The notes under the pieces: generated by a model | Database searches by the model: none | Seen by the model: the letters and a program-made list of their open reading frames with translations, nothing else | What the model was told of the DNA's origin: nothing | From: an uncultured Hyphomicrobium sp. | GTDB taxonomy: Bacteria > Pseudomonadota > Alphaproteobacteria > Rhizobiales > Hyphomicrobiaceae | Assembly (NCBI GenBank): GCA_934555825.1 | Contig: CAKTFJ010000004.1 | Span: 62,001-126,000 of the forward strand | Reading direction: 5' to 3' | Length of the DNA stretch: 64,000 bases | Part shown: one piece after another, positions 1-64,000 of the stretch | Layout of the letters: the number at the start of each line of letters is the position of its first letter | Position numbering within the stretch: position 1 is the first letter of the stretch | Position numbers and translations under genes: made by a program

Positions 1-92
1 CTGACGTCGGCTAGAGCAACTCTTCTTGTCAGCATTTACCCTCCATTGAGACCGCTAACCGGTCTTAACCATGTATGCGCCGCCAGATGCGG

Positions 93-138
93 CCAAGTCA
101 AGAGGTGAGGAGAAATTCCTCATACCCCTTGACTTAGG
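93..138. other. Nested stem-loop in leader of first gene
   Basis: Outer arms AAGTCAAG (95-102) and CTTGACTT (128-135) are perfect complements, extended by CC (93-94) with GG (137-138) across one bulged A. An inner perfect hairpin, TGAGGA (106-111) with TCCTCA (117-122), sits in the loop. It lies just upstream of the ribosome-binding site of the gene starting at 179. There is no T-tract, so it is not a simple terminator. It could be a leader structure, an operator or a recombination remnant; which of these cannot be told from the sequence. Confidence 0.5.
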
Positions 139-178
139 CGGCGACGGGGGTTATGTGGCCATACTCTGGAGGATTAGA

Positions 179-913
179 ATGTCAGAGGACGTCTCAACTC
201 GTTTTCCTTTCATCAGCCTCGAAAAGGCCTTGGCGCGAACTGAGCAACTGTTCAGCGCGGACAAGGCCGGGCGGCCGATGTTGATCCCAGTGGCTTTCGA
301 GGTGTGGAACTACAGCCCCAAAAGCAGCGGTGCATTTCAAACTGTCGCTGCTTTGAAGCAGTATGGGCTTCTCGATGATGAGGGTGCTAACGACGAGCGC
401 CGCGTTCGCGTCAGCGATGCTGCGCGGAGATTTTTTTTGGATGAGCGCGACGAAGTGCGTGCCGGAAAGTTGGCGTCGTTCGCTTTGGCGCCGCCCTTGT
501 TCCGCACCCTCTGGGAGACCGACGGATGGTCTGCAGGAATACCGGCCGACACAGTGGCGAGGAGCCACCTAAAGCTAGAGCGGAATCTTAACGATCAGTC
601 AGCGCGATCCCTTCTGAGCATCCTCAAAGACAATATTCAATTCGCTGGTCTTAAGTCTGGCTTTCCCCGCGCCTCTTCGGTAGAATCTCAGAAGTCTGAA
701 GGGGGTAACAAGACCCCTCCAGAACCTGAGGGACAGAAGATGCAGGAAGGGACCGCTCGCCAAGAGCCGAAAGCTGACAGTTCAGGCAAGCCGATAGTTT
801 TCGACATGGAATCTGTCACAGTCGATGCGCGGATCGAGACCGCAGAGGATCTACGAGAATTCATTGAGAAGCTGGAGCGGCTAGAGCCGCTAATGCCGAA
901 AAAGCAGAACTAG
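179..913 (+). CDS. Hypothetical protein, possible winged-helix N-terminal half
   Basis: 244 residues, family not recognised. The ATG at 179 is chosen because GGAGG ends 6 bases before it; an upstream in-frame ATG at 71 would place the 93-138 stem-loop inside the coding region and lacks such a site. The N-terminal two thirds reads like a compact alpha/beta domain containing a segment that resembles a winged helix (around VAALKQYGLLDDEG, then a basic strand and AARRFFLDERDE). The C-terminal third is a low-complexity, charged linker rich in E, K, G and P followed by a short acidic helix. Codon use and base composition are clearly more AT-rich than in the core genes to the right, suggesting acquired DNA. 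Its stop overlaps the stop of the converging gene at 910 by a few bases. No function is proposed beyond a possible DNA-binding fold, which is inference. Confidence 0.65.
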   Translation: MSEDVSTRFPFISLEKALARTEQLFSADKAGRPMLIPVAFEVWNYSPKSSGAFQTVAALKQYGLLDDEGANDERRVRVSDAARRFFLDERDEVRAGKLASFALAPPLFRTLWETDGWSAGIPADTVARSHLKLERNLNDQSARSLLSILKDNIQFAGLKSGFPRASSVESQKSEGGNKTPPEPEGQKMQEGTARQEPKADSSGKPIVFDMESVTVDARIETAEDLREFIEKLERLEPLMPKKQN

Positions 914-1143
914 TCTTTCTTCCAGCGCGCCGCTGCTGCCTTCTTGGCGATGTCGGCGCGCTCTTTCTTGCTAAGAGATTCGGCGCGTGCTTTGCCGCCC
1001 TTCCTGCCTAGGCTAACGGCTGCCCTGTCCTTCCCGTCCTCGGTCAGATCTTCCTCTTCCTCACCCGTCGCAATCCGGGCAATCCGTACGGCGTTCGATA
1101 CGACGTCGGCCGGACGTTTCTCACCCTTCGGACCTTTGGGCAT
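910..1143 (-). CDS. Small basic Lys/Ala-rich protein, KGG-type
   Basis: 77 residues, highly basic, with the pattern GRKGGKARAESLSKKERADI followed by AKKAAAARWKK at the C-terminus. This layout (N-terminal MPKGPKGEKRPADVV, acidic middle, GGKARA repeat, ARWKK end) is that of a small conserved protein common in Hyphomicrobiales and usually annotated as an RNA-binding, histone-like or regulatory protein; its role is not established as far as I know. The gene upstream (1121-1342, same strand) overlaps its start by 23 bases, so the two are probably co-transcribed and translationally coupled. It converges on the gene at 179-913. Confidence 0.75.
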   Translation of the reverse strand: MPKGPKGEKRPADVVSNAVRIARIATGEEEEDLTEDGKDRAAVSLGRKGGKARAESLSKKERADIAKKAAAARWKKD

Positions 1144-1342
1144 CGTCCGAGATCTCCTGTCTTGCCTCTCTACAGAGGCGGTTTAACTGTTCGCGCCGGA
1201 ACGGGTGCATCTCAGCATGAGCGCAGTACGCGGCCTCGCGGCGCAACTGGCACGCGACATCGAACCAGTTCCGGAACAACCCCGAACTCGCAAGCTCCGG
1301 GGCTCTCCATCGAATATAGTCTTGCTGGGTCGGCTTATCCAT
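1121..1342 (-). CDS. Hypothetical protein, 73 aa
   Basis: Starts at the ATG giving MDKPTQQDYIRWRAPELAS; longer in-frame starts up to 1405 exist but the added residues are cysteine-rich and look non-coding. The protein is hydrophilic with two Cys and an RR/RE-rich C-terminal half. It overlaps the start of the basic-protein gene downstream by 23 bases. No family is recognised. The ribosome-binding site is weak, so the start is uncertain and the gene may belong to the same acquired edge as the two preceding genes. Confidence 0.45.
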   Translation of the reverse strand: MDKPTQQDYIRWRAPELASSGLFRNWFDVACQLRREAAYCAHAEMHPFRREQLNRLCREARQEISDDAQRSEG

Positions 1343-1483
1343 AGCGCTAAGCATAGCATGAGCGCATGGCAGGCGGGCGGGTAGCGCACAGCAGTCAAAT
1401 TTCAAACTGAGACACTACCTGTGATGATGCATCCCAAGTATCATCGTTGCGCAGAGGTTTTTTGAAGTTTGGCAGAAGCGGCT

Positions 1484-2683
1484 TCAAAGCCGTTCGAACT
1501 CTACGGGCTCGCCGGCGGGAAGCGCGGGCGCATCGGCCATGCGGCGGATGAGACAGTCGGAGCGGGCAAGCGCGGAGAGAAGCGAGCTGTCCTGAGAGGT
1601 CATCGCGGTGACGGTAAGGGCGCCGTCCGCGCGCCGGCCGAGTTTGCCGCGCATGAGGTGGAGACGCGGGCCGTTAGCTTCGAGAGGAGCCGCGAGGATC
1701 GCAGTTTCCGGAACGCGCGCTTCGGGTGTCTCGCCCTGCAATGCGCGGATCAGCGGGATCAGGAAGACGCGCGCCGTGATCAGCGCCGAGACCGGATTGC
1801 CCGGAAGCCCCAACACGCGGCGTTCGCCGAGGCGGCCGAACATAAGCGGCTTGCCGGGGCGCATCGCGATTTTCCAGAACGAAAGATCGAGACCCTGCTC
1901 TTTGAGCACGGGGCCGACCAGGTCGTGATCGCCAACTGAGGCGCCCCCGATGGTCACGAGAACGTCGGCGTCGCCTGCGTGCGCGATCCGCTCGGCGAGG
2001 GCGTCTTTCCTGTCGGGCGCGATGCCCAGATCGCGCGGAAGGCCGCCTGCGTGCGCGACAAGGGCTGCAAGGCCCACCGGATTCGACGAGACGATCTGAT
2101 CCGGACCCGGAGGCGTGCCGGGCGGCACCAGTTCGTCGCCGGTTGCGAGGATTGCGACGACGGGCCTGCGGGCGACGGCAACCTCGCCGTGGCCCATGGC
2201 GGCCGCGAGCGTCGCGGAATGCGCATCGAGCCGATGCCCGCGCGGAAGCAGTACGTCGCCTTCCGCGAAGTCATTCCCGGCATAGCGGATGTTTGCGCCG
2301 CCCTGGGTCGGCTGATCTGCGACGAGCGCATCGCCGTCGCGCGTGACGTTCTCTTGAATGACGACCGTTCCGCATGTTGCGGGAACGGGCGCGCCCGTGA
2401 AGATGCGCACGGCCTCGCCCGGGCCGACGGCGCCCGAAAAGGCGCTGCCTGCTGCCGCTTCCCCGACGACGGTCCAGCGGTCGCCCGGCGACGCAGGGCC
2501 TGCTCCGTAAATCGCATAGCCGTCCATGGCAGATGCGTTGAACGGCGGCTGCGTGAGCTTGGCTGCGAGATCGCGCGTGAGCACGCGGCCAATAGCCTGC
2601 GCGATGGCGACGATCTCCTCGGACGGCTGCGGGATGCCTTCGAGGACGCGAGCCAGCGCGGTCTCGGCGGGCATGAGCGCCAT
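1484..2683 (-). CDS. moeA: Molybdopterin molybdenumtransferase
   Basis: 399 residues, the usual length. It inserts molybdate into adenylylated molybdopterin in the last step of molybdenum cofactor synthesis, in the cytoplasm. Diagnostic segments are PPFNASAMDGYAI near residue 50, the RIFTGAPVP region near 93, GANIRYAGNDF near 130, and the GGASVGDHD and LPGNPVSA motifs of the MoeA active-site domain. It follows moaC with 4 bases between them and ends the run trpG-trpD-trpC-moaC-moeA. In many relatives lexA follows moeA; here a composition-distinct edge with small unknown genes follows instead. Confidence 0.97.
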   Translation of the reverse strand: MALMPAETALARVLEGIPQPSEEIVAIAQAIGRVLTRDLAAKLTQPPFNASAMDGYAIYGAGPASPGDRWTVVGEAAAGSAFSGAVGPGEAVRIFTGAPVPATCGTVVIQENVTRDGDALVADQPTQGGANIRYAGNDFAEGDVLLPRGHRLDAHSATLAAAMGHGEVAVARRPVVAILATGDELVPPGTPPGPDQIVSSNPVGLAALVAHAGGLPRDLGIAPDRKDALAERIAHAGDADVLVTIGGASVGDHDLVGPVLKEQGLDLSFWKIAMRPGKPLMFGRLGERRVLGLPGNPVSALITARVFLIPLIRALQGETPEARVPETAILAAPLEANGPRLHLMRGKLGRRADGALTVTAMTSQDSSLLSALARSDCLIRRMADAPALPAGEPVEFERL

Positions 2684-2687
2684 GGTG

Positions 2688-3230
2688 TCAGCTCCCGGAT
2701 CCGGTTGTGTCTGGCTGCGCTGCGGCGTCCGGATCGGGCTCGTCAGCAGAGCGCGGCGGAGCGGCGTAATATCCGGTCCGTCCGCCCGTCTTCTCTGCGA
2801 GGCGAATGGCGCCGATCTCCATGCCGCGGTCGGCTGCCTTCAGCATGTCGTAGAGCGTGAGCGCTGCTACGGACACGGCCGTGAGCGCTTCCATCTCCAC
2901 GCCGGTCTGGCCCGTCACGCCCACTTCGGCGCGGATATGAATGCCGGCCGGTTGATCCGACGGCGTGAAGTGGATGCCGGCGCGCGTGAGGCCGAGCGGA
3001 TGGCAGAGCGGAATGAGGTCGCTCGTTTTCTTCGCGGCCATGATGCCGGCGATGCGCGCAACGGCCAGCACGTCGCCTTTGGGCGCGGTGCCGGACAGGA
3101 TCAGTTCCAGCGTCTCCGCGTTCATGGTGACGAAGCCTTCGGCGACCGCCGTGCGGTGCGTCGCGTGCTTGGAGCCGACGTCCACCATGTGGGCGCGGCC
3201 CGATTCGTCGATATGGCTCAGCTTGGTCAT
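2688..3230 (-). CDS. moaC: Cyclic pyranopterin monophosphate synthase
   Basis: 180 residues. It converts the MoaA product into cyclic pyranopterin monophosphate. Family hallmarks are HMVDVGSK at the N-terminus, [11 protein letters not shown] near residue 75, [19 protein letters not shown] and the KTGG loop. The ATG at 3230 overlaps the trpC stop as ATGA, which fixes the start despite a long open frame upstream. The last ~20 residues are a Pro/Asp/Ala-rich tail not needed for the fold. It lies between trpC and moeA in the same direction, so tryptophan and molybdenum-cofactor genes share a transcript here, as in other alphaproteobacteria. Confidence 0.97.
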
Positions 3231-4030
3231 TGTGCGGCCTCCGGAGCGAGCAGGGCCTCTGTTGCAGCCTGGACGTCGGCCTGGCGCATCAGGCTTTCGC
3301 CGACGAGGAAGGTTTCGACGCCGACGCGCTTCAGACGCGTGATGTCGGCGGGCGTGAAGATGCCGCTCTCGCCGATGACGATCCGATCGTTCGGCACGCG
3401 CGGCGCCAGCTCTTCTGTGGTTGCGAGGGTGGTCTCGAAGGTTTTGAGGTTGCGATTGTTGATGCCGATGAGGCGGCAATCGAGCTTCAAGGCGCGGTCG
3501 AGCTCGGCGGCATCGTGCACCTCGACGATGGCGTCCATGCCCCAATCCTTCGCGGCGGCGGCAAGGTCGGCTGCGATCGCGTCGTCCACTTCCGCCATGA
3601 TGATCAGGATGCAGTCGGCGCCCCATGCGCGCGCTTCGACGACCTGATAGGTGTCGATCATGAAGTCCTTGCGCAGCACGGGAAGCGTGACTTCTGCTCG
3701 CGCGTTGGTGAGATATTCGGGCGCGCCCTGAAACGAGGGTCCGTCGGTCAGGATCGAAAGGCATGCGGCACCGCCAACTTCATAGGCGCGCGCGAGGGCC
3801 GGCGGATCGAAGTCGGCACGGATCAGGCCCTTCGAGGGCGAGGCCTTCTTGATCTCGGCGATCAGCGCTGTTTGCCCCGCTTTGTGCCTGGCTTCGAGCG
3901 CAGCTGCAAAGGGGCGCACGCGGGGCGCGCTGCGGGCGTACTCCGCCAACACCTGCAGAGGCAACTCTGCCTGCGCGGCTGCGACTTCCTCGCGCTTATA
4001 GCGGGTGATGGATTCGAGAATATCGGACAT
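3227..4030 (-). CDS. trpC: Indole-3-glycerol phosphate synthase
   Basis: 267 residues, a single TIM barrel without a fused TrpF. It closes the indole ring in tryptophan synthesis. Visible motifs are [11 protein letters not shown] (substrate lysine) near residue 60, LRKDFMID near 120, [20 protein letters not shown] and the phosphate-binding IGESGIF. Its TGA overlaps the moaC ATG. The 126-base space between it and trpD upstream is longer than other gaps in this run, so a separate promoter is possible, though none is obvious. Confidence 0.97.
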
Positions 4031-4156
4031 GACTCAGCTTATGTCAGGGAAGGGAAGGTAGCTACCGGCCCGGACGACGGGGGTCAAGCACGGGGGAGTG
4101 CGGGCGGCCGTCATGGTGAACGCCGACATCCGCAAAATTGCGCGAAATTCGCGGTC

Positions 4157-5179
4157 TCAACCCGCGTTATTGCTGATCGCGACCAAGCGTTCGAGCGCGT
4201 GGCCGGCGCGGCCGGACTGAATCGCGTCTGCCGCGAGGGATGCGCCTTCTTTGAGAGAAGCGGCGCGTCCGGCCACGACGAGGGCGGCTGCGGTGTTGAA
4301 CACGACGATATCGCGATAGGGCCCCGGATTGCCGGCCAGAAGGCCACGTAGCGCTTCCGCGTTGTGGGCGCCGTCGCCGCCTTTGAGATCCTGGAGCGTC
4401 ACACGCGGGAGGCCCGCATCTTCCGGCGTAATTTCGAACGTCGTGATGGTGCCGCCGTTCAACTCGGCAACCGTCGTCGGGCCCGTCGTCGAGAGTTCGT
4501 CGAGGCCGTCGTGGCCGTGCACGACCCAGGCACGCTCGGAGCCCAGCGCACGCAGCACTTCTGCGATCGGCTCAACCCATTCGGGGGCAAAGACGCCGAG
4601 CACGTGATGTTTTACGCCCGCAGGATTGCAGATCGGTCCGAGCAGGTTAAAGAGCGTGCGCACACCAAGATCCGCGCGTGCTGCGGCCCACGCCTTCATG
4701 GCGGGATGATGAGCCGGCGCCCAAAGGAAACCGACGCCCGCTTCGTCCACGGCGCGGACAATGGCATCCGGTCCGCAATCGAGCTTCACGCCAAGGGCGG
4801 AGAGCACGTCGGAGGCGCCGGAAAGCGACGACACCGAGCGATTGCCGTGCTTGGCGACCTTGAGGCCTGCACCCGCGGCAACGATGGCGGACCCGGTCGA
4901 AACGTTGAAAGTGCCGTGACCGTCACCGCCCGTGCCCACGATGTCTATGGCGCCGGACGCAACCGTGACCGGCATCATCTTGGCGCGCAGCGTGCGCGCC
5001 GCGCCCGTGATTTCGTCCACCGTCTCACCGCGCACGCGCAGGCCCATCAGGAACGCGCCCATCTGCACGGGCGTCGCTTCGTTGGTCAGAACGTCGACGG
5101 CGTGGGCCGCTTCGTCCGCGGTGAGGGGACGGCCACTCGCGATGGTCTGCAAAAGAGGCTTGATACCGGCTGTGGTCAT
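4157..5179 (-). CDS. trpD: Anthranilate phosphoribosyltransferase
   Basis: 340 residues from the ATG at 5179; open frame extends upstream but would run into trpG. It transfers the phosphoribosyl group of PRPP to anthranilate. The PRPP-binding loop GTGGDGHGTFNVST (near residue 77) and the KHGNRSVSS motif are intact. It lies 28 bases downstream of trpG and upstream of trpC. trpE is not next to trpG in this window. Confidence 0.97.
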   Translation of the reverse strand: MTTAGIKPLLQTIASGRPLTADEAAHAVDVLTNEATPVQMGAFLMGLRVRGETVDEITGAARTLRAKMMPVTVASGAIDIVGTGGDGHGTFNVSTGSAIVAAGAGLKVAKHGNRSVSSLSGASDVLSALGVKLDCGPDAIVRAVDEAGVGFLWAPAHHPAMKAWAAARADLGVRTLFNLLGPICNPAGVKHHVLGVFAPEWVEPIAEVLRALGSERAWVVHGHDGLDELSTTGPTTVAELNGGTITTFEITPEDAGLPRVTLQDLKGGDGAHNAEALRGLLAGNPGPYRDIVVFNTAAALVVAGRAASLKEGASLAADAIQSGRAGHALERLVAISNNAG

Positions 5180-5207
5180 CCGTGATCCTATTTTCGGTGC
5201 GCGGGGC

Positions 5208-5822
5208 TCATGCCGCGTCGCGCGGGCGCGGCGTGTCGATGCGCCGGGGATCGAGGCCCGCCAGCTCAAGGAAGTTCGCAAGCAGGGCGTGGCCCTTTTG
5301 TGAAGCGATGCTCTCCGGGTGAAACTGCACGCCGTGCACGGGGTGCGTCTTGTGCTGGAGCCCCATAATGATGCCGTCGTCGGTCTCGGCGGTGATCTCC
5401 AGGCAATCGGGCAGCGTTTCGCGCTCCACGATCAGCGAGTGATAGCGCGTGACCTCGACGGGCTGCGGCAAGCCCTTGAACACGCCTTTGTCCGTATGAC
5501 GGATCTGGGAGAGCTTACCGTGCATCGGGAGCGGCGCGCGGATCACCTTGCCGCCGTAGGCCTGGCCGATGGACTGGTGGCCGAGGCAGACGCCGAGGAG
5601 CGGCACGTTTCCGGCAGCCTTCTCGATGAGGTCCAGGCACACGCCCGCCTCGTTCGGCGTGCAGGGGCCGGGCGAGAGCACGATGGCCTTGGGCTTCATC
5701 TCAAGGACGGCATCGGCCGTTGTCTTGTCGTTGCGGATGACTTCGGAGGCCGTGCCTAGCTCGCCCAGGAAATGCACGAGGTTATAGGTGAAGCTGTCGT
5801 AGTTATCGATCAGGACAAGCAT
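5208..5822 (-). CDS. trpG: Anthranilate synthase glutamine amidotransferase subunit
   Basis: 204 residues. A class-I glutamine amidotransferase that supplies ammonia to TrpE and may be shared with p-aminobenzoate synthase. The nucleophile lies in [13 protein letters not shown] and the His/Glu pair in VQFHPES. The N-terminal [14 protein letters not shown] is typical. It heads the minus-strand trp/moa run; the 292 bases between it and divergent kdsA must hold both promoters. Confidence 0.96.
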
Positions 5823-6114
5823 AAGGGCCTCGCGCAGGGGGACGAGCGTGGGACGACGATCTCAAGTGGGTGTAGAAACCGGGGCCGCAAGCGTCAAGCA
5901 TGCTACCCGGCCCAGAAACAACGTCACGGCCGCGCAGGCGGCCGTCTGCGCCAGTTTCAACGGGCCGCCTCCGGAGCCCGGCTTGAAGTGGGAGCCGCGA
6001 AAATCCTAGCCTCCGCTCATTCATTCGATGTGTCGTGGATAGCCGCCTCCGCGGCCATGACGGAAAGGGCGGAGCGCGCTCGCTAGGTGCATCCGGATGT
6101 ACTATAAGGGGCGC

Positions 6115-6972
6115 ATGACCCAGCAAGACACTCTGAAGCCGAACCCGAGCGTCGCCATCGGCGCGCTGACCGTCTCCAATTCCGCGCCGCTCATGGTGTT
6201 CGCGGGACCCTGCCAGATGGAAAGCCGCGCACATGCACTCGAAATGGCGGGGGCTCTGAAAGAGATCGCGGGGCGGCTTGGGCTTGGGCTTGTCTACAAG
6301 TCGTCGTTCGACAAGGCCAACCGCACGTCGCTCGGCGGAAAGCGGGGGATTGGGCTCGACGACGCCATCCCCGTGTTTGCGGAGATCCGCGAGACGCTCG
6401 GGCTCCCCATCGTGACTGACGTGCACGAGCCGGAGCAGTGCGCGCGGGTAGCGGAGGTGGCGGACGTACTGCAAATCCCGGCCTTCCTGTGCCGGCAGAC
6501 GGACCTTCTCGTCGCGGCGGCCAAGACGGGGCGCGTGGTGAAAGTGAAGAAGGGGCAGTTTCTCGCGCCGTGGGACATGAAGAACGTCGTCGCCAAGGTG
6601 GTGGGCTCCGGCAACGCCAACGTGCTGCTGACCGAACGGGGTGCCTCGTTCGGCTACAACACGCTCGTCGTCGACATGCGCGGCCTGCCGCAAATGGCGG
6701 AAACGGGCGCGCCTGTGATTTTTGATGCAACTCATGCCGTGCAGCAACCCGGTGGGCTTGGCGGCAGCTCGGGCGGAGATCGCCGGTTCGTGCCAGTGCT
6801 GGCGCGGGCGGCCGTTGCGGTGGGTGTTGCGGGTCTCTTTATCGAGACGCATCAGGATCCCGATCACGCGCCGTCTGACGGGCCGAACATGCTGCCGCTT
6901 CGCGATTTCGAGGCGCTTATGCGGGAGTTGATGGCGTTCGATGCGCTGGCGAAGGCGCGCAGCGCCGGTTAG
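6115..6972 (+). CDS. kdsA: 3-deoxy-D-manno-octulosonate 8-phosphate synthase
   Basis: 285 residues from the ATG at 6115, which has AAGGGG just upstream; an ATG 18 bases earlier is possible. It condenses arabinose 5-phosphate with phosphoenolpyruvate to make KDO 8-phosphate for lipid A core. Motifs include FAGPCQMES, KSSFDKANRTS, TDVHEPEQ, KKGQFLAP and DATHAVQQPGG. Cys in AGPC, rather than the Asn of the E. coli enzyme, places it in the metal-dependent class. In many relatives kdsA sits close to eno; here it is about 50 kb away, divergent from trpG. Confidence 0.97.
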   Translation: MTQQDTLKPNPSVAIGALTVSNSAPLMVFAGPCQMESRAHALEMAGALKEIAGRLGLGLVYKSSFDKANRTSLGGKRGIGLDDAIPVFAEIRETLGLPIVTDVHEPEQCARVAEVADVLQIPAFLCRQTDLLVAAAKTGRVVKVKKGQFLAPWDMKNVVAKVVGSGNANVLLTERGASFGYNTLVVDMRGLPQMAETGAPVIFDATHAVQQPGGLGGSSGGDRRFVPVLARAAVAVGVAGLFIETHQDPDHAPSDGPNMLPLRDFEALMRELMAFDALAKARSAG

Positions 6973-6981
6973 TTGCGCGAT

Positions 6982-7620
6982 TTAATCGCGAGGCGCGGCT
7001 GCCAGCGGCACCTCGCGATAGCTCGCTGTCAGACATACGCATCCATCGCGGGGGCAGGCGATAGGTTTGTGCGTGACCTCCTCGTCGAGGTCCGCGACGT
7101 CTCCGGGCCGGTAGGTGCCGGTCTCGTCGGTGTAGCTGCCCGTGAGCACAAGTGTCAGCTCCGCGCCGTCATGGCCATGCTGGGGAAGCGCGATCCCGGG
7201 CTGGAGCATCACGAGTTTCAAAGTTCCGCAACAGCCTTTCGACAGCGGAATTGTGTAGGTCGCGATGCCGGGCGCAACCGTCTGCCAGGGCACATCGTGG
7301 AGACAGCAGCCGACGTGCTTGGCGAGCGGCATCGGCACGCCGGTTTTGCAGATGTCGGCGATGGCCTCGCGGTCGGACGGAGGATTGGCGACGTCGGCTT
7401 CGGCGGCCCGCATGGCAACGACGGGCGGCTGGCAGGAGACCGGCACAGGCTCCAGCTTGTCGAACAGCGCGACGCCGATTTCCTGCATATGGCGGACTTC
7501 CGCCCGGCACTCCGGGCAGAGCGCAAGATGGGAGGCGACGACGGCGGCGAAAGCCTCCGGCTGGCTGCCGGCCGCGCAGCACATCAGCGTCGAGATGTCG
7601 GGGTGATGGGTAATCGTCAT
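6982..7620 (-). CDS. chrR: ChrR-type zinc anti-sigma factor with cupin domain
   Basis: 212 residues. It holds the sigma factor RpoE inactive until singlet oxygen or related stress. The N-terminal zinc anti-sigma domain has His6, His31, Cys35 and Cys38, the same positions I recall for Rhodobacter ChrR. The C-terminal cupin domain has HGHDGAE and a later His (THKP) as a second metal site. The gene begins immediately after the rpoE stop with no spacer, so the pair is co-transcribed and likely coupled. It faces kdsA tail to tail with 9 bases between them. Confidence 0.93.
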   Translation of the reverse strand: MTITHHPDISTLMCCAAGSQPEAFAAVVASHLALCPECRAEVRHMQEIGVALFDKLEPVPVSCQPPVVAMRAAEADVANPPSDREAIADICKTGVPMPLAKHVGCCLHDVPWQTVAPGIATYTIPLSKGCCGTLKLVMLQPGIALPQHGHDGAELTLVLTGSYTDETGTYRPGDVADLDEEVTHKPIACPRDGCVCLTASYREVPLAAAPRD

Positions 7621-8154
7621 CTATTTCAGAACCTCAAGCTCGCCGCGAATTTTCTGATAGGCGAGCCGCATCCGGGATTTCACGGTGCCAAGCGGAAGTC
7701 CGAGCCGCTCGGCGATTTCGCTGTGGGAGAGGCCCTCGACGTAGGCCAGCGTCACAACCTCGGCCTGATCGGCCGGCAGATCGGCGAGCACGGCTTGGAC
7801 GCGGTCGCGGCGCTCGTGCTCGGAGACGATCTCATCGGGCGCGGGGTCCGCAGAGGCCTCCTCCTCGATGTCGTCAGGCAGCGGCTGCCACGCCACCTCG
7901 CGGCGCAGGCGGTCGATCCTGAGATTGCGGGCGATCGTGAAGATCCAAGTCGTCGCGCTGCCCTTGTCTCCCGAATAGAGATCGGCCTTGCGCCAGACGG
8001 TCAGCAAGGTTTCCTGGGCCAGTTCCTCGGCGGTGTTCGGGTCCGCGCCCTGGCGCATCATGTAGGATTTGACGCGGGGGGCGTAGGTCTGGAAGAGCAT
8101 CCTGAAGGCCTCGACGTCCCGGTTCGCGGCCACCCGTTGCAGGAGATCAGCCAT
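7621..8154 (-). CDS. rpoE: ECF sigma factor RpoE (partner of ChrR)
   Basis: 177 residues from the ATG at 8154 (MADLLQRVAANRD), preceded by AGAGGA; a GTG six codons upstream and a far-upstream ATG at 8400 are less likely because that upstream stretch reads as non-coding. Region 2 contains AEELAQETLLTVWRKA and WIFTIARNLRIDRLRR; region 4 contains LPADQAEVVTLAYVEGLSHS and GLPLGTVKSRMRLA. Paired with chrR it should activate genes protecting against singlet oxygen and organic peroxide. I looked for a TGATCC-type autoregulatory promoter upstream and did not find a convincing match. Confidence 0.93.
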   Translation of the reverse strand: MADLLQRVAANRDVEAFRMLFQTYAPRVKSYMMRQGADPNTAEELAQETLLTVWRKADLYSGDKGSATTWIFTIARNLRIDRLRREVAWQPLPDDIEEEASADPAPDEIVSEHERRDRVQAVLADLPADQAEVVTLAYVEGLSHSEIAERLGLPLGTVKSRMRLAYQKIRGELEVLK

Positions 8155-8521
8155 GGTCCTCTTGGCGTTCACCGGGACAACGCCGGTGCGTGCCCTTCCG
8201 AAGCGCGACCATAGCCGAACCCAGCGGGCGCGCCCAGTTGGGTCAGCGGTTTTGGTTTTCGGCGCGTTGCGGCGCCTCTTGAGCGGATACGCGGCGCTGC
8301 CACTTGTGGATTTGCGACGTTTTCGCGAGCGGAAAGTCCCAGGCCCTGTGCGCCTCTCTATTGTGAAGCACTTGGGGCATAAAGCACTTTTCTCGCTCAT
8401 CTCAGGCGCTGCGCCCGTCTGGCGCGGGCGGTTCGGCGCGGTAGACGGGGGGCTCCCTGGCCGTTAAATGTGCCGCAACAATCCGGCGGGTGGCCGCGAA
8501 CTCTGGAAGGAACGGGCGAGC
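8155..8521. other. Divergent rpoE/tkt intergenic region
   Basis: 367 bases between the divergent rpoE and tkt genes. It must contain both promoters, but I see no clear sigma-70, RpoE or heat-shock promoter. Open frames within it have no convincing coding character. Confidence 0.4.
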
Positions 8522-10546
8522 ATGGGCGAGGTGCAAGACACGAAACCGGGGGCTTTGGCCGGTACGCGGGATATGGCGAACGCCATTCGCGCGCTCGCTA
8601 TGGACGCCGTGCAGAAGGCCAACTCCGGCCATCCGGGCATGCCGATGGGCATGGCGGACGTGGCGACCGTGCTCTTCACCGAAGCGCTCCGCTTCGATCC
8701 GGCCGATCCCGATTGGCCCGACCGCGACCGGTTCGTCCTCTCGGCCGGACATGGCTCGATGTTGCTCTATTCGCTGCTCTATCTCACCGGGTATCCGGGG
8801 ATGGACATCGGGCAACTCGAAAACTTCCGCCAACTCGGCTCGAAAACGGCTGGGCATCCCGAATTCGGTCATGCCGCCGGTATCGAAACCACGACCGGCC
8901 CGCTCGGACAGGGCATTGCCAACGCGGTCGGCATGGCGCTCGCGGAGCGGCTCCTCAACGCGCGTCTCGGCGACGACCTCGTCGATCACCGCATCTATTG
9001 CCTCGCGGGCGACGGCTGTCTGATGGAAGGCATCAGCCACGAGGCGATCTCGCTCGCGGGTCATCTCGGTCTCGGCCGGCTGATCGTGCTGTGGGACGAC
9101 AACTCGATCTCCATCGACGGCCCGACGGATCTCTCCGTTTCGGACGATCAGGTCGCGCGCTTCGCCGCATCGGGCTGGAACACGCTGCGCGTGGATGGCC
9201 ACGATCCGGCGGCGATCTCTGCCGCGCTCAAGACGGCGCGTGCCGATGCATCCAAGCCGTGGCTGATCGCGTGCAAGACGGTGATCGGCTACGGCGCGCC
9301 GACGAAGGCGGGCAAATCGTCCACGCACGGCGAGCCGCTCGGCGTGGACGAGATCGCGGGCACGCGCGAAAAGCTCGGCTGGAGCGCTGCGCCGTTCGAG
9401 GTGCCGGATGCAATCCTTGGCGCCTGGCGCGCGCTGGGTGCGCGCGGAGCGGACGAGAACGCGGCGTGGAAGGCGCGCTTCGCCAAGGCCTCGCCCGAAG
9501 CGAAGGCGCTGCTCGATACTCCGGCTGCCGCCTCGCGCAAAGGCGCGCTTGCGGACGCGATTGCCGCCGCCAAGGCGCAATTCGCGGCCGACGAAACAAA
9601 GCGCGCGACGCGTGTGTGGTCGCAGCTCACGCTCGAACACCTTGTGCCGGCGCTGCCGGAGCTGCTCGGTGGTTCGGCCGACCTCACGCCGTCGAACGGC
9701 ACGCGCACGAAGCATCATACGGCCGTCGCGCCGGGAAGCTTCGCGGGCAACTACATTCACTACGGCGTGCGTGAGCACGGCATGGCGGCTGCGATGAATG
9801 GCATCGCTCTGCACGGCGGCTTCATCCCGTACGGCGCGACGTTCCTTGTCTTCACCGACTACTGTCGCCCGTCGATCCGGCTTTCGGCGCTCATGGGCCA
9901 GCGCGTTGTGTATGTGATGACGCACGATTCCATCGGCCTCGGTGAAGATGGGCCGACGCATCAGCCCATCGAGCATTTGGCGGCGTTGCGCGCGATCCCG
10001 AATCTTCTCGTGCTGCGTCCCGCCGATGCGCTGGAAACGGCGGAAGCTTGGGAGATCGCGCTCGGCGAGGAGAAGAGGCCGTCGGTGCTGGCGCTGACGC
10101 GCCAGGCGGTGCCCAAGTTCGTGCGCGAGGGCGGCGAGGGGGCGAACCTCTCCGCGAAGGGCGCGTATGTGCTGAGCGGCGGCGCCAAGCGGGACGTGAC
10201 GCTGCTAGCTTCGGGATCCGAAGTCGGGCTTGCCGTCGAAGCTGCTGCAACTCTTGCGAAGGATGGGATCGCGGCGGCCGTCGTTTCGGTGCCGTCGTTC
10301 GAGCTGTTCCGCGCTCAGGACCAGGCTTATCGCGACGAGGTGCTCGGAGACGCACCGCGCATCGCAGTGGAAGCCGCCGTCGCACAGGGCTGGCACGAGT
10401 GGCTGCGTCCGGGCGACCGCTTCATCGGTCTTTCGGACTTCGGCGCCTCGGCGCCCGCGCCAAAGCTGTTCCAGCACTTCGGCATCACGAGCGAGCGGGT
10501 GGCGGAGGCTGCGCGCGAGGTCATTGCCGCCGCCAAGACGGCTTGA
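8522..10546 (+). CDS. tkt: Transketolase
   Basis: 674 residues from the ATG at 8522 ([10 protein letters not shown]); an earlier in-frame ATG adds 18 unlikely residues. The ThDP enzyme moves two-carbon units in the pentose phosphate and Calvin-type pathways. Motifs are [10 protein letters not shown] near residue 37, the [13 protein letters not shown]hDP motif ending in DDN, and GSADLTPSN and [10 protein letters not shown] in the second half. It is followed after only 9 bases by pgk; the gap gene that commonly sits between tkt and pgk in relatives is absent. Confidence 0.97.
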
Positions 10547-10555
10547 GGGAAACCG

Positions 10556-11755
10556 ATGAACCTCGACAAGCTGAAGACCACCGATGGCCTCGATGTTTCG
10601 GGCAAGCGCGTGCTCGTGCGCTGCGATCTCAACGTGCCGACCAAGGACGGCGCGGTGACGGACGCGACGCGTCTCGAACGCATCGTGCCGGGCCTCAAGG
10701 ATCTCTCTCAGCGCGGCGCGCGCGTGATCGTGCTCTCGCACTTCGGCCGTCCGAAAGGCGGGCCGGACAAGGAGAACTCGCTCGCGCCTGTCGCGGCTGC
10801 GCTTCAGAAGCTCGTCGGGCAGCCGGTGGCGTTTGCGGCCGACAGCATCGGGGAGGCTGCTCAATCGGCAGTGGCCGCGCTTCCGAATGGCGGCATTCTG
10901 GTGCTCGAAAATACGCGCTTCCATGCGGGCGAAACGAAGAACGATCCCGAGATCGCAAAAGCGTTTGCGGCGCTCGGCGATCTCTTCGTCAACGACGCGT
11001 TCTCGGCCGCGCATCGTGCGCACGCCTCGACCGAGGGCATCACGCATCTGCTGCCGTCCTACGCAGGCCCGCTGATGATGGAAGAGATCGGCGCGCTGCG
11101 TGCGGCGCTCGATCAGCCGAAGCGGCCCGTTGCCGCCATCGTCGGCGGCGCGAAGGTGTCCACCAAGATCCCCGTTCTCACCAATCTTTCGGCGAAGGTC
11201 GACAAGCTGATCATCGGCGGCGGCATGGCGAACACGTTCCTGCTCGCTGGCGGCGTCGAAATCGGGCGCTCGCTCGCGGAGCCGGACCTGATCGACACCG
11301 TGCACGAGATCATGCACGCTGCGAAATCCCGGAGCTGCGAGATCGTGCTGCCGCAGGATCTCGTCGTGGCCGATCGGTTCGAAGCCGGTGCGCCCCATCA
11401 AACGGTGGCCACCATTGACGTGCCGCCGGCGACCATGATCCTCGATGTCGGCCCCAAGACGGTCGATCACTATGTTGATGTGCTCTCGCGCTGCGAGACG
11501 CTGCTTTGGAACGGCCCGCTCGGCGCTTTCGAGATCGACCCCTTCGGAGATGGGACGTTCGCGCTCGCCAAAAAGGCTGCTGAGCGCACGCGGGCTGGCA
11601 CGCTCGTTTCCGTGGCCGGCGGCGGCGATACGGTTGCGGCATTGAACACCGCTGAAGTCACGGGCGATTTCACCTATGTTTCCAGTGCCGGTGGCGCGTT
11701 CCTCGAATGGCTCGAGGGGCGGGAGCTTCCAGGCGTGACCGCACTCGCGCGGTAA
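10556..11755 (+). CDS. pgk: Phosphoglycerate kinase
   Basis: 399 residues. Reversible phosphoryl transfer between 1,3-bisphosphoglycerate and ADP in glycolysis and gluconeogenesis. Visible are VLVRCDLNVP (substrate site), LSHFGRPKGG, ENTRFHAGE, the hinge around IVGGAKVSTKI, and the nucleotide-binding WNGPLGAFE and VAGGGDTVAAL. Length is normal. It is the second gene of a tkt-pgk-ccdA-thiD run. Confidence 0.98.
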   Translation: MNLDKLKTTDGLDVSGKRVLVRCDLNVPTKDGAVTDATRLERIVPGLKDLSQRGARVIVLSHFGRPKGGPDKENSLAPVAAALQKLVGQPVAFAADSIGEAAQSAVAALPNGGILVLENTRFHAGETKNDPEIAKAFAALGDLFVNDAFSAAHRAHASTEGITHLLPSYAGPLMMEEIGALRAALDQPKRPVAAIVGGAKVSTKIPVLTNLSAKVDKLIIGGGMANTFLLAGGVEIGRSLAEPDLIDTVHEIMHAAKSRSCEIVLPQDLVVADRFEAGAPHQTVATIDVPPATMILDVGPKTVDHYVDVLSRCETLLWNGPLGAFEIDPFGDGTFALAKKAAERTRAGTLVSVAGGGDTVAALNTAEVTGDFTYVSSAGGAFLEWLEGRELPGVTALAR

Positions 11756-11773
11756 GGAAAGCGAACGAGGCCG

Positions 11774-12586
11774 ATGCTCGGGGAACTCCATCTTTATCTC
11801 GGTGTCGGGCTTGCAGGGCTGGTGAGTTTTCTCAGCCCCTGCGTGCTGCCTCTGGTGCCGCCTTATCTCGGCTATCTCGGCGGCACGACGTTCGATCAGC
11901 TTTCGGATAAAGACGGCGTGCCGCGCGAGGTGTGGCGGCGCGTGGTGCTCACCTCCGTCTTTTTCGTGCTCGGGTTCACGACGGTTTTCATCGCGCTAGG
12001 GGCCAGCGCGTCGCTGGTCGGGCAATTGATTCAGACGTGGCGCATGGAGCTCGCGTTCGGTGCGGGCCTCGTGATCATCGTTTTCGGTCTGCATTTCCTT
12101 GGCGTGGTACGCATTCCGTTCCTCATGGTGGAACGGCGCTATCAGGCCGAGCAGCAGGGTGCGAGTTTGCTTGGCGCGTACGTTATCGGGCTTGCGTTTG
12201 CGTTCGGGTGGACGCCGTGCATCGGGCCGATCCTTGCGGCCGTGCTCGCGCTCGCAGCCAGCGAAGCCAGCCTCGGGGCCGGCGTGCGCCTCCTTGCCGT
12301 CTACTCGCTCGGGCTCGGCATTCCGTTCATTCTGGCTGCGGTTGCGATCCGCCCATTCCTTTCGTTCATGCAGCGGTTTCGCCGGCATCTCGGGCTCATG
12401 GAAAAGATCATGGGCGTGATCCTGATCCTCACCGGCATCGCATTCCTCAATGTGGTGGACTGGTTCTCGATCCACGCGCTCGGGCTCTGGATGATCGAGA
12501 CCTTCCCGGGGCTCGCGCGCATCGAGGAAATGGCGACCCCCGAGCAGCTCCAGCAGGATCTCAGAAACTTCCAGCGCGGGAATTGA
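11774..12586 (+). CDS. ccdA: Cytochrome c biogenesis protein CcdA
   Basis: 270 residues, about six membrane helices. It carries electrons across the inner membrane from thioredoxin to periplasmic thiol proteins that keep apocytochrome c reduced. The two redox cysteines lie in FLSPCVLPL (residue 23) and GWTPCIGPI, the conserved Cys-Pro sites of helices 1 and 4. A loop-rich C-terminal ~40 residues (EEMATPEQLQQD) is cytoplasmic or periplasmic. It starts 18 bases after pgk and is followed by thiD after 4 bases. Confidence 0.95.
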   Translation: MLGELHLYLGVGLAGLVSFLSPCVLPLVPPYLGYLGGTTFDQLSDKDGVPREVWRRVVLTSVFFVLGFTTVFIALGASASLVGQLIQTWRMELAFGAGLVIIVFGLHFLGVVRIPFLMVERRYQAEQQGASLLGAYVIGLAFAFGWTPCIGPILAAVLALAASEASLGAGVRLLAVYSLGLGIPFILAAVAIRPFLSFMQRFRRHLGLMEKIMGVILILTGIAFLNVVDWFSIHALGLWMIETFPGLARIEEMATPEQLQQDLRNFQRGN

Positions 12587-12590
12587 GGTC

Positions 12591-13403
12591 ATGGCGGGCT
12601 CCGTGACCTCACCCGCGATTGCGCTCACCATCGCCGGCTCCGACAGCTCGGGCGGCGCGGGCATCCAGGCCGATCTCAAGACGTTCACGGCGCTCGGCGT
12701 CTACGGTGCGTCCGCGATCACGGCGATCACCGCGCAGAACACGCAGGGCGTGCAGGACGTGCTGGTGCTGCCGCAGTCCATCATCGCCGCGCAGATGGCC
12801 TCGGTTGCGTTCGATCTTCGCGTGGGCGCGATCAAGACCGGAATGCTCGCCGACCGCGCAACTGTCGAGACGGTCGTGGATGGGCTCGGCGCGTTTCCGA
12901 ATGTGCCGGTGGTGGTCGATCCGGTGATGATTGCGACGAGCGGCGACGTCTTGCTTCAACCCGACGCCACCGAAGCCGTTCGCTCACGCCTGATCCCTCT
13001 CGCCGACGTCGTGACGCCGAATATCAAGGAAGCCGCGCGCCTTCTCGATACGGCGCCCGCCACCTCTCTCGACGAGATGGAAGCGCAAGGGCGTGCTCTT
13101 CTCGCGCTCGGTCCCAAGGCTGTGCTCGTCAAGGGCGGACACGCGGAAGGCGAGGATGCGACGGACATTCTCGTATTCGGGGCAGGCTCGCTGCGGTTTT
13201 CCAAACCGCGCATCGCGACGCGCAACACGCACGGCACGGGCTGCACGCTCGCGGCCGCCATTGCTGCCGGATTGGCGAAAGAACACACCCTTTCAGCCGT
13301 TGTGCGTGACGCGAAAGACTACGTTTGGGGCGCCATCGAGGCAGCACGAAATCTCGAAATCGGCAGCGGGCAGGGGCCCGTGAACCATTTGTACGTTATC
13401 TGA
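12591..13403 (+). CDS. thiD: Hydroxymethylpyrimidine/phosphomethylpyrimidine kinase
   Basis: 270 residues, ribokinase-like fold. It phosphorylates HMP and then HMP-P for thiamine synthesis. Motifs are AGSDSSGGAGIQADLKTF at residues 15-32, TAQNTQGV, DPVMIATSG, TPNIKEA, VLVKGGH and the anion-hole/catalytic NTHGTGCTLAAAIAAG. It is the last gene of the run; no TPP riboswitch consensus precedes it. The small-RNA candidate begins shortly after its stop. Confidence 0.96.
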   Translation: MAGSVTSPAIALTIAGSDSSGGAGIQADLKTFTALGVYGASAITAITAQNTQGVQDVLVLPQSIIAAQMASVAFDLRVGAIKTGMLADRATVETVVDGLGAFPNVPVVVDPVMIATSGDVLLQPDATEAVRSRLIPLADVVTPNIKEAARLLDTAPATSLDEMEAQGRALLALGPKAVLVKGGHAEGEDATDILVFGAGSLRFSKPRIATRNTHGTGCTLAAAIAAGLAKEHTLSAVVRDAKDYVWGAIEAARNLEIGSGQGPVNHLYVI

Positions 13404-13439
13404 AGAAAACGCTGTTAAATAACTGTGGCGTCACGGCAT

Positions 13440-13651
13440 CGCTCGCTAAGCATTTCATCAATAGCATCTTGTAAGGGGCTCAGGGTTCTGCAACTCTCCC
13501 CCTCGTGCAGCGCCATCGTCGGGGGGCGATTGAGCCGCGCACGTCTCTCCGCGAGGAGAGATTAGCCTCTACTGGGGGGAGCCAAGCGGCGATCAGGGAC
13601 GCCGCGAAGCTCGACAAAACCGGTCCGGTCGCTCCGGACCGGTTTTTTCTT
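13440..13651 (+). ncRNA. Candidate structured small RNA (unidentified)
   Basis: The 331 bases between thiD and the MFS gene lack a plausible gene but are densely structured. Perfect local stems are CTGCA...TGCAG (near 13486), TCTCTCC-GCGA-GGAGAGA with a GNRA-type tetraloop (near 13545), and GCGGCG...CGCCGC with an eight-base loop (near 13587). The region ends in a 13-bp terminator hairpin with a T-tract on the plus strand. I checked from memory for SRP RNA (GGAAGCAG absent), tmRNA, RNase P RNA and 6S RNA layouts and saw no match. It could be a free small RNA, the 3' region of the thiD transcript, or a leader attenuator for the MFS gene. The 5' end is a guess. Confidence 0.5.
13616..13651 (+). 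terminator. Strong rho-independent terminator
   Basis: Arms AAAACCGGTCCGG (13616-13628) and CCGGACCGGTTTT (13634-13646) are perfect complements around the loop TCGCT, and the stem runs into a T-rich tail. It ends the transcript from thiD or the RNA candidate before the MFS gene at 13735. Confidence 0.9.
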
Positions 13652-13734
13652 GCCCGCATGCACGAGTGCGGCTCGCGCCCAGGGCGTGCGTCTGCTAGAG
13701 CGCGCGGCAGCGCCGAAGACCTGGACCACACGAC

Positions 13735-14997
13735 ATGGTGCGACAGAACGAAGACGGGGAAGCGCCACCATCGCTCGCGGCTGCCGGCGCCGACTATCGG
13801 CAGCGGCTTTCTGCGTTTTACGGCGCGCTGTTTCTCATTCTCGGCATTCATCTCCCGTTTTTGCCGGTATGGCTCGACGCGCGCGGGCTCTCCGCGCAAG
13901 AGATCGCGATCGTGACCGCGGCCCCACTCGTGCTCCGGGTGTTCGTGACACCGACGACCGCTGTCTTCGCCGACCGCACCGGGCGGCACCGGAGCCTTAT
14001 CAACATCCTTGCGCTGCTTGCGCTGCTGCTCGCGCTCTTGCTGTCGCAGATGCATGGGTTTTGGGGGCTTCTGCTTCTCGCCGTACCGTTTGCGATCGCG
14101 CTATCGACGATCATGCCACTCACCGAAACCATCGCCGTTGCCGGTGTGCGAGCGTATGGCCTCGATTACGGCCGAATGCGGCTTTGGGGCTCGATCTCTT
14201 TCGTTGCGGCAGGTTTTCTCTGCGGCTGGCTCATCGACAAGACGAACGCGGAAGCGGTGATCGTGTGTCTCCTGGCGGGCGTTGTAACCACGGCCGCTTG
14301 CGCGTGGGCACTGCCGGAGCGGGCGAACCGCAATGCCTCGGCGCCATCCCCGAGTCCTAGCCCAGCGCCCGCAGCATCGCGGGCCGGGGCGGCAGCTGGA
14401 TGGCACGAGGTCCGCCGGCTTGTCAGCACGCCGGTGTTCCTCGGCTTTCTCATTGCGGCAGGCGCCGTGCAGGGAGCGCACGGGATGTTCTACGCCTTCG
14501 GTGCGCTCGCTTGGCAGGCGCAGGGCATTTCGACCGTGTGGATCGGTGCGCTTTGGGCTGTGGCTATCGCGGGTGAGGTTCTCCTGTTCGCCTATTCGAG
14601 CCGCGTCGTTTCCCGTTGGGGGCCGGCTGCGCTGCTGGTCGCGGCTGGCTGCGCGAGCGTCGTGCGGTGGGGGCTGATGGCGCTCAGTCCCGCACTTCCG
14701 ATGCTCGCACCGCTGCAACTCCTGCACGCGCTGACCTATGGCGCTTCGCATCTCGCGGCGATGCATTTCATTTCGCGCGCTGTTCCGGAGAGTTCTCAGG
14801 GCACTGCACAAGCGCTTTACGCCACGGTGGCAATGGGCGTCGTGATCGGTGGCGCGACGCTCGCTTCCGGCCGGCTCTACGCCCAGATCGGTGCTGAGGC
14901 TTACTTCGCGATGGCGGTGCTTGCGGCCATCGGCCTTGCGGCCGCGCTCTTCGTTCGCTCGCGTTGGAGCGGCGGTTTGCTGTGGGCTGCGCGATAG
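13735..14997 (+). CDS. MFS transporter, HcaT/phenylpropionate-permease-like
   Basis: 420 residues with about 12 membrane helices and a Pro/Ala/Ser-rich central loop (SAPSPSPSPAPAAS near residue 205). The N-terminal half has the FADRTGRHR loop between helices 2 and 3 and MPLTETIAV with GLDYGRMRLWGSISF, typical of the MFS_1-like group that includes 3-phenylpropionate permease and nucleoside transporters. The substrate cannot be read from sequence. It follows the terminator at 13651 and ends 10 bases before the converging dgcA gene. Confidence 0.85.
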   Translation: MVRQNEDGEAPPSLAAAGADYRQRLSAFYGALFLILGIHLPFLPVWLDARGLSAQEIAIVTAAPLVLRVFVTPTTAVFADRTGRHRSLINILALLALLLALLLSQMHGFWGLLLLAVPFAIALSTIMPLTETIAVAGVRAYGLDYGRMRLWGSISFVAAGFLCGWLIDKTNAEAVIVCLLAGVVTTAACAWALPERANRNASAPSPSPSPAPAASRAGAAAGWHEVRRLVSTPVFLGFLIAAGAVQGAHGMFYAFGALAWQAQGISTVWIGALWAVAIAGEVLLFAYSSRVVSRWGPAALLVAAGCASVVRWGLMALSPALPMLAPLQLLHALTYGASHLAAMHFISRAVPESSQGTAQALYATVAMGVVIGGATLASGRLYAQIGAEAYFAMAVLAAIGLAAALFVRSRWSGGLLWAAR

Positions 14998-15007
14998 CGC
15001 CTCGGCA

Positions 15008-15994
15008 TCAGCCCCACAACCGCGCCGGCGGTGGATAGAGCAGGCCGTTGTCGAAAACGGCCGGCGGATCGCGATCCTCCGCCAGCAGCAGCGGTCCGTC
15101 GAGGTCCACCCAATCGGCGTCTTGCGCCAAGAGAAACGCGGGCGCGACGGCGAGCGAACTGGCGACCATGGAACCGACCATGATCTTGAGGTCGGCACGG
15201 CGCGCGGCTTTCAGCATCGCGAGCGCTTCGGTAAGACCGCCGGCCTTATCGAGCTTGATGTTGACGGCATCGTAGCGCGCGGCAAGGCGCGGGATGTCGG
15301 ATGCCACATGCGCGCTCTCGTCGGCACAGACCGGCACGGAGCGCGCGATCCCTTCGAGCGCTTCGTCTGCGTCAGCGGGAAGAGGCTGCTCGATCAATTC
15401 GAAGCGCGCGACCGCCGCGGCATCGAGCAAGGCCCCGAGCATCTCCGGCGTCCAGGCTTCGTTGGCATCCGCAACAAGGCGTGCATCGGGGCGGGCCTCG
15501 CGAACGGCGGCCATGCGGGCCGCATCTCCGTCGCCACCAAGCTTGAGTTTGAGCAGAGCGTGACGCTCAGCAGCCCGCGCGGCCCCCGCCATCGCACTCG
15601 GCGTATCGAGGCTCAGCGTAAAGCAGGTTTCGACCGCGCCGAGCGTCGCGTAACCCGCCTGCATCGCGGCCGACACGCCGGCCATCTTCGCTTCGAGATC
15701 CCAGAACGCGCAATCGAGTGCGTTGCGCGCGGCACCCGGGGGGAGGGTTGCGGCGAGGGCTTCGCGGCTCTCCAACGAGCCCGGCGTGTCGGTCGCCTTG
15801 GCGATGGCAAGGAGCACGGTCTCGACGGTTTCCCCGTAGCGCGCATAGGGCGTGCATTCGCCGTGTCCGGTGACGCGGCCGTCGGTCAAGGTGACGGCAA
15901 CGACGCGCGCTTCCGTCTTGGCGCCGCGTGCGATCACGAACGGCGTCTTGAGCGGGAAGCTATCGACGGTGACGGTGAGAAGGGCAGCGCCCAT
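15008..15994 (-). CDS. dgcA: Enolase-superfamily dipeptide/N-acetyl-Glu epimerase
   Basis: 328 residues. The N-terminal capping domain precedes a barrel with the KxK motif LKLKLGG near residue 149, metal ligands in ADANEAW, ELIEQPLP and CADESAH, and the second-base lysine in NIKLDKAGG. This set fits the L-Ala-D/L-Glu epimerase group; in alphaproteobacteria the family includes DgcA, which racemises N-acetyl-D-glutamate. Substrate assignment is by family only. No dgcN or dgcR is seen nearby, so a peptidoglycan-peptide recycling role is equally possible. Confidence 0.85.
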   Translation of the reverse strand: MGAALLTVTVDSFPLKTPFVIARGAKTEARVVAVTLTDGRVTGHGECTPYARYGETVETVLLAIAKATDTPGSLESREALAATLPPGAARNALDCAFWDLEAKMAGVSAAMQAGYATLGAVETCFTLSLDTPSAMAGAARAAERHALLKLKLGGDGDAARMAAVREARPDARLVADANEAWTPEMLGALLDAAAVARFELIEQPLPADADEALEGIARSVPVCADESAHVASDIPRLAARYDAVNIKLDKAGGLTEALAMLKAARRADLKIMVGSMVASSLAVAPAFLLAQDADWVDLDGPLLLAEDRDPPAVFDNGLLYPPPARLWG

Positions 15995-16028
15995 GACGCG
16001 TGTCCGGGCAGCGCGCTGACCCGGCTCC

Positions 16029-19000
16029 TTAAGCGATGCGCCCGCTGACGTGCGCGAGGAACAGGTAGACGCGGCCCATATCGGAAAGGAGATGGGCGTT
16101 GACGGCGCGTCCGGAGGGGTCGCGGTGCTCGGCGTCGCGGCGGATGTTCTCGAAATCGACGAGGTAGTGATTGACGGTCCGCTGCAGGTCCGGATCGGTG
16201 CGGTAGCGGAGCGTCAGGTCGTCGAAGATTGCCTGGCCTTCAGGCGTGTAGATAGACCGCACCATGACGCCGCGCTGACCAGCATTGATGCGCTGCCAGA
16301 GGGCCGCCGTCGTCGCAGGGTCGAGTGCGCGCGCGATGGCGTCGATCTGATTGTGGAACGGAACGGGGGCCGCGGGCTGCTGCTGCGATTGAGCGGTGTG
16401 GCCGTGTGAGTGGCCGTGGTTTTCATCGTCGCGCGAGGCGCGCGCCAAGAGATCACCGAGCGACCAACCTTCGCGTCCGTCTGGGCCAGGGCGGGGAAGG
16501 GCCTGATACGGCGAAGCGGCAGGCGGCGCGGGTCTCGATGCGGCCGTGCGTGGATCCGACGCGCCGAGCGAGCTCAGCGTGCGATTGTCGCCGGGGGCTG
16601 CGCGACCCGCAGACGTGTACGCACTTGTCAGAGATCCGGCAGCACCGGTGTTGGGCGCCGGGATCTGCGCCTGTTGGGGCGGGGTTACGTCGCGGCTCGA
16701 AATCGAGCGCGTGGTCAGATTGGAGAGTTGCTCGATCGCGCGGAGCTGGTCTTGCAGCGCGCGGCGCATCGCTTCTGCATTCTCGCGCGTTGCGGCGGGC
16801 AGGCGGTCCATCTGCTCCTTGAGGCGCCGCTGCTCGGCGGCGATCTCGGCGGCGGCGTGGCTGGCGCGCTGGCGCACTTCGTCCGATGTCTGGTCGATGC
16901 GGTTGTGAAGCGACGAAAGCTGCTCAGTGACGACAGTCGAAATCGATGCGAAACGGCCACGCAGCTCTTCAAGGGCGCGCTCGCCTTCGGCTCCCGTTTC
17001 GATGCGGAAGCGTTCGAGATCGGTGAGCGCGGCCTGGCGCGCCTCCTCGGCGCTCGCGCGCAGTTGCTCGGCTGCGGCCCTCGCGCGCTGTTCTGCACTC
17101 GTGAGCGAGCCTTCCATCGACGAGGAAAACCCTTCGACGAAGCGGCCGAACTCGTCGGCCTTGCCCGAGAGCCGATCCATCGTGCTCGTCAGTTCCGCGT
17201 GGCGGCCCTGCAGCGTGGATTCGATCTTGAAGTTGGCGTTTTCGAGCGAGTTGGCGGCGCGCATGATCGCCTGCCCCTGGCCCTCGAAGCGGTTCGTGAC
17301 GGCGTGGACCTGTCCAAGCAGATTCTCGGACACGCGCTTCAGCATTTCCGACTGGCCGGCGAGCCCTTCGATGGCTTTGAGCGACTGGCGCGTGATGTTC
17401 TCGCTCGTACGGCGGACGGACTGGATGCCGTGCATCAGGCTTTCGTCCAGATTGACGGCCTGGCGCGCAATCGTCTCGCTGAACGTGCGGGCGTGAGTGT
17501 CGAGGGCGCTGGTGAGGGCGCGCGCCTTTTCCGAGACCGCCGAGTCAATCGCCATCGTCGAACGAACGATCGACTCGTCGAATGTCTTGAGCCGCTGACC
17601 GAACGCAGCGTCCAGCGCCTTCGTGCGCTCGACGAGCTGCGTGTCGAGCGCTTGTGCGCGGTTGCTGAGAGAGGTGTCGAGGGCACGCGCATACTCCTCG
17701 AATACGAGGCGCAGGCTTTCTGTGCGATCCGTAAGCGAGGTGTCGAGCGTCTGGACGTAGCCGGCGATGGCGTCCTGCAGTTGGTCTGTGCGCGCGCCAA
17801 GGGCGGTGGCGAGGCCAGTGGTGTAGCCTTCCAGCATGCCCTGGAGATGTTCGGTCTGGTTTCCGAGTGTTGTCTCAAGGCCCGTCGTGTAGCCTTCGAG
17901 CATGACCTGCAACTTTTGGGTCTTGCCGCCCAGCACCGCATCGAGGCGCTCGGTGCTTTGACCGACGGCCGATTCCAGTGCCGTGAGGTTATCGCCTGCG
18001 CCTTGAATGATTCCCGCAAGCTTGAGCTGCTGACTGGAGAGCTTGTCGATCAACGTCGGAATGTCGGTACCGAGCGTCTTCAATGTCTCGGTCACGCGCT
18101 CGCTGGTGCCGAGCAGCGCGCTGCGCTCGCCGGCCAGCTCCTGGATCAGGCTGCGGATCTTACGCTCGTTGTCCTCGTAGGAGCGTTCGAGGGCGGTGAC
18201 CTCGTTGTGAACGAGCGCTTCGAGCTCTCCGGCGCGGCCGAGCGCGCGCGAGATGGCGTCGTTCATGAACGCCACCTGCCGGCGCACCGCCTGACCCAGA
18301 GAGGCCACGGATTGCTCGGCCATGCGATCCGGCTCGGCGAGGCGGATCGCCACTTCCGTCATAGTGGACGAGCGAAGCCGCAGCTCCTCGGAGCGCCAGG
18401 CGAGAAGCGCGAGCGCCCAAAGAACGGCGATAGGGACGATGATCGCAGTCAGCGTCAGGAACGTTGCCGGGTTTTCGAGAAGCGACAGGAACGTTGCGCC
18501 CTCGGCGAATTCGGCCCGCAGGATGATCGATGAGAAGGCGAGGCAAATCACCGTCCAGACGCCGGTCGCGATGGCGGCGTAGCGGAATGGGGCGGACGAC
18601 GGCTTCTGTTCGAGCGCGTAGATGAGGCCGCCGATGGACGGCGCATCGTCATTGGCGGCAACCGTGCCACGCGGCGGGCCCGCGGGGCGGCGGCGCGCCG
18701 TGCGGCGCGTCGAGGTTTCGCCGTCGGCGTTCGGCTCTTCGGCGGGCGGTTCCGGCTTTTCGGGCTGTGAGCGGACCGTGTTCGGCAGCGGCGGCGGAAG
18801 CGTGCGGTTGACTGCAGCGGTCAGCGAACCGGACTTCGCAGCGTCGGCAGGTCTGTCCGACGTGAAGTGGGACAGGATGTCGGAGAGGTCCGTACCGCCG
18901 ACGGGGCGGTCATCCTGGTCCTTGCCCTTGGCGAAGGAGGGGGGGAGCGCTGGCGGCGCGCCGACGGCAGCACCCGTCGTGCCGGGCGACACGACGCCTT

Positions 19001-19052
19001 CGGAGCGCGCGTTTGCGGCCGCTCCCGAGCCTGATTTCTGTTCCTGAGCCAT
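16029..19052 (-). CDS. Large membrane-anchored coiled-coil protein, GPR-like
   Basis: 1007 residues from the ATG at 19052. Layout: a disordered Pro/Arg-rich N-terminus (1-150), two membrane helices (about 157-178 and 197-219), a very long helical region (about 230-790) and a disordered Pro-rich segment with a HGHSHGH stretch. A compact C-terminal domain (last ~105 residues, starting PFHNQIDAIARALDP) follows. The middle has apolipoprotein-like repeats of roughly 22 residues; MLEGYTTGLETTLGNQTEHL is followed by a near copy, MLEGYTTGLATALGARTDQL. This matches the Hyphomicrobiales family often labelled kinesin-like or apolipoprotein A/E-domain protein. As I recall, the Agrobacterium member, GPR (growth pole ring), organises polar growth; this one is about half its length. 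A polar-growth role is inference. It is divergent from an HPt gene. Confidence 0.75.
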   Translation of the reverse strand: MAQEQKSGSGAAANARSEGVVSPGTTGAAVGAPPALPPSFAKGKDQDDRPVGGTDLSDILSHFTSDRPADAAKSGSLTAAVNRTLPPPLPNTVRSQPEKPEPPAEEPNADGETSTRRTARRRPAGPPRGTVAANDDAPSIGGLIYALEQKPSSAPFRYAAIATGVWTVICLAFSSIILRAEFAEGATFLSLLENPATFLTLTAIIVPIAVLWALALLAWRSEELRLRSSTMTEVAIRLAEPDRMAEQSVASLGQAVRRQVAFMNDAISRALGRAGELEALVHNEVTALERSYEDNERKIRSLIQELAGERSALLGTSERVTETLKTLGTDIPTLIDKLSSQQLKLAGIIQGAGDNLTALESAVGQSTERLDAVLGGKTQKLQVMLEGYTTGLETTLGNQTEHLQGMLEGYTTGLATALGARTDQLQDAIAGYVQTLDTSLTDRTESLRLVFEEYARALDTSLSNRAQALDTQLVERTKALDAAFGQRLKTFDESIVRSTMAIDSAVSEKARALTSALDTHARTFSETIARQAVNLDESLMHGIQSVRRTSENITRQSLKAIEGLAGQSEMLKRVSENLLGQVHAVTNRFEGQGQAIMRAANSLENANFKIESTLQGRHAELTSTMDRLSGKADEFGRFVEGFSSSMEGSLTSAEQRARAAAEQLRASAEEARQAALTDLERFRIETGAEGERALEELRGRFASISTVVTEQLSSLHNRIDQTSDEVRQRASHAAAEIAAEQRRLKEQMDRLPAATRENAEAMRRALQDQLRAIEQLSNLTTRSISSRDVTPPQQAQIPAPNTGAAGSLTSAYTSAGRAAPGDNRTLSSLGASDPRTAASRPAPPAASPYQALPRPGPDGREGWSLGDLLARASRDDENHGHSHGHTAQSQQQPAAPVPFHNQIDAIARALDPATTAALWQRINAGQRGVMVRSIYTPEGQAIFDDLTLRYRTDPDLQRTVNHYLVDFENIRRDAEHRDPSGRAVNAHLLSDMGRVYLFLAHVSGRIA

Positions 19053-19364
19053 CCACCCGTCCGAGCCGGCACAAGCCGGCAACTCCGACCCCATGATATG
19101 CAGTCCGAGCCTTGTGCTCAAACAGGTTTTGGCGCCCAAAGCGGCTCCATCAACGCCCAATTTCCGGGGCCAGAGAGGGGAGTTTCCATCCCCTGCCGAG
19201 TAGGCCTCGTTTGGGGCCAAATGAAGTTCGCCCGACGGCTCGGCGCATCCGCCAGGATTAACGCTTTATTTCGGTGTGGCGACGCTGTATAAATTAGTTG
19301 TTTACAGCTTGTTAGTAATTTTAGTGCACGTTTTGGATTAACCTCTTGATAAGGTCGCTTCGAC
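19053..19364. other. Divergent GPR-like/HPt intergenic region
   Basis: 312 bases between two divergent genes. The part from about 19260 is AT-rich (TAAATTAGTTG, TTAGTAATTTTAGTG) and probably holds the HPt promoter. Two TTAAC half-sites (near 19259 and 19338) resemble half of a CtrA box, but I do not see the full TTAA-N7-TTAA motif. Confidence 0.4.
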
Positions 19365-19793
19365 ATGAGTCTCCAAAGCGCGCGTACCTCTCGCCTTCGC
19401 CAAGTCCGGCCGCTTTCCGGCGCGCCTACTGCGGGGCTTGCCGGGGTCGTGGAGCCGATCGACCGCGCGCACCTTTCCCGCTACACGCTCGGAAGTCCTG
19501 AGCTGGAAAGGGAAATCCTGGGACTTTTCGTGGCGCAGCTTCCGCTCAGCATCGAGCAACTCCGTTTTGCCGTGACGGACCGGGAATGGCAGGTCGCCGC
19601 CCACACCATCAAGGGGTCGGCGCGCGCTGTCGGGGCAGGGCAGGTCGCCCAGCTCGCGCTCGAAGCCGAACAGCTTCCGGCCGTCGAGGACGAGGCGGAG
19701 CGGGTCCGAATTCTTGCCGCATTGGAAGAAGCCACGGAGACCGTTCGCGCTTACGTTGCCGACGCGTTTGGCCCTGGCGCTCCGCTCGCATAA
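19365..19793 (+). CDS. HPt domain histidine phosphotransfer protein
   Basis: 142 residues, a single HPt four-helix domain after a ~30-residue basic N-terminal extension. The phosphorylated histidine is in AHTIKGSARAVGA (about residue 80). It relays phosphate between a hybrid histidine kinase and a response regulator, but neither partner is encoded nearby. Being divergent from the GPR-like gene, it may share regulation with it; that is inference. Confidence 0.9.
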   Translation: MSLQSARTSRLRQVRPLSGAPTAGLAGVVEPIDRAHLSRYTLGSPELEREILGLFVAQLPLSIEQLRFAVTDREWQVAAHTIKGSARAVGAGQVAQLALEAEQLPAVEDEAERVRILAALEEATETVRAYVADAFGPGAPLA

Positions 19794-19981
19794 GCAACTT
19801 TCTGAAATTTCGCTTCTTTTCGCGAGGGTGCGGCACCAGCGTGCGCGCCGGTTGTGGCGCTTGAATTCCCCGTTCGCGCCCTTTAATGCTGCCCGCAACC
19901 CATTGCGCCCAGCCTGAGCGCCTGCGCCTCCTCTCGGCACTGACGGCCGAGCGGCGGCTAGATTTTTGGAGCCTGCCGTCC

Positions 19982-20302
19982 ATGGTTAAACTGACCTTCA
20001 TCCAACCCGATGGCGCGAGCCAATCCGTGGAGGCCGACACCGGCGCCACCGTGATGGAGGCTGCCAAGCAGAACGACGTGCCGGGCATCGATGCGGAGTG
20101 CGGCGGGGCCTGCGCGTGTGCGACCTGTCACGTGTACGTGGATGCGGCCTGGGTGGACAAAGTGGGCACGCCCGATCCCATGGAAGAGGATATGCTCGAC
20201 TTCGCATTCGACGTGCGCAAGGAGAGCCGCCTCTCCTGCCAGATCAAGATTACCGACGCGCTCGACGGCATCACGTTTCGCGTTCCGGAAAAGCAGTTCT
20301 GA
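19982..20302 (+). CDS. 2Fe-2S ferredoxin, adrenodoxin type
   Basis: 106 residues. Cluster ligands follow the pattern Cys-x5-Cys-x2-Cys in [16 protein letters not shown], with the fourth Cys in RLSCQIKI, as in adrenodoxin/FdxB-like ferredoxins. The acidic [14 protein letters not shown] segment is the usual partner-binding helix. The ATG at 19982 is chosen because it gives the family's standard start MVKLTFI. A reductase gene follows 55 bases downstream, so the two probably form one electron-transfer chain. Confidence 0.95.
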
Positions 20303-20321
20303 GACAGTGCTGCGCTCGTGA

Positions 20322-21419
<1,098 letters not shown>

Positions 21420-21453
21420 CGTCCACCGAACGCACTCCACACTGTCATCTTGG

Positions 21454-21502
21454 AAGGCAAAGCCTTGTCCGGAGAGGAGCCAGTGCGTCTCTTCGAAGAC
21501 GC
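21454..21502. repeat. Pair of short hairpins in convergent gap
   Basis: The 125 bases between converging fpr-type and rsmA genes hold AAGGC-AAA-GCCTT (21454-21466) and GCGTCT-CTTCGA-AGACGC (21485-21502). The gap has the look of the dispersed intergenic repeats common in Hyphomicrobiales genomes, but a second copy is not present in this window. It may act as a bidirectional terminator. Confidence 0.4.
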
Positions 21503-21544
21503 GATATACGGCGATCCGCTTCGCTTGGTGGGATGGCAGGCGCG

Positions 21545-22441
21545 CTAGCGACCGGCAGGAGAGCGTTCGTAGACGAGCGCAAGCTTCGCGAATTCGCGCA
21601 CCGTGAGCCGCTCCGCGCGCAGGTCTGGGGCAATGCCCGCTGCTTCGAGAAGTGTGTCCGGGTCCTGCACCAGCGTTTTCAGCGACACGCGCAGCATCTT
21701 GCGCCGCTGGCCGAAGGCGGCCGCGGTGACGCGGCCGAGGGACTTGACCGAGCATGCGGGCTGAGGTTCGGCGCGCGGCGTGAACACGACAACGGCGGAC
21801 GAGATTTTGGGCGGCGGCGTGAATGCCTCGGGCGGAAGCGTGAGCGCAATGCGCACGTTTGCGCGCCACTGCGAGATGACCGAGAGACGGCCGTAGGCTT
21901 TGCTGCCTGGCTCCGCCACGATGCGTTCTGCGACCTCCTTCTGGAACATCAGGACCATGCGGTCCCACCAGGGAGGCCAGGGCTCCGTTTCGAGCCAGCC
22001 GACAAGCAGCACGGTCGCGGCGCCATAGGGAAGGTTGGCGGCAACAATGGCCTTCTCGCGCGGGTTGGCGATGAGCGCTTGCCAGTCGGCTTCGAGCGCA
22101 TCGCCTTCGTGGACGGCGAGACGGCCGGGATAGTGCCCAGCAACCTCGGCAAGCGCGGGGAGACAACGGGAGTCGCGTTCCACCGCGATCACGCGCCCCG
22201 CGCCTTCCATCAGAAGCGCGCGCGTCAGTCCGCCCGGACCGGGGCCGACCTCGACCACGGTGCGTCCATCGATGGCGCCGCCCGCGCGCGCGATGCGGCG
22301 CGTCAGATTGAGGTCGAGAATGAAGTTCTGCCCGAGGCTCTTCTTGGCCGCGAGCTCGTGCTGGCGGATGACGTCGCGCAACGGCGGGAGGCCGTCGGGA
22401 CTGGCTCCGGGACGCGCCGTGGAGGTGTCGTCGCCCGTCAT
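21545..22441 (-). CDS. rsmA: 16S rRNA dimethyladenosine transferase (KsgA)
   Basis: 298 residues. It dimethylates two adjacent adenines near the 3' end of 16S rRNA. The SAM site is [16 protein letters not shown], preceded by the signature [11 protein letters not shown]; the catalytic NLPYG motif is in [11 protein letters not shown]. The ATG overlaps the pdxA stop as ATGA. It is the last gene of the lptF-lptG-lptD-surA-pdxA-rsmA run, a conserved arrangement. Confidence 0.97.
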
Positions 22442-23520
22442 CGGTTTGCACTCTCACGGCGCTTGGCGCTCTCGCGGCGCGTCGCAATGGCGTCCGCATA
22501 TTTCAGCGCTTCGATCAGGCTTGTCGCGCGCGCCGCTCCGGTACCGGCGATGGAAAACGCGGTGCCATGATCGGGCGACGTTCGAACGAACGGCAAGCCA
22601 AGCGTGACGTTCACGCCTGTATCGAACGCAAGCGTCTTGATCGGGATCAGAGCCTGGTCGTGATACATCGCGAGGACAGCGTCGTATGTGTCTCGTGCGG
22701 CTGCATGGAACAGCGTATCGGCCGGATGCGGGCCCGTGACTGCCAATCCCTCACGTGCGAGCGCGGCGATGGCGGGGGCCACGATGCGTTCGTCCTCGTC
22801 GCCCATGGTTCCTTGCTCGCCCGCGTGAGGATTGAGGCCCGTGATCGCGATGCGCGGCTCGGGAATTCCGAAATCCACATTGAGCGCGCGATGCAGGATG
22901 CGCGCCGTCTCCTCAATTGCCTCTTTGGAGATCGCGGCGGGAACGCTTGCCAGAGGGATATGGATCGTGAGCGGCACGACACTGAGTTCGCGCGATGCGA
23001 GCAGCATTACGGGCTTGACGTTCGATGCGCCGAAGCGGGTTTCGGCCAGGGCACCGAGAAACTCGGTGTGGCCTGGATGCGGAAAACCGTGCGCCTTGAG
23101 CACGGCTTTGGCGATCGGGTTGGTGACAACGGCCCGCGCGGCACCGCTCCGCACCGCTTCCACTGCCGCCTCTATCGCGCCGATCACAGCGGGCGCATTT
23201 GCCGGGTCCGGCTTGCTAGGCACGACGGGCACGGGGCAGGCCACGGGATACACCGGAAAGCGCGTGGCGAAGATGTCCGCAGCCTCGCGAAGGTCCGACA
23301 CGATCTCGACGGGGAGCGCACCGAACCCGAGCGCGTGCGCACGTGATGCGAGCGGCGCGGCGTCGCCAAAAAGGACGAAGGGCGGGAGAGCATACTCGGC
23401 GCGCCGATGCCACGCCGTCAGCGCGATGTCGAGGCCGATGCCGGCCGGGTCTCCCATGCTGAGCGCGAGCGGCCGCGCCTGGTCCGGTGCCTCTGCGCCG
23501 GCGGGCGGGCGCGTCGTCAT
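22438..23520 (-). CDS. pdxA: 4-hydroxythreonine-4-phosphate dehydrogenase
   Basis: 360 residues. NAD-dependent oxidation of 4-phosphohydroxy-L-threonine in pyridoxal phosphate synthesis. Motifs are [10 protein letters not shown] near the start, [37 protein letters not shown] and [10 protein letters not shown] with TSPDHGTAF. The C-terminus ends in a short Arg/Glu-rich tail that nearly repeats itself ([13 protein letters not shown]). Its ATG overlaps the surA stop by one base. Confidence 0.97.
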
Positions 23521-24746
23521 CAGCGGATCTCGATCGCCGCGTCCTGCTGCAGGTCCTTGAGATGGCGCTGGGCGAGGACATCGAACTCGCGCTGGCGGAG
23601 CTCGTTCTGTGCGGTTTCACGCGTGGATTCGCCGCCGGTCCTGCGGCCGCACAGAGCCCATAGCTCGATCCCGCCGCTGCCGACGCTCGAAGGAAGCAGG
23701 TCGCCTTCACCGGCGTTGAGGAGGAGGGTGCGCATCGGCTCAGGAATGGTCGAGGGCTTGCGGGTGCCGAGATCTTCGAACTTCGCACCCGATGCGGCGG
23801 CAGCCAGCGCGGGCATGGATTCGCAGCCCGTGTACCGCGCCGCCAGCAGATCAGCCTCCGAAATGCGCCTGGCGATCACGGCTTGATCGACTTGGGCGGG
23901 AAGCGGAAGCGTGATGCGACGGAGCTGCAACTCGAGGTCGGCTTGGGCCATCGGAGTATTCGCAACGAAGCGGTCGACATCGCGCTCGGTGATCGCAACC
24001 ATGCTGCCGAAACGGCGGCGTACAACTTCTCGCCAAGAGATTTCGGCACGGAAGCGGGCTTTCATCGTCTCGATGTCGACGCCCATGCCCTTCATGTGCT
24101 TGCCGAACTGCTCGAGGTTCATGTTGTTGCGCTCGGCAATGCCCGAGACGATGCGATTGACGTCCTCATCCTCGGCAATGGCGTTGAGGCGGCGGGCTTC
24201 CTGAAGCTTGAGCTTTTCCTCGATCAGCTCTTCCTGCGCCTGGCCGCGCGAGCGGGAGACGGCGCCAGCACGCGCTTCGCGCTGGATCTCGGCCATCATG
24301 TTGCTCTGCAGTTGCTTGATGAACGTCTCCTGCAGAGCGCGCGCCTGCTCCTGGGACTGCACGTTGTTCTTCTTCAGGAAATCCTGGAATCGCTTGTTCG
24401 TGTTCGGATCCTGCACGATGCGCTTCCAGCGCGCTTCGGCCTTGGCCTTCATGTCATCGGCGCTGCGGCCGCCGCCCTGAAGCGCGAGAAACGCAGCGCG
24501 CTGCTCGATCTCGTAGGCCGTGATCGGCTCGTCGTTGACGAGCACAGCAATCCCCTGAGCGCCCTTGGAGCGCGGAGCCCGGCCCGGGCCCGACTGGGGT
24601 TCAGCCTGCTCGACATTGGCGGTGAGTGTTCCGGCGTCCTGAGCGCGCGCGCTGGCCGGCGCTCCGACCCAGAGGGCGAGCGCAATTCCCGCACCCCAGC
24701 GGAGTGCGGTCGACGAAAGGGGGGCGGCACGGAATAGGTCGGTCAT
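23520..24746 (-). CDS. surA: SurA-type periplasmic peptidyl-prolyl isomerase/chaperone
   Basis: 408 residues from the ATG at 24746, which gives a signal peptide (GAGIALALWVGAPASARAQ). A SurA N-terminal helical domain with GIAVLVNDEPITAYEIEQR follows, then a parvulin-like region. It assists outer-membrane proteins through the periplasm. Its position directly after lptD is the classic lptD-surA-pdxA-rsmA order. The parvulin active-site signature is weak by eye, so it may be mainly a chaperone. Confidence 0.85.
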   Translation of the reverse strand: MTDLFRAAPLSSTALRWGAGIALALWVGAPASARAQDAGTLTANVEQAEPQSGPGRAPRSKGAQGIAVLVNDEPITAYEIEQRAAFLALQGGGRSADDMKAKAEARWKRIVQDPNTNKRFQDFLKKNNVQSQEQARALQETFIKQLQSNMMAEIQREARAGAVSRSRGQAQEELIEEKLKLQEARRLNAIAEDEDVNRIVSGIAERNNMNLEQFGKHMKGMGVDIETMKARFRAEISWREVVRRRFGSMVAITERDVDRFVANTPMAQADLELQLRRITLPLPAQVDQAVIARRISEADLLAARYTGCESMPALAAAASGAKFEDLGTRKPSTIPEPMRTLLLNAGEGDLLPSSVGSGGIELWALCGRRTGGESTRETAQNELRQREFDVLAQRHLKDLQQDAAIEIR

Positions 24747-24959
24747 CTTCGCTGTCTCGCAGCACTCTCTGGCGCTCTGCGGGCCTTGATTCATTTTGAG
24801 GATAAAGCCCAGAGAACACCTTCGCAAAGGGCGGAGCTTTTATCCACACCAACCATGGCGGTGCCAAGGCGCAAAGGGCGCCTGCTGAGGGGGGCATGGC
24901 GGCATGGTAAAAAGGCCGGCGTGCCCAGGCTCCCGGAGCCGCTATCTCAAGGCTCTGCG

Positions 24960-27419
24960 TTAGGGCTGGTAGGCGGTCGCGTCCTCGCCGCCCATGAAGT
25001 CGACGACATTGGTCTGATAGTTGAAGCCGCCGAGGTGCTTCAGCTCGAAGCGCAGCATCACGACCTGATCGGGCCGGATGTCTCGATAGACATCCTCAAT
25101 GAAGGTCTCGCTGTAGGTGGCGCTCAGCATGAAGCACTCGTCGAGATAGGCGAGGGTGATCGAATCGTAGAGGCGGGCGCCGCGCTCAAGATCGTAGCGC
25201 ATCGAGCCGGATAGCGACCAACGATCCGTGAGCCTCAGCGTCGCATAAGCCGAGATATCCTGCTCGGTCAGGAAAGCGTTGGTCGGACCGATCGTTTCGT
25301 CGAGCAGGTTCGTGTTCGTATACGTGTAGGACGTACCGAGAGCCAGCGGACCGTAAGTGAACGTGGCTGCTAGCTCCTGGCGGCGAAGTGTGAGGTCGTC
25401 CTCGTCGAAGCGCGACTGGGCGATCACGCGGAAAACATCGGTCGGCGCGAGATAAACGCCGAGCACGTAGTCCGAGCTTTTTGTTTCAAGACCGCTGCGG
25501 GTTCCAAACGCTGTCGTGTCCTCGTCGTACGCATTCTCGCCCGAGAGGTGGAAGCTCTGGCCAGCGAGGACGCGTGCATAGCCGACCGGGCCCTGGAACG
25601 TGTATTGCACGCCGACGTTGGCGCGCGTGCCGGTCTCGAAGCGGTCGTAGCCCGAGAACTTGTTCGTGTCGAAGAGGTTCGTGTCGTCGAAGATCAAGCT
25701 CTTCGCGTCTTCGTTGGGCAGACCCTCCTGCTTCGCGCTGGCATTATGGGCAATGATCTGGCCAATCGGCTCGATCACATGCGACGTGCTGCCGAGGTTC
25801 GCAACCCACGGGTACGATACGGTGGCACCGCCCGTCGCGAGGCCGCGCAAAAACGTATCGTCGAGGCCGGCCAACCCGGGCGCGTTCGGATCCTCGTAGT
25901 TGATCTGATAGACGTCGCCCCGCAGTTCGCCGAACGGCGTGTAGGTGATGCCGACGGCGTCCGTGAAGCGGCGGCGCCATTTCACCTCGGTGACGACGCG
26001 GTTCATGTCCTGGGAGATCAGGTTCGATCCGACCCGTACGTCGGACCGAGACAGGCTCAGCGCGTTCGACTTCCAGGACAGCTCGCCGCCCAGCACCGGA
26101 TCGCGGAAGACGTAGTTGTGGTCGATCACCGGATGGACGAGGGAGTCGGCGGAGTCGTTGCTATAGAGCAGGCTCTCGAAGTGATAGAGCTTGGCGCTGA
26201 AGTAGTTCCGATCCGACATGCCTTCGAGCCAGATGTCGTTGACGCGGTCCGTCAGCAGCAGGCTGTCGAGCTTATAGAAGCGGCGGAAGTTGTCGTCGCT
26301 CTCGAAGGTCGCGTTCCAGCCGTAGCTCCACCAGCTCGACAGCGAGAAGCGACCGCGCGTTTCGATGCTGCCGCGCCAACCGTCGAGGTCCTGGTTGCCG
26401 CTCGGCAGCTTGGTCCAATCCTGGTCGATTGCGGCAAAGGTGATCGAGTATTCGCCGTTGGCGAGCTTCTGGCGCCAATCGCCCTGCCACAGCACGCCCT
26501 GATCGCTCATATAACGGGGGCGGAACGTGAAGTCGTAATGCGGCGAAAGGGCAAAGTAGTACGGCAGCTCGACGAAGATGCCGAGCTCATCGGAATTGCC
26601 GTAGCTCGGCGCCAGGAAGCCGCTCTTGCGCTTCACCGACGGATCCGGGTGCTCGAAGTAAGGCAAGTACGCAATCGTCGTGCCGAGCACTTTGAACTCG
26701 GCGTCCTGGTAGCGGATCGTCGCCGCTTCTTGATCGTGAATGATGCGGCGGGCGCCCACGCACCACAGCGGTGGAACGTTGCCGTCGCTCTTACAAGCGG
26801 TGAACGTCGCTTCCGAGAATTCGGTGACGTTGCCTTCGCGCCGCTCGCCGCGGGCCGCAGTGATACGAGAATCGTCGCGCGTGACCACCGACAGCGACTG
26901 CACGAAGCCGTCGCGGAAGTCGTCCGTCAGCGTATAGGCATCGGCGCGAATGACGTTGCCGTTGGCTTCCTTGAGCTCGACGTTGCCCGATGCGGTGAGC
27001 GTGTTCGCGCCCTGGTCGTAGATGACCTGGTCGGCCGTCAAGATGTTCTTGTTGTAATAAATTTCGACGTTGCCGCGTGCGATCACGCGATTGCCTGACG
27101 TGTCGTAGATCAGTTCGTCGCCCTGCAGGTAGAGCGGCAGCGTCTCGTCAACCTTTTGGGGCGTGCCGAACATGCCACCCGGTTGCTGCGGGAAAGCCGA
27201 CGGCGCGGCCGCACCGGCGCCGGTGCTGCGATATTCTTCGCTATACCCTTGAGCGTGGGCCGAGGGCGCGATGGCGAGGAGCGGAAGGGCCGCGGCCGAG
27301 CAGAGGAGGAGGGTCGAGGCAAGCACGCGCAAAACCCCGCATTCTCCACCAGCACGGCGAGAATACGTGGCGAAAACCTTCATGCATGTCGGCAGCAGCT
27401 CGTGCGCAACACGCATCAC
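24960..27419 (-). CDS. lptD: LPS-assembly outer membrane protein LptD
   Basis: 819 residues. It inserts lipopolysaccharide into the outer leaflet together with LptE. After a signal peptide ending SAHAQ there is a periplasmic OstA/LptA-like jellyroll (from YLQGDELIYDTSGNRVIARG), then the beta-barrel domain. Cysteines in FTACKSDGNVPPLWCVG and LDECFML could form the disulfides known for the family. I take the GTG at 27419 as start because AGGAGG lies 8 bases upstream and it abuts the lptG stop; ATG codons at 27416 and 27383 are alternatives. Confidence 0.95.
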   Translation of the reverse strand: MMRVAHELLPTCMKVFATYSRRAGGECGVLRVLASTLLLCSAAALPLLAIAPSAHAQGYSEEYRSTGAGAAAPSAFPQQPGGMFGTPQKVDETLPLYLQGDELIYDTSGNRVIARGNVEIYYNKNILTADQVIYDQGANTLTASGNVELKEANGNVIRADAYTLTDDFRDGFVQSLSVVTRDDSRITAARGERREGNVTEFSEATFTACKSDGNVPPLWCVGARRIIHDQEAATIRYQDAEFKVLGTTIAYLPYFEHPDPSVKRKSGFLAPSYGNSDELGIFVELPYYFALSPHYDFTFRPRYMSDQGVLWQGDWRQKLANGEYSITFAAIDQDWTKLPSGNQDLDGWRGSIETRGRFSLSSWWSYGWNATFESDDNFRRFYKLDSLLLTDRVNDIWLEGMSDRNYFSAKLYHFESLLYSNDSADSLVHPVIDHNYVFRDPVLGGELSWKSNALSLSRSDVRVGSNLISQDMNRVVTEVKWRRRFTDAVGITYTPFGELRGDVYQINYEDPNAPGLAGLDDTFLRGLATGGATVSYPWVANLGSTSHVIEPIGQIIAHNASAKQEGLPNEDAKSLIFDDTNLFDTNKFSGYDRFETGTRANVGVQYTFQGPVGYARVLAGQSFHLSGENAYDEDTTAFGTRSGLETKSSDYVLGVYLAPTDVFRVIAQSRFDEDDLTLRRQELAATFTYGPLALGTSYTYTNTNLLDETIGPTNAFLTEQDISAYATLRLTDRWSLSGSMRYDLERGARLYDSITLAYLDECFMLSATYSETFIEDVYRDIRPDQVVMLRFELKHLGGFNYQTNVVDFMGGEDATAYQP

Positions 27420-28511
27420 TCAGCCGTCCTCCTGGTGCAAGAGCACCGTTACCGAAACGAGAATGACCAGCAGCACAGGAATCCACACCGCCGCCCAGAT
27501 CGGAGCGAGGCCAGCCGTCCCGATTTGCCTTGATATTTCAGCAAAAAGGAAAAACCCGAACCCCCCAGCCATTCCGGTGACGACCATAGTCTGGATGCCT
27601 CCGGAGCGGAAGGACCGCAACGACACAGTTGCCGCTAAAAAAACCATCGCGACGCACAGCAACGGACGGCTCAGGAGCAGCTCGTATTGAATGCGCAATT
27701 GAGCGGATGAAAGACCGGCTTTTTCAGTGATATAGATGAGGTCTGGCAGCTCCCAGAACGAGAGCGAGATGACGCTTCCGAAGGCATCCGCAACGCGCTC
27801 CGGAGAGAGGTATGTGGACAACAGATATGTCGGGTACGATTCCGGTTGACGGCCCACGCCTGACACCGTCGCCTCGTCAAGCACCCAAACGCCTTCTTCG
27901 AGGGTGGCGGTGCGCGCATCGACCCGCTCCGAAAACTTGCCGTTCTGGTCGTAGACGAAGGCTGTGACGGACCGGAGCTCGGTCCCATGGCCCTGGACGG
28001 ACGCTGCGCTCAAGACCGATTGGCCATCCGGTCCATCCTGACGTAGCCACGGGCCAGACCCCTTTCCAAGGAGCTGCAACTCGCGATCGAATGCTTCGGC
28101 GTAGAGGTCTTCGGCCCGATCGCGGGCGCCAGCCGCGAGCGGGTTGAAGGCAATCGAGCTCAGAACGCCGAGCCCCAGCGCCACAACGAGAGCCGGCCGC
28201 AGGAACTGCCACACGGACATGCCACCCGCGCGCATGACCGCAAGCTCACTTTTCCGCGCCAGCATGAGGAGGGCGCCGATGGAGCCGACGAGGATCGCGA
28301 ACGGGAGCAGAATCTCGGTATAGGCGGGCAGCCTCAGAAGTGTGATCCAGGCCAATAGCCATGCCGGAACGCTGCCATACTTGCCGGCTTGGCGTAAAAG
28401 CTCCACGAAATCAATCATGAAGATCAGAATCGAGCAGAGCCCGAAGACGCCGAAGATCGCCGTCAGGAAGCGCCGTCCGATATAGATCGAAAGCGTGTGT
28501 TTGCCGAACAT
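27420..28511 (-). CDS. lptG: LPS export permease LptG
   Basis: 363 residues with three N-terminal and three C-terminal membrane helices around a periplasmic jellyroll (about residues 110-260). With LptF and the ATPase LptB it extracts LPS from the inner membrane. Family features are LSIYIGRRFLTAIFGVF at the N-terminus and ELAVMRAGGMSVWQFL. It starts 3 bases after lptF and ends at the lptD start. lptB, lptA and lptC are not in this window. Confidence 0.95.
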   Translation of the reverse strand: MFGKHTLSIYIGRRFLTAIFGVFGLCSILIFMIDFVELLRQAGKYGSVPAWLLAWITLLRLPAYTEILLPFAILVGSIGALLMLARKSELAVMRAGGMSVWQFLRPALVVALGLGVLSSIAFNPLAAGARDRAEDLYAEAFDRELQLLGKGSGPWLRQDGPDGQSVLSAASVQGHGTELRSVTAFVYDQNGKFSERVDARTATLEEGVWVLDEATVSGVGRQPESYPTYLLSTYLSPERVADAFGSVISLSFWELPDLIYITEKAGLSSAQLRIQYELLLSRPLLCVAMVFLAATVSLRSFRSGGIQTMVVTGMAGGFGFFLFAEISRQIGTAGLAPIWAAVWIPVLLVILVSVTVLLHQEDG

Positions 28512-28514
28512 GGC

Positions 28515-29723
28515 TCAGCCCCCATGTCCGGCAGGAGCGGTTTCGGGACGGCGCAAGCCGCGCTCTTTGAGACGCTGCCAGAATTCGACAACCTTCTCTT
28601 GGGCCCGCTCCACCAAAATCTGCGTCTTGGATATCCGTGCGCCCTGCATGATCCGGATCAGAGACCACCCGATCGCGGCGAGGGGGATGATGTAGAGCAG
28701 AGGGACAGCGCTCGCACTGATCGTGACAAGGTTGGTGGCCGCGAGCCCGGAGAGGCGCACGCCGACCCCTGACAGAAAACAGATGGCCATCCGCGCATTT
28801 CGACTCTGGCGCGTGCTTTGCGCCTGGCCAACGCCAGCCACCGCCATCAGCACAAACGCCAGCGGATAGAATATGTTAGAGAGCCGCTCATGCAACTCGG
28901 AGCGGAACCGGCCGGGATCGCGCTTATAATAGGAGTTCGCCTCGTCCGGGGCGATCAAGTCGCCCGTGTAATGCTCGCGGGGGCGGAACTGAACGGTCTG
29001 ATCCCTGCGCTCCTCGAAGCTATCCAGGTCGACGGCGTATTTCTCGAATTCGATGATCTGCGTTGGCTCGGCTACGCCCCCTGAGCGGCGGAGAATATGC
29101 CCATCGATCATGAAGAGATACGCGCCGCCCTCCGAGTCGACGAGGAGACCTCGGTCAGCCAGATAGGACTGAACCTGCTTGTCGTCGCGCGCGTCGTGCA
29201 TCACGAGGCCATGGAGCGTGCCGTCCAGGCTGCGCTCCCGGATGTGGACCGTAAGCCCTGGTTCCGGGCTTGAGAATCGCCCGGGCTGGATCACTTGACT
29301 GAGGAGATTGGTGCGGACCTCGATCACCTTCGTGCGGAGCTGCTGGAGGCTCCACGGCATGGCCAGATGATTGACGAACGCAAGAAAGCCCATGACCAGG
29401 AGCGCCAGGCCGACCATCGGCTTGACGACGGTCCAGATGGTGGCGCCGGATGCCGTCAGCACGATGATTTCGCTGTCGCTGTTGAGGCGGTTCAACGCGT
29501 GGATCGCCGTGATCAGGAGGGCGAACGGGGTGATGACGGCGATGAAGCCTGGCAATCCGAGCGTAGTCATCTGGATCAAGGTCAGCGCGCTTTGACCCTT
29601 GCTCGTCACGACGTTGAGTTCGCGGAGCGCGAGCGAGATCCACACGATTCCCGTGAGCGACAGGAGCACGATGAGCAGCGCACCCGACGTCTGACGAAAG
29701 ATATATCGCGAGATGATCGTCAT
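28515..29723 (-). CDS. lptF: LPS export permease LptF
   Basis: 402 residues from the ATG at 29723 (MTIISRYIFRQTSGALL); an ATG 36 bases upstream would add RERYR-type residues and is less typical. Same architecture as LptG, with the paired motif SDSEIIVLTASGATIWTVVKP. It is the first gene of the LPS-export/OMP-assembly run. The N-terminal amphipathic arginine-rich segment just before the first helix is normal for the family. Confidence 0.95.
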   Translation of the reverse strand: MTIISRYIFRQTSGALLIVLLSLTGIVWISLALRELNVVTSKGQSALTLIQMTTLGLPGFIAVITPFALLITAIHALNRLNSDSEIIVLTASGATIWTVVKPMVGLALLVMGFLAFVNHLAMPWSLQQLRTKVIEVRTNLLSQVIQPGRFSSPEPGLTVHIRERSLDGTLHGLVMHDARDDKQVQSYLADRGLLVDSEGGAYLFMIDGHILRRSGGVAEPTQIIEFEKYAVDLDSFEERRDQTVQFRPREHYTGDLIAPDEANSYYKRDPGRFRSELHERLSNIFYPLAFVLMAVAGVGQAQSTRQSRNARMAICFLSGVGVRLSGLAATNLVTISASAVPLLYIIPLAAIGWSLIRIMQGARISKTQILVERAQEKVVEFWQRLKERGLRRPETAPAGHGG

Positions 29724-30192
29724 CCGACGCCGATACCGCTCAAGCTCCGGGCCCGGCAACGCCTTTTGCGCCTGCCGACTGCGCGAGGCGACGTCGTACG
29801 CCTCGCGGCCGGAGCGCCGCGCTACCCTTCAAGCCCTGTGTCCCCCGCTCAGGCCAAAATCGGCCCTGTGCCGTCCTTCCATGCCAGAATGGCGGAAATT
29901 CGGCCCTGTACCAAGCCGATAGCACAGGGTGTTCATCCCTTGCACGCGTCGCCTCCGGCGAGCGGATATTAAGGCTCCCGGCCGAGATTTCAGCCCGCGG
30001 CAGCTTGCACTTCGCGGGCGAGCGTCTAATTTCCACAGCGAAGATCGAAAAGTATTCCCGCCTTCGCGCTGGCCGACGGCCTTCCGTGCCCTAAGGGGAC
30101 GGCGCTGTCCGCTCCAGACGCCTCTGTCTCGTGCCCCGCGCTCAACGCGCGGGCGCCGCTAATCATACCCGCCCGAGGAGCACCACCGAACG
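29724..30192. other. Divergent lptF/pepA intergenic region
   Basis: 469 bases separating divergent lptF and pepA. A GC-rich hairpin CCCGCGC-TCAAC-GCGCGGG (30135-30153) sits in the pepA leader about 40 bases before its ATG. Open frames here are strongly Arg/Pro-rich and do not look coding. I see no clear promoter hexamers or operator. Confidence 0.4.
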
Positions 30193-31755
30193 ATGACCGC
30201 CCCGCTTGAAATCAGCTTCGCCCGTCTGGACGCGGCACCCGCCTCCACCCTTGCCGTTCTCGCCGGGCAGGAGCTTGCCCTCTCGCCGGCTGTGCAAAGC
30301 CTCAACACGAAGGCGCAGGGTCTTGTTCTCAAGGCCGCAGAAGCGGCCAGCTTCAAGGGCAAGCAAAAGAGCTCCATCGAAATCCTGGCGCCGCAGAAGC
30401 TCGACTGCCAGCGGCTGGTGATCGTTGGCGCCGGGAACGCGAACGAGCATTCGGACAGCGATTGGGCGACGCTTGGCGGCTATGCGATGGGTCAGATCGC
30501 GGCGCGCAAGACGACGGAAGCGAGCCTTGTGGCCGAGGTTGCGGGCGCGGGTGTGAAGCCTGACGTGCTCGCCGCAAACCTCGCGTTCGGCGCGTTGCTC
30601 CGCCATTACACGTTCAAGAAGTACAAGAAAAAGGGTGAGGCCGACGGAAACGGCGAGAGCGGCAACGGAACCGGCGGAGACAAGAAGGCGAACGGGGACA
30701 CGCTCGAAAAGCTCGTCATCCATTGCGCGGACCCGGAGAAGGCGCGCGCCGCATTCGAGGCAAAGCAGGCGGTCGCCGACGGCATTCATTTCGCGCGCGA
30801 TCTCGTCAATGAGCCGGCGAATGTGCTCGGCCCCGTCGAGTTCGCGGATCGCGTGAAGGAGCTCGAGAGCATCGGCCTCGAGGTCGAGATCCTCGACGAC
30901 GCGACGCTGCGCGAGCTCGGCATGAACACGCTGCTCTCCGTGGCGCAGGGAAGCGCGCGTCCCGCCCGCGTCGCGATCATGCAATGGAACGGCGCCAAGT
31001 CGAAGCGCGCCAAGCCGCTCGCCTTCATCGGCAAGGGCGTCGTGTTCGATACCGGCGGCATCTCGATCAAGCCGTCGGCCGGCATGGAGGACATGAAGGG
31101 CGACATGGGCGGCGCGGCCGCCGTCGTCGGCCTCATGGTCGCCCTGGCCAAGCGCAAGGCGGCGGTGAACGCCGTCGGCCTGATCGGCATCGTCGAGAAC
31201 ATGCCGTCGGGCACGGCGACGCGCCCGGGCGACATCGTCGTGTCGCTGTCGGGCCAGACGGTCGAGAACCTCAACACCGACGCCGAAGGCCGCCTCGTGC
31301 TCGCCGACGTGCTCTGGTACGCGCAGGAGCGCTTCAAGCCGCGCTTCGTGATCGACCTCGCGACGCTGACGGGCGCCATCATGGTTGCGCTGGGCAAGGA
31401 TTTCGCCGGTCTTTTCGTCAACGACGACAAGCTTGCCGACCAGCTCATCGCCGCATCCAAGGCCACCGGCGAGAAGGTCTGGCGGATGCCGCTCGACAAG
31501 TCCTACGACAAGCTGATCGACAGCCGGAACGCGGACGTGAAGAACATCGGCGGGCGCTGGGGCGGCGCGTGCACAGCGGCGGCCTTCATCGGGCGCTTCA
31601 TCAAGAAGGACATGCCCTGGGCGCATCTCGATATCGCGGGTACGGCCATGGACGCACCGAAGAGCGAGATCAGCACGAGCTGGGCTTCGGGCTGGGGCGT
31701 GCAGTTGCTCGACCGGCTGGTGGCCGACAACTTCGAGAAGGCCGAGAAGGCTTAG
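30193..31755 (+). CDS. pepA: Leucyl aminopeptidase (M17)
   Basis: 520 residues. A zinc/manganese aminopeptidase, and in E. coli also a DNA-binding accessory protein. The catalytic domain shows GKGVVFDTGGISIKPSAGM, MKGDMGGAAAV and the family signature NTDAEGRLVLADVLWYA. Between the N-terminal and catalytic domains is a Gly/Asn/Lys-rich insertion (KGEADGNGESGNGTGG, about residues 151-166) that is probably a flexible linker. GAGGAG lies about 12 bases before the ATG. A strong terminator follows the stop. Confidence 0.97.
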   Translation: MTAPLEISFARLDAAPASTLAVLAGQELALSPAVQSLNTKAQGLVLKAAEAASFKGKQKSSIEILAPQKLDCQRLVIVGAGNANEHSDSDWATLGGYAMGQIAARKTTEASLVAEVAGAGVKPDVLAANLAFGALLRHYTFKKYKKKGEADGNGESGNGTGGDKKANGDTLEKLVIHCADPEKARAAFEAKQAVADGIHFARDLVNEPANVLGPVEFADRVKELESIGLEVEILDDATLRELGMNTLLSVAQGSARPARVAIMQWNGAKSKRAKPLAFIGKGVVFDTGGISIKPSAGMEDMKGDMGGAAAVVGLMVALAKRKAAVNAVGLIGIVENMPSGTATRPGDIVVSLSGQTVENLNTDAEGRLVLADVLWYAQERFKPRFVIDLATLTGAIMVALGKDFAGLFVNDDKLADQLIAASKATGEKVWRMPLDKSYDKLIDSRNADVKNIGGRWGGACTAAAFIGRFIKKDMPWAHLDIAGTAMDAPKSEISTSWASGWGVQLLDRLVADNFEKAEKA

Positions 31756-31762
31756 TGTTCCA

Positions 31763-31797
31763 ACGGGCCGCAGCGTCGGGCGACGCTGCGGCCCGTC
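31763..31797 (+). terminator. Terminator hairpin after pepA
   Basis: Arms ACGGGCCGCAGCGTC (31763-31777) and GACGCTGCGGCCCGT (31783-31797 within one base) are perfect 15-bp complements with a loop of about four bases, seven bases after the pepA stop. There is no T-run, so termination may be less complete or rho-assisted. Confidence 0.75.
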
Positions 31798-31841
31798 GCA
31801 AATATCTGGCGCATGCTCGCAGACAAGCCTTTTGTTTAAAA

Positions 31842-31878
31842 TTGTTAAGATCTAATATTTTCCATAATATATATTATG
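31842..31878 (+). promoter_or_regulatory. AT-rich palindrome with sigma-70-like spacing
   Basis: CATAATATATATTATG (31863-31878) is a perfect 16-bp palindrome in an otherwise GC-rich genome. TTGTTA (31842-31847) and TAATAT (31865-31870) are separated by exactly 17 bases, a good sigma-70 arrangement on the plus strand. The site lies in a gap where pepA and the membrane-protein gene at 31997 converge, so any plus-strand transcript would run antisense into that gene. Promoter function is inference. Confidence 0.4.
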
Positions 31879-31996
31879 CGAACGAGGGGTGGCTCGAAAT
31901 TTAGTGTGTCGGTTCGCTCGCTACGAGCCAGGCTGCGCGTCGCCGTTCGGCTAGGATCGACGCGCGCGCCGGACGCAGCGGTCTGTGCCATCGATT

Positions 31997-32752
31997 TTAC
32001 GGCAGCCGCTCTTCGGCCGCCCGCACGACAGCGGCGATCACGGTGGCGTAGACCGATGCCACGAAGCCCGTCAGGACGTTCACGCTCACCACGATGGCGG
32101 CAACCCGCGCCCACTCCCGCGACATCACCTGGCTGAGCAGCGTCACGACGAAATCGTCGAAGGCCTGCTTGATCTGGAAGAAGAGCTCGCTCACCTGGCT
32201 GATGGACGGACGCTCGGGCAGCTCCCAGACCAGCCGCCATCCAATGTCGCTGACGCTTGGAGACGCCATAAGGCCGAGCCCCACGAGCGCGGTGATGCCG
32301 GCAGAGAACGCAAGGCCAAGCGGGGCACTCAGCCTGAAGAACCCCCAACGCCATGGCTCAGCGCGAAACGAGACCGAAAGCCCTCGGAGGATGCTCGCGC
32401 CCGCATATGTCACGATCGCGAACACCACCGCGACCCAGAACAGCCGGTCGCTGTCCGTGCCGGCAAACGTGAAGAGCGCGGCGAGCCCGGCCAGCACGCC
32501 TTTCATCAGCGCTTCGACACCGCCCACCAACGGTACGAGGATGAAGCGCGGCGCTCGCGCGCCCTCGAAGTAGAACGGCAGCTCGTGCCTGAGGCGTGCG
32601 ATTTCGAGCCTGAGACCGAGGATCACCGCGAGGCCAGCCGTGCCGGCGGCGAACAGGAACGGATGGGTGTAGCCGAGATAAGCGATGCCGAGCACGGCCG
32701 CGAGTTCGGCCGCCATGATCAGTCCGTTGAGGAAAACACGTACGACGATCAT
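31997..32752 (-). CDS. Hypothetical integral membrane protein
   Basis: 251 residues, about six hydrophobic segments: LNGLIMAAELAAVLGIAYLGY, FLFAAGTAGLAVILG, the VGGVEALMKGVLAGLAALFTF stretch, FWVAVVFAIVTYAGA, LAFSAGITALVGLGL and a C-terminal VNVLTGFVASVYATVIAAVV. A soluble stretch (about 180-225) lies between the last two helices. I do not recognise the family. It is isolated between pepA and mazG; a good start is the ATG at 32752 giving MIVVRVFLNG. Confidence 0.7.
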   Translation of the reverse strand: MIVVRVFLNGLIMAAELAAVLGIAYLGYTHPFLFAAGTAGLAVILGLRLEIARLRHELPFYFEGARAPRFILVPLVGGVEALMKGVLAGLAALFTFAGTDSDRLFWVAVVFAIVTYAGASILRGLSVSFRAEPWRWGFFRLSAPLGLAFSAGITALVGLGLMASPSVSDIGWRLVWELPERPSISQVSELFFQIKQAFDDFVVTLLSQVMSREWARVAAIVVSVNVLTGFVASVYATVIAAVVRAAEERLP

Positions 32753-32955
32753 GGCCCCTCCCCTTGGGACGCGCTTTCCCGCGCCGACATCCCCTCGTCG
32801 CGCGTTCGCGCCTCTTGAGGTTTAACGCGCCGTGACGGGGGCGCACAATGGTATGGGCCCGCATTTTCCGTGCCCCTGGTCAGCCGCCTGGAGTCGCGGG
32901 CGGAAGCGTGTCATGACGCATCGTGACTTCCGACAGCGCGTGGATACTGCACTGC

Positions 32956-33816
32956 ATGACACCATCTAAAGACATCGCCCGCCTCATCGAGATCATGGCC
33001 GCGTTGCGCACGCCCGAGACGGGCTGTCCGTGGGATCTCGAACAGACGTTCGCGACGATTGCGCCCTACACCATTGAAGAGGCGTACGAGGTCGCTGATG
33101 CGATCGCGCGGGACGACCTCGTCGATCTCCGCGACGAACTTGGCGATCTCCTGCTGCAGGTCGTGTATCACGCGCGGCTCGCGGAGGAGCAAGGCGCGTT
33201 CGCGTTCGGGGATGTGGTGGAGGCGATCACATCCAAGATGATCCGCCGCCATCCGCATGTGTTCGGCGACGAGGATGCGCGCTCGACCGGTATGGCCGAA
33301 GGGTTCTGGGCGCGCATCAAGGCGGAAGAGAAAGCGGCGAAGCAGGCGGCACACGGCGACGCGCCTGACAATGCATCCGTCGGCGGCCTTCTCGCCGACG
33401 TGCCGGTGGGGCTGCCCGCGCTCACGCGCGCCATCAAGTTGCAGGACAAAGCGGCACGCGTAGGGTTCGATTGGCCCTCGCTTGGACCCGTATTCGACAA
33501 GCTGCGCGAGGAGATCGGCGAGCTTGCCGAGGTCGCCCTTCCCGCCGATCCGCGCGGCCCTCAACCCGATCGGAGCGCTGACACGCAGGCCAAGGTCGAG
33601 GAGGAATTCGGAGATCTCCTGTTCGTCATGGCCAACGTGGCGCGGCATTTGAAGCTGGACCCGGAAGCGGCGCTGCGGGGCGCCAACGGCAAATTCGAGC
33701 GCCGCTTCGCGCATATCGAGCAGCGACTTGCGGAGGGCGGGCGCACACCCGAGGGCTCAACGCTCGCCGAGATGGACGCGCTCTGGGACGAAGCGAAGGC
33801 TCACGAGCGGAGCTGA
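32956..33816 (+). CDS. mazG: Nucleoside triphosphate pyrophosphohydrolase MazG
   Basis: 286 residues from the ATG at 32956 (MTPSKDIARLIEIM); a GTG 33 bases upstream is possible. Two MazG domains hydrolyse NTPs to NMP and pyrophosphate. The first has CPWDLEQTFATIAPYTIEEAYE and the metal-binding ELGDLLLQVVYHARLAEE; the second has EEIGELAEV and EEEFGDLLFVMANVARHL. A Lys/Ala-rich linker joins them. hflX-hfq-ntr genes lie close on the opposite strand; mazG is often near hflX in relatives. Confidence 0.96.
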   Translation: MTPSKDIARLIEIMAALRTPETGCPWDLEQTFATIAPYTIEEAYEVADAIARDDLVDLRDELGDLLLQVVYHARLAEEQGAFAFGDVVEAITSKMIRRHPHVFGDEDARSTGMAEGFWARIKAEEKAAKQAAHGDAPDNASVGGLLADVPVGLPALTRAIKLQDKAARVGFDWPSLGPVFDKLREEIGELAEVALPADPRGPQPDRSADTQAKVEEEFGDLLFVMANVARHLKLDPEAALRGANGKFERRFAHIEQRLAEGGRTPEGSTLAEMDALWDEAKAHERS

Positions 33817-33828
33817 TCGTTTCGGCAC

Positions 33829-34269
33829 TCACATTTTTTCGCCCGGCAGTTTGCTGGCCTGCTTAACCCAGCGAGCGAACTGCTTTTCGTCAAACGGCTC
33901 GTCTTCAGTGATGTGGAAGTAGCGGACGTGCTCATGCTTCGACGCGACGGGCGGCGCGGGCTTGAGAGACGCGCCGCGGAAGAAGGCGACCTTCACATAC
34001 TTCGTGAGGCAGTGAACGCCGAGGAACCACGTCTTGCCGTCGAGGCCGTAGAGGGGCGAGTTCCATTTCACCGCTTTTTGGACATCGGGCACGGTCTCTA
34101 CGACGATCTCGTCGATACGCTGGCCAACGTCGCGTTTCCATCCCGGCATGGCTTTAATGTAGGCCTGCACCGGCGCGTTGCCGTATCCTTTCGGGACCTG
34201 CGGATTGCCGCCTGAAAGGAGCTTCGGCGTCGCGTTGGTGTCGGCCTTCGTGGGTATCTTCCGCGGCAC
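33829..34269 (-). CDS. DUF1801 family protein
   Basis: 146 residues from the GTG at 34269, chosen because GGAGG lies 6 bases before it; the longer frame upstream is not coding in appearance. The core YIKAMPGWKRDVGQRIDEIV and AVKWNSPLYGLDGKTWF, followed by VKVAFFRGASL, is typical of DUF1801 (YdhG-like). That family has a TATA-binding-like fold and unknown biochemical role. It follows the flavin monooxygenase by 20 bases on the same strand and may be co-transcribed. Confidence 0.85.
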   Translation of the reverse strand: MPRKIPTKADTNATPKLLSGGNPQVPKGYGNAPVQAYIKAMPGWKRDVGQRIDEIVVETVPDVQKAVKWNSPLYGLDGKTWFLGVHCLTKYVKVAFFRGASLKPAPPVASKHEHVRYFHITEDEPFDEKQFARWVKQASKLPGEKM

Positions 34270-34289
34270 GGAATTCCTCCCTATGCGTG

Positions 34290-35519
34290 TCAGCGGTCGG
34301 TGCGAACGATCATGCTCGCGACGCGTTCGCGACGAATGCCGAGGCCAAGTATGCGCGCTGGAATGCGTTGAAGAAATGGACACCGCTGCATGAGGCGCAC
34401 GGGCAGCGGCGGCTTAGGCGCCTCCCGCGTACGCAACGTCGGGGCCACGATCCGGTTCTGCATGACGAGCTGAAGCCTTTGCGTGACGCGCGTGGGGAAT
34501 TCGCGGCGGCGCTGCACGGCACGAAGATCCTCAAGCGTGACGGCGCGCGCATCGAGCGGACGTGCGAGCCTGTTGGCTGCGGCGACGGCATCCTGCACGG
34601 CGAGGTTCACGCCGACGCCGCCGATGGGGCTCATCGCGTGAGCCGCGTCGCCAATCGCGAGGAAACCCGGGCGATACCATTGCTTCAGGCGATCCACGCG
34701 CACGGTGAGCAGGTTCACGTCGTCCCAGGTGCGAATCGCATTCATGCGTTCGGCTTCGAACGGCGACGCGGCCGCGATCGCGTTTCGGAAGCCTTCGAGG
34801 CCACGCGCTTTCAGACTTGCGAACTCGCCTTTCGGGATGACGTAGGCGCATTGCCAGTAGTCTCCGCGATAGAGCAGCACGAGAAGCGTGCCCGCGCCGA
34901 AGCGGCCCATCGTATCCTCGCTGTCCGAGGGCATATGCGGCAGGCGAAACCAGAGCGCATCCATGGGCGCGCCCGCATCCAGCGTTTCGAGCCCCGCGTC
35001 TTCGCGTAAGCGCGAACCACGGCCGTCCGCTCCGATCACAAGATCGGCACGGACCTCGCCTTCCGTCTCTCCCGGGCCTTTCGTGCGGACGCCGACCACC
35101 GTGCCGTTTTTCTCGATAAGGCCTGTGGCTTCCGTCTCCATGATGAGGCGAAACCCAGGATAGCGCTCCCCCTGCTCCGCGAGAAAGTTGAGAAAGTCCC
35201 ATTGAGGCATCAGCGCGATGTAGTTCTCGCGTACGGGAAGATGCGAGAAATCGGCGATGCTCACCTTTTCATCGCCGAACTGCGCAGAGAGGCGCGATAC
35301 TTTTTGATGCGGCAGTGTGAGAAAGCGATCGAGCAGACCGAGTTGATCCATGATGTCGAGCGTCGAGGGATGGACCGTGTCGCCGCGAAAGTCGCGGAGA
35401 AAATCGCCGTGTTTTTCGAGAATGACGACATCGACGCCCGCGCGCGCCAGCAGGTACCCCGTCATCAGGCCGGCCGGTCCACCGCCCACCACGCAGCATC
35501 GGGTCTCACGTGTCACCAT
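34290..35519 (-). CDS. FAD-dependent aromatic-ring-type monooxygenase
   Basis: 409 residues. Flavin-binding motifs are CCVVGGGPAGLMTGYLLARAG at the N-terminus, GADGRGSRLRE (the DG motif near residue 165), and FLAIGDAAHAMSPIGGVGVN (the GD motif near residue 288). This is the p-hydroxybenzoate-hydroxylase/UbiH-like group A. The substrate is not readable; no ubi genes adjoin it, so an oxidative tailoring or detoxifying role is as likely as ubiquinone synthesis. Confidence 0.88.
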   Translation of the reverse strand: MVTRETRCCVVGGGPAGLMTGYLLARAGVDVVILEKHGDFLRDFRGDTVHPSTLDIMDQLGLLDRFLTLPHQKVSRLSAQFGDEKVSIADFSHLPVRENYIALMPQWDFLNFLAEQGERYPGFRLIMETEATGLIEKNGTVVGVRTKGPGETEGEVRADLVIGADGRGSRLREDAGLETLDAGAPMDALWFRLPHMPSDSEDTMGRFGAGTLLVLLYRGDYWQCAYVIPKGEFASLKARGLEGFRNAIAAASPFEAERMNAIRTWDDVNLLTVRVDRLKQWYRPGFLAIGDAAHAMSPIGGVGVNLAVQDAVAAANRLARPLDARAVTLEDLRAVQRRREFPTRVTQRLQLVMQNRIVAPTLRTREAPKPPLPVRLMQRCPFLQRIPARILGLGIRRERVASMIVRTDR

Positions 35520-35567
35520 CCATGACCTCCTCCGGAGGGCAGGCGGACGTGAGACGTGCCGCGTGCC

Positions 35568-36899
35568 TTATACGTGGGGCGCGAGGCCTGCGCGCTCAAG
35601 AGCGTTCAGCAAGCGCTGTTTCTTTTCCGAGGCAATACGCACACGCACGTCAAGCGTTCCATCATCCTGCGTCTCGCGGGCAATCACCTCGGCGTTCTCG
35701 TGCAACCACGCCATGAGACGGCCTTCGCTGGCCGGGATCGCGACACGTACAATCTCATCCGCTACGCCGAGACGTGCGTCGATGCGGGCAAGCAGACGAT
35801 CAAGGCCATCTCCGCTCACGGCCGAAATCAAAACAGGCTTGTGAGACCGGAATCGGGCAGCGGCTTGCGCTTCCTCCCGCGTGACCGGCGAGAGGAGATC
35901 GACCTTGTTCCACACTTCCAGGATAGGTCCGTCGGCTGCGTCGGTATCGACACCGAGATCGCGCAGGACATGCTCGACATCCACGGCTTGTGCTTCCGTC
36001 TCGCTATGAGCGATGTCCCGCACGTGGAGCACGAGATCTGCGCCAATCACCTCTTCGAGCGTCGCGCGGAACGCGGCGACGAGTTGTGTCGGCAGGTCGG
36101 AGATGAAGCCTACAGTGTCCGACAGGATGATGCGCCGGCCGGAGCCGAGGCGCACCTCGCGCATGGTTGGATCGAGGGTTGCGAATACCTGATCCATCGC
36201 CATCACGCCCGCTTGCGTCAGGCGATTGAAGAGCGTGGATTTGCCGGCGTTGGTGTAGCCCACGATGGCGACGACCGGATACGGCACCTTGCGCCGGCCC
36301 TTGCGGTGAAGCTCGCGCGTGCGAACCACGCCTTCAAGCTCACGGCGGATGGCGATGATGCGCTCATCCAGCATACGTCTGTCGAGCTCGATCTGGGCTT
36401 CGCCCGGGCCACCGAGGAAGCCCCGTCCGCCGCGCTGGCGTTCGAGATGGGTCCAGGCGCGCACGAGGCGGCCCTTCTGATACGTGAGGTGCGCAAGTTC
36501 GACCTGAAGGCGGCCTTCGCGCGTGCGGGCGCGCCGGCCGAAAATTTCGAGAATGAGGCCCGTGCGGTCGAGCACCTTCGCATTCCACGCGCGTTCGAGA
36601 TTGCGCTGCTGAACTGGGCTGATGGTGTGGTCGACGATGACGAGACCCGCCGCCTCTTCTTTGACGAGGTCTGCGATCTCCTCAACCTTGCCCGAGCCGA
36701 ACAGCGTCGCCGGACGCGGTTGAGGAACGGAGACGAGACGAGCCTCCACAACGTCCAGATCGATCGCTTCGGCGAGGCCCGTCGATTCGGCGAGCCGGTC
36801 TTCCGGAGAATGAAGCGAGACACGCTGCGCGCTACGCGGCGCGTCCTCTCCTGCCGCGCGGGCGCGCGTCAGCACCGGCACGAGCACCAGGGCGCGCAT
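35568..36899 (-). CDS. hflX: Ribosome-associated GTPase HflX
   Basis: 443 residues. HflX rescues and splits stalled ribosomes. N-terminal HflX domain with the GSGKVEEI motif and the glycine-rich GGRGFLGGPGEAQIELDRR; G domain with VGYTNAGKSTLFN, DPTMRE, LSDTVGFI and WNKVD. The ATG at 36899 is the only standard start in the frame, although the frame stays open upstream to 37019 with plausible residues (AREDAKKQRSVDDEA), so the true N-terminus could use a rare start. hfq lies just upstream. Confidence 0.96.
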   Translation of the reverse strand: MRALVLVPVLTRARAAGEDAPRSAQRVSLHSPEDRLAESTGLAEAIDLDVVEARLVSVPQPRPATLFGSGKVEEIADLVKEEAAGLVIVDHTISPVQQRNLERAWNAKVLDRTGLILEIFGRRARTREGRLQVELAHLTYQKGRLVRAWTHLERQRGGRGFLGGPGEAQIELDRRMLDERIIAIRRELEGVVRTRELHRKGRRKVPYPVVAIVGYTNAGKSTLFNRLTQAGVMAMDQVFATLDPTMREVRLGSGRRIILSDTVGFISDLPTQLVAAFRATLEEVIGADLVLHVRDIAHSETEAQAVDVEHVLRDLGVDTDAADGPILEVWNKVDLLSPVTREEAQAAARFRSHKPVLISAVSGDGLDRLLARIDARLGVADEIVRVAIPASEGRLMAWLHENAEVIARETQDDGTLDVRVRIASEKKQRLLNALERAGLAPHV

Positions 36900-36993
36900 C
36901 GCCTCGTCGTCAACGGATCTCTGTTTCTTCGCGTCTTCGCGGGCCGGGTTCTTGCCCGGCTTCGTGCTGTGGTCGTCTATCGGACGCCTACCC

Positions 36994-37239
36994 TTACTGT
37001 CCGTCGGACTCCGCTTCCATCAAATGGACCGGCGCACCCGGCATGATGGTCGAGATCGCATGCTTATAAACCAGCTGCGAGTGTCCGTCTCTGCGAAGGA
37101 GCACACAAAAATTATCGAACCAGGTCACGATGCCTTGAAGCTTGACGCCGTTGACGAGAAAAATCGTGAGGGGCGTTTTGCTTTTACGTACGTGATTGAG
37201 GAAGGTGTCCTGGAGGTTCTGAGCGCGATCTGCGGCCAT
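36994..37239 (-). CDS. hfq: RNA chaperone Hfq
   Basis: 81 residues, the usual short alphaproteobacterial form. Sm1 motif runs from [19 protein letters not shown] through [12 protein letters not shown]; Sm2 is in [12 protein letters not shown] (the YKHA motif). It pairs small RNAs with mRNAs as a hexamer. It stands between dat and hflX on the same strand. Confidence 0.98.
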
Positions 37240-37434
37240 AGGTCGTTGCCTCTTTTTTTTAGCCTCTTCCTGGACTTTGAACTTGGGCGACGGTCACAGG
37301 CGCCGTCGTAATCAAAAAGCCGCCGCGAACGTGCCGAGCAATCCGCGATTTAGAAGCAGCTAACATAGCTGGATGACGAGACAATAGGCGCGCTATCCCC
37401 CGCCGACAACTGCAAGAATGGCCAAGATCCGTAC

Positions 37435-38295
37435 TCAGTGACAAAGTTCGGCAACCTGATGAAAGTTTGAGCGCAGCCGACGCGTCAAATCTCCAGGATG
37501 TCCGTCAGCGATGGCAACTCCATTGATCCGTACAACCGGCATCACGAGACCGAAGGCAGACGTCACAAACGCCTCGCGCGCGGCCATTGCCTCATCTACC
37601 CGAAACGGACGTTCAATTAATGGGATTTTTTCCCGACTCAATAAGTCCAGAAGTGTTCTGCGCGTCACGCCCGGGAGCAGCTCGGAGCCGAGGGCGCGGG
37701 TGATCAGCGTGCCGTCCTGGGCGACGATCCACGCGTTGCTGGACGCACCTTCTGTCACGAAGCCGTCACGATCGACGAACCAGGCCTCCTGCGATCCGGC
37801 CTTTGCGGCCGCTTCCTTGGCGAGGACGGCCGGCAGCAGCATGACGGTCTTGATGTCGCACCTTGCCCAGCGGGTGTCCGGCATGGTCTCGACGGCGATA
37901 CCGGCGCTTGCCCGCGCCTCGCGCGCTGCGCCGTCGAGGCTGCGTGCGAGGCAGATGACGGTCGGCGTGACGTCGGCGCGCGGAAACGGGAAGTCGCGGG
38001 GCGCCGCGCCGCGCGTGATCTGGAGATAAACGAGGCCGGTCTTCACGCGGTTGCGCCTGACCGTCTCCGTGAGCACGATCGAAAGGGCCGCGCGTGACAT
38101 CGGCTGGCGGATGCCAAGTTCGCTGAGCGAGCGTTCGAGGCGCTCCATGTGGCGCGTCCGGTCGACGAGCGCGCCTTCCCTCACCTCGCACACCTCGTAG
38201 ATGGCGTCGGCGAACTGCAGGCCGCGGTCCTCGACGTGGACGCCCGCTTGGGCATAGGGCAGATAGCGCCCGTTGACGTAGACGACCCGCGTCAT
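37435..38295 (-). CDS. dat: D-amino acid aminotransferase, class IV
   Basis: 286 residues. Fold-type IV PLP enzyme making D-amino acids such as D-glutamate for peptidoglycan. The PLP lysine is in ARCDIKTVMLLPAVLAKE; EGASSNAWIV and LPGVTRRTLL are the cofactor phosphate motifs. The N-terminal VYVNGRYLPYAQAGVHVEDR closely follows D-alanine aminotransferases, better than branched-chain or ADC-lyase relatives. It lies between ntrX and hfq, a common place for it in this order. Confidence 0.9.
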   Translation of the reverse strand: MTRVVYVNGRYLPYAQAGVHVEDRGLQFADAIYEVCEVREGALVDRTRHMERLERSLSELGIRQPMSRAALSIVLTETVRRNRVKTGLVYLQITRGAAPRDFPFPRADVTPTVICLARSLDGAAREARASAGIAVETMPDTRWARCDIKTVMLLPAVLAKEAAAKAGSQEAWFVDRDGFVTEGASSNAWIVAQDGTLITRALGSELLPGVTRRTLLDLLSREKIPLIERPFRVDEAMAAREAFVTSAFGLVMPVVRINGVAIADGHPGDLTRRLRSNFHQVAELCH

Positions 38296-38329
38296 GGTTC
38301 CCCCGCACCCGTCTCTGAACTTTGCCCGG

Positions 38330-39727
38330 TCAGCCGATCTTCAGTTCGCTGCCGCGCTGATCCGACGAGACGCCGAGCGCGCGCAGCTTGCGGTGAAGCG
38401 CCGAGCGCTCCATGCCGACGAACTCGGCCGTGCGTGAGATGTTGCCGCCGAAACGGTTGATCTGCGCCAGCAGATATTCGCGCTCGAAGATCTCGCGCGC
38501 CTCGCGAAGCGGCAAGCTCATGAGATGCTCGGCGCCGCCGTTGACGGGCAGCGGCACGTTCGAGCCGATCTCGTCGGGAAGCATATCGGCGGTGATGACG
38601 GTCGAGGGATCGCCGCCGGCGAGGATCATCAGGCGCTCGATGTTGTTCCTGAGCTCGCGGACGTTGCCCGGCCAGTCGTGCGCTTGGAGCACGGCGATGG
38701 CGTCCTCGCCGATACGGCGTGGCGCGAGGCCAGAAGCGTGCGAGAGCTGGCTCACGAAATACTGGATGAGATCGGGGATGTCCTCGCGGCGCTCGGCCAA
38801 GCCCGGCACGCGCAGCGGCACCACGTTGAGCCGGTGATAGAGATCCTCGCGGAAGCGGCCCTCGCTCATGTCGCGTTCGAGATCGCGGCTCGTCGATGAG
38901 ACGATGCGGACATCGACCGACACCTTCTGCGCACCTCCGATGCGCTGGAACTTCTGCTCGACGAGAACACGCAGCACCTTGCCCTGCGTCTCGATCGGCA
39001 TGTCGGCCACTTCGTCGATGTAGAGCGTGCCGCCGTGCGCTTCTTCGAGTGCGCCGACCTTGCGCGGACCGCCCGAGCGATCTTCGGTGCCGAACAGTTC
39101 CTCCTCAACGCGGTCGGGTGCCATGGATGCCGCGTTGAGCACGATAAAGGGGCCGTCCGCGCGGTGCGATTTCTGATGGAGCAGGCGCGCGGCCAGCTCC
39201 TTGCCCGCACCGGACGCGCCGCGGATCAGGATGCGGCTGTTGGTGGGCGCAAGGCGATCGATGGCGCCTTTCAACTGATTGATGGCGGGAGATTTGCCGA
39301 TCATCTCGGCTGAGACGGTAGACCGCTCCTTGAGCTCGCGCACTTCCCGCTTAAGGGATGATGCTTCGAGCGCGCGGAGCGTGACGAGCACGAGGCGATC
39401 GGCCTTGAAGGGCTTCTCGATGTAGTCGTATGCGCCGCGCTTAATCGCGGTGACAGCCGTCTCGACGTTGCCGTGGCCGGAAATGATGACGACGGGCAGC
39501 TCGGGATAGGTGCGTTTGATGACGGAGAGCACTTCGAGGCCGTCGAGGCGACTGCCCTGTAGCCAGATGTCCAGGATGACGAGTTGCGGCCGGCGCTCCT
39601 CGATGATGCGGAGCGCCTCGTCGCTGTCGCGGGCAAGCCGCGTGCGGTGTCCCTCGTCTTCCAGGATGCCCGATACGAGCTCGCGAATGTCGGCCTCGTC
39701 ATCGACGATCAGGATGTCTGCAGCCAT
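38330..39727 (-). CDS. ntrX: Response regulator NtrX (AAA+ type)
   Basis: 465 residues: receiver domain (phospho-Asp in LVILDIWLQG), AAA+ domain with Walker A RGASGAGKE, and a Fis-type C-terminal helix-turn-helix (SRTAEFVGMERSALHRKLRA). The GAFTGA loop that sigma-54 activators use is missing; its place reads ELFGTEDRSGGPRKVGAL. NtrX of alphaproteobacteria is known to lack this motif, so it probably acts without sigma-54. It pairs with NtrY upstream and affects nitrogen, redox and envelope functions. Confidence 0.95.
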   Translation of the reverse strand: MAADILIVDDEADIRELVSGILEDEGHRTRLARDSDEALRIIEERRPQLVILDIWLQGSRLDGLEVLSVIKRTYPELPVVIISGHGNVETAVTAIKRGAYDYIEKPFKADRLVLVTLRALEASSLKREVRELKERSTVSAEMIGKSPAINQLKGAIDRLAPTNSRILIRGASGAGKELAARLLHQKSHRADGPFIVLNAASMAPDRVEEELFGTEDRSGGPRKVGALEEAHGGTLYIDEVADMPIETQGKVLRVLVEQKFQRIGGAQKVSVDVRIVSSTSRDLERDMSEGRFREDLYHRLNVVPLRVPGLAERREDIPDLIQYFVSQLSHASGLAPRRIGEDAIAVLQAHDWPGNVRELRNNIERLMILAGGDPSTVITADMLPDEIGSNVPLPVNGGAEHLMSLPLREAREIFEREYLLAQINRFGGNISRTAEFVGMERSALHRKLRALGVSSDQRGSELKIG

Positions 39728-39778
39728 CTCTCAAACTCCTCAAGGATCCGTCGTGTTCTTTGCAATCTATGTTTCGTG

Positions 39779-42073
39779 TCAAACGTCGCGGCCGCTTGCG
39801 GCACGCTTCGGTGTGTCGTCCGTGGCCTCGCCCGGTTTCGCCGTATCGGTGAGGATCGAAAGCGGAAGCGAAAGCGTGACGCAGGCGCCCGTGGGGCGGC
39901 CGGGCGCAGGCTCGGCGTCTTCGAAGATCAACGTGCCGTCATGCTGGTCGATGATCTTTTGAACGATGGCGAGGCCCAATCCCGTGCCCTTGTGTCCTTT
40001 CGTCGTGACATAGGGCTCAAGGAGGCGCGCGCGGTTGTGCTTCGGCAATCCGGGGCCGTTGTCGGTCACGGAAATCGCGATGCGCTCGGAGTCGCGGCGA
40101 AGCTCCACCTCGACGCGTCCTTCGCGCCCCGGTTCGGTTTCGGCCGCGCTCTCCACCGCCTCTGTCGCGTTCTTGACGAGATTGGTCAGCGCTTGCGTCA
40201 GGAGACGTCGGTCGAACGAGCCATGCAGCGGCGCGTCCGGCATCTTGAGCGTGTAGATGACGTTGCCGTGACTTTCGCGGAACAGAATCACCGGGTCCTG
40301 CACGGCATCACGCAGATCGCCCTGCTCCATGACGGGCTTCGGAATGCGCGCGAACGACGCAAACTCGTCGACCATCGTCTTGATGTCGCCGGCTTGCCGC
40401 TCAATCGTCGCGGTCAGCTTGTCGAACGTCTCGCGATCCTCGGTGATCACGCGGCCGTATTTGCGGCGAATGCGCTCGGCCGAGAGAATGATGGGCGTCA
40501 GCGGGTTTTTGATCTCGTGGGCGATACGGCGCGCAACATCGGCCCAGGCGGACGTGCGCTGCGCGGACACGAGCTCGGTGATGTCGTCGAACGTCACGAC
40601 CGATCCGACCTCACCCGGCCCCTCCTTCTCGCGCGTGACGCGGACCGCGAAGATGCGCTCCTCCTCGCCGATGGTGACGGCCATCTCGTAGGCGCCGCGC
40701 GATTTCGATCCCGGCTCCTCGCGCCGTTCGAGCGCGGGCGCCAGCATCGGCAGCACGTCGACGAGCTTCTTGTTCACAAGTTCGGCTTCCGTCGTCGCGA
40801 GCAGTTGCTCGGCGGCGCGGCTCACCAGCGTGATGCGGTCATGGCTGTCGAGACCGATGACGCCTGCGGATACACCCGAGAGGACAGCTTCCATGAAGCG
40901 GCGGCGGTCGAGCAATTGCTCGTTGGCGGTGACGAGCGCGTCGCGCTGGCTCTTGATTTCGCGCGTCATGGTGTTGAACGTGTTGGAGAGGCGTCTGAGG
41001 TCGCCCTCCCCGCGCCGCTCCGGCAGCTCCACCGCGAGATTGCCCTGAGAGACCTGCTGGGCTGCCGCGATCAGGCGGCGGATCGGGGCAACGAAGCGGC
41101 CCGCGAACCAGAGACCCACCCAGATGGCCGCCAGCAGCGCGGTCATCGAAATCATCGTGTAGATCAGTGCGTGCGCGAGCCTGAGCCCGCCGCGCGCGCG
41201 CCGCAACTGGTTGTATTCGTCGACGGTCTCGGCTGTCTCCGTCAGGTGACCCATCACCTTGGGGCTCAGCGTGCGCGTCACGTAAAGGAAGCGGTCGTCG
41301 TAGCGATTGAGCTTGGCGATGGCCGCGACCTGCGCGGTTCCTGTCGGCGTGAACATCGCGACTTGGCCGGTGTCGGCCTGCCTCAAATAGAAAATAGGCA
41401 CGGGCGCGAGCGGCATGGCGTCGTTTTCGAGCGCTTTGACGACGGGATTGCCCTCGCCGTCGAACACATAGGCTGTCTGCAGATCACGCAGTGCGGCCTG
41501 GGCCATCACGTGCTGGCGGAAGGCCTCCGTGTCGCCGGGAATATTGTCAGCCGAGGCGTCGATGTCGCGCACCATGTTTACGAGGTCGGTGCGGATGAGT
41601 TGTCTGTGCTCGTCGACGTATGCCTGCGCGACTTCCATCGAGTTGTCGATGATCGCGCGTGTGCGCGTAGAGAACCAACTGTCGAGCGAACGGGAGAACG
41701 TCGTCGTGGCGGCCGCGGCAAGGACGACAGCCGGAAGCGCCGCGATGATCGAGAACAGCAACACGATGCGGACATGAAGCCGGGCGCCGGCAAGCTTCGC
41801 GCGCCAGGCGCGCCACATGCCATAGCCCTGCCAGGCGATAACAACGATCATCGCCGCGATGAGCAAGACGTTCAGAGCCAGCGCACCGACGACGACCTCG
41901 TCACGCGGTGCGATCGGCGTGAGGCCGGTCAGGATCAAATACGTGGCGAGCGCTGCGATGATCGAAAGGATGACGATAACGAGGCCGGTCCAGAACGCGC
42001 GGTCGGTCAAGTCCAATGGCGAGGCGGCGGTGCCCGTCCACGCAGCTTTCTCAGGGTTGCCCGTTCCGGCCAT
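39779..42073 (-). CDS. ntrY: Sensor histidine kinase NtrY
   Basis: 764 residues. Four or more N-terminal membrane helices (ending about residue 125), a periplasmic domain, a further helix, HAMP, PAS, HisKA with [20 protein letters not shown] and HATPase_c with LTNLVKNATEAVE and DNGPGLP. It phosphorylates NtrX. 51 bases separate it from ntrX. The 304 bases upstream separate it from ntrC, so it may have its own promoter. Confidence 0.96.
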   Translation of the reverse strand: MAGTGNPEKAAWTGTAASPLDLTDRAFWTGLVIVILSIIAALATYLILTGLTPIAPRDEVVVGALALNVLLIAAMIVVIAWQGYGMWRAWRAKLAGARLHVRIVLLFSIIAALPAVVLAAAATTTFSRSLDSWFSTRTRAIIDNSMEVAQAYVDEHRQLIRTDLVNMVRDIDASADNIPGDTEAFRQHVMAQAALRDLQTAYVFDGEGNPVVKALENDAMPLAPVPIFYLRQADTGQVAMFTPTGTAQVAAIAKLNRYDDRFLYVTRTLSPKVMGHLTETAETVDEYNQLRRARGGLRLAHALIYTMISMTALLAAIWVGLWFAGRFVAPIRRLIAAAQQVSQGNLAVELPERRGEGDLRRLSNTFNTMTREIKSQRDALVTANEQLLDRRRFMEAVLSGVSAGVIGLDSHDRITLVSRAAEQLLATTEAELVNKKLVDVLPMLAPALERREEPGSKSRGAYEMAVTIGEEERIFAVRVTREKEGPGEVGSVVTFDDITELVSAQRTSAWADVARRIAHEIKNPLTPIILSAERIRRKYGRVITEDRETFDKLTATIERQAGDIKTMVDEFASFARIPKPVMEQGDLRDAVQDPVILFRESHGNVIYTLKMPDAPLHGSFDRRLLTQALTNLVKNATEAVESAAETEPGREGRVEVELRRDSERIAISVTDNGPGLPKHNRARLLEPYVTTKGHKGTGLGLAIVQKIIDQHDGTLIFEDAEPAPGRPTGACVTLSLPLSILTDTAKPGEATDDTPKRAASGRDV

Positions 42074-42377
42074 TTGTCTTCCGTCCTTGACCCAAGAAAT
42101 CCGAGTGGCGTTGTCCGGGTATTCCCACGCGTGTCACTCTCCGAGCACGGATTTCGTGAGCGGCGCGGTTTCTTCGCAACGTCGAGGAGCGCTACAGCAG
42201 AGCGCACACTGTTCAGGGGGTAATTGAGACACCCTAACTGTGACATTCTTGCGACGCAACGGTGCGACATCGCCATCCACTGTGCAGCGTTGCCACGTGG
42301 GATTGCGGGAATGTAACGCCGTTTGCGCACCCGGCCGCACAAGTCGTGTTGCAGGGCGGAGAACGCCCGTTCGGTGC
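42074..42377. other. ntrC-ntrY intergenic region
   Basis: 304 bases between the ntrC stop and the ntrY start, much longer than other gaps in the ntr block. It contains TGAGACAC (42225-42232) followed by CTGTGA (42238-42243), a pair also found at 1408-1424. I see no clear sigma-54 or sigma-70 promoter and no coding sequence. Confidence 0.4.
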
Positions 42378-43828
<1,451 letters not shown>

Positions 43829-43832
<4 letters not shown>

Positions 43833-45010
43833 GCTCTCCTGTCGTTGGCGGGGACGGGCCGGTGCAGAACGGAGCGGCCGTCGTAATGGGAGCGGTCCTG
43901 CATGGGCAGGAGGACGCGAAACATCGTGCGATTGGCCTCGCTGTCGCACTCGATGATGCCGCCGTGATCGCCGATGATCTTGGCAACGAGGGCGAGGCCG
44001 AGGCCGGTGCCGTTGTGCTTGGTGGTGACGAAGGGATCGAAAAGATGCGGACGCAGATGGTCGGGCACGCCGCTCCCGTTGTCCTCGATCTGGATCATCA
44101 GCGGCAGGCTGATGCGCGCATCCGTGCCGGGCACGGAGAGACGGACGCCGGGACGGAACGACGTCTGCATGACGATGCGTCCCTCGCTGTTACCCTCTCC
44201 GAGCGCTTCTGCCGCGTTCTTGATGAGGTTGAGGAACGCCTGCACGAGCTTGTCGCGATTTCCGGGCACGGGGGGGAGCGACGGATCGTAATCTTCGATG
44301 AAGCGCACGCCGCGCGCGAAGCCGGATTCGGCGAGCCGACGCACGTGGTTCAGCACGTCATGGATATTGACCGGCTCCTTGGCCAGCGGGCGCTCGTCTC
44401 CGAATACCTCCATGCGGTCGACAAGGTTGCGGATACGCTCCGTCTCGGAGCAAATAAGCTGCGACAGAACGCGGTCCTCGTCCGACAGGCTCTGCTCAAG
44501 AAGCTGGGCTGCGCCCTTGATGCCCGACAGCGGGTTCTTGATCTCGTGCGCCAGGACCGAAGCCATGCCCGATACGGAGCGGGCCGCGGCTCTGTGGGTC
44601 AACTGCCGTTCGATCATATGCGCCATGGTGCGCTGCTGAAGCATCACGACGATGAGAGATTCGGCCTCGCTGATGGGGCCGGAGAAGACATCGACCAGCC
44701 TCGGGCTCGGAAACTTCGGACTGCCAAGCTCGATGCCATACTCGTTGACCGTCGATCCGCTTTCGCGCACCTGATCGACCAGCGAGAGAAGCGGACACCC
44801 GAACGCCATCACGTCGTCGAGGCGCAGACGGAGCAGCAGCGCCGTGCTCATGGAGAGGAACGCTTCAGCCGCAGCGTTCACGTAAACAATCTGGTTGCCC
44901 TCGCCGACGACCAGGATGGGGTGGGGCAGCGAACCCAAGAGCAACTCGTGATCGAGCGCCGGCTTGCGGGCAGGGGCTGCTGGACTAAGCTCGGCCAATT
45001 TCTTGCTCAC
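43829..45010 (-). CDS. ntrB: Nitrogen regulation sensor kinase NtrB
   Basis: 393 residues from the GTG at 45010, which overlaps the dusB stop as GTGA; a longer frame to 45100 lies inside dusB. Cytoplasmic PAS domain ([18 protein letters not shown]), HisKA with [20 protein letters not shown], and HATPase_c with [10 protein letters not shown] and GTGLGLALV. It responds to PII protein to control NtrC phosphorylation. Confidence 0.96.
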
Positions 45011-46020
45011 GCCGCGTTCTCCAGCACATCCGCATCGGATTGGTCGCTGTAGAACGCATCGAGAAGCTCGAGCGCGCGCACTGCGTCGTCCTCCGTACAC
45101 AGGCGCCGGCGCCAGGCCTTGAGCGTTTCCATGCGATGCCCGCTCGTCTCCAGATACCAGCCGATATGTTTGCGGGCGTTTCGAAGGCCCAGGAATTCGC
45201 CGTAGTGGCCGAGCATCGCTTCAACGTGGCCGCGCGCGATGCGGGCCTGCTCGGCAAGCGGCAGCGCGGTCGTTTCAAGCGCGCCATCGGCAAGTGCGGC
45301 TGCGATCTGGCCCGGCAGCCAAGGCGCGCCATAGGCGCCGCGCCCGATCATGACGCCGTCGGCGCCGGAGTCCGCGAGCGCCGTCCGTGCGTCCGCAACG
45401 CTCGTGATGTCGCCGTTCACGATCACCGGGATCGAAACGGCCTCCTTGACAGCGCGAACGGCGGACCAATCGGCCTCGCCCTTGAAGAACTGCTGGCGCG
45501 TGCGCCCGTGCACCGTGAGGAGCTGAATGCCGGCAGCCTCGGCACGCCGCGCGAGTTCCGGCGCGTTGCGCGAACGATCATCCCATCCGAGCCGCATCTT
45601 GAGCGTGACAGGCACGGTGACGGCGCTCACCACCGCCTCGATCAGCGCGAGCGCGTGGTCGAGATCGCGCATCAGGGCCGAGCCCGAGGCCTTGCCCGTC
45701 ACCTCACGGGAGGGGCAACCCATGTTGATGTCGACGATGTCCGCGCCTTTGGCTTCGGCGATGCGCGCACCCTCGCCCATCCAACGCGGCTCGCAGCCCA
45801 CGAGTTGTATGACAAAAGGCGCAAGCCCCTCCCCTTCTGCGCGCTTCAGCACATCGCTGCGGCTCGCGACCAACTCAGCGCTTGCCACCATTTCGGAAAC
45901 GACGAGTCCTGCTCCGTGGGCATGAGCCAAGCGGCGGAACGGCAGGTCGCTCACGCCGGTCATGGGGGCGAGAAAGACATTGTTGGCAATGGGTTGTGAG
46001 CCGATTTTGAGTCGCGTCAC
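45007..46020 (-). CDS. dusB: tRNA-dihydrouridine synthase DusB (NifR3)
   Basis: 337 residues. Flavin TIM barrel reducing uridines in the tRNA D-loop. The N-terminal [17 protein letters not shown], catalytic-Cys motif [31 protein letters not shown] and [10 protein letters not shown] are diagnostic. It heads the ntrBC run, a classic arrangement. Its promoter lies in the 174 bases before divergent ispDF. Confidence 0.97.
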
Positions 46021-46194
46021 AGGCGAACGATCTCTTCTTGCCTATAAGTTGGGCACCTGATTTCTGTGCCTTTGATTTAGGCACAATATGTCGGGCGTCC
46101 CGCCCGCGCAAGCGCGAAGCGCCGGCTGGCGATTGCCCAATTGCCGCGCCACGGCTAAGTCCCAGGCAACTGCAGCTCAGCCTGGAAGCCTATC

Positions 46195-47376
46195 GTGACA
46201 GCAGCCGCCTTGATCGTTGCCGCCGGACGGGGGTCCCGCGCCGGCCGCGCGGGTCTCTCGCCCAAGCAATATGCGCTCCTTGCAGGCCGGCCGGTGCTGG
46301 CGCACGCGATTGCGGCCTTTCAGGCGGTCCCTGCCATCCAACGCATTGCCATCGTCATTCATCCCGACGACGCGGATCTTTACGCAGACTGCGCCCGGCT
46401 GGCGCCGGATCGCCTTCTTCCGCCTGTGATCGGCGGAGCGACGCGGCAGGACTCGGTGCGTCTCGGGCTTGAAGCTCTCTCGGCCGATGCGCCGGAGCAT
46501 GTGCTGATCCACGACGCCGCCCGGCCCTTCGTGGCCGCAGAGACGATCCAGGGCGTGCTCGACGCGCTCCGCGATCACGAGGGGGCCCTTGCCGCTCAGC
46601 CGGTGGCCGACACGCTGAAGCGGGCGCACGGGGATGGCACCGTCACGGAGACGCCCCCGCGCGATGGGCTGTGGCAGGCGCAGACGCCGCAAGGCTTCCG
46701 CTTCGCCCCAATCCTCGCCGCGCACACGCGCGCCGCGGCCGAGGGACGCCATGACTTCACGGACGACGCAGCGCTCGCGGAATGGACCGGCCTTCGCGTA
46801 GCCCTCGTGGCGAGCCCGCGAAAGAACTTCAAGATCACTACGCAGGAGGATTTGGCGATGGCCGAGGATCTGCTTCGGTCGGCCCAGCCCGTTTTGGAGA
46901 CCAGAACAGGCACCGGTTTCGACGTTCATGCCTTCTGCGAAGGCGATCACGTCTGGGTCGGCGGCGTGCGTATCCCCCACGACAAGGGGCTCTCGGCCCA
47001 TTCGGACGGCGACGCCCCCCTGCATGCGCTGACGGATGCACTGCTGGGGGCGATCGGCGACGGCGACATCGGCCAGCATTTTCCGCCGACCGATCCCAAA
47101 TGGAAGGGCGCGGCCTCGCACCTCTTTCTCGCGGATGCGGCCCAACGCGTGGCGGCTCGCGGCGGACGCATCGTCAACGTCGACCTCACGATCCTGTGCG
47201 AGGCGCCGCGCATCGGCCCGCATCGCGATGCCATTCGCAACCGCGTGGCGGAAATTCTCGGGCTCGACGTGGCACGCGTCAGCGTCAAGGCGACCACAAC
47301 CGAACGGCTCGGCTTCACAGGACGCGGCGAAGGCCTTGCGGCAATGGCCTCGGCGACGGTGGTCGTGCCAGCCTGA
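46195..47376 (+). CDS. ispDF: Bifunctional IspD/IspF enzyme
   Basis: 393 residues. N-terminal IspD (2-C-methylerythritol 4-phosphate cytidylyltransferase; IVAAGRGSRAGRAGLSPKQY, HDAARPFV) is fused to C-terminal IspF (MECDP synthase, from TGTGFDVHAF about residue 239; GDIGQHFPP, CEAPRIGPH). These are steps 3 and 5 of the non-mevalonate isoprenoid pathway. The fusion is common in alphaproteobacteria. It is divergent from dusB. Confidence 0.97.
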   Translation: MTAAALIVAAGRGSRAGRAGLSPKQYALLAGRPVLAHAIAAFQAVPAIQRIAIVIHPDDADLYADCARLAPDRLLPPVIGGATRQDSVRLGLEALSADAPEHVLIHDAARPFVAAETIQGVLDALRDHEGALAAQPVADTLKRAHGDGTVTETPPRDGLWQAQTPQGFRFAPILAAHTRAAAEGRHDFTDDAALAEWTGLRVALVASPRKNFKITTQEDLAMAEDLLRSAQPVLETRTGTGFDVHAFCEGDHVWVGGVRIPHDKGLSAHSDGDAPLHALTDALLGAIGDGDIGQHFPPTDPKWKGAASHLFLADAAQRVAARGGRIVNVDLTILCEAPRIGPHRDAIRNRVAEILGLDVARVSVKATTTERLGFTGRGEGLAAMASATVVVPA

Positions 47377-47377
47377 G

Positions 47378-47513
47378 ATGACGCATCGCACATGACGCAC
47401 CGCAATGGGCTTTTCCTCAGAGCGGGGCCGGGTTCGCGTTGACCCCCCTCCCAGAATCGCGGCATCAAAAGCCTAGGTGGTTGTATGCCAAAAGCGATGC
47501 AACAAGCGATGCA
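47378..47513 (+). promoter_or_regulatory. Two pairs of tandem direct repeats before marR
   Basis: ATGACGCA-CGCA units at 47378-47390 and 47392-47404 (period 14) and identical AAGCGATGCA units at 47492-47501 and 47504-47513 (period 12) lie in the 162-base gap between ispDF and the MarR gene. The second pair ends 26 bases before the ATG, where an operator for autoregulation could sit. Function is inference. Confidence 0.4.
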
Positions 47514-47538
47514 CTAAGCTTTACCAGGGGCCACGTCC

Positions 47539-48036
47539 ATGAACCTGATGACCCACACGCTCGAGCGTCCGGTGACGGACCACGCCTCCACGGCCAACAT
47601 CTCCGAGATTGCCGAAACGACGTCGGCAACCTGTCTCGCAACCCGCGTGCGCCAGCTTTCGCGCATCATCACGCGTCTTTACGACGATGCCATGCGCCCG
47701 CTCGGCATCACGGCCAGCCAGTACACGCTGCTTGCCCAGCTCGCATCACGCGACGGCATCACGGCGGTGGAAATCGGCCACGAACTCGACATCGAGAAGT
47801 CCACCCTTTCTCGCAACCTGAAGCGCCTGCTGGCGCTGGGCCTCATCATCATGGATCCGCCGGCAGGCCGGCGTGGTCGCGGCCTTCACCTGACGGCGAA
47901 GGGTCAGATCACGCTCAAGGACGCCTACCCCGTCTGGCAGAGCGCGCAGGCGCGTGCTGTGTCCGTCATGGGCGTGGACACGCGCTCCAAGCTCGACGAT
48001 CTGCTCCGCACGGCGGAGAAGCTGATCGCCGACTGA
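47539..48036 (+). CDS. MarR family transcriptional regulator
   Basis: 165 residues. Winged helix-turn-helix core from RQLSRIITRLYDDAMRPLGI through EIGHELDIEKSTLSRNLKRL to the wing DPPAGRRGRGLHLTAKG. A ~35-residue Thr/Ser-rich N-terminal extension with two Cys-adjacent segments (TSATCLATR) precedes it; the single Cys could sense oxidants, as in OhrR-type members, but that is only suggestive. No obvious target gene is adjacent other than cinA downstream. Confidence 0.9.
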   Translation: MNLMTHTLERPVTDHASTANISEIAETTSATCLATRVRQLSRIITRLYDDAMRPLGITASQYTLLAQLASRDGITAVEIGHELDIEKSTLSRNLKRLLALGLIIMDPPAGRRGRGLHLTAKGQITLKDAYPVWQSAQARAVSVMGVDTRSKLDDLLRTAEKLIAD

Positions 48037-48064
48037 CGGCTCCCATAATCTCGTTTATGTCTTC

Positions 48065-48090
48065 GAGGGCGCGCCGCAGGGTGCGCCCTC
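48065..48090 (+). terminator. Hairpin after marR
   Basis: GAGGGCGC (48065-48072) and GCGCCCTC (48083-48090) form a perfect 8-bp stem with a ten-base loop, 28 bases after the marR stop. No T-run follows, so it is a weak or rho-assisted terminator candidate. Confidence 0.5.
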
Positions 48091-48121
48091 AAGCATTTCG
48101 GCTTTGTGCGGAGCGGCTGGC

Positions 48122-48619
48122 ATGGTTCTTCCCGATCTCGTTCCTGAAGCGCAGCGGCTTCTTTCGAACCTTCGGGAGCGGGGCTTCAAGCTCGCGACCG
48201 CCGAGAGTTGTACGGGCGGGCTCCTCGCCGCTCTATTTACGGAAGTGGCGGGCGCGTCCGATGTCTTCGAACGCGGTTTCGTCACCTACACCAACGCCGC
48301 GAAAATCGGCCAGCTCGGCGTGGATCTCGACATCCTGCTCCGGCATGGCGCCGTAAGCGCAGAGACGGCGGCCGCCATGGCGAATGGCGCGCTCCGTTGC
48401 TCGGCGGCGGATATCACGCTCTCGGTCACAGGCATCGCCGGCCCGACGGGCGGGACACCCGATAAGCCGGTGGGGCTCGTCTATCTCGGCCACGCATTTC
48501 GCGGGCGGCCCACGCAAACGCGCGAGTTACGGCTCGGCGAGGACCGGACGCGGTCGGACATTCGCGAAAAGACGGTTGCAGAAGCCCTCGCCCTGCTGCG
48601 GCAATCGTTTGGCGGATAG
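48122..48619 (+). CDS. pncC: CinA-type nicotinamide-nucleotide amidase (PncC)
   Basis: 165 residues, only the C-terminal CinA domain. It deamidates NMN in pyridine nucleotide recycling. Motifs are LATAESCTGGLLAAL near the N-terminus (catalytic Ser), YTNAAKIGQLGV and SVTGIAGPTGGTPDKPVG. The ATG at 48122 is preferred over a TTG at 48104. A cinA-type gene near ispDF and lipA is normal synteny; marR is the extra gene between. Confidence 0.94.
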   Translation: MVLPDLVPEAQRLLSNLRERGFKLATAESCTGGLLAALFTEVAGASDVFERGFVTYTNAAKIGQLGVDLDILLRHGAVSAETAAAMANGALRCSAADITLSVTGIAGPTGGTPDKPVGLVYLGHAFRGRPTQTRELRLGEDRTRSDIREKTVAEALALLRQSFGG

Positions 48620-48760
48620 GCGTTTGGGGCGCACAGAGGGTAGCCCCTCCATGGCGTCTCAGGGAACCAGTTAAGCGCCGCCGTCGTAAGCATCGGCAGG
48701 ACTGGGGGCGCAGAGAGCGCATCACTTACAGCCTGAGAGGCTGAGAGAAAGGGCAGCGCC

Positions 48761-49570
48761 GTGCTTCATCCGCTCCGTTTGCTGTATTCGTTCGCCGTTG
48801 CGCTGATGGCGTTCTCGGCCACCGCTTTCCCTGCTTTGGCTGCCGACATGACGGCGCGGCAGATCACACAGCAGCTCTATCAGGCGGATGCCGCGGCCTC
48901 TCCCGTCGACTTCAGCGGCAGAGATTTCAGCGGCCTCGATCTTGCCGGGCTCGCGTTCAAAAAGGCCCGACTGGCGAAGTGCGATCTCTTCGGTGCGGAT
49001 CTCTCAGGCGCAGATCTGAGCGGCGCCGACCTCACCGCCGCACGCCTCGACCGTGCGCTGATCATTCGGACACGCTTCGACGGTGCGCAGCTTTCGGGCG
49101 CGAGCCTGCTGCGGCCGAACACCCGTTCCGGTTTTGATTACACGCCCGGCGAAGCGCCGAGTTTTGCGGGGGCGGATCTCAGCCGGTCCAAGGTGTTCGG
49201 GCAATTTAACGGCGGCAACTTTTCGAATGCGAAGCTCATCGGCGCCTCGCTCGCGCCGTTCGGCAATACGGGTTTCATCGAGATGCAATGGCGGACGCGG
49301 CTGGACGGCGCGGACCTGTCCGGCGCCGACCTCTCGGGCGCAAACCTCACCCATGTCTCTCTGCGATTTGCCAACCTCAAAGGTGCAAAGCTTCGCAACG
49401 CCGTGCTCAAGCACGCCGACCTCGCGCACGCGGACCTGACGGACACCGACATTACGGGGGCGGATCTCACGGACGCGGATCTCTATTCCGCCAAGCTGAC
49501 GCGCACGAAAGGGCTCTCGAGCGTTGGTGGATTGGCGACGGTGCGCAATCGCGACAAGGCCGTCCCTTAG
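48761..49570 (+). CDS. Secreted pentapeptide-repeat protein
   Basis: 269 residues from a GTG at 48761. A signal peptide (RLLYSFAVALMAFSATAFPALAA) is followed by about 20 or more A(D/N)LxX pentapeptides (for example ADLSGADLSGADLTAARLD), forming a right-handed quadrilateral helix. A ~50-residue interruption (RPNTRSGFDYTPGEAPSF and WRTRLDGADLS) divides it into two coils. Exported pentapeptide proteins usually act by protein-protein contact; no function is assigned. It converges with the EF-hand gene, 3 bases away. Confidence 0.88.
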   Translation: MLHPLRLLYSFAVALMAFSATAFPALAADMTARQITQQLYQADAAASPVDFSGRDFSGLDLAGLAFKKARLAKCDLFGADLSGADLSGADLTAARLDRALIIRTRFDGAQLSGASLLRPNTRSGFDYTPGEAPSFAGADLSRSKVFGQFNGGNFSNAKLIGASLAPFGNTGFIEMQWRTRLDGADLSGADLSGANLTHVSLRFANLKGAKLRNAVLKHADLAHADLTDTDITGADLTDADLYSAKLTRTKGLSSVGGLATVRNRDKAVP

Positions 49571-49573
49571 TAC

Positions 49574-49870
49574 CTACTCGTCGGACCGGGCGTCTTTCTG
49601 CTGAGCCCGCCAGAGCATGGCTTTGTCTTCCTCCGGCGAGATGTAGCCGTCGCCGTTCGCGTCGATCTCATCGAAGATTTCAGCGACGCTCGGGTTGCCT
49701 GCAATCGCTTCCTCGCGGCTCAACCGGCCGTCGCTGTCTGTATCGTGCGCATCCCATTCCGTCTGCCATGCCGCTGCGTCGAAATCTGCAGGCGGCTCCA
49801 AAGGAGCGCCCTGTGCGAGTGCGGGGACGGCGAGAGCGGCGATGAGCGCGCAGCAGTGGACGATCTTCAT
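49574..49870 (-). CDS. Secreted EF-hand protein
   Basis: 98 residues with a signal peptide (IVHCCALIAALAVPALAQG) and two EF-hand loops, DTDSDGRLSREE and DANGDGYISPEE, each with the expected Asp/Asn at positions 1, 3 and 5 and Glu at 12. It is probably a small periplasmic calcium-binding protein. It sits immediately convergent with the secreted pentapeptide-repeat protein; whether they interact is unknown. Confidence 0.88.
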   Translation of the reverse strand: MKIVHCCALIAALAVPALAQGAPLEPPADFDAAAWQTEWDAHDTDSDGRLSREEAIAGNPSVAEIFDEIDANGDGYISPEEDKAMLWRAQQKDARSDE

Positions 49871-49935
49871 TCTCTTTCCCCTCCAGAGCCCATCTTGAAC
49901 GATGCTTAAGGGAGGAGTCAGGCATTTTTCGGGAG

Positions 49936-50382
49936 CTAGACTGCATAAAGCGTTCGGGCGCGGGCCTCGAAGGCTTCCGTGTAACTCTTTACGGCCTTCT
50001 CGAATGCGGCACCGACAATCAGCGACAGCATGGTCGAGCTGAACGCATAGTCGATGGTGAAATGGACATCCGAGCCCCCGTTCGCGGCAACAAACCGCCA
50101 GTCGTTTTCGAGATGACTGAACGGGCCGTTGAGATGGCGCACGCGAACTTCGCCAATCTTCGGAAGAAGCTCGACGCGCGTCGTGAACCGCTCGGTAATG
50201 GCCTTATAGCCGACCGTCATGGTGGCAGTAAGCTCGCTTCCCTCCGGCGTCTCCTTGCGTTCGAGGACGGTGAGCCCTTCGACGAGCGGCAGGAATTCCG
50301 GATAGCGCTCGACGTCGGCGACGACAGCGAACATTTGCTCTGGCGTGAAGGCAACACGCCGGACGGTATTGAAGCGCGGCAC
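49936..50382 (-). CDS. Coq10/RatA-type START-domain protein
   Basis: 148 residues from the GTG at 50382, with AAGGA about ten bases upstream. The core FNTVRRVAFTPEQMFAVVADVE and RYPEFLPLVEGLTVLERKET is the polyketide-cyclase/dehydrase fold of the Coq10/RatA group, thought to carry or chaperone ubiquinone. The C-terminal AAFEKAVKSYTEAFEARA helix is typical. It follows lipA after 13 bases, its usual place. Confidence 0.92.
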   Translation of the reverse strand: MPRFNTVRRVAFTPEQMFAVVADVERYPEFLPLVEGLTVLERKETPEGSELTATMTVGYKAITERFTTRVELLPKIGEVRVRHLNGPFSHLENDWRFVAANGGSDVHFTIDYAFSSTMLSLIVGAAFEKAVKSYTEAFEARARTLYAV

Positions 50383-50395
50383 GTGGTGTGGGTCC

Positions 50396-51370
50396 TTATC
50401 GTGATGTGATCCCGGAGCCTGCGAGACGCGCGGCCTTGAGACGTTGGAAATCCTCGTCCGCATGATAGGACGAACGCGTGAGCGGGCTCGATGCGACCAC
50501 ATGGAAGCCTTTCGCGAGCGCGATGCGGCGCAGGTCGTCGAACTCGTCGGGCGGAACGTAGCGCTTGACCTCGGCATGCTTCGGCGACGGCGCGAGATAC
50601 TGGCCGATGGTCAGGAAGTCCACGTCCGCCGAGCGCAGATCGTCCATCACCTGCAGCACCTCGTCGCGCGTTTCGCCCAAGCCCACCATGAGGCCCGACT
50701 TGGTGAAGATTGCGGGATCCAATTCCTTTGCGTGCTGCAAGAGGCGGAGCGAGTGGAAGTATCGCGCGCCGGGGCGAATGCGAACGTAGAGGCCGGGGAC
50801 CGTTTCCAAATTGTGATTGAGCACGTCGGGACGGGCGGCGACGACTTTTTCGAGGGCGCGTTCCTTGCGCAGAAAATCCGGGATCAGCACCTCGATGCTG
50901 GTGGCCGGTGCACGCGCGCGAACCGTCTCGATGACATCTGCAAAGTGTGAGGCGCCTCCGTCTGCGAGGTCGTCGCGATCGACAGACGTAATGACGACGT
51001 GGCGAAGGCCAAGCGCTTCGACGGCATCTGCCACTTTCACCGGCTCGGCCGCGTTAAGCGGAAGTGGCACGCCGGTTGCCACGTTGCAGAACGCGCACGC
51101 GCGCGTGCAAATCTCGCCCATGATCATCATGGTGGCGTGACGCTGCTGCCAACATTCGCCGATGTTGGGACAGCCCGCCTCCTCGCACACGGTCGCGAGG
51201 CCGTGCTCGCGCACGATGGCACGCGTCGCAAGAAAGGCTTCGGAGCCGGGCGCGCGCACGCGAATCCATGCCGGCTTCGGCGGCATCGGATTGTCGGGGC
51301 GATGCGCTTTTTCGGGGTGACGCTGTGACGAGCGCGCGCGTCCGCCCCGCATGTCGATCAGTGTGACCAT
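50396..51370 (-). CDS. lipA: Lipoyl synthase
   Basis: 324 residues from the ATG at 51370, with GAGAGGA upstream. Radical SAM enzyme inserting two sulfurs into octanoyl groups on lipoyl domains. The auxiliary cluster motif is [12 protein letters not shown], and the SAM cluster motif is [10 protein letters not shown]. In relatives it follows pdhA-pdhB-pdhC-lpd; here it follows glsB and two lipoprotein genes. Being intact, it shows the cell still lipoylates proteins such as glycine-cleavage or 2-oxoacid complexes encoded elsewhere. Confidence 0.96.
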
Positions 51371-51480
51371 CAGCATCCTCTCGCTGGGCCTCGGCTCAAC
51401 TTAGGGGGCAAGAGGCCGCGATTAAAGCGGACAATGGTCGCGATTTGAGCGGTTCTGGTGGGTTTTTGCGGTCCGGCGCG

Positions 51481-51771
51481 TCAGCGTCCGCCCAGGAAGC
51501 GGGCGACGATCACGACAAGCATGGCGCCAATGGTCGAGATCGCAATCTGATTGCCGTACGGAATGACCGAATCGAAGTCGTACGGCAACGTCAGAAGCCC
51601 GGCATTGGCGAGGCTTCCGCCGACCACGGCGCCGATGAGGCCGACCAACAAGTTGCGTATCAGACCGCCGCCGCCGAGCAAGAGCCCTGCAAGCCAGCCG
51701 GCGACCAGTCCGTTGAGGACCATGACGACCCACTGCGGATTATCGGCCGCGAATTGTTGCAATTGCTCCAT
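51481..51771 (-). CDS. GlsB/YeaQ/YmgE family membrane protein
   Basis: 96 residues, three membrane helices with glycine-rich turns (GLVAGWLAGLLLGGGGLIRN, LLVGLIGAVVGGSLANAGLL) typical of the transglycosylase-associated PF04226 family, often induced by general stress. A 20-residue soluble N-terminus precedes helix one. It lies in the space where lpd/pdhC would be expected. A four-unit repeat array lies 117-174 bases upstream of its start. Confidence 0.88.
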   Translation of the reverse strand: MEQLQQFAADNPQWVVMVLNGLVAGWLAGLLLGGGGLIRNLLVGLIGAVVGGSLANAGLLTLPYDFDSVIPYGNQIAISTIGAMLVVIVARFLGGR

Positions 51772-51887
51772 GCATCTCCTGTTCGAGCGCGACCGCGTCC
51801 AATTGAATTGGGATCAGGCTCTATCTTTTACGGCCGACATACGTCGTCATATCGAAAGACAGCTCTCCCGGACCTGGGCGCTGTCTT

Positions 51888-51945
51888 ATGCGTGGCGGTG
51901 CTTCAAGCGTGCAACGCTACTAAGCGTGGCACACCATCAAGCGTG
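51888..51945. repeat. Four-unit direct repeat array, 17-bp period
   Basis: AAGCGTG occurs at 51905-51911, 51922-51928 and 51939-51945, exactly 17 bases apart, with a one-mismatch unit ATGCGTG at 51888-51894. The intervening ten bases are not conserved. The array is upstream of glsB and overlaps the end of the lipoprotein gene at 51937. Its constant period suggests a regulator-binding array. Confidence 0.55.
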
Positions 51946-52239
51946 ACATTGTGCGCCGAGATAATCGTTGAGAAGACGATTGTAGAGATCCGCATCGGCC
52001 TTTTGTGAGGCAGAGACTTTCCGGCCTGCCGCCTGCGACTGGATGACGGAGGGCACGCCCTTCGCGTCGAGCCGGTTGAGCTGCTGCTTGATGGAGCCGC
52101 AGGTTTCGCCAGCCGCAAGTGCCTTGCGCGCAGGGCCTTGCTGATTGCCGCCGGACGCGCAGCCCGCGGCTAGGACGGCCGTCGCAACGGCACCCAGCAG
52201 TGCCAACCGAAATGCGCCGCCACGCACCGTCGCTGTCAT
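51937..52239 (-). CDS. Small lipoprotein, unknown function (A)
   Basis: 100 residues. Signal peptide with lipobox LAAGC (Cys27), then a ~70-residue mature part with two Cys bracketing a helical segment: TCGSIKQQLNRLDAKG ... YLGAQC. The same Cys-bracketed pattern occurs in the next lipoprotein gene, suggesting paralogues. No domain recognised. It is in the pdhB-lipA interval on the same strand. Confidence 0.75.
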   Translation of the reverse strand: MTATVRGGAFRLALLGAVATAVLAAGCASGGNQQGPARKALAAGETCGSIKQQLNRLDAKGVPSVIQSQAAGRKVSASQKADADLYNRLLNDYLGAQCHA

Positions 52240-52433
52240 GGATCAGAAGCCCTCTAAAACAGTATTCGCCGGCAAATTATGATTTTCAGCAGAAGTGTAG
52301 AAGCCCTCTGCGCTTCTCTCAAGGCATTCGCGCGAAAGTGTGGCCAGAGAGCAGCACTTTCCACCAACAGCCATACACGCGCGCCGTCCCGTCCGGGCGA
52401 TCCGGTCGGGACACCAGCCTGTTCAGGCGCGTG

Positions 52434-52937
52434 TTACGGGCGCGACTGCGGAATGACCGGCGGTGCGATGTGGCGCTGGGCCGGGGGTGTCGGAGTTGCC
52501 ACGGGCGAGGGTGTCGCAGCGGACACAACCTGCGCCGCGTTCGCTGTCGGCGGCGCTACGGGTGCGGCAGGCGCGGCCTGTTGCGCGGCGAGCTGCGGCA
52601 CGCGAACGCCGGGTGCTGCGCACTTGGCCTGGAACTCGGCGTTGGCCTTGTCCAGTTCCGCCGCCTGTCCGAGCGAGGTGCGCTTGACGGACACCGTCGA
52701 AGACTTTCCGACGGACGCTTTCTCCAGCCGCTCCGTGAGGCCGTCCTGGCGCAGAGCCTGGATGCGCTGGGCGAGCGCATGGCACGACGGATCGACCGCG
52801 TTTGCAGCGGGAACCGCCTGAGCGGTGTTGATCGACTGCGTGGTGAGCGGGTTCGAAAGGATTCCGCTGTCCGAGCAGCCCGCGAGGCCGAGCCCGACGA
52901 CTGCGGCTGTAATCAATGTCGCTCCGGATTTCCGCAT
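52434..52937 (-). CDS. Small lipoprotein, unknown function (B)
   Basis: 167 residues from the ATG at 52937. Lipobox LAGC (Cys22). A Cys-bracketed helical segment, SCHALAQRIQALRQDG ... FQAKC, parallels that of lipoprotein A. A ~70-residue tail rich in Ala, Pro and Thr follows and ends PPVIPQSRP, probably a disordered wall- or envelope-spanning linker. It lies between pdhB and lipoprotein A. Function unknown. Confidence 0.75.
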   Translation of the reverse strand: MRKSGATLITAAVVGLGLAGCSDSGILSNPLTTQSINTAQAVPAANAVDPSCHALAQRIQALRQDGLTERLEKASVGKSSTVSVKRTSLGQAAELDKANAEFQAKCAAPGVRVPQLAAQQAAPAAPVAPPTANAAQVVSAATPSPVATPTPPAQRHIAPPVIPQSRP

Positions 52938-53175
52938 GGTGTCCCCCCATGATCGACGGCCTAAACGTTGCCGCTCCATCGCTCTGGTCTACGGTCTTGT
53001 TCGCGTACGTCACAAGAAGGCGGGGCCAATTTGTCGGTGTATGGACGAAATTGACAGAGGCGAATCTGTGGAAATAGCGCTGCCGTGGCGTGGCAGCCAC
53101 AACGGGGTCCTCACGGGATCCAGAACCGCGGGCGAATTGAACGACCAAAAGTAAGACGCGCGCCGATTCCCGGGC

Positions 53176-54516
53176 TCAACCCTGATGAACCAGGCCCTTC
53201 ACGGCGTGCGCAACATCCTGAGCACGCGGCACGGCAACGGCCTGAAGCTCGGCGGCGTAGGGCATCGGAACGGATGCGCCCGCGATCCGACGCGGCGGGC
53301 TTCGCAAGGCGCGGAACTGGTTCGCTGCGACGTGAGCGATCAGTTCGGCACCGATGCCACCCTCTCCCGCGCCGTCTTCGACCGTCACCAATCGGCCCGT
53401 GCGTGAAACGGATGCCGATACAGTCTCACGGTCGAGGGGGCGCACCCACATCAGATCGACGATCTCTGCCTCGATCCCATCGAGGCTCAATTCGTTCGCG
53501 GCTTCGAGCGCCGTCAGCACCGCGCGGCCAGCGGCGGCAATCGTCACGTCGGTTCCGCTCCGTACAATGCGCGCCTTGCCGGGTGCCGGATCGAACGGAT
53601 CATCGACCGTGGCATCCGGGATGGCATAGAGCAACTCATGCTCCAGCACGGCCACGGGGCCGGGATGCTGGATCGCGGCGCGGAGGAGCGCCTTGGCGGA
53701 CGCCGCGGTTGCCGGGTGTGCAACCTTGAGGCCGGGGATGCGTGCAAGATCGGCCGCGACGCAGCGCGCGTCCTGTCCGGCCATTCCCGGCACGTAGCCG
53801 TTCGGGCCGCGGATCACGAGAGGAACGGCTTGTGCGCCACCCGAGAGATAGAACGCTTCAGCCGCCGTCGCGAGATACGGCGTCAGGACTTCGAGTGCGC
53901 GACCCCAATGAGCGATCTCGACGACGGGCTTCAAACCTGCCATCGCTGCGCCGAGCGCCACGCCGAACAGCGCATCTTCGAGGGCGGCAACCTTCACCAC
54001 GCGCTTTTCGCCAAACGTGTCGAGAAGCCCTTGCGCGACCTTGGGCGCACCACGGTTCTGCGCAACGTCGGTGCCGATCAGAAAGACGCTGTCGTCGGCG
54101 TGCATCTCCTCGGCGAGCGCATCTCTCAGCGCCTCGCGATATGTGGTCCCGCGTGCAGGAGCGAGCCCATGATCACGTCCTTGCGCGGGAGATCGCCCGG
54201 ATTCGTCAGGGGGCAAAGCTCCCAAGCTGGCGAAACCGAGCGCTGCGGACGGAGCGTCTTCTAACGGGCGCGACACCCCGGCAAAAACGATGGCGATCGG
54301 CGTATTGACCTTCACGCCTTCCGTTCCTGCGGGCACGAGGATGCGCTCGACGCGGCCCTCGCTCGACGCTTCGAGCTCGAGTGTCGCTGTCGAAGTCGCG
54401 ATCTCGACGAGCACATCGCCTGCCGCGACGTGCTGGCCTTCGGAGACGTGCCAGCGCGCAATTCTGCCGTCCGTCATGGTCGGTGTCATGGGCGGCATGA
54501 GGATCTGCTGGCGCAT
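53176..54516 (-). CDS. pdhB: Divergent pyruvate dehydrogenase E1-beta with degenerate lipoyl domain
   Basis: 446 residues from the ATG at 54516 (GAGG upstream); a GTG at 54528 overlapping the pdhA stop is possible. Residues 1-78 are a lipoyl domain fused to E1-beta, the usual alphaproteobacterial layout. At the hairpin where ETDKAT is expected it reads ATSTAT, so the lipoyl lysine is Thr43. The E1-beta domain (about 123-446) keeps RGPNG, the LGAAMAGLKPVVE segment and the probable catalytic Glu180, but the His usual in AAQHSQ is Asp249 (AGQDAR). The ThDP-site segment equivalent to MTFNFAMQ is AHWGRALE. No pdhC or lpd follows. It may be a repurposed ThDP decarboxylase or a decaying enzyme; expression is unknown. 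Confidence 0.85.
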   Translation of the reverse strand: MRQQILMPPMTPTMTDGRIARWHVSEGQHVAAGDVLVEIATSTATLELEASSEGRVERILVPAGTEGVKVNTPIAIVFAGVSRPLEDAPSAALGFASLGALPPDESGRSPAQGRDHGLAPARGTTYREALRDALAEEMHADDSVFLIGTDVAQNRGAPKVAQGLLDTFGEKRVVKVAALEDALFGVALGAAMAGLKPVVEIAHWGRALEVLTPYLATAAEAFYLSGGAQAVPLVIRGPNGYVPGMAGQDARCVAADLARIPGLKVAHPATAASAKALLRAAIQHPGPVAVLEHELLYAIPDATVDDPFDPAPGKARIVRSGTDVTIAAAGRAVLTALEAANELSLDGIEAEIVDLMWVRPLDRETVSASVSRTGRLVTVEDGAGEGGIGAELIAHVAANQFRALRSPPRRIAGASVPMPYAAELQAVAVPRAQDVAHAVKGLVHQG

Positions 54517-54524
54517 GGGATGCC

Positions 54525-55553
54525 TCACGCCTCGACCGATGAAAGAAGCTCGCCAGGCGACGGCGCGGGCTCGGCCTGCGCTGTCATCTTCGCGGCCGTG
54601 ACCTCGTCCCTCACCTCTTTTTCGAGCGCTTTGATGTCTCTTTCTGCGAGGACGCCCGAGGCGAGAATGCGCGCGCGCGCCTTGCTGACGGGATCTGCAT
54701 CCTCAATGCGGGCTTCCGCACCGCCACGCCGCGCCGGCATCCCGCCATGGCCGCGGTAGCGATACGTGAGCATTTCGAGAAGCGTTGGGCCCTCGCCGCT
54801 ACGGGCACGCGCGATGGCACGGCGGGCGGCCGCTCGCGCACGACGAACGTCGATGCCGTCGACCTGCTCGCCGGGAAGCGCGAAGGGCGTGCCGCTCTCG
54901 GCAATCGCGGACGGCACGGGACCGAGCACGATGCCGGCACCTGGGTTGGCGGTGTTGTTGTCGACGACGAAGACGATCGGGAGCTTCCGGTCGGCGGCGA
55001 ACCGGTAGGCTTCGAACACACGTCCGCGGGCTGCCGCGCCATCGCCGTAGAAGCATAGCGTCACGGCGTCGTCGCCTCGATACCGGGAGGCGAACGCAAG
55101 GCCGGCCCCCACGGGGACGTTGAGGCCGGCAAAGCCGTGACCGCCATAGAAGCGGTGTTCGGGGTCGAACATGCGAACGGAGCCGCCTTTGCCCCGTGAC
55201 ACGCCCGCTTCCCGCCCGAGAAGCTCCGCCATGACGCGGCGGGGCTCGACGCCGCGGGCCAAGAGAACGCCGTGGGTGCGATAGCTCGTGATGACAGGAT
55301 CGGTATCGCGCGCGGCCATCATGAGGCCGACGATGGCGCCTTCCTGCCCGATGGAAAGAGGGCAGAGCCCATGGATCGCTTCGAGAGCGTAGAGCTGTCC
55401 GGCTTTTTCTTCGAAACGGCGGATGAGCAGCATCGTCCGGTAGGCCTGGATTTCCTCCTCCGGCGTAAAGGCGATGCTATCTATGCTCGCCGAACCAGGG
55501 GGCACCCCCGCCATCTTGGTGTCTCGCTCCGTTCTGGAATGGGCTTTGGACAT
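54525..55553 (-). CDS. pdhA: Divergent pyruvate dehydrogenase E1-alpha
   Basis: 342 residues from the ATG at 55553; an ATG at 55514 is an alternative. The ThDP motif is present as GDG (170-172) to Asn200 (FYGDGAAARGRVF ... VVDNN), and SRGKGGSVRMF and GGHG loops are clear. Differences from ordinary PdhA: GFCHLYIGQ reads GLCPLSIGQ (His to Pro65, Tyr to Ser67), the NNRYxMGT segment reads NNTANPG, and YRGHS reads YRGHG. Following ftsB and preceding pdhB it is in the normal position, but the operon lacks E2 and E3 genes. Homology is sure; activity as pyruvate dehydrogenase is doubtful. Confidence 0.87.
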   Translation of the reverse strand: MSKAHSRTERDTKMAGVPPGSASIDSIAFTPEEEIQAYRTMLLIRRFEEKAGQLYALEAIHGLCPLSIGQEGAIVGLMMAARDTDPVITSYRTHGVLLARGVEPRRVMAELLGREAGVSRGKGGSVRMFDPEHRFYGGHGFAGLNVPVGAGLAFASRYRGDDAVTLCFYGDGAAARGRVFEAYRFAADRKLPIVFVVDNNTANPGAGIVLGPVPSAIAESGTPFALPGEQVDGIDVRRARAAARRAIARARSGEGPTLLEMLTYRYRGHGGMPARRGGAEARIEDADPVSKARARILASGVLAERDIKALEKEVRDEVTAAKMTAQAEPAPSPGELLSSVEA

Positions 55554-55769
55554 GTGTGCTGCCCACGCATCACGTTGCCATAGCGCCACGAAATTTACAC
55601 GACAACGTCCGGCGGAAGCCAGCTTTGCGTGAGGCCCCCGTGCCTGATACGCGTCAGGCGCCATAGACTACGGACTTGGGACCGCGGACTTGCGGTGCCG
55701 GCGCACGTCTGGCGGAGACCTGTGGCAACCTGACGGCAGGACGGGACGCTGAGCGACCGAGGCCGACGT

Positions 55770-56102
55770 CTACCTCACGTCGTGCGGCTTTTCCGCGACA
55801 ATGCTGTCCCTGGGGTGGGCAAAGCCCAGAACCTCGCGGGCGATCTCTTCGACGAAATCGGGGTCGGGAAGGTCGGGGCGCAGAAGCGCGACATCGCGCT
55901 CCAGTTTGGAGCGCACGGTCTCGAGGCTCTCAAGCTGGAACTGAAGAGCGCTTTCGCGCTCGAGCAGTCGTTCTCGAGCCTCGAGACCGTGGCGGCCTTT
56001 CAAGGTGTGATGGGCGAAGTACGCCGTTAAGCCGAGGCAGAGAAGCAAAACCAATGCCTGCCGAAGCTTGGATCGCCGATCGTATGAAGGCTGACGCAGC
56101 AC
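55770..56102 (-). CDS. ftsB: Cell division protein FtsB (DivIC-type septum initiator)
   Basis: 110 residues: short cytoplasmic basic tail, one membrane helix (ALVLLLCLGLTAYFAHHTLKG), then a periplasmic coiled coil (LEARERLLERESALQFQLES) and a PDFVEEIAREVLGFAHP end typical of FtsB/DivIC. It joins FtsL and FtsQ at the divisome. It sits between eno and pdhA, the conserved order. 216 bases without a gene separate it from pdhA. Confidence 0.92.
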   Translation of the reverse strand: MLRQPSYDRRSKLRQALVLLLCLGLTAYFAHHTLKGRHGLEARERLLERESALQFQLESLETVRSKLERDVALLRPDLPDPDFVEEIAREVLGFAHPRDSIVAEKPHDVR

Positions 56103-56222
56103 GGGTGTTCGTCGTTACGCACTATGAGATCCGGGAACGAGGTGAGTATGGCGCGGCACTCTTAAGGCTAGGTAAAGCGCCGTCATGAATTGGAAAAATT
56201 GACATCGTCATCGCCAAAGCAA

Positions 56223-56252
56223 AGGGCCGCGGGAGCATATCCCCGCGGCCCT
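56223..56252 (-). terminator. Rho-independent terminator after eno
   Basis: AGGGCCGCGGG (56223-56233) and CCCGCGGCCCT (56242-56252) are perfect 11-bp complements. On the minus strand the stem runs into TTTGCTTTGG. It lies 33 bases after the eno stop and separates eno from ftsB. Confidence 0.85.
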
Positions 56253-56284
56253 CTACTCGTGTGCCGTGATTTCTATACGTGCGC

Positions 56285-57760
<1,476 letters not shown>

Positions 57761-57762
57761 TC

Positions 57763-58497
57763 ATGGCAGATGACAGTGCGTTGGTGCTCTTTTCGGGTGG
57801 GCAGGATTCGACTGTTTGCCTCGCCTGGGCGCTTACGCGCTTCGAGCGCGTGGAGACACTCGCTTTCGATTATGGGCAGCGCCACGCGGTCGAACTGTCG
57901 CAGCGGGACGCCGTGCTCGCCGGCTTCAGGGCGCGATTTCCCGCATGGGCCCCGCGTCTTGGCGCCGACCACAGTCTCTCTCTCCCCGAACTCGGACGCC
58001 TCAGCGAAACCTCGCTCACGCGCGAGACCGAGATCGCGATGACGGACGCGGGCCTGCCATCGACGTTCGTGCCGGGGCGCAACCTCTTGTTTCTCGTCTA
58101 TGCGGCCGCGCTCGCCTATCGGCGCGGCATTCGGACGCTTGTCGGCGGCATGTGCGAGACCGACTATTCCGGCTACCCCGACTGCCGCAACGAGACGCTG
58201 CAGACGTTGGCACGGGCCGTTTCCCTCGGCATGGACGTCGAGATTCGAATCGAGACGCCGCTGATGTGGATCGACAAAGCCGGCACCTGGGCGCTTGCCT
58301 CTGCGCTTGGCGGCGACGCGCTGGTCGAACTCATCGTTCAGGATACGCACACCTGCTATCTCGGAGACAGAAGCCTGCGGCACGCGTGGGGCGCGGGATG
58401 TGGCGCGTGCCCGGCGTGCGAGCTTCGCGCCAAGGGATGGGACGCATGGAAACGCGAGACGACGGTAACCGCAACGACGCACGACGTACCGCGCTGA
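57763..58497 (+). CDS. queC: 7-cyano-7-deazaguanine synthase
   Basis: 244 residues from the ATG at 57763; the long open frame upstream is non-coding in character, and AGGAG lies about ten bases before the ATG. It turns 7-carboxy-7-deazaguanine into preQ0 using ATP and ammonia. The PP-loop is [18 protein letters not shown]; the zinc-binding cysteines are in [22 protein letters not shown]. First gene of the queuosine cluster; I did not recognise a preQ1 riboswitch upstream. Confidence 0.97.
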
Positions 58498-58724
58498 TCC
58501 GTGCCGTCGATGCTGCGCTGGCGGGCCGATGGGACGAGGCTCACGATACCGCCCAGCGCTTCGAAGGCGATGCAGTGGCCGACTGGCTGCACGCCCTCCT
58601 GCACAAGATCGAAGGCGACGCCGGAAACAGCCACTACTGGTATCGGCGCGGTGTCCATAGCTACGACGCGTTTTCGGATCCAAGCGCCGAACTTGCTGCA
58701 ATCCGCGCCGAACTCTCCGATTAA
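58446..58724 (+). CDS. Small conserved protein overlapping queC
   Basis: 92 residues beginning [10 protein letters not shown], overlapping the queC 3' end by 52 bases in another frame. The core [19 protein letters not shown] ... [20 protein letters not shown] is a conserved small-protein pattern I recognise from many proteobacteria, with no established function. The conserved core lies after the overlap, so a downstream start is possible, although no in-frame ATG is near. Likely co-translated with queC. Confidence 0.75.
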
Positions 58725-58812
58725 GGAACTTGCTATGGCGCCGTTGTCGGCGGGACCGACGCTCTTATGGTGTGCAACGCTTCCCACGACAGACTATCCT
58801 GGACCTTCACCC

Positions 58813-59181
58813 ATGCGCTTCTGCCTCGCTTCCGCTCTCGCCGCGGCCATCCTTCTCCCGACACCGTCCTCGGCCGACTCGATCGACAATTTTCATGGCC
58901 GGTGGGAAAAGGTTGGACAGGCGTGCCAGTATTCAACGGAGGAGATCGAGGGCGACTATTTCTCCGTCGGGGCCGATCTCTTCAAGTACAGCTCCGGCCT
59001 TTGCCCTGATCCGGTGTTCAAGCTCTCCGGCACCCAGCTTTCCGTGACAGCGCACTGCGCCTTCGGCGAAAGCGAGGAATCGCCCATAGCCGAGCAGTTG
59101 TCTTTCGATGGCGCCGAGCTCGTTGCAAACGGAACGCGCTTGAACGGCCGATACGAACGCTGCGGGCCCACGCCGGACTAA
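58813..59181 (+). CDS. Secreted hypothetical protein
   Basis: 122 residues from the ATG at 58813: signal peptide (MRFCLASALAAAILLPTPSSA) followed by a ~100-residue domain with four cysteines (GQACQYS, SSGLCPDP, TAHCAFGE, YERCGPT), enough for two disulfides. The domain resembles small periplasmic beta proteins, but I recognise no family. The ribosome-binding site is weak; a start at 58735 would hide the signal peptide. Confidence 0.7.
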   Translation: MRFCLASALAAAILLPTPSSADSIDNFHGRWEKVGQACQYSTEEIEGDYFSVGADLFKYSSGLCPDPVFKLSGTQLSVTAHCAFGESEESPIAEQLSFDGAELVANGTRLNGRYERCGPTPD

Positions 59182-59298
59182 GCCAAACGTTAAGGATGTG
59201 GCAAAGCGCCCCCCGGCCTAAATCGGGGGCTCCCGTGGCAACCTTCCGTAAGCGTCCCCACTTATGGGAGGTCAGCTCCGAACATCAGGAGACACCTC

Positions 59299-59841
59299 AT
59301 GGGAAAGTCTGAGTCCAAATCCGACCTCAAGAAGGCCGCCGAGAAGCGCAAGGCCCCGCTCGCCACGCCTAGCGATCTCGGCGACAACGCCGTGCGCGAC
59401 CTCACCGGCGCGCTCAACGAAACGCTTGCCGACGTGTTCGCGCTCTACTTCAAGACCAAGAACTTCCATTGGCACGTCTCGGGGCCGCATTTCCGCGATT
59501 ATCATTTGATGCTCGACGAGCAGGCCGGCGAACTCCTCGCGTTGACGGACGTCATCGCGGAGCGGGCGCGAAAGCTTGGAGGCACCACGCTGCGTTCCGT
59601 CGGCCATATCGGCCGGCTGCAGCGCGTCGAGGACAACGACGCCGACTACGTCTCGCCGTCGGACATGATCGCGGAACTGAGGGACGACAACAAAGACATG
59701 GTTGGGCATTTTCGGGGGCTGAAGGAGTTGGCCGACGAGCACCGCGATTTCGCGACCTCGGCGCTGGTCGATACCTGGATCGACGAAGCGGAGAAGCGGC
59801 ACTGGTTCCTGTTCGAGGTAAGCCGCCAGACGGGGCCGTAA
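59299..59841 (+). CDS. dps: Dps-family ferritin-like protein
   Basis: 180 residues. It stores iron and protects DNA under starvation or peroxide stress. The inter-subunit ferroxidase site is in KTKNFHWHVSGPHFRDYHLMLDEQ (positions about 53-76). A Lys-rich N-terminal tail (ESKSDLKKAAEKRKAP) could bind DNA. It sits within the que cluster, 58 bases before queE, which is not a usual neighbour. A GC-rich hairpin (around 59208-59231) precedes it. Confidence 0.95.
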   Translation: MGKSESKSDLKKAAEKRKAPLATPSDLGDNAVRDLTGALNETLADVFALYFKTKNFHWHVSGPHFRDYHLMLDEQAGELLALTDVIAERARKLGGTTLRSVGHIGRLQRVEDNDADYVSPSDMIAELRDDNKDMVGHFRGLKELADEHRDFATSALVDTWIDEAEKRHWFLFEVSRQTGP

Positions 59842-59898
59842 AGGGCGTTCCGTTCCACCATCTTGCGGAACATGGGCCTAACTCTTAGGGAAAGGCCC

Positions 59899-60528
59899 AT
59901 GTACGCTGTCAAAGAGATTTTCTACACGCTGCAGGGCGAGGGCGCGAACGCGGGCCGCGCGGCCGTGTTCTGCCGTTTCGCGGGCTGCAATCTCTGGTCG
60001 GGCCGCGAACAGGACCGTCCGCGGGCTGCGTGCGATTTCTGCGACACGGATTTCGTCGGGACAGACGGCGAAGGCGGGGGCAAGTATGCCGATGCGCGCT
60101 TGCTCGTCGACGCCATTGCGGCGGCGTGGGGGGGGGGCGAGCAGGACCGTTTCGTCGTTCTCACCGGGGGCGAGCCTGCGCTTCAGATCGACGACGCGCT
60201 GATCCATGAGTTGCACGACCAAGGCTTTTCAATTGCCGTCGAAACCAACGGCACCCTCCCCTTGCCCGCGGGCCTCGACTGGATCTGCGTGAGCCCCAAG
60301 GCGGGGACCGACCTCGCCCAGACGTCGGGCGACGAGCTGAAGCTGGTCTACCCGCAAGAGGGGCTCGCGCCGGAGAGCCTGCTTGGGCTCGATTTTTCCC
60401 GGCGCTACCTGAGCCCCATGGACGGGCCGCATCTCGCTGAGAACACGGCGGCCGCAGTGGCGTACGTGAAAGCGCATCCCGTCTGGCGGCTGTCCGTCCA
60501 GACCCATAAGCGGATCGGAATTCCCTAA
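59899..60528 (+). CDS. queE: 7-carboxy-7-deazaguanine synthase
   Basis: 209 residues from the ATG at 59899 (MYAVKEIFYTLQGEG). Radical SAM enzyme making 7-carboxy-7-deazaguanine from the QueD product. The SAM cluster loop is an extended variant, CRFAGCNLW ... ACDFCDTDF, with about 14 residues between the first and second parts, as in the proteobacterial QueE type. LTGGEPAL and ETNGTLPLP are typical. queD follows 72 bases later. Confidence 0.96.
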   Translation: MYAVKEIFYTLQGEGANAGRAAVFCRFAGCNLWSGREQDRPRAACDFCDTDFVGTDGEGGGKYADARLLVDAIAAAWGGGEQDRFVVLTGGEPALQIDDALIHELHDQGFSIAVETNGTLPLPAGLDWICVSPKAGTDLAQTSGDELKLVYPQEGLAPESLLGLDFSRRYLSPMDGPHLAENTAAAVAYVKAHPVWRLSVQTHKRIGIP

Positions 60529-60600
60529 GCCGAGCCGGCGGTTAAGGCCTCCATGCCGCAGGGGATGGCGCCCCGCGCTGAAATCTCCTATTTGAGCGCC

Positions 60601-60987
60601 ATGCGCATCTACAAAGACTTTCTGTTCGAGGCGGCGCACTATCTGCCGTCCGCCCCCATCGGCCACCCGAATTCCCGGGTGCATGGCCATTCGTTCCGTG
60701 CGCGTGTCGTTATCGAAGGCCAACCCGACGCCGAGAGCGGCCTCGTGTTCCACTTCGACGATCTCACGGCCGCCATTGACGACGCGCGCGATGCGCTCGA
60801 CCATCGTCTTTTGAACGAGATCGAAGGCCTCGAAGCGCCGACGCTCGAACGTATTTCGATCTGGCTTTGGAACCGGCTGCAAAACCGGGTGCCGGGCCTC
60901 GCCGAGATCCAGGTCTCGCGCGATAGCTGCAACGAGGGTTGCATTTATCGGGGCGACGCGCCGGACGTGCGTCAGGCCGCCGAATAA
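60601..60987 (+). CDS. queD: 6-carboxytetrahydropterin synthase-like, Cys-less
   Basis: 128 residues from the ATG at 60601 ([16 protein letters not shown]). Zinc ligands are His in AAH and the two His of RVHGHSF. The catalytic Cys expected in the GHKCGRLHGH loop is replaced: the loop reads [10 protein letters not shown]. The later active-site Glu (KETC in E. coli as I recall) is Asp in SRDSCNEGC. Still within queC-queE-queD-queF, so a role in queuosine synthesis is expected, perhaps by a variant mechanism. Confidence 0.88.
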
Positions 60988-61007
60988 GCTCGAAAGGACG
61001 CGCTGAG

Positions 61008-61469
61008 ATGGGCCGCGAAACCACCGGCATTACGCTTCTCGGCGGGGCCAGCGAGATTCCGGAGAGCCCGGACAAGGCCCTGCTCGAACGCGTTTCCAAT
61101 CCGCACGCGGACACGGCTTATGTCGCACGCTTTGCCGCGCCCGAATTCACGTCCCTTTGCCCGGTGACCGGCCAGCCCGACTTTGCGCATCTCGTGATCG
61201 ACTATGTGCCGGACGCCTGGCTGGTCGAGAGCAAATCGCTCAAGCTCTATCTGGCATCGTTCCGCAATCACGGAGCGTTTCACGAAGACTGCACCGTCGC
61301 CATCGGCAAGCGCCTGGTCGCGCTGCTGGAGCCTCAGTTTCTCCGCATCGGGGGATATTGGTATCCGCGCGGAGGCATCCCCATCGACGTATTCTGGCAG
61401 ACGGGGGCGCCGCCCGAGGGCGTCTGGCTCCCCGACCAGGGCGTTCCGCCGTATCGCGGACGCGGGTGA
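61008..61469 (+). CDS. queF: NADPH-dependent preQ0 reductase
   Basis: 153 residues from the ATG at 61008, the short YkvM-type form. It reduces preQ0 to preQ1. The catalytic Cys is in [14 protein letters not shown]; the [20 protein letters not shown] segment binds NADPH. It starts 20 bases after queD and ends the cluster. tgt and queA are not in the window. Confidence 0.96.
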
Positions 61470-61686
61470 CCGCCTTCAGGGCCGTCTTTACCTGCATTCG
61501 ACGTTGCCCTCCTCGACGTTTTGCCGTGTAGCGCTTGCAACACGCCGTTTCGCTCCCCGCTCCTGACGGAACTCCCAGCGACGGACGCGCGTCATTCTTT
61601 CCGTTGCCTTTGAAGCGGCCGGCGACGTGTCCGGACGCTGTCGCGTGGAGGCCTGTCGCCGCACGCGCCGAACGACAGGAGCGGAG

Positions 61687-61914
61687 ATGATCGCAGGACT
61701 TCCCGACGAGTTGATTATGGCTTTCGCGGACGGCGAGTTGCACCCACCGCTTGCTTGCCATGTGCGTCAGGCGATCGGGTCCGATCCCGAAGCTCGCCGT
61801 AAATACCGGGCTTTTCTCTCCACGCGCCCGCTCGCGGGCAACGCGTTCGATGCGATTCTCGCAGAGCCGGTTCCGGAACGCCTCACGAGATCCTTGGGGC
61901 GCGGGAGGTCTTGA
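61687..61914 (+). CDS. Short anti-sigma-factor-like protein
   Basis: 75 residues. The sequence DELIMAFADGELHPPLACHVRQAI ... DPEARRKYRAFLSTR ... EPVPERL follows the cytoplasmic N-terminal domain of alphaproteobacterial anti-sigma factors, but stops before any membrane helix. It may be a truncated relic or a soluble regulator; no sigma gene is adjacent. GGAG lies directly before the ATG. Confidence 0.6.
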   Translation: MIAGLPDELIMAFADGELHPPLACHVRQAIGSDPEARRKYRAFLSTRPLAGNAFDAILAEPVPERLTRSLGRGRS

Positions 61915-62040
61915 GGGGGGCATTCACCCCATTTGGCGCTCCATGAGGTCCACGCATATCCGGTCAAGTTTACGCCACCTTTCCGATCGGGCTTTGCGTC
62001 TGGTCAAGGCTCCCCTCTTGGGCCTTTGCTAGAAGGTCGC

Positions 62041-62295
62041 ATGTCACAAAAACTGGTTTGTGCAGGCGTGGATGCCGGCTTGGGGTCCGGAAAACCGGAT
62101 AGTTCGATGAACGCAGTGCCGCGCAAAGAGCTCGCAGAGCGGATTTACGAAGGGATGCGCGCCCACTATGGGCCGGCGGTCTATCGGCCGTGGCAAGAGC
62201 TTGGCCCGCTGACCCGGAGCCGCTTCCTGGTGCTCGTGTCCGAAATGGAAAGCGTTGGGCTGATCGACCCCGCATATCCCGAGCATAATCCGTAG
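62041..62295 (+). CDS. Small conserved hypothetical protein
   Basis: 84 residues from the ATG at 62041, which has AGAAGG upstream; an ATG at 62107 would give a 62-residue form containing the conserved-looking part RKELAERIYEGMRAHYGPAV ... TRSRFLVLVSEMESVGLI. The extra N-terminal residues look less constrained. Family not recognised. Confidence 0.55.
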   Translation: MSQKLVCAGVDAGLGSGKPDSSMNAVPRKELAERIYEGMRAHYGPAVYRPWQELGPLTRSRFLVLVSEMESVGLIDPAYPEHNP

Positions 62296-62334
62296 GCTCA
62301 ACGGCCAAGCCTCCGAGGCAATCCCTGGGCTCGA

Positions 62335-62529
62335 TCAGGGCGTCTCGGACGTTTTCGGCGGCGCAGCGCGATCGATGACTGCCGGATTTCCGCCTTCGGC
62401 AGGGTTCGAGGGCGGCGGCTCTTCAAAGGGGCCGTAAAATACGAAATACGCGATCAGAAATACGAACACGACGATTGCGGCGAACGCTCCAAGGCGGAAC
62501 ATCGCGCGCGTGCCGGGACCTGGAACCAT
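62335..62529 (-). CDS. Small single-pass membrane protein
   Basis: 64 residues: one membrane helix (GAFAAIVVFVFLIAYFVFYG), then a Pro-rich tail (FEEPPPSNPAEGGNP). The start is uncertain (62529 or 62502). No function can be read. It converges on the gene ending at 62295. Confidence 0.45.
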   Translation of the reverse strand: MVPGPGTRAMFRLGAFAAIVVFVFLIAYFVFYGPFEEPPPSNPAEGGNPAVIDRAAPPKTSETP

Positions 62530-62614
62530 GTCGGGCAAGAGGCATCTCCTGTGCAGCGGTAACGGCCGCAACCAAGCGATGTTCCCTCTCAGTCTCGTCG
62601 GTTCATCAAGGATT

Positions 62615-62689
62615 TGGCTGGGGCGGGAGGGTTCGAACCTCCGAATGGCGGAATCAAAATCCGCTGCCTTACCACTTGGCTACGCCCCA
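62615..62689 (-). tRNA. tRNA-Gln (TTG)
   Basis: 75 bases including an encoded 3' CCA. On the minus strand it begins TGGGGCGTAGCC; the anticodon loop TTTTGAT contains TTG, the T-loop is GGTTCGAACCC, and the acceptor stem closes with GCCCCA plus GCCA. The cloverleaf is complete. Confidence 0.95.
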
Positions 62690-62734
62690 TCAGCCGCCAG
62701 GGCGGGGCAGCTCGAAACAGCCCTGTGAAACGAA

Positions 62735-62811
62735 TGGTCGGAGCGGGGAGATTCGAACTCCCGACCCCTTGCTCCCGAAGCAAGTGCGCTACCAGGCTGC
62801 GCTACGCTCCG
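62735..62811 (-). tRNA. tRNA-Pro (CGG)
   Basis: 77 bases including encoded CCA. On the minus strand it begins CGGAGCGTAGCGCAG; the anticodon loop CTTCGGGA holds CGG, and the T-arm is GGGAGTTCGAATCTCCC. The C1-G72 start is typical of proline tRNAs. It lies 45 bases from tRNA-Gln on the same strand. Confidence 0.95.
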
Positions 62812-62979
62812 CCCGACCTTCGTTCCGTCCCAATGTGAATGAGACCCGCGCTGCCAAAGCAATGCGCGAGGCGGCTTTATAGCGGCGACCCCGGGACTGG
62901 GCAAGCCGCTCCGTACGTGATTTTCAATGGACGCGGGCGGCAGCCGAATTTGTCGCCATCCCCGCCCGGAAAACGCCGA

Positions 62980-63008
62980 GGGCCGGCTCGCGTTCTGGCG
63001 GCCGGCCC
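62980..63008 (-). terminator. Possible terminator after phasin gene
   Basis: GGGCCGGC (62980-62987) and GCCGGCCC (63001-63008) form an 8-bp stem with a 13-base loop, 40 bases after the phasin stop. On the minus strand a short TTTT follows after six bases. Confidence 0.5.
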
Positions 63009-63048
63009 CCTGATTGGGCACGTAAATCTCTTTCCGCGCAGACGCTCT

Positions 63049-63429
63049 TCAGCGCTGGGGCTTCTGCAGGTTCTGCATGGCTTCCGTTACGAGGCGACCA
63101 AGCTCCTGCGCCTGGAGTGCATAAGCCTGCATCTGAGACTGAGCGAAGCGGCTCTGATGGGCCAGGATTTCCTGTATGTCCTTGGCGCTCGCGAGGTCGC
63201 TCGCCAGGGCAAAGGCCGCCTCGGCGTTCTGCTTGGCGAACTTGGTCGCGCGCTCCTGGACGGAGCGGAACCCCGAGGAAACGTCGTTTGCCGGCAGCGA
63301 CTTCGACCAGAACGTCATGGCCTGGGTCATGGCGTCGATGAACTGGCCGTAGGCCTGACGGGCCTGCTCGACGTTCTGCTCCGCCATATCGCGCACTTGC
63401 TGAGGAATCTCGAACGGGTTCTGGGACAT
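63049..63429 (-). CDS. Phasin family protein
   Basis: 126 residues, almost wholly helical. The pattern IPQQVRDMAEQNVEQARQAYGQFIDAMTQAM, SVQERATKFAKQNAEAAFALA and AKDIQEILAHQSRFAQSQMQAY is the phasin_2 family, which coats polyhydroxyalkanoate granules or otherwise binds hydrophobic surfaces. It suggests storage polyester is made, though no pha synthesis genes are in the window. Confidence 0.92.
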   Translation of the reverse strand: MSQNPFEIPQQVRDMAEQNVEQARQAYGQFIDAMTQAMTFWSKSLPANDVSSGFRSVQERATKFAKQNAEAAFALASDLASAKDIQEILAHQSRFAQSQMQAYALQAQELGRLVTEAMQNLQKPQR

Positions 63430-63583
63430 TGGGTTCTCCGGCGTTTCGGGGGGTCAAATCTCATTTAGTGGTAACGTTTCGTGTGGTTCGCGCAAAGCGG
63501 TTTCCCTTTGTCCAGCTCAGGACACGGCGCCACGCGCCGGATTGGCGCAGACTTTCGGTCGCGGGCCCTTGCTCCATCCGCCC

Positions 63584-64000
63584 TCAGTCCGGCAGCGGGA
63601 TGAACTCCGTGGTGTCGGTCGGCACGGGAGCAAAGCGCCCTGCTTTCCAATCCGCTTTTGCCGCGTCTATTCTATCTTTTGATGACGAGACGAAGTTCCA
63701 CCAAACGTGGCGGGGCCCGTCCATAGGCTCGCCGCCGACGAGCATAAGGCGCGCGTTCGTGGTGGCCAGGATCGAGATGCGGTCTCCGGGGCGGAAAACC
63801 AGAAGGCGGCCCGGGCCGAACGTTTGGCCCGCAATGTCGATCTCGCCCGATACGATGTAGACAGCGCGCTCGTCATGATCCGCATCAAGCGGCAGGACTG
63901 CACCCGGCGCAAGCATCGCTTCCGCGTAGAAGCATTCATGCGGAAATACCGCGGGTGAGCTTTGCCCGTAGAGCGAGCCCATGATGAGGCGGACGGTCTT
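63584..64000 (-). CDS. Pirin-family protein, 5' end cut by window edge
   Basis: At least 139 residues, the C-terminal part only; the frame stays open through base 64000 (KTVRLIMGSLYGQSSP). The segment is the pirin C-terminal cupin (LDADHDERAVYIVSGEIDIAGQ, GRLLVFRPGD, GGEPMDGPRHVWWNFVSSS). The metal-binding N-terminal cupin lies outside the window. Pirins act as quercetinases or transcriptional cofactors; the role here is open. Confidence 0.88.
   Translation of the reverse strand, partial: KTVRLIMGSLYGQSSPAVFPHECFYAEAMLAPGAVLPLDADHDERAVYIVSGEIDIAGQTFGPGRLLVFRPGDRISILATTNARLMLVGGEPMDGPRHVWWNFVSSSKDRIDAAKADWKAGRFAPVPTDTTEFIPLPD

Follow-up and report, generated by a model that had tools for sequence, protein, structure and literature searches.

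A conserved pyruvate dehydrogenase E1 pair of Hyphomicrobium that has probably left its lipoyl-dependent complex

The E3-binding protein of the eukaryotic pyruvate dehydrogenase (PDH) complex, PDHX, is a pseudo-E2 that no longer catalyses and persists as a binding subunit. The PdhA/PdhB pair from Hyphomicrobium described here is proposed to resemble it as a PDH subunit minus catalysis that is retained for binding, but PDHX is an E2 relative within a working complex, whereas this is an E1 pair apparently outside any complex. By synteny the pair is orthologous to the alphaproteobacterial heterotetrameric PDH E1 that carries a lipoyl domain on E1-beta, and the two are alike in site, domain order, predicted fold, and ThDP diphosphate/Mg motif. 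Unlike that enzyme, PdhA and PdhB miss the NCBIfam cut-offs and lack the lipoyl lysine, His63-alpha, His128-beta, and Phe85-beta, and their site contains neither pdhC nor lpd. Homodimeric AceE (TIGR00759) with AceF, the probable current PDH in all eight genus-level genomes compared here (the congeners), differs from the pair in architecture and genomic location. E1 alpha and beta domains are also shared with a cluster in L126 that we read as acetoin dehydrogenase-like (E1 alpha, E1 beta, E2 catalytic domain, an LplA-like protein, and a sigma-54 activator), but this is a separate locus with its own E2 and, unlike PdhB, its E1-beta has no lipoyl domain. A literature search of open-licence PMC texts gave no paper describing a retained E1 pair of this kind in Hyphomicrobium. 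Hyphomicrobium grows on few multicarbon substrates, and a retired PDH E1 may relate to this question of narrow substrate use.

The window, a 64-kb stretch of Hyphomicrobium DNA, carries pdhA and pdhB, both intact, where they stood ancestrally (eno-ftsB-pdhA-pdhB...lipA-coq10) and lacks pdhC and lpd there, as the first-pass annotation had recognized (Table 1). Searches by tblastn with a single query each for E2 and E3 gave no match in the whole window or in the stretches around the site in the eight congeners. The arrangement is common to all eight genus-level genomes, with the exceptions that G002 has no lipA at the site and that the contig of G005 begins past eno and stops within lipA, and an assembly or annotation artefact is thereby dismissed. 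The start of PdhA, previously placed at 55553 or 55664, was moved to 55514, which gives the usual length of its homologues.

Table 1. Genes and domains at the pdhAB site (window positions)
Feature	Coordinates	Strand	Remarks
eno, enolase	56285..57574	-	Name from first-pass annotation; upstream flank
ftsB/divIC-like gene	55770..56102	-	PF04977; upstream flank
pdhA	54525..55514	-	E1-alpha homologue, 329 aa; Pfam E1_dh 8.9e-64
pdhB	53176..54516	-	E1-beta homologue, 446 aa; Biotin_lipoyl, Transket_pyr, Transketolase_C (Pfam)
Lipoyl-type domain of pdhB	54277..54516	-	About residues 1-80, N-terminal; attachment lysine missing
lipo1, small lipoprotein	about 52434..52937	-	Kept in 8/8 congeners; pdhC/lpd neighbour in relatives
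lipo2, small lipoprotein	51937..52239	-	lipo1 paralogue; ancestral neighbour
GlsB-like small membrane protein	51481..51771	-	Name from first-pass annotation, no Pfam match; ancestral neighbour
lipA, lipoyl synthase	50396..51376	-	Ordinary; TIGR00510 377.7 bits, above cut-off 310.25
coq10-like gene	49936..50397	-	Name from first-pass annotation; downstream flank, order conserved

The interval from pdhB to lipA does measure 1.8 kb and holds, as described earlier, a GlsB-type gene and two look-alike lipoproteins, which are related to each other (hhalign probability 96.8%, E 2e-10, with the signal region contributing part). The further suggestion that the lipoproteins stand in the place of E2 and E3 does not hold, since among the relatives read, the 11 whose stretch includes E2, E3, and the two lipoproteins all show the order pdhC-lipo1-lipo2-lpd, and in the eight of these where the GlsB-like gene and lipA are visible they come next. 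The lipoproteins are thus ancestral neighbours; they also remain in nine of the family genomes read, which still have ftsB and showed no pdh gene there, and a role as functional replacements of E2 and E3 was rejected. This persistence of the linkage between ftsB, lipo1, lipo2, and the GlsB-like gene through gene losses, together with a broken ThDP motif in G078, G095, and G096, could suggest that the pair is a purely structural, ligand-free partner of these proteins, e.g., in envelope growth or budding. The linkage is older than the retirement of the pair and therefore says little for such a partnership, which we consider improbable given the strongly conserved diphosphate half-site in the Hyphomicrobium clade.

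The nine genomes, along with lone pieces such as an E2-like remnant in G024 and an E1-alpha-like remnant in G080, would also agree with a pair that is decaying and heading for loss. However, its open reading frames are intact in all eight congeners, the protein database holds more than 100 clade sequences, and dN/dS is low. Against a genome taken to be that of H. nitrativorans NL23, dN/dS was 0.073 for pdhA and 0.123 for pdhB, compared with 0 to 0.153 for 12 neighbouring genes; against three congeners the pair ranged from 0.07 to 0.23 (two of the three with dS above 1), and within a second lineage from 0.17 to 0.20. These comparisons indicate that the pair is under purifying selection, and decay was rejected as barely credible on the low values in both the clade of the window and the second lineage. 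Of the two fates that the first-pass annotation had left side by side, decaying or repurposed, the intact frames and low dN/dS favour the latter.

Both proteins keep the domains of an E1 (E1_dh, Transket_pyr, and Transketolase_C in Pfam), and the AF2 model of the beta subunit P0001 matches 1ni4_B in Foldseek (TMt 0.89); P0001, one residue off the PdhB of the window, stood in for it in the residue tables, the conservation test, the ORF check, and the structure model. Their family scores nevertheless lie under the curated cut-offs, with 330.4 bits against 393.85 for PdhA (TIGR03182), 421.9 against 454 for PdhB (NF008854), and 309.5 against 321 for NF006667. In the window, PdhA retains GDG...NN and the equivalents of Arg90 and His263, has Pro at the His63 equivalent, and reads GHGGMPA where the GHSMSDP loop stood, while in PdhB the lipoyl Lys has become Thr, His128 Asp, Phe85 Arg, Tyr33 Asn, and residue 34 Arg.

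For comparison, sequences from the best 120 of 7824 hits and the best 120 of 7822 were split into clade and canonical rows by motif, i.e., TDKATMEVEA for PdhB (with P0092 added to the canonical rows) and GHSMSDPA for PdhA; for PdhB the same division falls between sequences at least 53% and at most 49% identical to the window. Among these best 120 hits the lipoyl lysine is absent from 106/106 clade PdhB (two gaps aside) and present in the DKA motif of 11/11 canonical ones (one gap aside), although the clade count is partly built in because that motif picked the rows. His at beta 128 occurs in none of 108 clade sequences and in 12/12 canonical ones, His63-alpha is missing in 80 of the 82 clade sequences among the best 120 hits, and Phe85-beta is mostly lost. 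The same clade rows keep Arg90-alpha and His263-alpha throughout (82/82), Asp167-alpha in 75/82, and Asn196-alpha in 79/82, with a near-invariant Trp at beta 83. The earlier claim that the E1 alpha/beta pair has stopped feeding a lipoyl-dependent complex is probably right on the missing lysine, the missing His128, and the sub-cut-off scores. In the E1p of G. stearothermophilus, the H128-beta N/Q mutants give less than 5% PDH-complex activity, and a ThDP analogue supplied during crystal growth was absent from their crystals (PMC2663715). In the same enzyme H128Q-beta has near wild-type DCPIP activity (PMC2663715), so that loss of His128 alone is no proof of lost decarboxylation.

Conservation within the clade is uneven between the two halves of the active site. 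At positions of our own choosing in sequences from the best 120 hits, the alpha diphosphate/Mg set had an entropy well below average (0.275 vs 1.002 bits, permutation P 0.0002), whereas the substrate-side set, at 1.441 bits, was not more conserved than average; in canonical sequences both are nearly invariant (0.022 and 0.000 vs 0.669). The clade of the window has thus kept the diphosphate half-site and lost much of the catalytic half. The beta pocket list taken as a whole was not conserved above average (P 0.28), and the most conserved of the four PdhB regions is the lipoyl-type domain (mean entropy 0.69 vs 0.96-2.75).

One explanation is a stand-alone ThDP enzyme with a rebuilt pocket that decarboxylates or ligates a new anionic substrate without lipoyl transfer. 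In its favour, new residues in the pocket include two fixed Arg and an Asn on the beta side and a Pro on the alpha side, with Asn33, Arg34, Gly126, and Arg130 of beta newly fixed in 107-108 of 108 clade sequences among the best 120 hits, next to the retained ThDP motif, Arg90, and His263. The equivalent of Glu59-beta, a residue of cofactor activation, is Glu in the window and an acidic residue in 104/108 of these rows (Asp 70, Glu 34, other 4). The newly fixed residues, with the Glu at position 59 in the window and Trp 83, could form a new active site. However, among the same best 120 hits Glu59 is mostly Asp, the Mg aspartate is substituted in 7/82, the His128 and Phe85 positions are variable, and those of His63 and Met200 are mostly Pro, while the alpha substrate-side positions vary more than average, and we regard such an enzyme as rather unlikely.

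With slightly better than even confidence, we instead favour the reading that the pair is an E1 heterotetramer retired from PDH and kept as a predicted diphosphate-binding, protein-binding pseudoenzyme. It would be the ancestral PDH E1 alpha/beta of the Hyphomicrobiaceae after leaving the complex, once AceEF had taken over acetyl-CoA formation. PdhA and PdhB would still form an E1-like heterotetramer, the conserved alpha half-site may still bind ThDP-Mg or another diphosphate, and the unlipoylatable lipoyl-type domain may serve as a protein-binding arm, such that the pair would be a pseudoenzyme with a regulatory or structural task and not a catalyst. If true, this would offer a natural series for the origin of a pseudoenzyme, in which a central enzyme loses key parts of its chemistry while selection on it stays strong, apparently on more than one occasion within a single bacterial family and in association with a replacement enzyme. 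The retained pair hints at a second role of old PDH genes, and the label "pyruvate dehydrogenase E1" on these Hyphomicrobium proteins may misguide metabolic models.

The first-pass annotation had proposed a search of the full genome for other pyruvate enzymes, for which the eight congeners served as proxy. All eight encode homodimeric AceE, with an E2 gene at most 1 kb from it, and none has pyruvate:ferredoxin oxidoreductase (POR). The presence of AceE in every congener suggests that in Hyphomicrobium the PDH job has probably passed to the AceE type. Each congener has two to four E2 genes elsewhere, and mixing of E1 and E2 parts is possible in principle, so the pair might still be a working PDH E1 that uses the E2 and E3 of AceF or of the acetoin cluster. 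This is highly unlikely, since AceE is present, the three extra E2 genes read in context are each accompanied by their own E1, and His63, His128, and mostly Phe85 are gone among the best 120 hits. Hyphomicrobium X reportedly lacks PDH and was given the E. coli pdh genes, a statement that the literature search did not bring up and that plays no part in the argument; it has no obvious fit with AceE in 8/8 congeners.

Across the family, the lysine is lost in 15 of 47 PdhB, and AceE accompanies 12 of these 15 versus 5 of the 32 others, an association for which the Fisher test disregards shared ancestry. The replacement rule has gaps, of which incomplete assemblies are one conceivable cause: G056 has lost pdhAB but shows no AceE (at E 1e-60) and no POR, and POR is also missing from 12 of the 13 genomes that have neither this PdhB type nor AceE. 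POR matches in G003, G023, and G093 (the last one partial) could represent another 2-oxoacid type. Tentatively, and with considerable doubt, we extend the favoured reading to the Hyphomicrobiaceae, in which a PDH that had been displaced may repeatedly have become a pseudo-PDH without catalysis. After takeover by AceEF or POR, E3, E2, and parts of E1 would have been lost in differing orders, and the leftover intact E1 (or E1-E2) would be a ligand-binding regulator whose unlipoylatable lipoyl-type domain docks on a partner that might be the replacement PDH or belong to the lipoylation machinery.

The species tree requires at least three changes; it covers those taxa, 24 of 38, that had five or more of the nine marker genes, the lysine-less G005, G095, G023, and G093 having dropped out, and its AU rejection (p 3e-63) concerns groups named once the first tree had been seen. 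A combined PdhA+PdhB tree, following the earlier proposal of trees for both proteins, gave an equivocal answer. All 16 lysine-less rows lie to the same side of a branch with 99% support, as would be expected had the loss arisen once; the tree includes very long lysine-less branches (G023 and G078 were flagged) and was built without five loci whose pieces are incomplete or absent and without loci that lack PdhA. When lineages other than G023 were placed singly or in small sets against 26 canonical rows, G094, G003, G093, G078, and G095/G096 adjoined G077/G079, as did a five-row Hyphomicrobium set with a support of only 20. AU tests on the gene data did not reject G094+G092 (p 0.17) or G003+G077+G079 (p 0.44), and the gene tree therefore neither shows nor excludes recurrence, the argument for which it weakens.

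Outside Hyphomicrobium, the lysine-less lineages lost different residues, with His128 kept in 6/7, His63 in 5/7, and Phe85 in 3/7 and Glu59 lost in 6/7, so that a shared function is not implied. G078, G095, and G096 also miss the Mg aspartate, which suits a putative non-catalytic role there.

The PdhA/PdhB pair (E1-alpha and E1-beta of pyruvate dehydrogenase, PDH) in Hyphomicrobium has lost its lipoyl site, His128 and the local E2 (pdhC) and E3 (lpd) genes, and it persists under selection in a genus whose 8 genomes examined also encode the homodimeric PDH E1, AceE. The window is assigned to Hyphomicrobium on the sequence of its PdhB, which is identical but for 1 residue to a 446-aa protein annotated as Hyphomicrobium sp. 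and shares 89% identity with PdhB of H. nitrativorans NL23. The first-pass annotation had placed pdhA and pdhB at their usual site without pdhC and lpd, and this stands: tblastn searches of the 64-kb window, using a single query each for E2 and E3, gave no match, and the window's gene order is repeated in 8/8 genomes of the genus (congeners; 57–89% identity for PdhB, 70–93% for PdhA), with no E2 or E3 match on the stretches read from these 8 genomes. The exceptions are G002 (L121), alone among congeners without lipA at the conserved site, and G005, whose contig begins past eno and breaks off within lipA. In G002, a lipA with 73% identity was found on another contig (C24). The layout without pdhC and lpd is a property of the clade, i.e., of the window-like sequences.

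Features at the pdh locus of the window and on stretches from relatives
Stretch (genome)	Coordinates	Feature
Window		minus-strand order eno - ftsB - pdhA - pdhB - lipo1 - lipo2 - GlsB-like - lipA - coq10
Window	55514	best-placed start of pdhA, giving 329 aa
L126 (G004)	1231-9224	second lipA together with the nearby acetoin-dehydrogenase-like cluster
L126 (G004)		cluster: E1-alpha; E1-beta without lipoyl domain; E2 catalytic domain only; LplA-like; sigma-54 activator with GAF domain
L196 (G077)	9440-10996 (-)	E2 ORF, lipoyl-lysine loss seen as EVETATATMEVEA; E1-beta keeps its lipoyl lysine
L245 (G024)	~3070-4480	intact E2-like ORF, alone between ftsB and lipo1
L278 (G080)	5203-6054	remnant ORF, intact, 284 aa

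The two small lipoproteins (lipo1 and lipo2) between pdhB and lipA do look alike at the profile level, but the view that they stand in place of pdhC and lpd has to be abandoned. The order pdhB-pdhC-lipo1-lipo2-lpd occurs in 11/11 relatives with E2, E3 and both lipoproteins on the stretch (L197, L198, L199, L201, L202, L205–L208, L240, L243), which rules them out as substitutes for E2/E3. Nine genomes (L244, L250, L270–L276) gave no pdh gene at this site but still carry ftsB, followed by lipo1, lipo2 and the GlsB-like gene, with an ftsB-lipo1 gap of ~1 kb in the six sites measured. The lipoproteins are ancestral at the site: this order and their retention at pdh-less sites mean that pdhC and lpd disappeared from either side of them rather than being replaced by them. 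Lipo2 was detected in 23/397 genomes sampled from the order. Small conserved ORFs lie between pdhB and pdhC in L191, L196, L197, L200 and L203, one of ~105–115 aa that carries a motif resembling ELELPDGVHDA...IFNPETF..DVSEWGRLL, another of ~140–190 aa with several hydrophobic stretches; no reading frame matching them was seen in the window.

Residues were tabulated for the best 120 PdhB homologues (108 clade, 12 canonical, i.e., with ordinary PDH-type residues) and for the window plus its 120 best PdhA matches (82 clade, 39 canonical), separated by motif; the lipoyl-lysine count is partly built into this split, in which His128, His63 and the remaining tabulated positions played no part. Human numbering was transferred through alignments. 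Residue roles follow PMC2663715 for His128-beta and its pocket, His271-alpha, Tyr102-alpha and Ile206-alpha, and are general background for the rest. Lys occupies the lipoyl position in 0/106 clade PdhB (two gaps aside) and His the His128-beta position in 0/108 (Asp 63, Glu 22, Gly 9, Gln 8, others 6). In G. stearothermophilus E1p, H128Q and H128N leave <5% PDH-complex activity, and DCPIP activity of H128Q stays near-normal (PMC2663715). The clade further has Pro at the positions of His63-alpha (77/82; His 2/82) and Met200-alpha (74/82) and Arg at that of Phe85-beta (76/108). Arg90-alpha and His263-alpha are kept in 82/82, Asn196-alpha in 79/82 and Asp167-alpha in 75/82, and Asn33, Arg34, Gly126 (108/108 each) and Arg130 (107/108) are newly fixed in clade beta.

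On position lists of our own choice, the clade alpha diphosphate/Mg half-site has a mean entropy of 0.275 vs 1.002 overall (P 0.0002), and the substrate-side positions lie above average (1.441); canonical PdhA shows hardly any variation in either set (0.022 and 0.000 vs 0.669). The beta pocket list taken whole is not unusual (1.067 vs 1.23, P 0.28), and the lipoyl-type domain is the lowest-entropy region of clade PdhB (0.69). An AF2 model gives an E1-beta fold plus lipoyl-type domain, with a confidence that is moderate to good (68–87 by block), falling to 56 in block 241–250 with the His128 position and below 50 in the linker (81–121) and the loop 151–159, which carries Asn33 and Arg34. We lean towards a pseudoenzyme: PdhA and PdhB would still assemble as a heterotetramer and bind ThDP or another diphosphate, PDH activity would be lost, and the lipoyl-type domain may have a binding partner. 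Set beside the same half-site and substrate-side positions, a stand-alone ThDP enzyme of a new kind seems unlikely, and a structural use with no ligand decidedly more so.

Decay, which had been suggested, is highly improbable. When the window is compared with G004 (taken as NL23), pdhA has a dN/dS of 0.073 and pdhB one of 0.123 (0 to 0.153 for 12 neighbouring genes); against G009 and G008 it is 0.18–0.23 at dS >1, and three canonical pairs give 0.03–0.15. These low values imply strong constraint, by sequence comparison perhaps a little relaxed. Values of 0.17 and 0.195 for G095/G096 indicate that a second lineage is also constrained.

The proposed genome search for another PDH or pyruvate:ferredoxin oxidoreductase (POR) was run in the 8 congeners: AceE occurs in 8/8 (1–3 copies each), with an E2 match ≤1 kb from an AceE in each, and POR (PF01558) in none. 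The ORFs there in G002 encode AceF, then an Lpd-like protein. As the genomes searched were those of congeners, replacement in the window's own genome is inferred from relatives. That the retained pair borrows E2/E3 from elsewhere is improbable, marginally more so than structural use. A further E1 alpha/beta pair in G004 belongs to an acetoin-dehydrogenase-like cluster, whose E2 is lipoyl-less.

Across 103 family genomes, 47 have a readable lipoyl-domain-type PdhB, the ancestral site being established for only part. Fifteen are lysine-less (8 congeners, G078, G094, G095, G096, G023, G003 and G093, the last with Arg at the lipoyl position); the other 32 all keep His128 and Glu59. AceE is present in 12/15 lysine-less genomes vs 5/32 others (Fisher 3.5e-5, kinship ignored), and the three without it (G003, G023, G093) have POR-family matches. 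Among the 56 genomes lacking such a PdhB, AceE occurs in 36; 13 of the other 20 were examined for POR and 1 was positive, so that for 12 of those 13, with no such PdhB, AceE or POR, no route was found.

On a species tree built from 2254 alignment columns of nine neighbouring genes in 24 taxa, lysine-less G094 groups with canonical G092, and lysine-less G003 and G078 with canonical G077 (both 100%). The lysine-less label changes 4 times, and well supported branches compel at least 3 of these changes; one lysine-less clade is rejected (AU p 3e-63, for groups defined once a first tree had been seen). The proposed PdhA/PdhB tree does put every lysine-less row on one side, as would fit long-branch attraction or a single origin, but reduced-set tests of the PdhAB data reject neither placement. 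Repeated loss is likely, short of demonstrated.

By their residues, the seven lysine-less lineages outside the genus have lost different parts from the genus: 6 of them retain His128, and 6 have lost Glu59. G078, G095 and G096 no longer have the Mg aspartate, and E2 lacks the lipoyl lysine in G003, G094 and G093 (E2 cut by the contig end). G077 likewise has such an E2 beside a canonical E1, and lpd gave no match there (L196), possibly an early stage with the lipoyl domain of E1-beta as the one lipoylation target left. G080 retains only an E1-alpha-like remnant whose GDG motif is absent, with no pdhB match; the genome has no AceE at E 1e-60 and no POR, so that neither accounts for its acetyl-CoA route. 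G024 keeps a lone E2-like protein that has neither the lipoyl lysine nor an HxxxDG motif.
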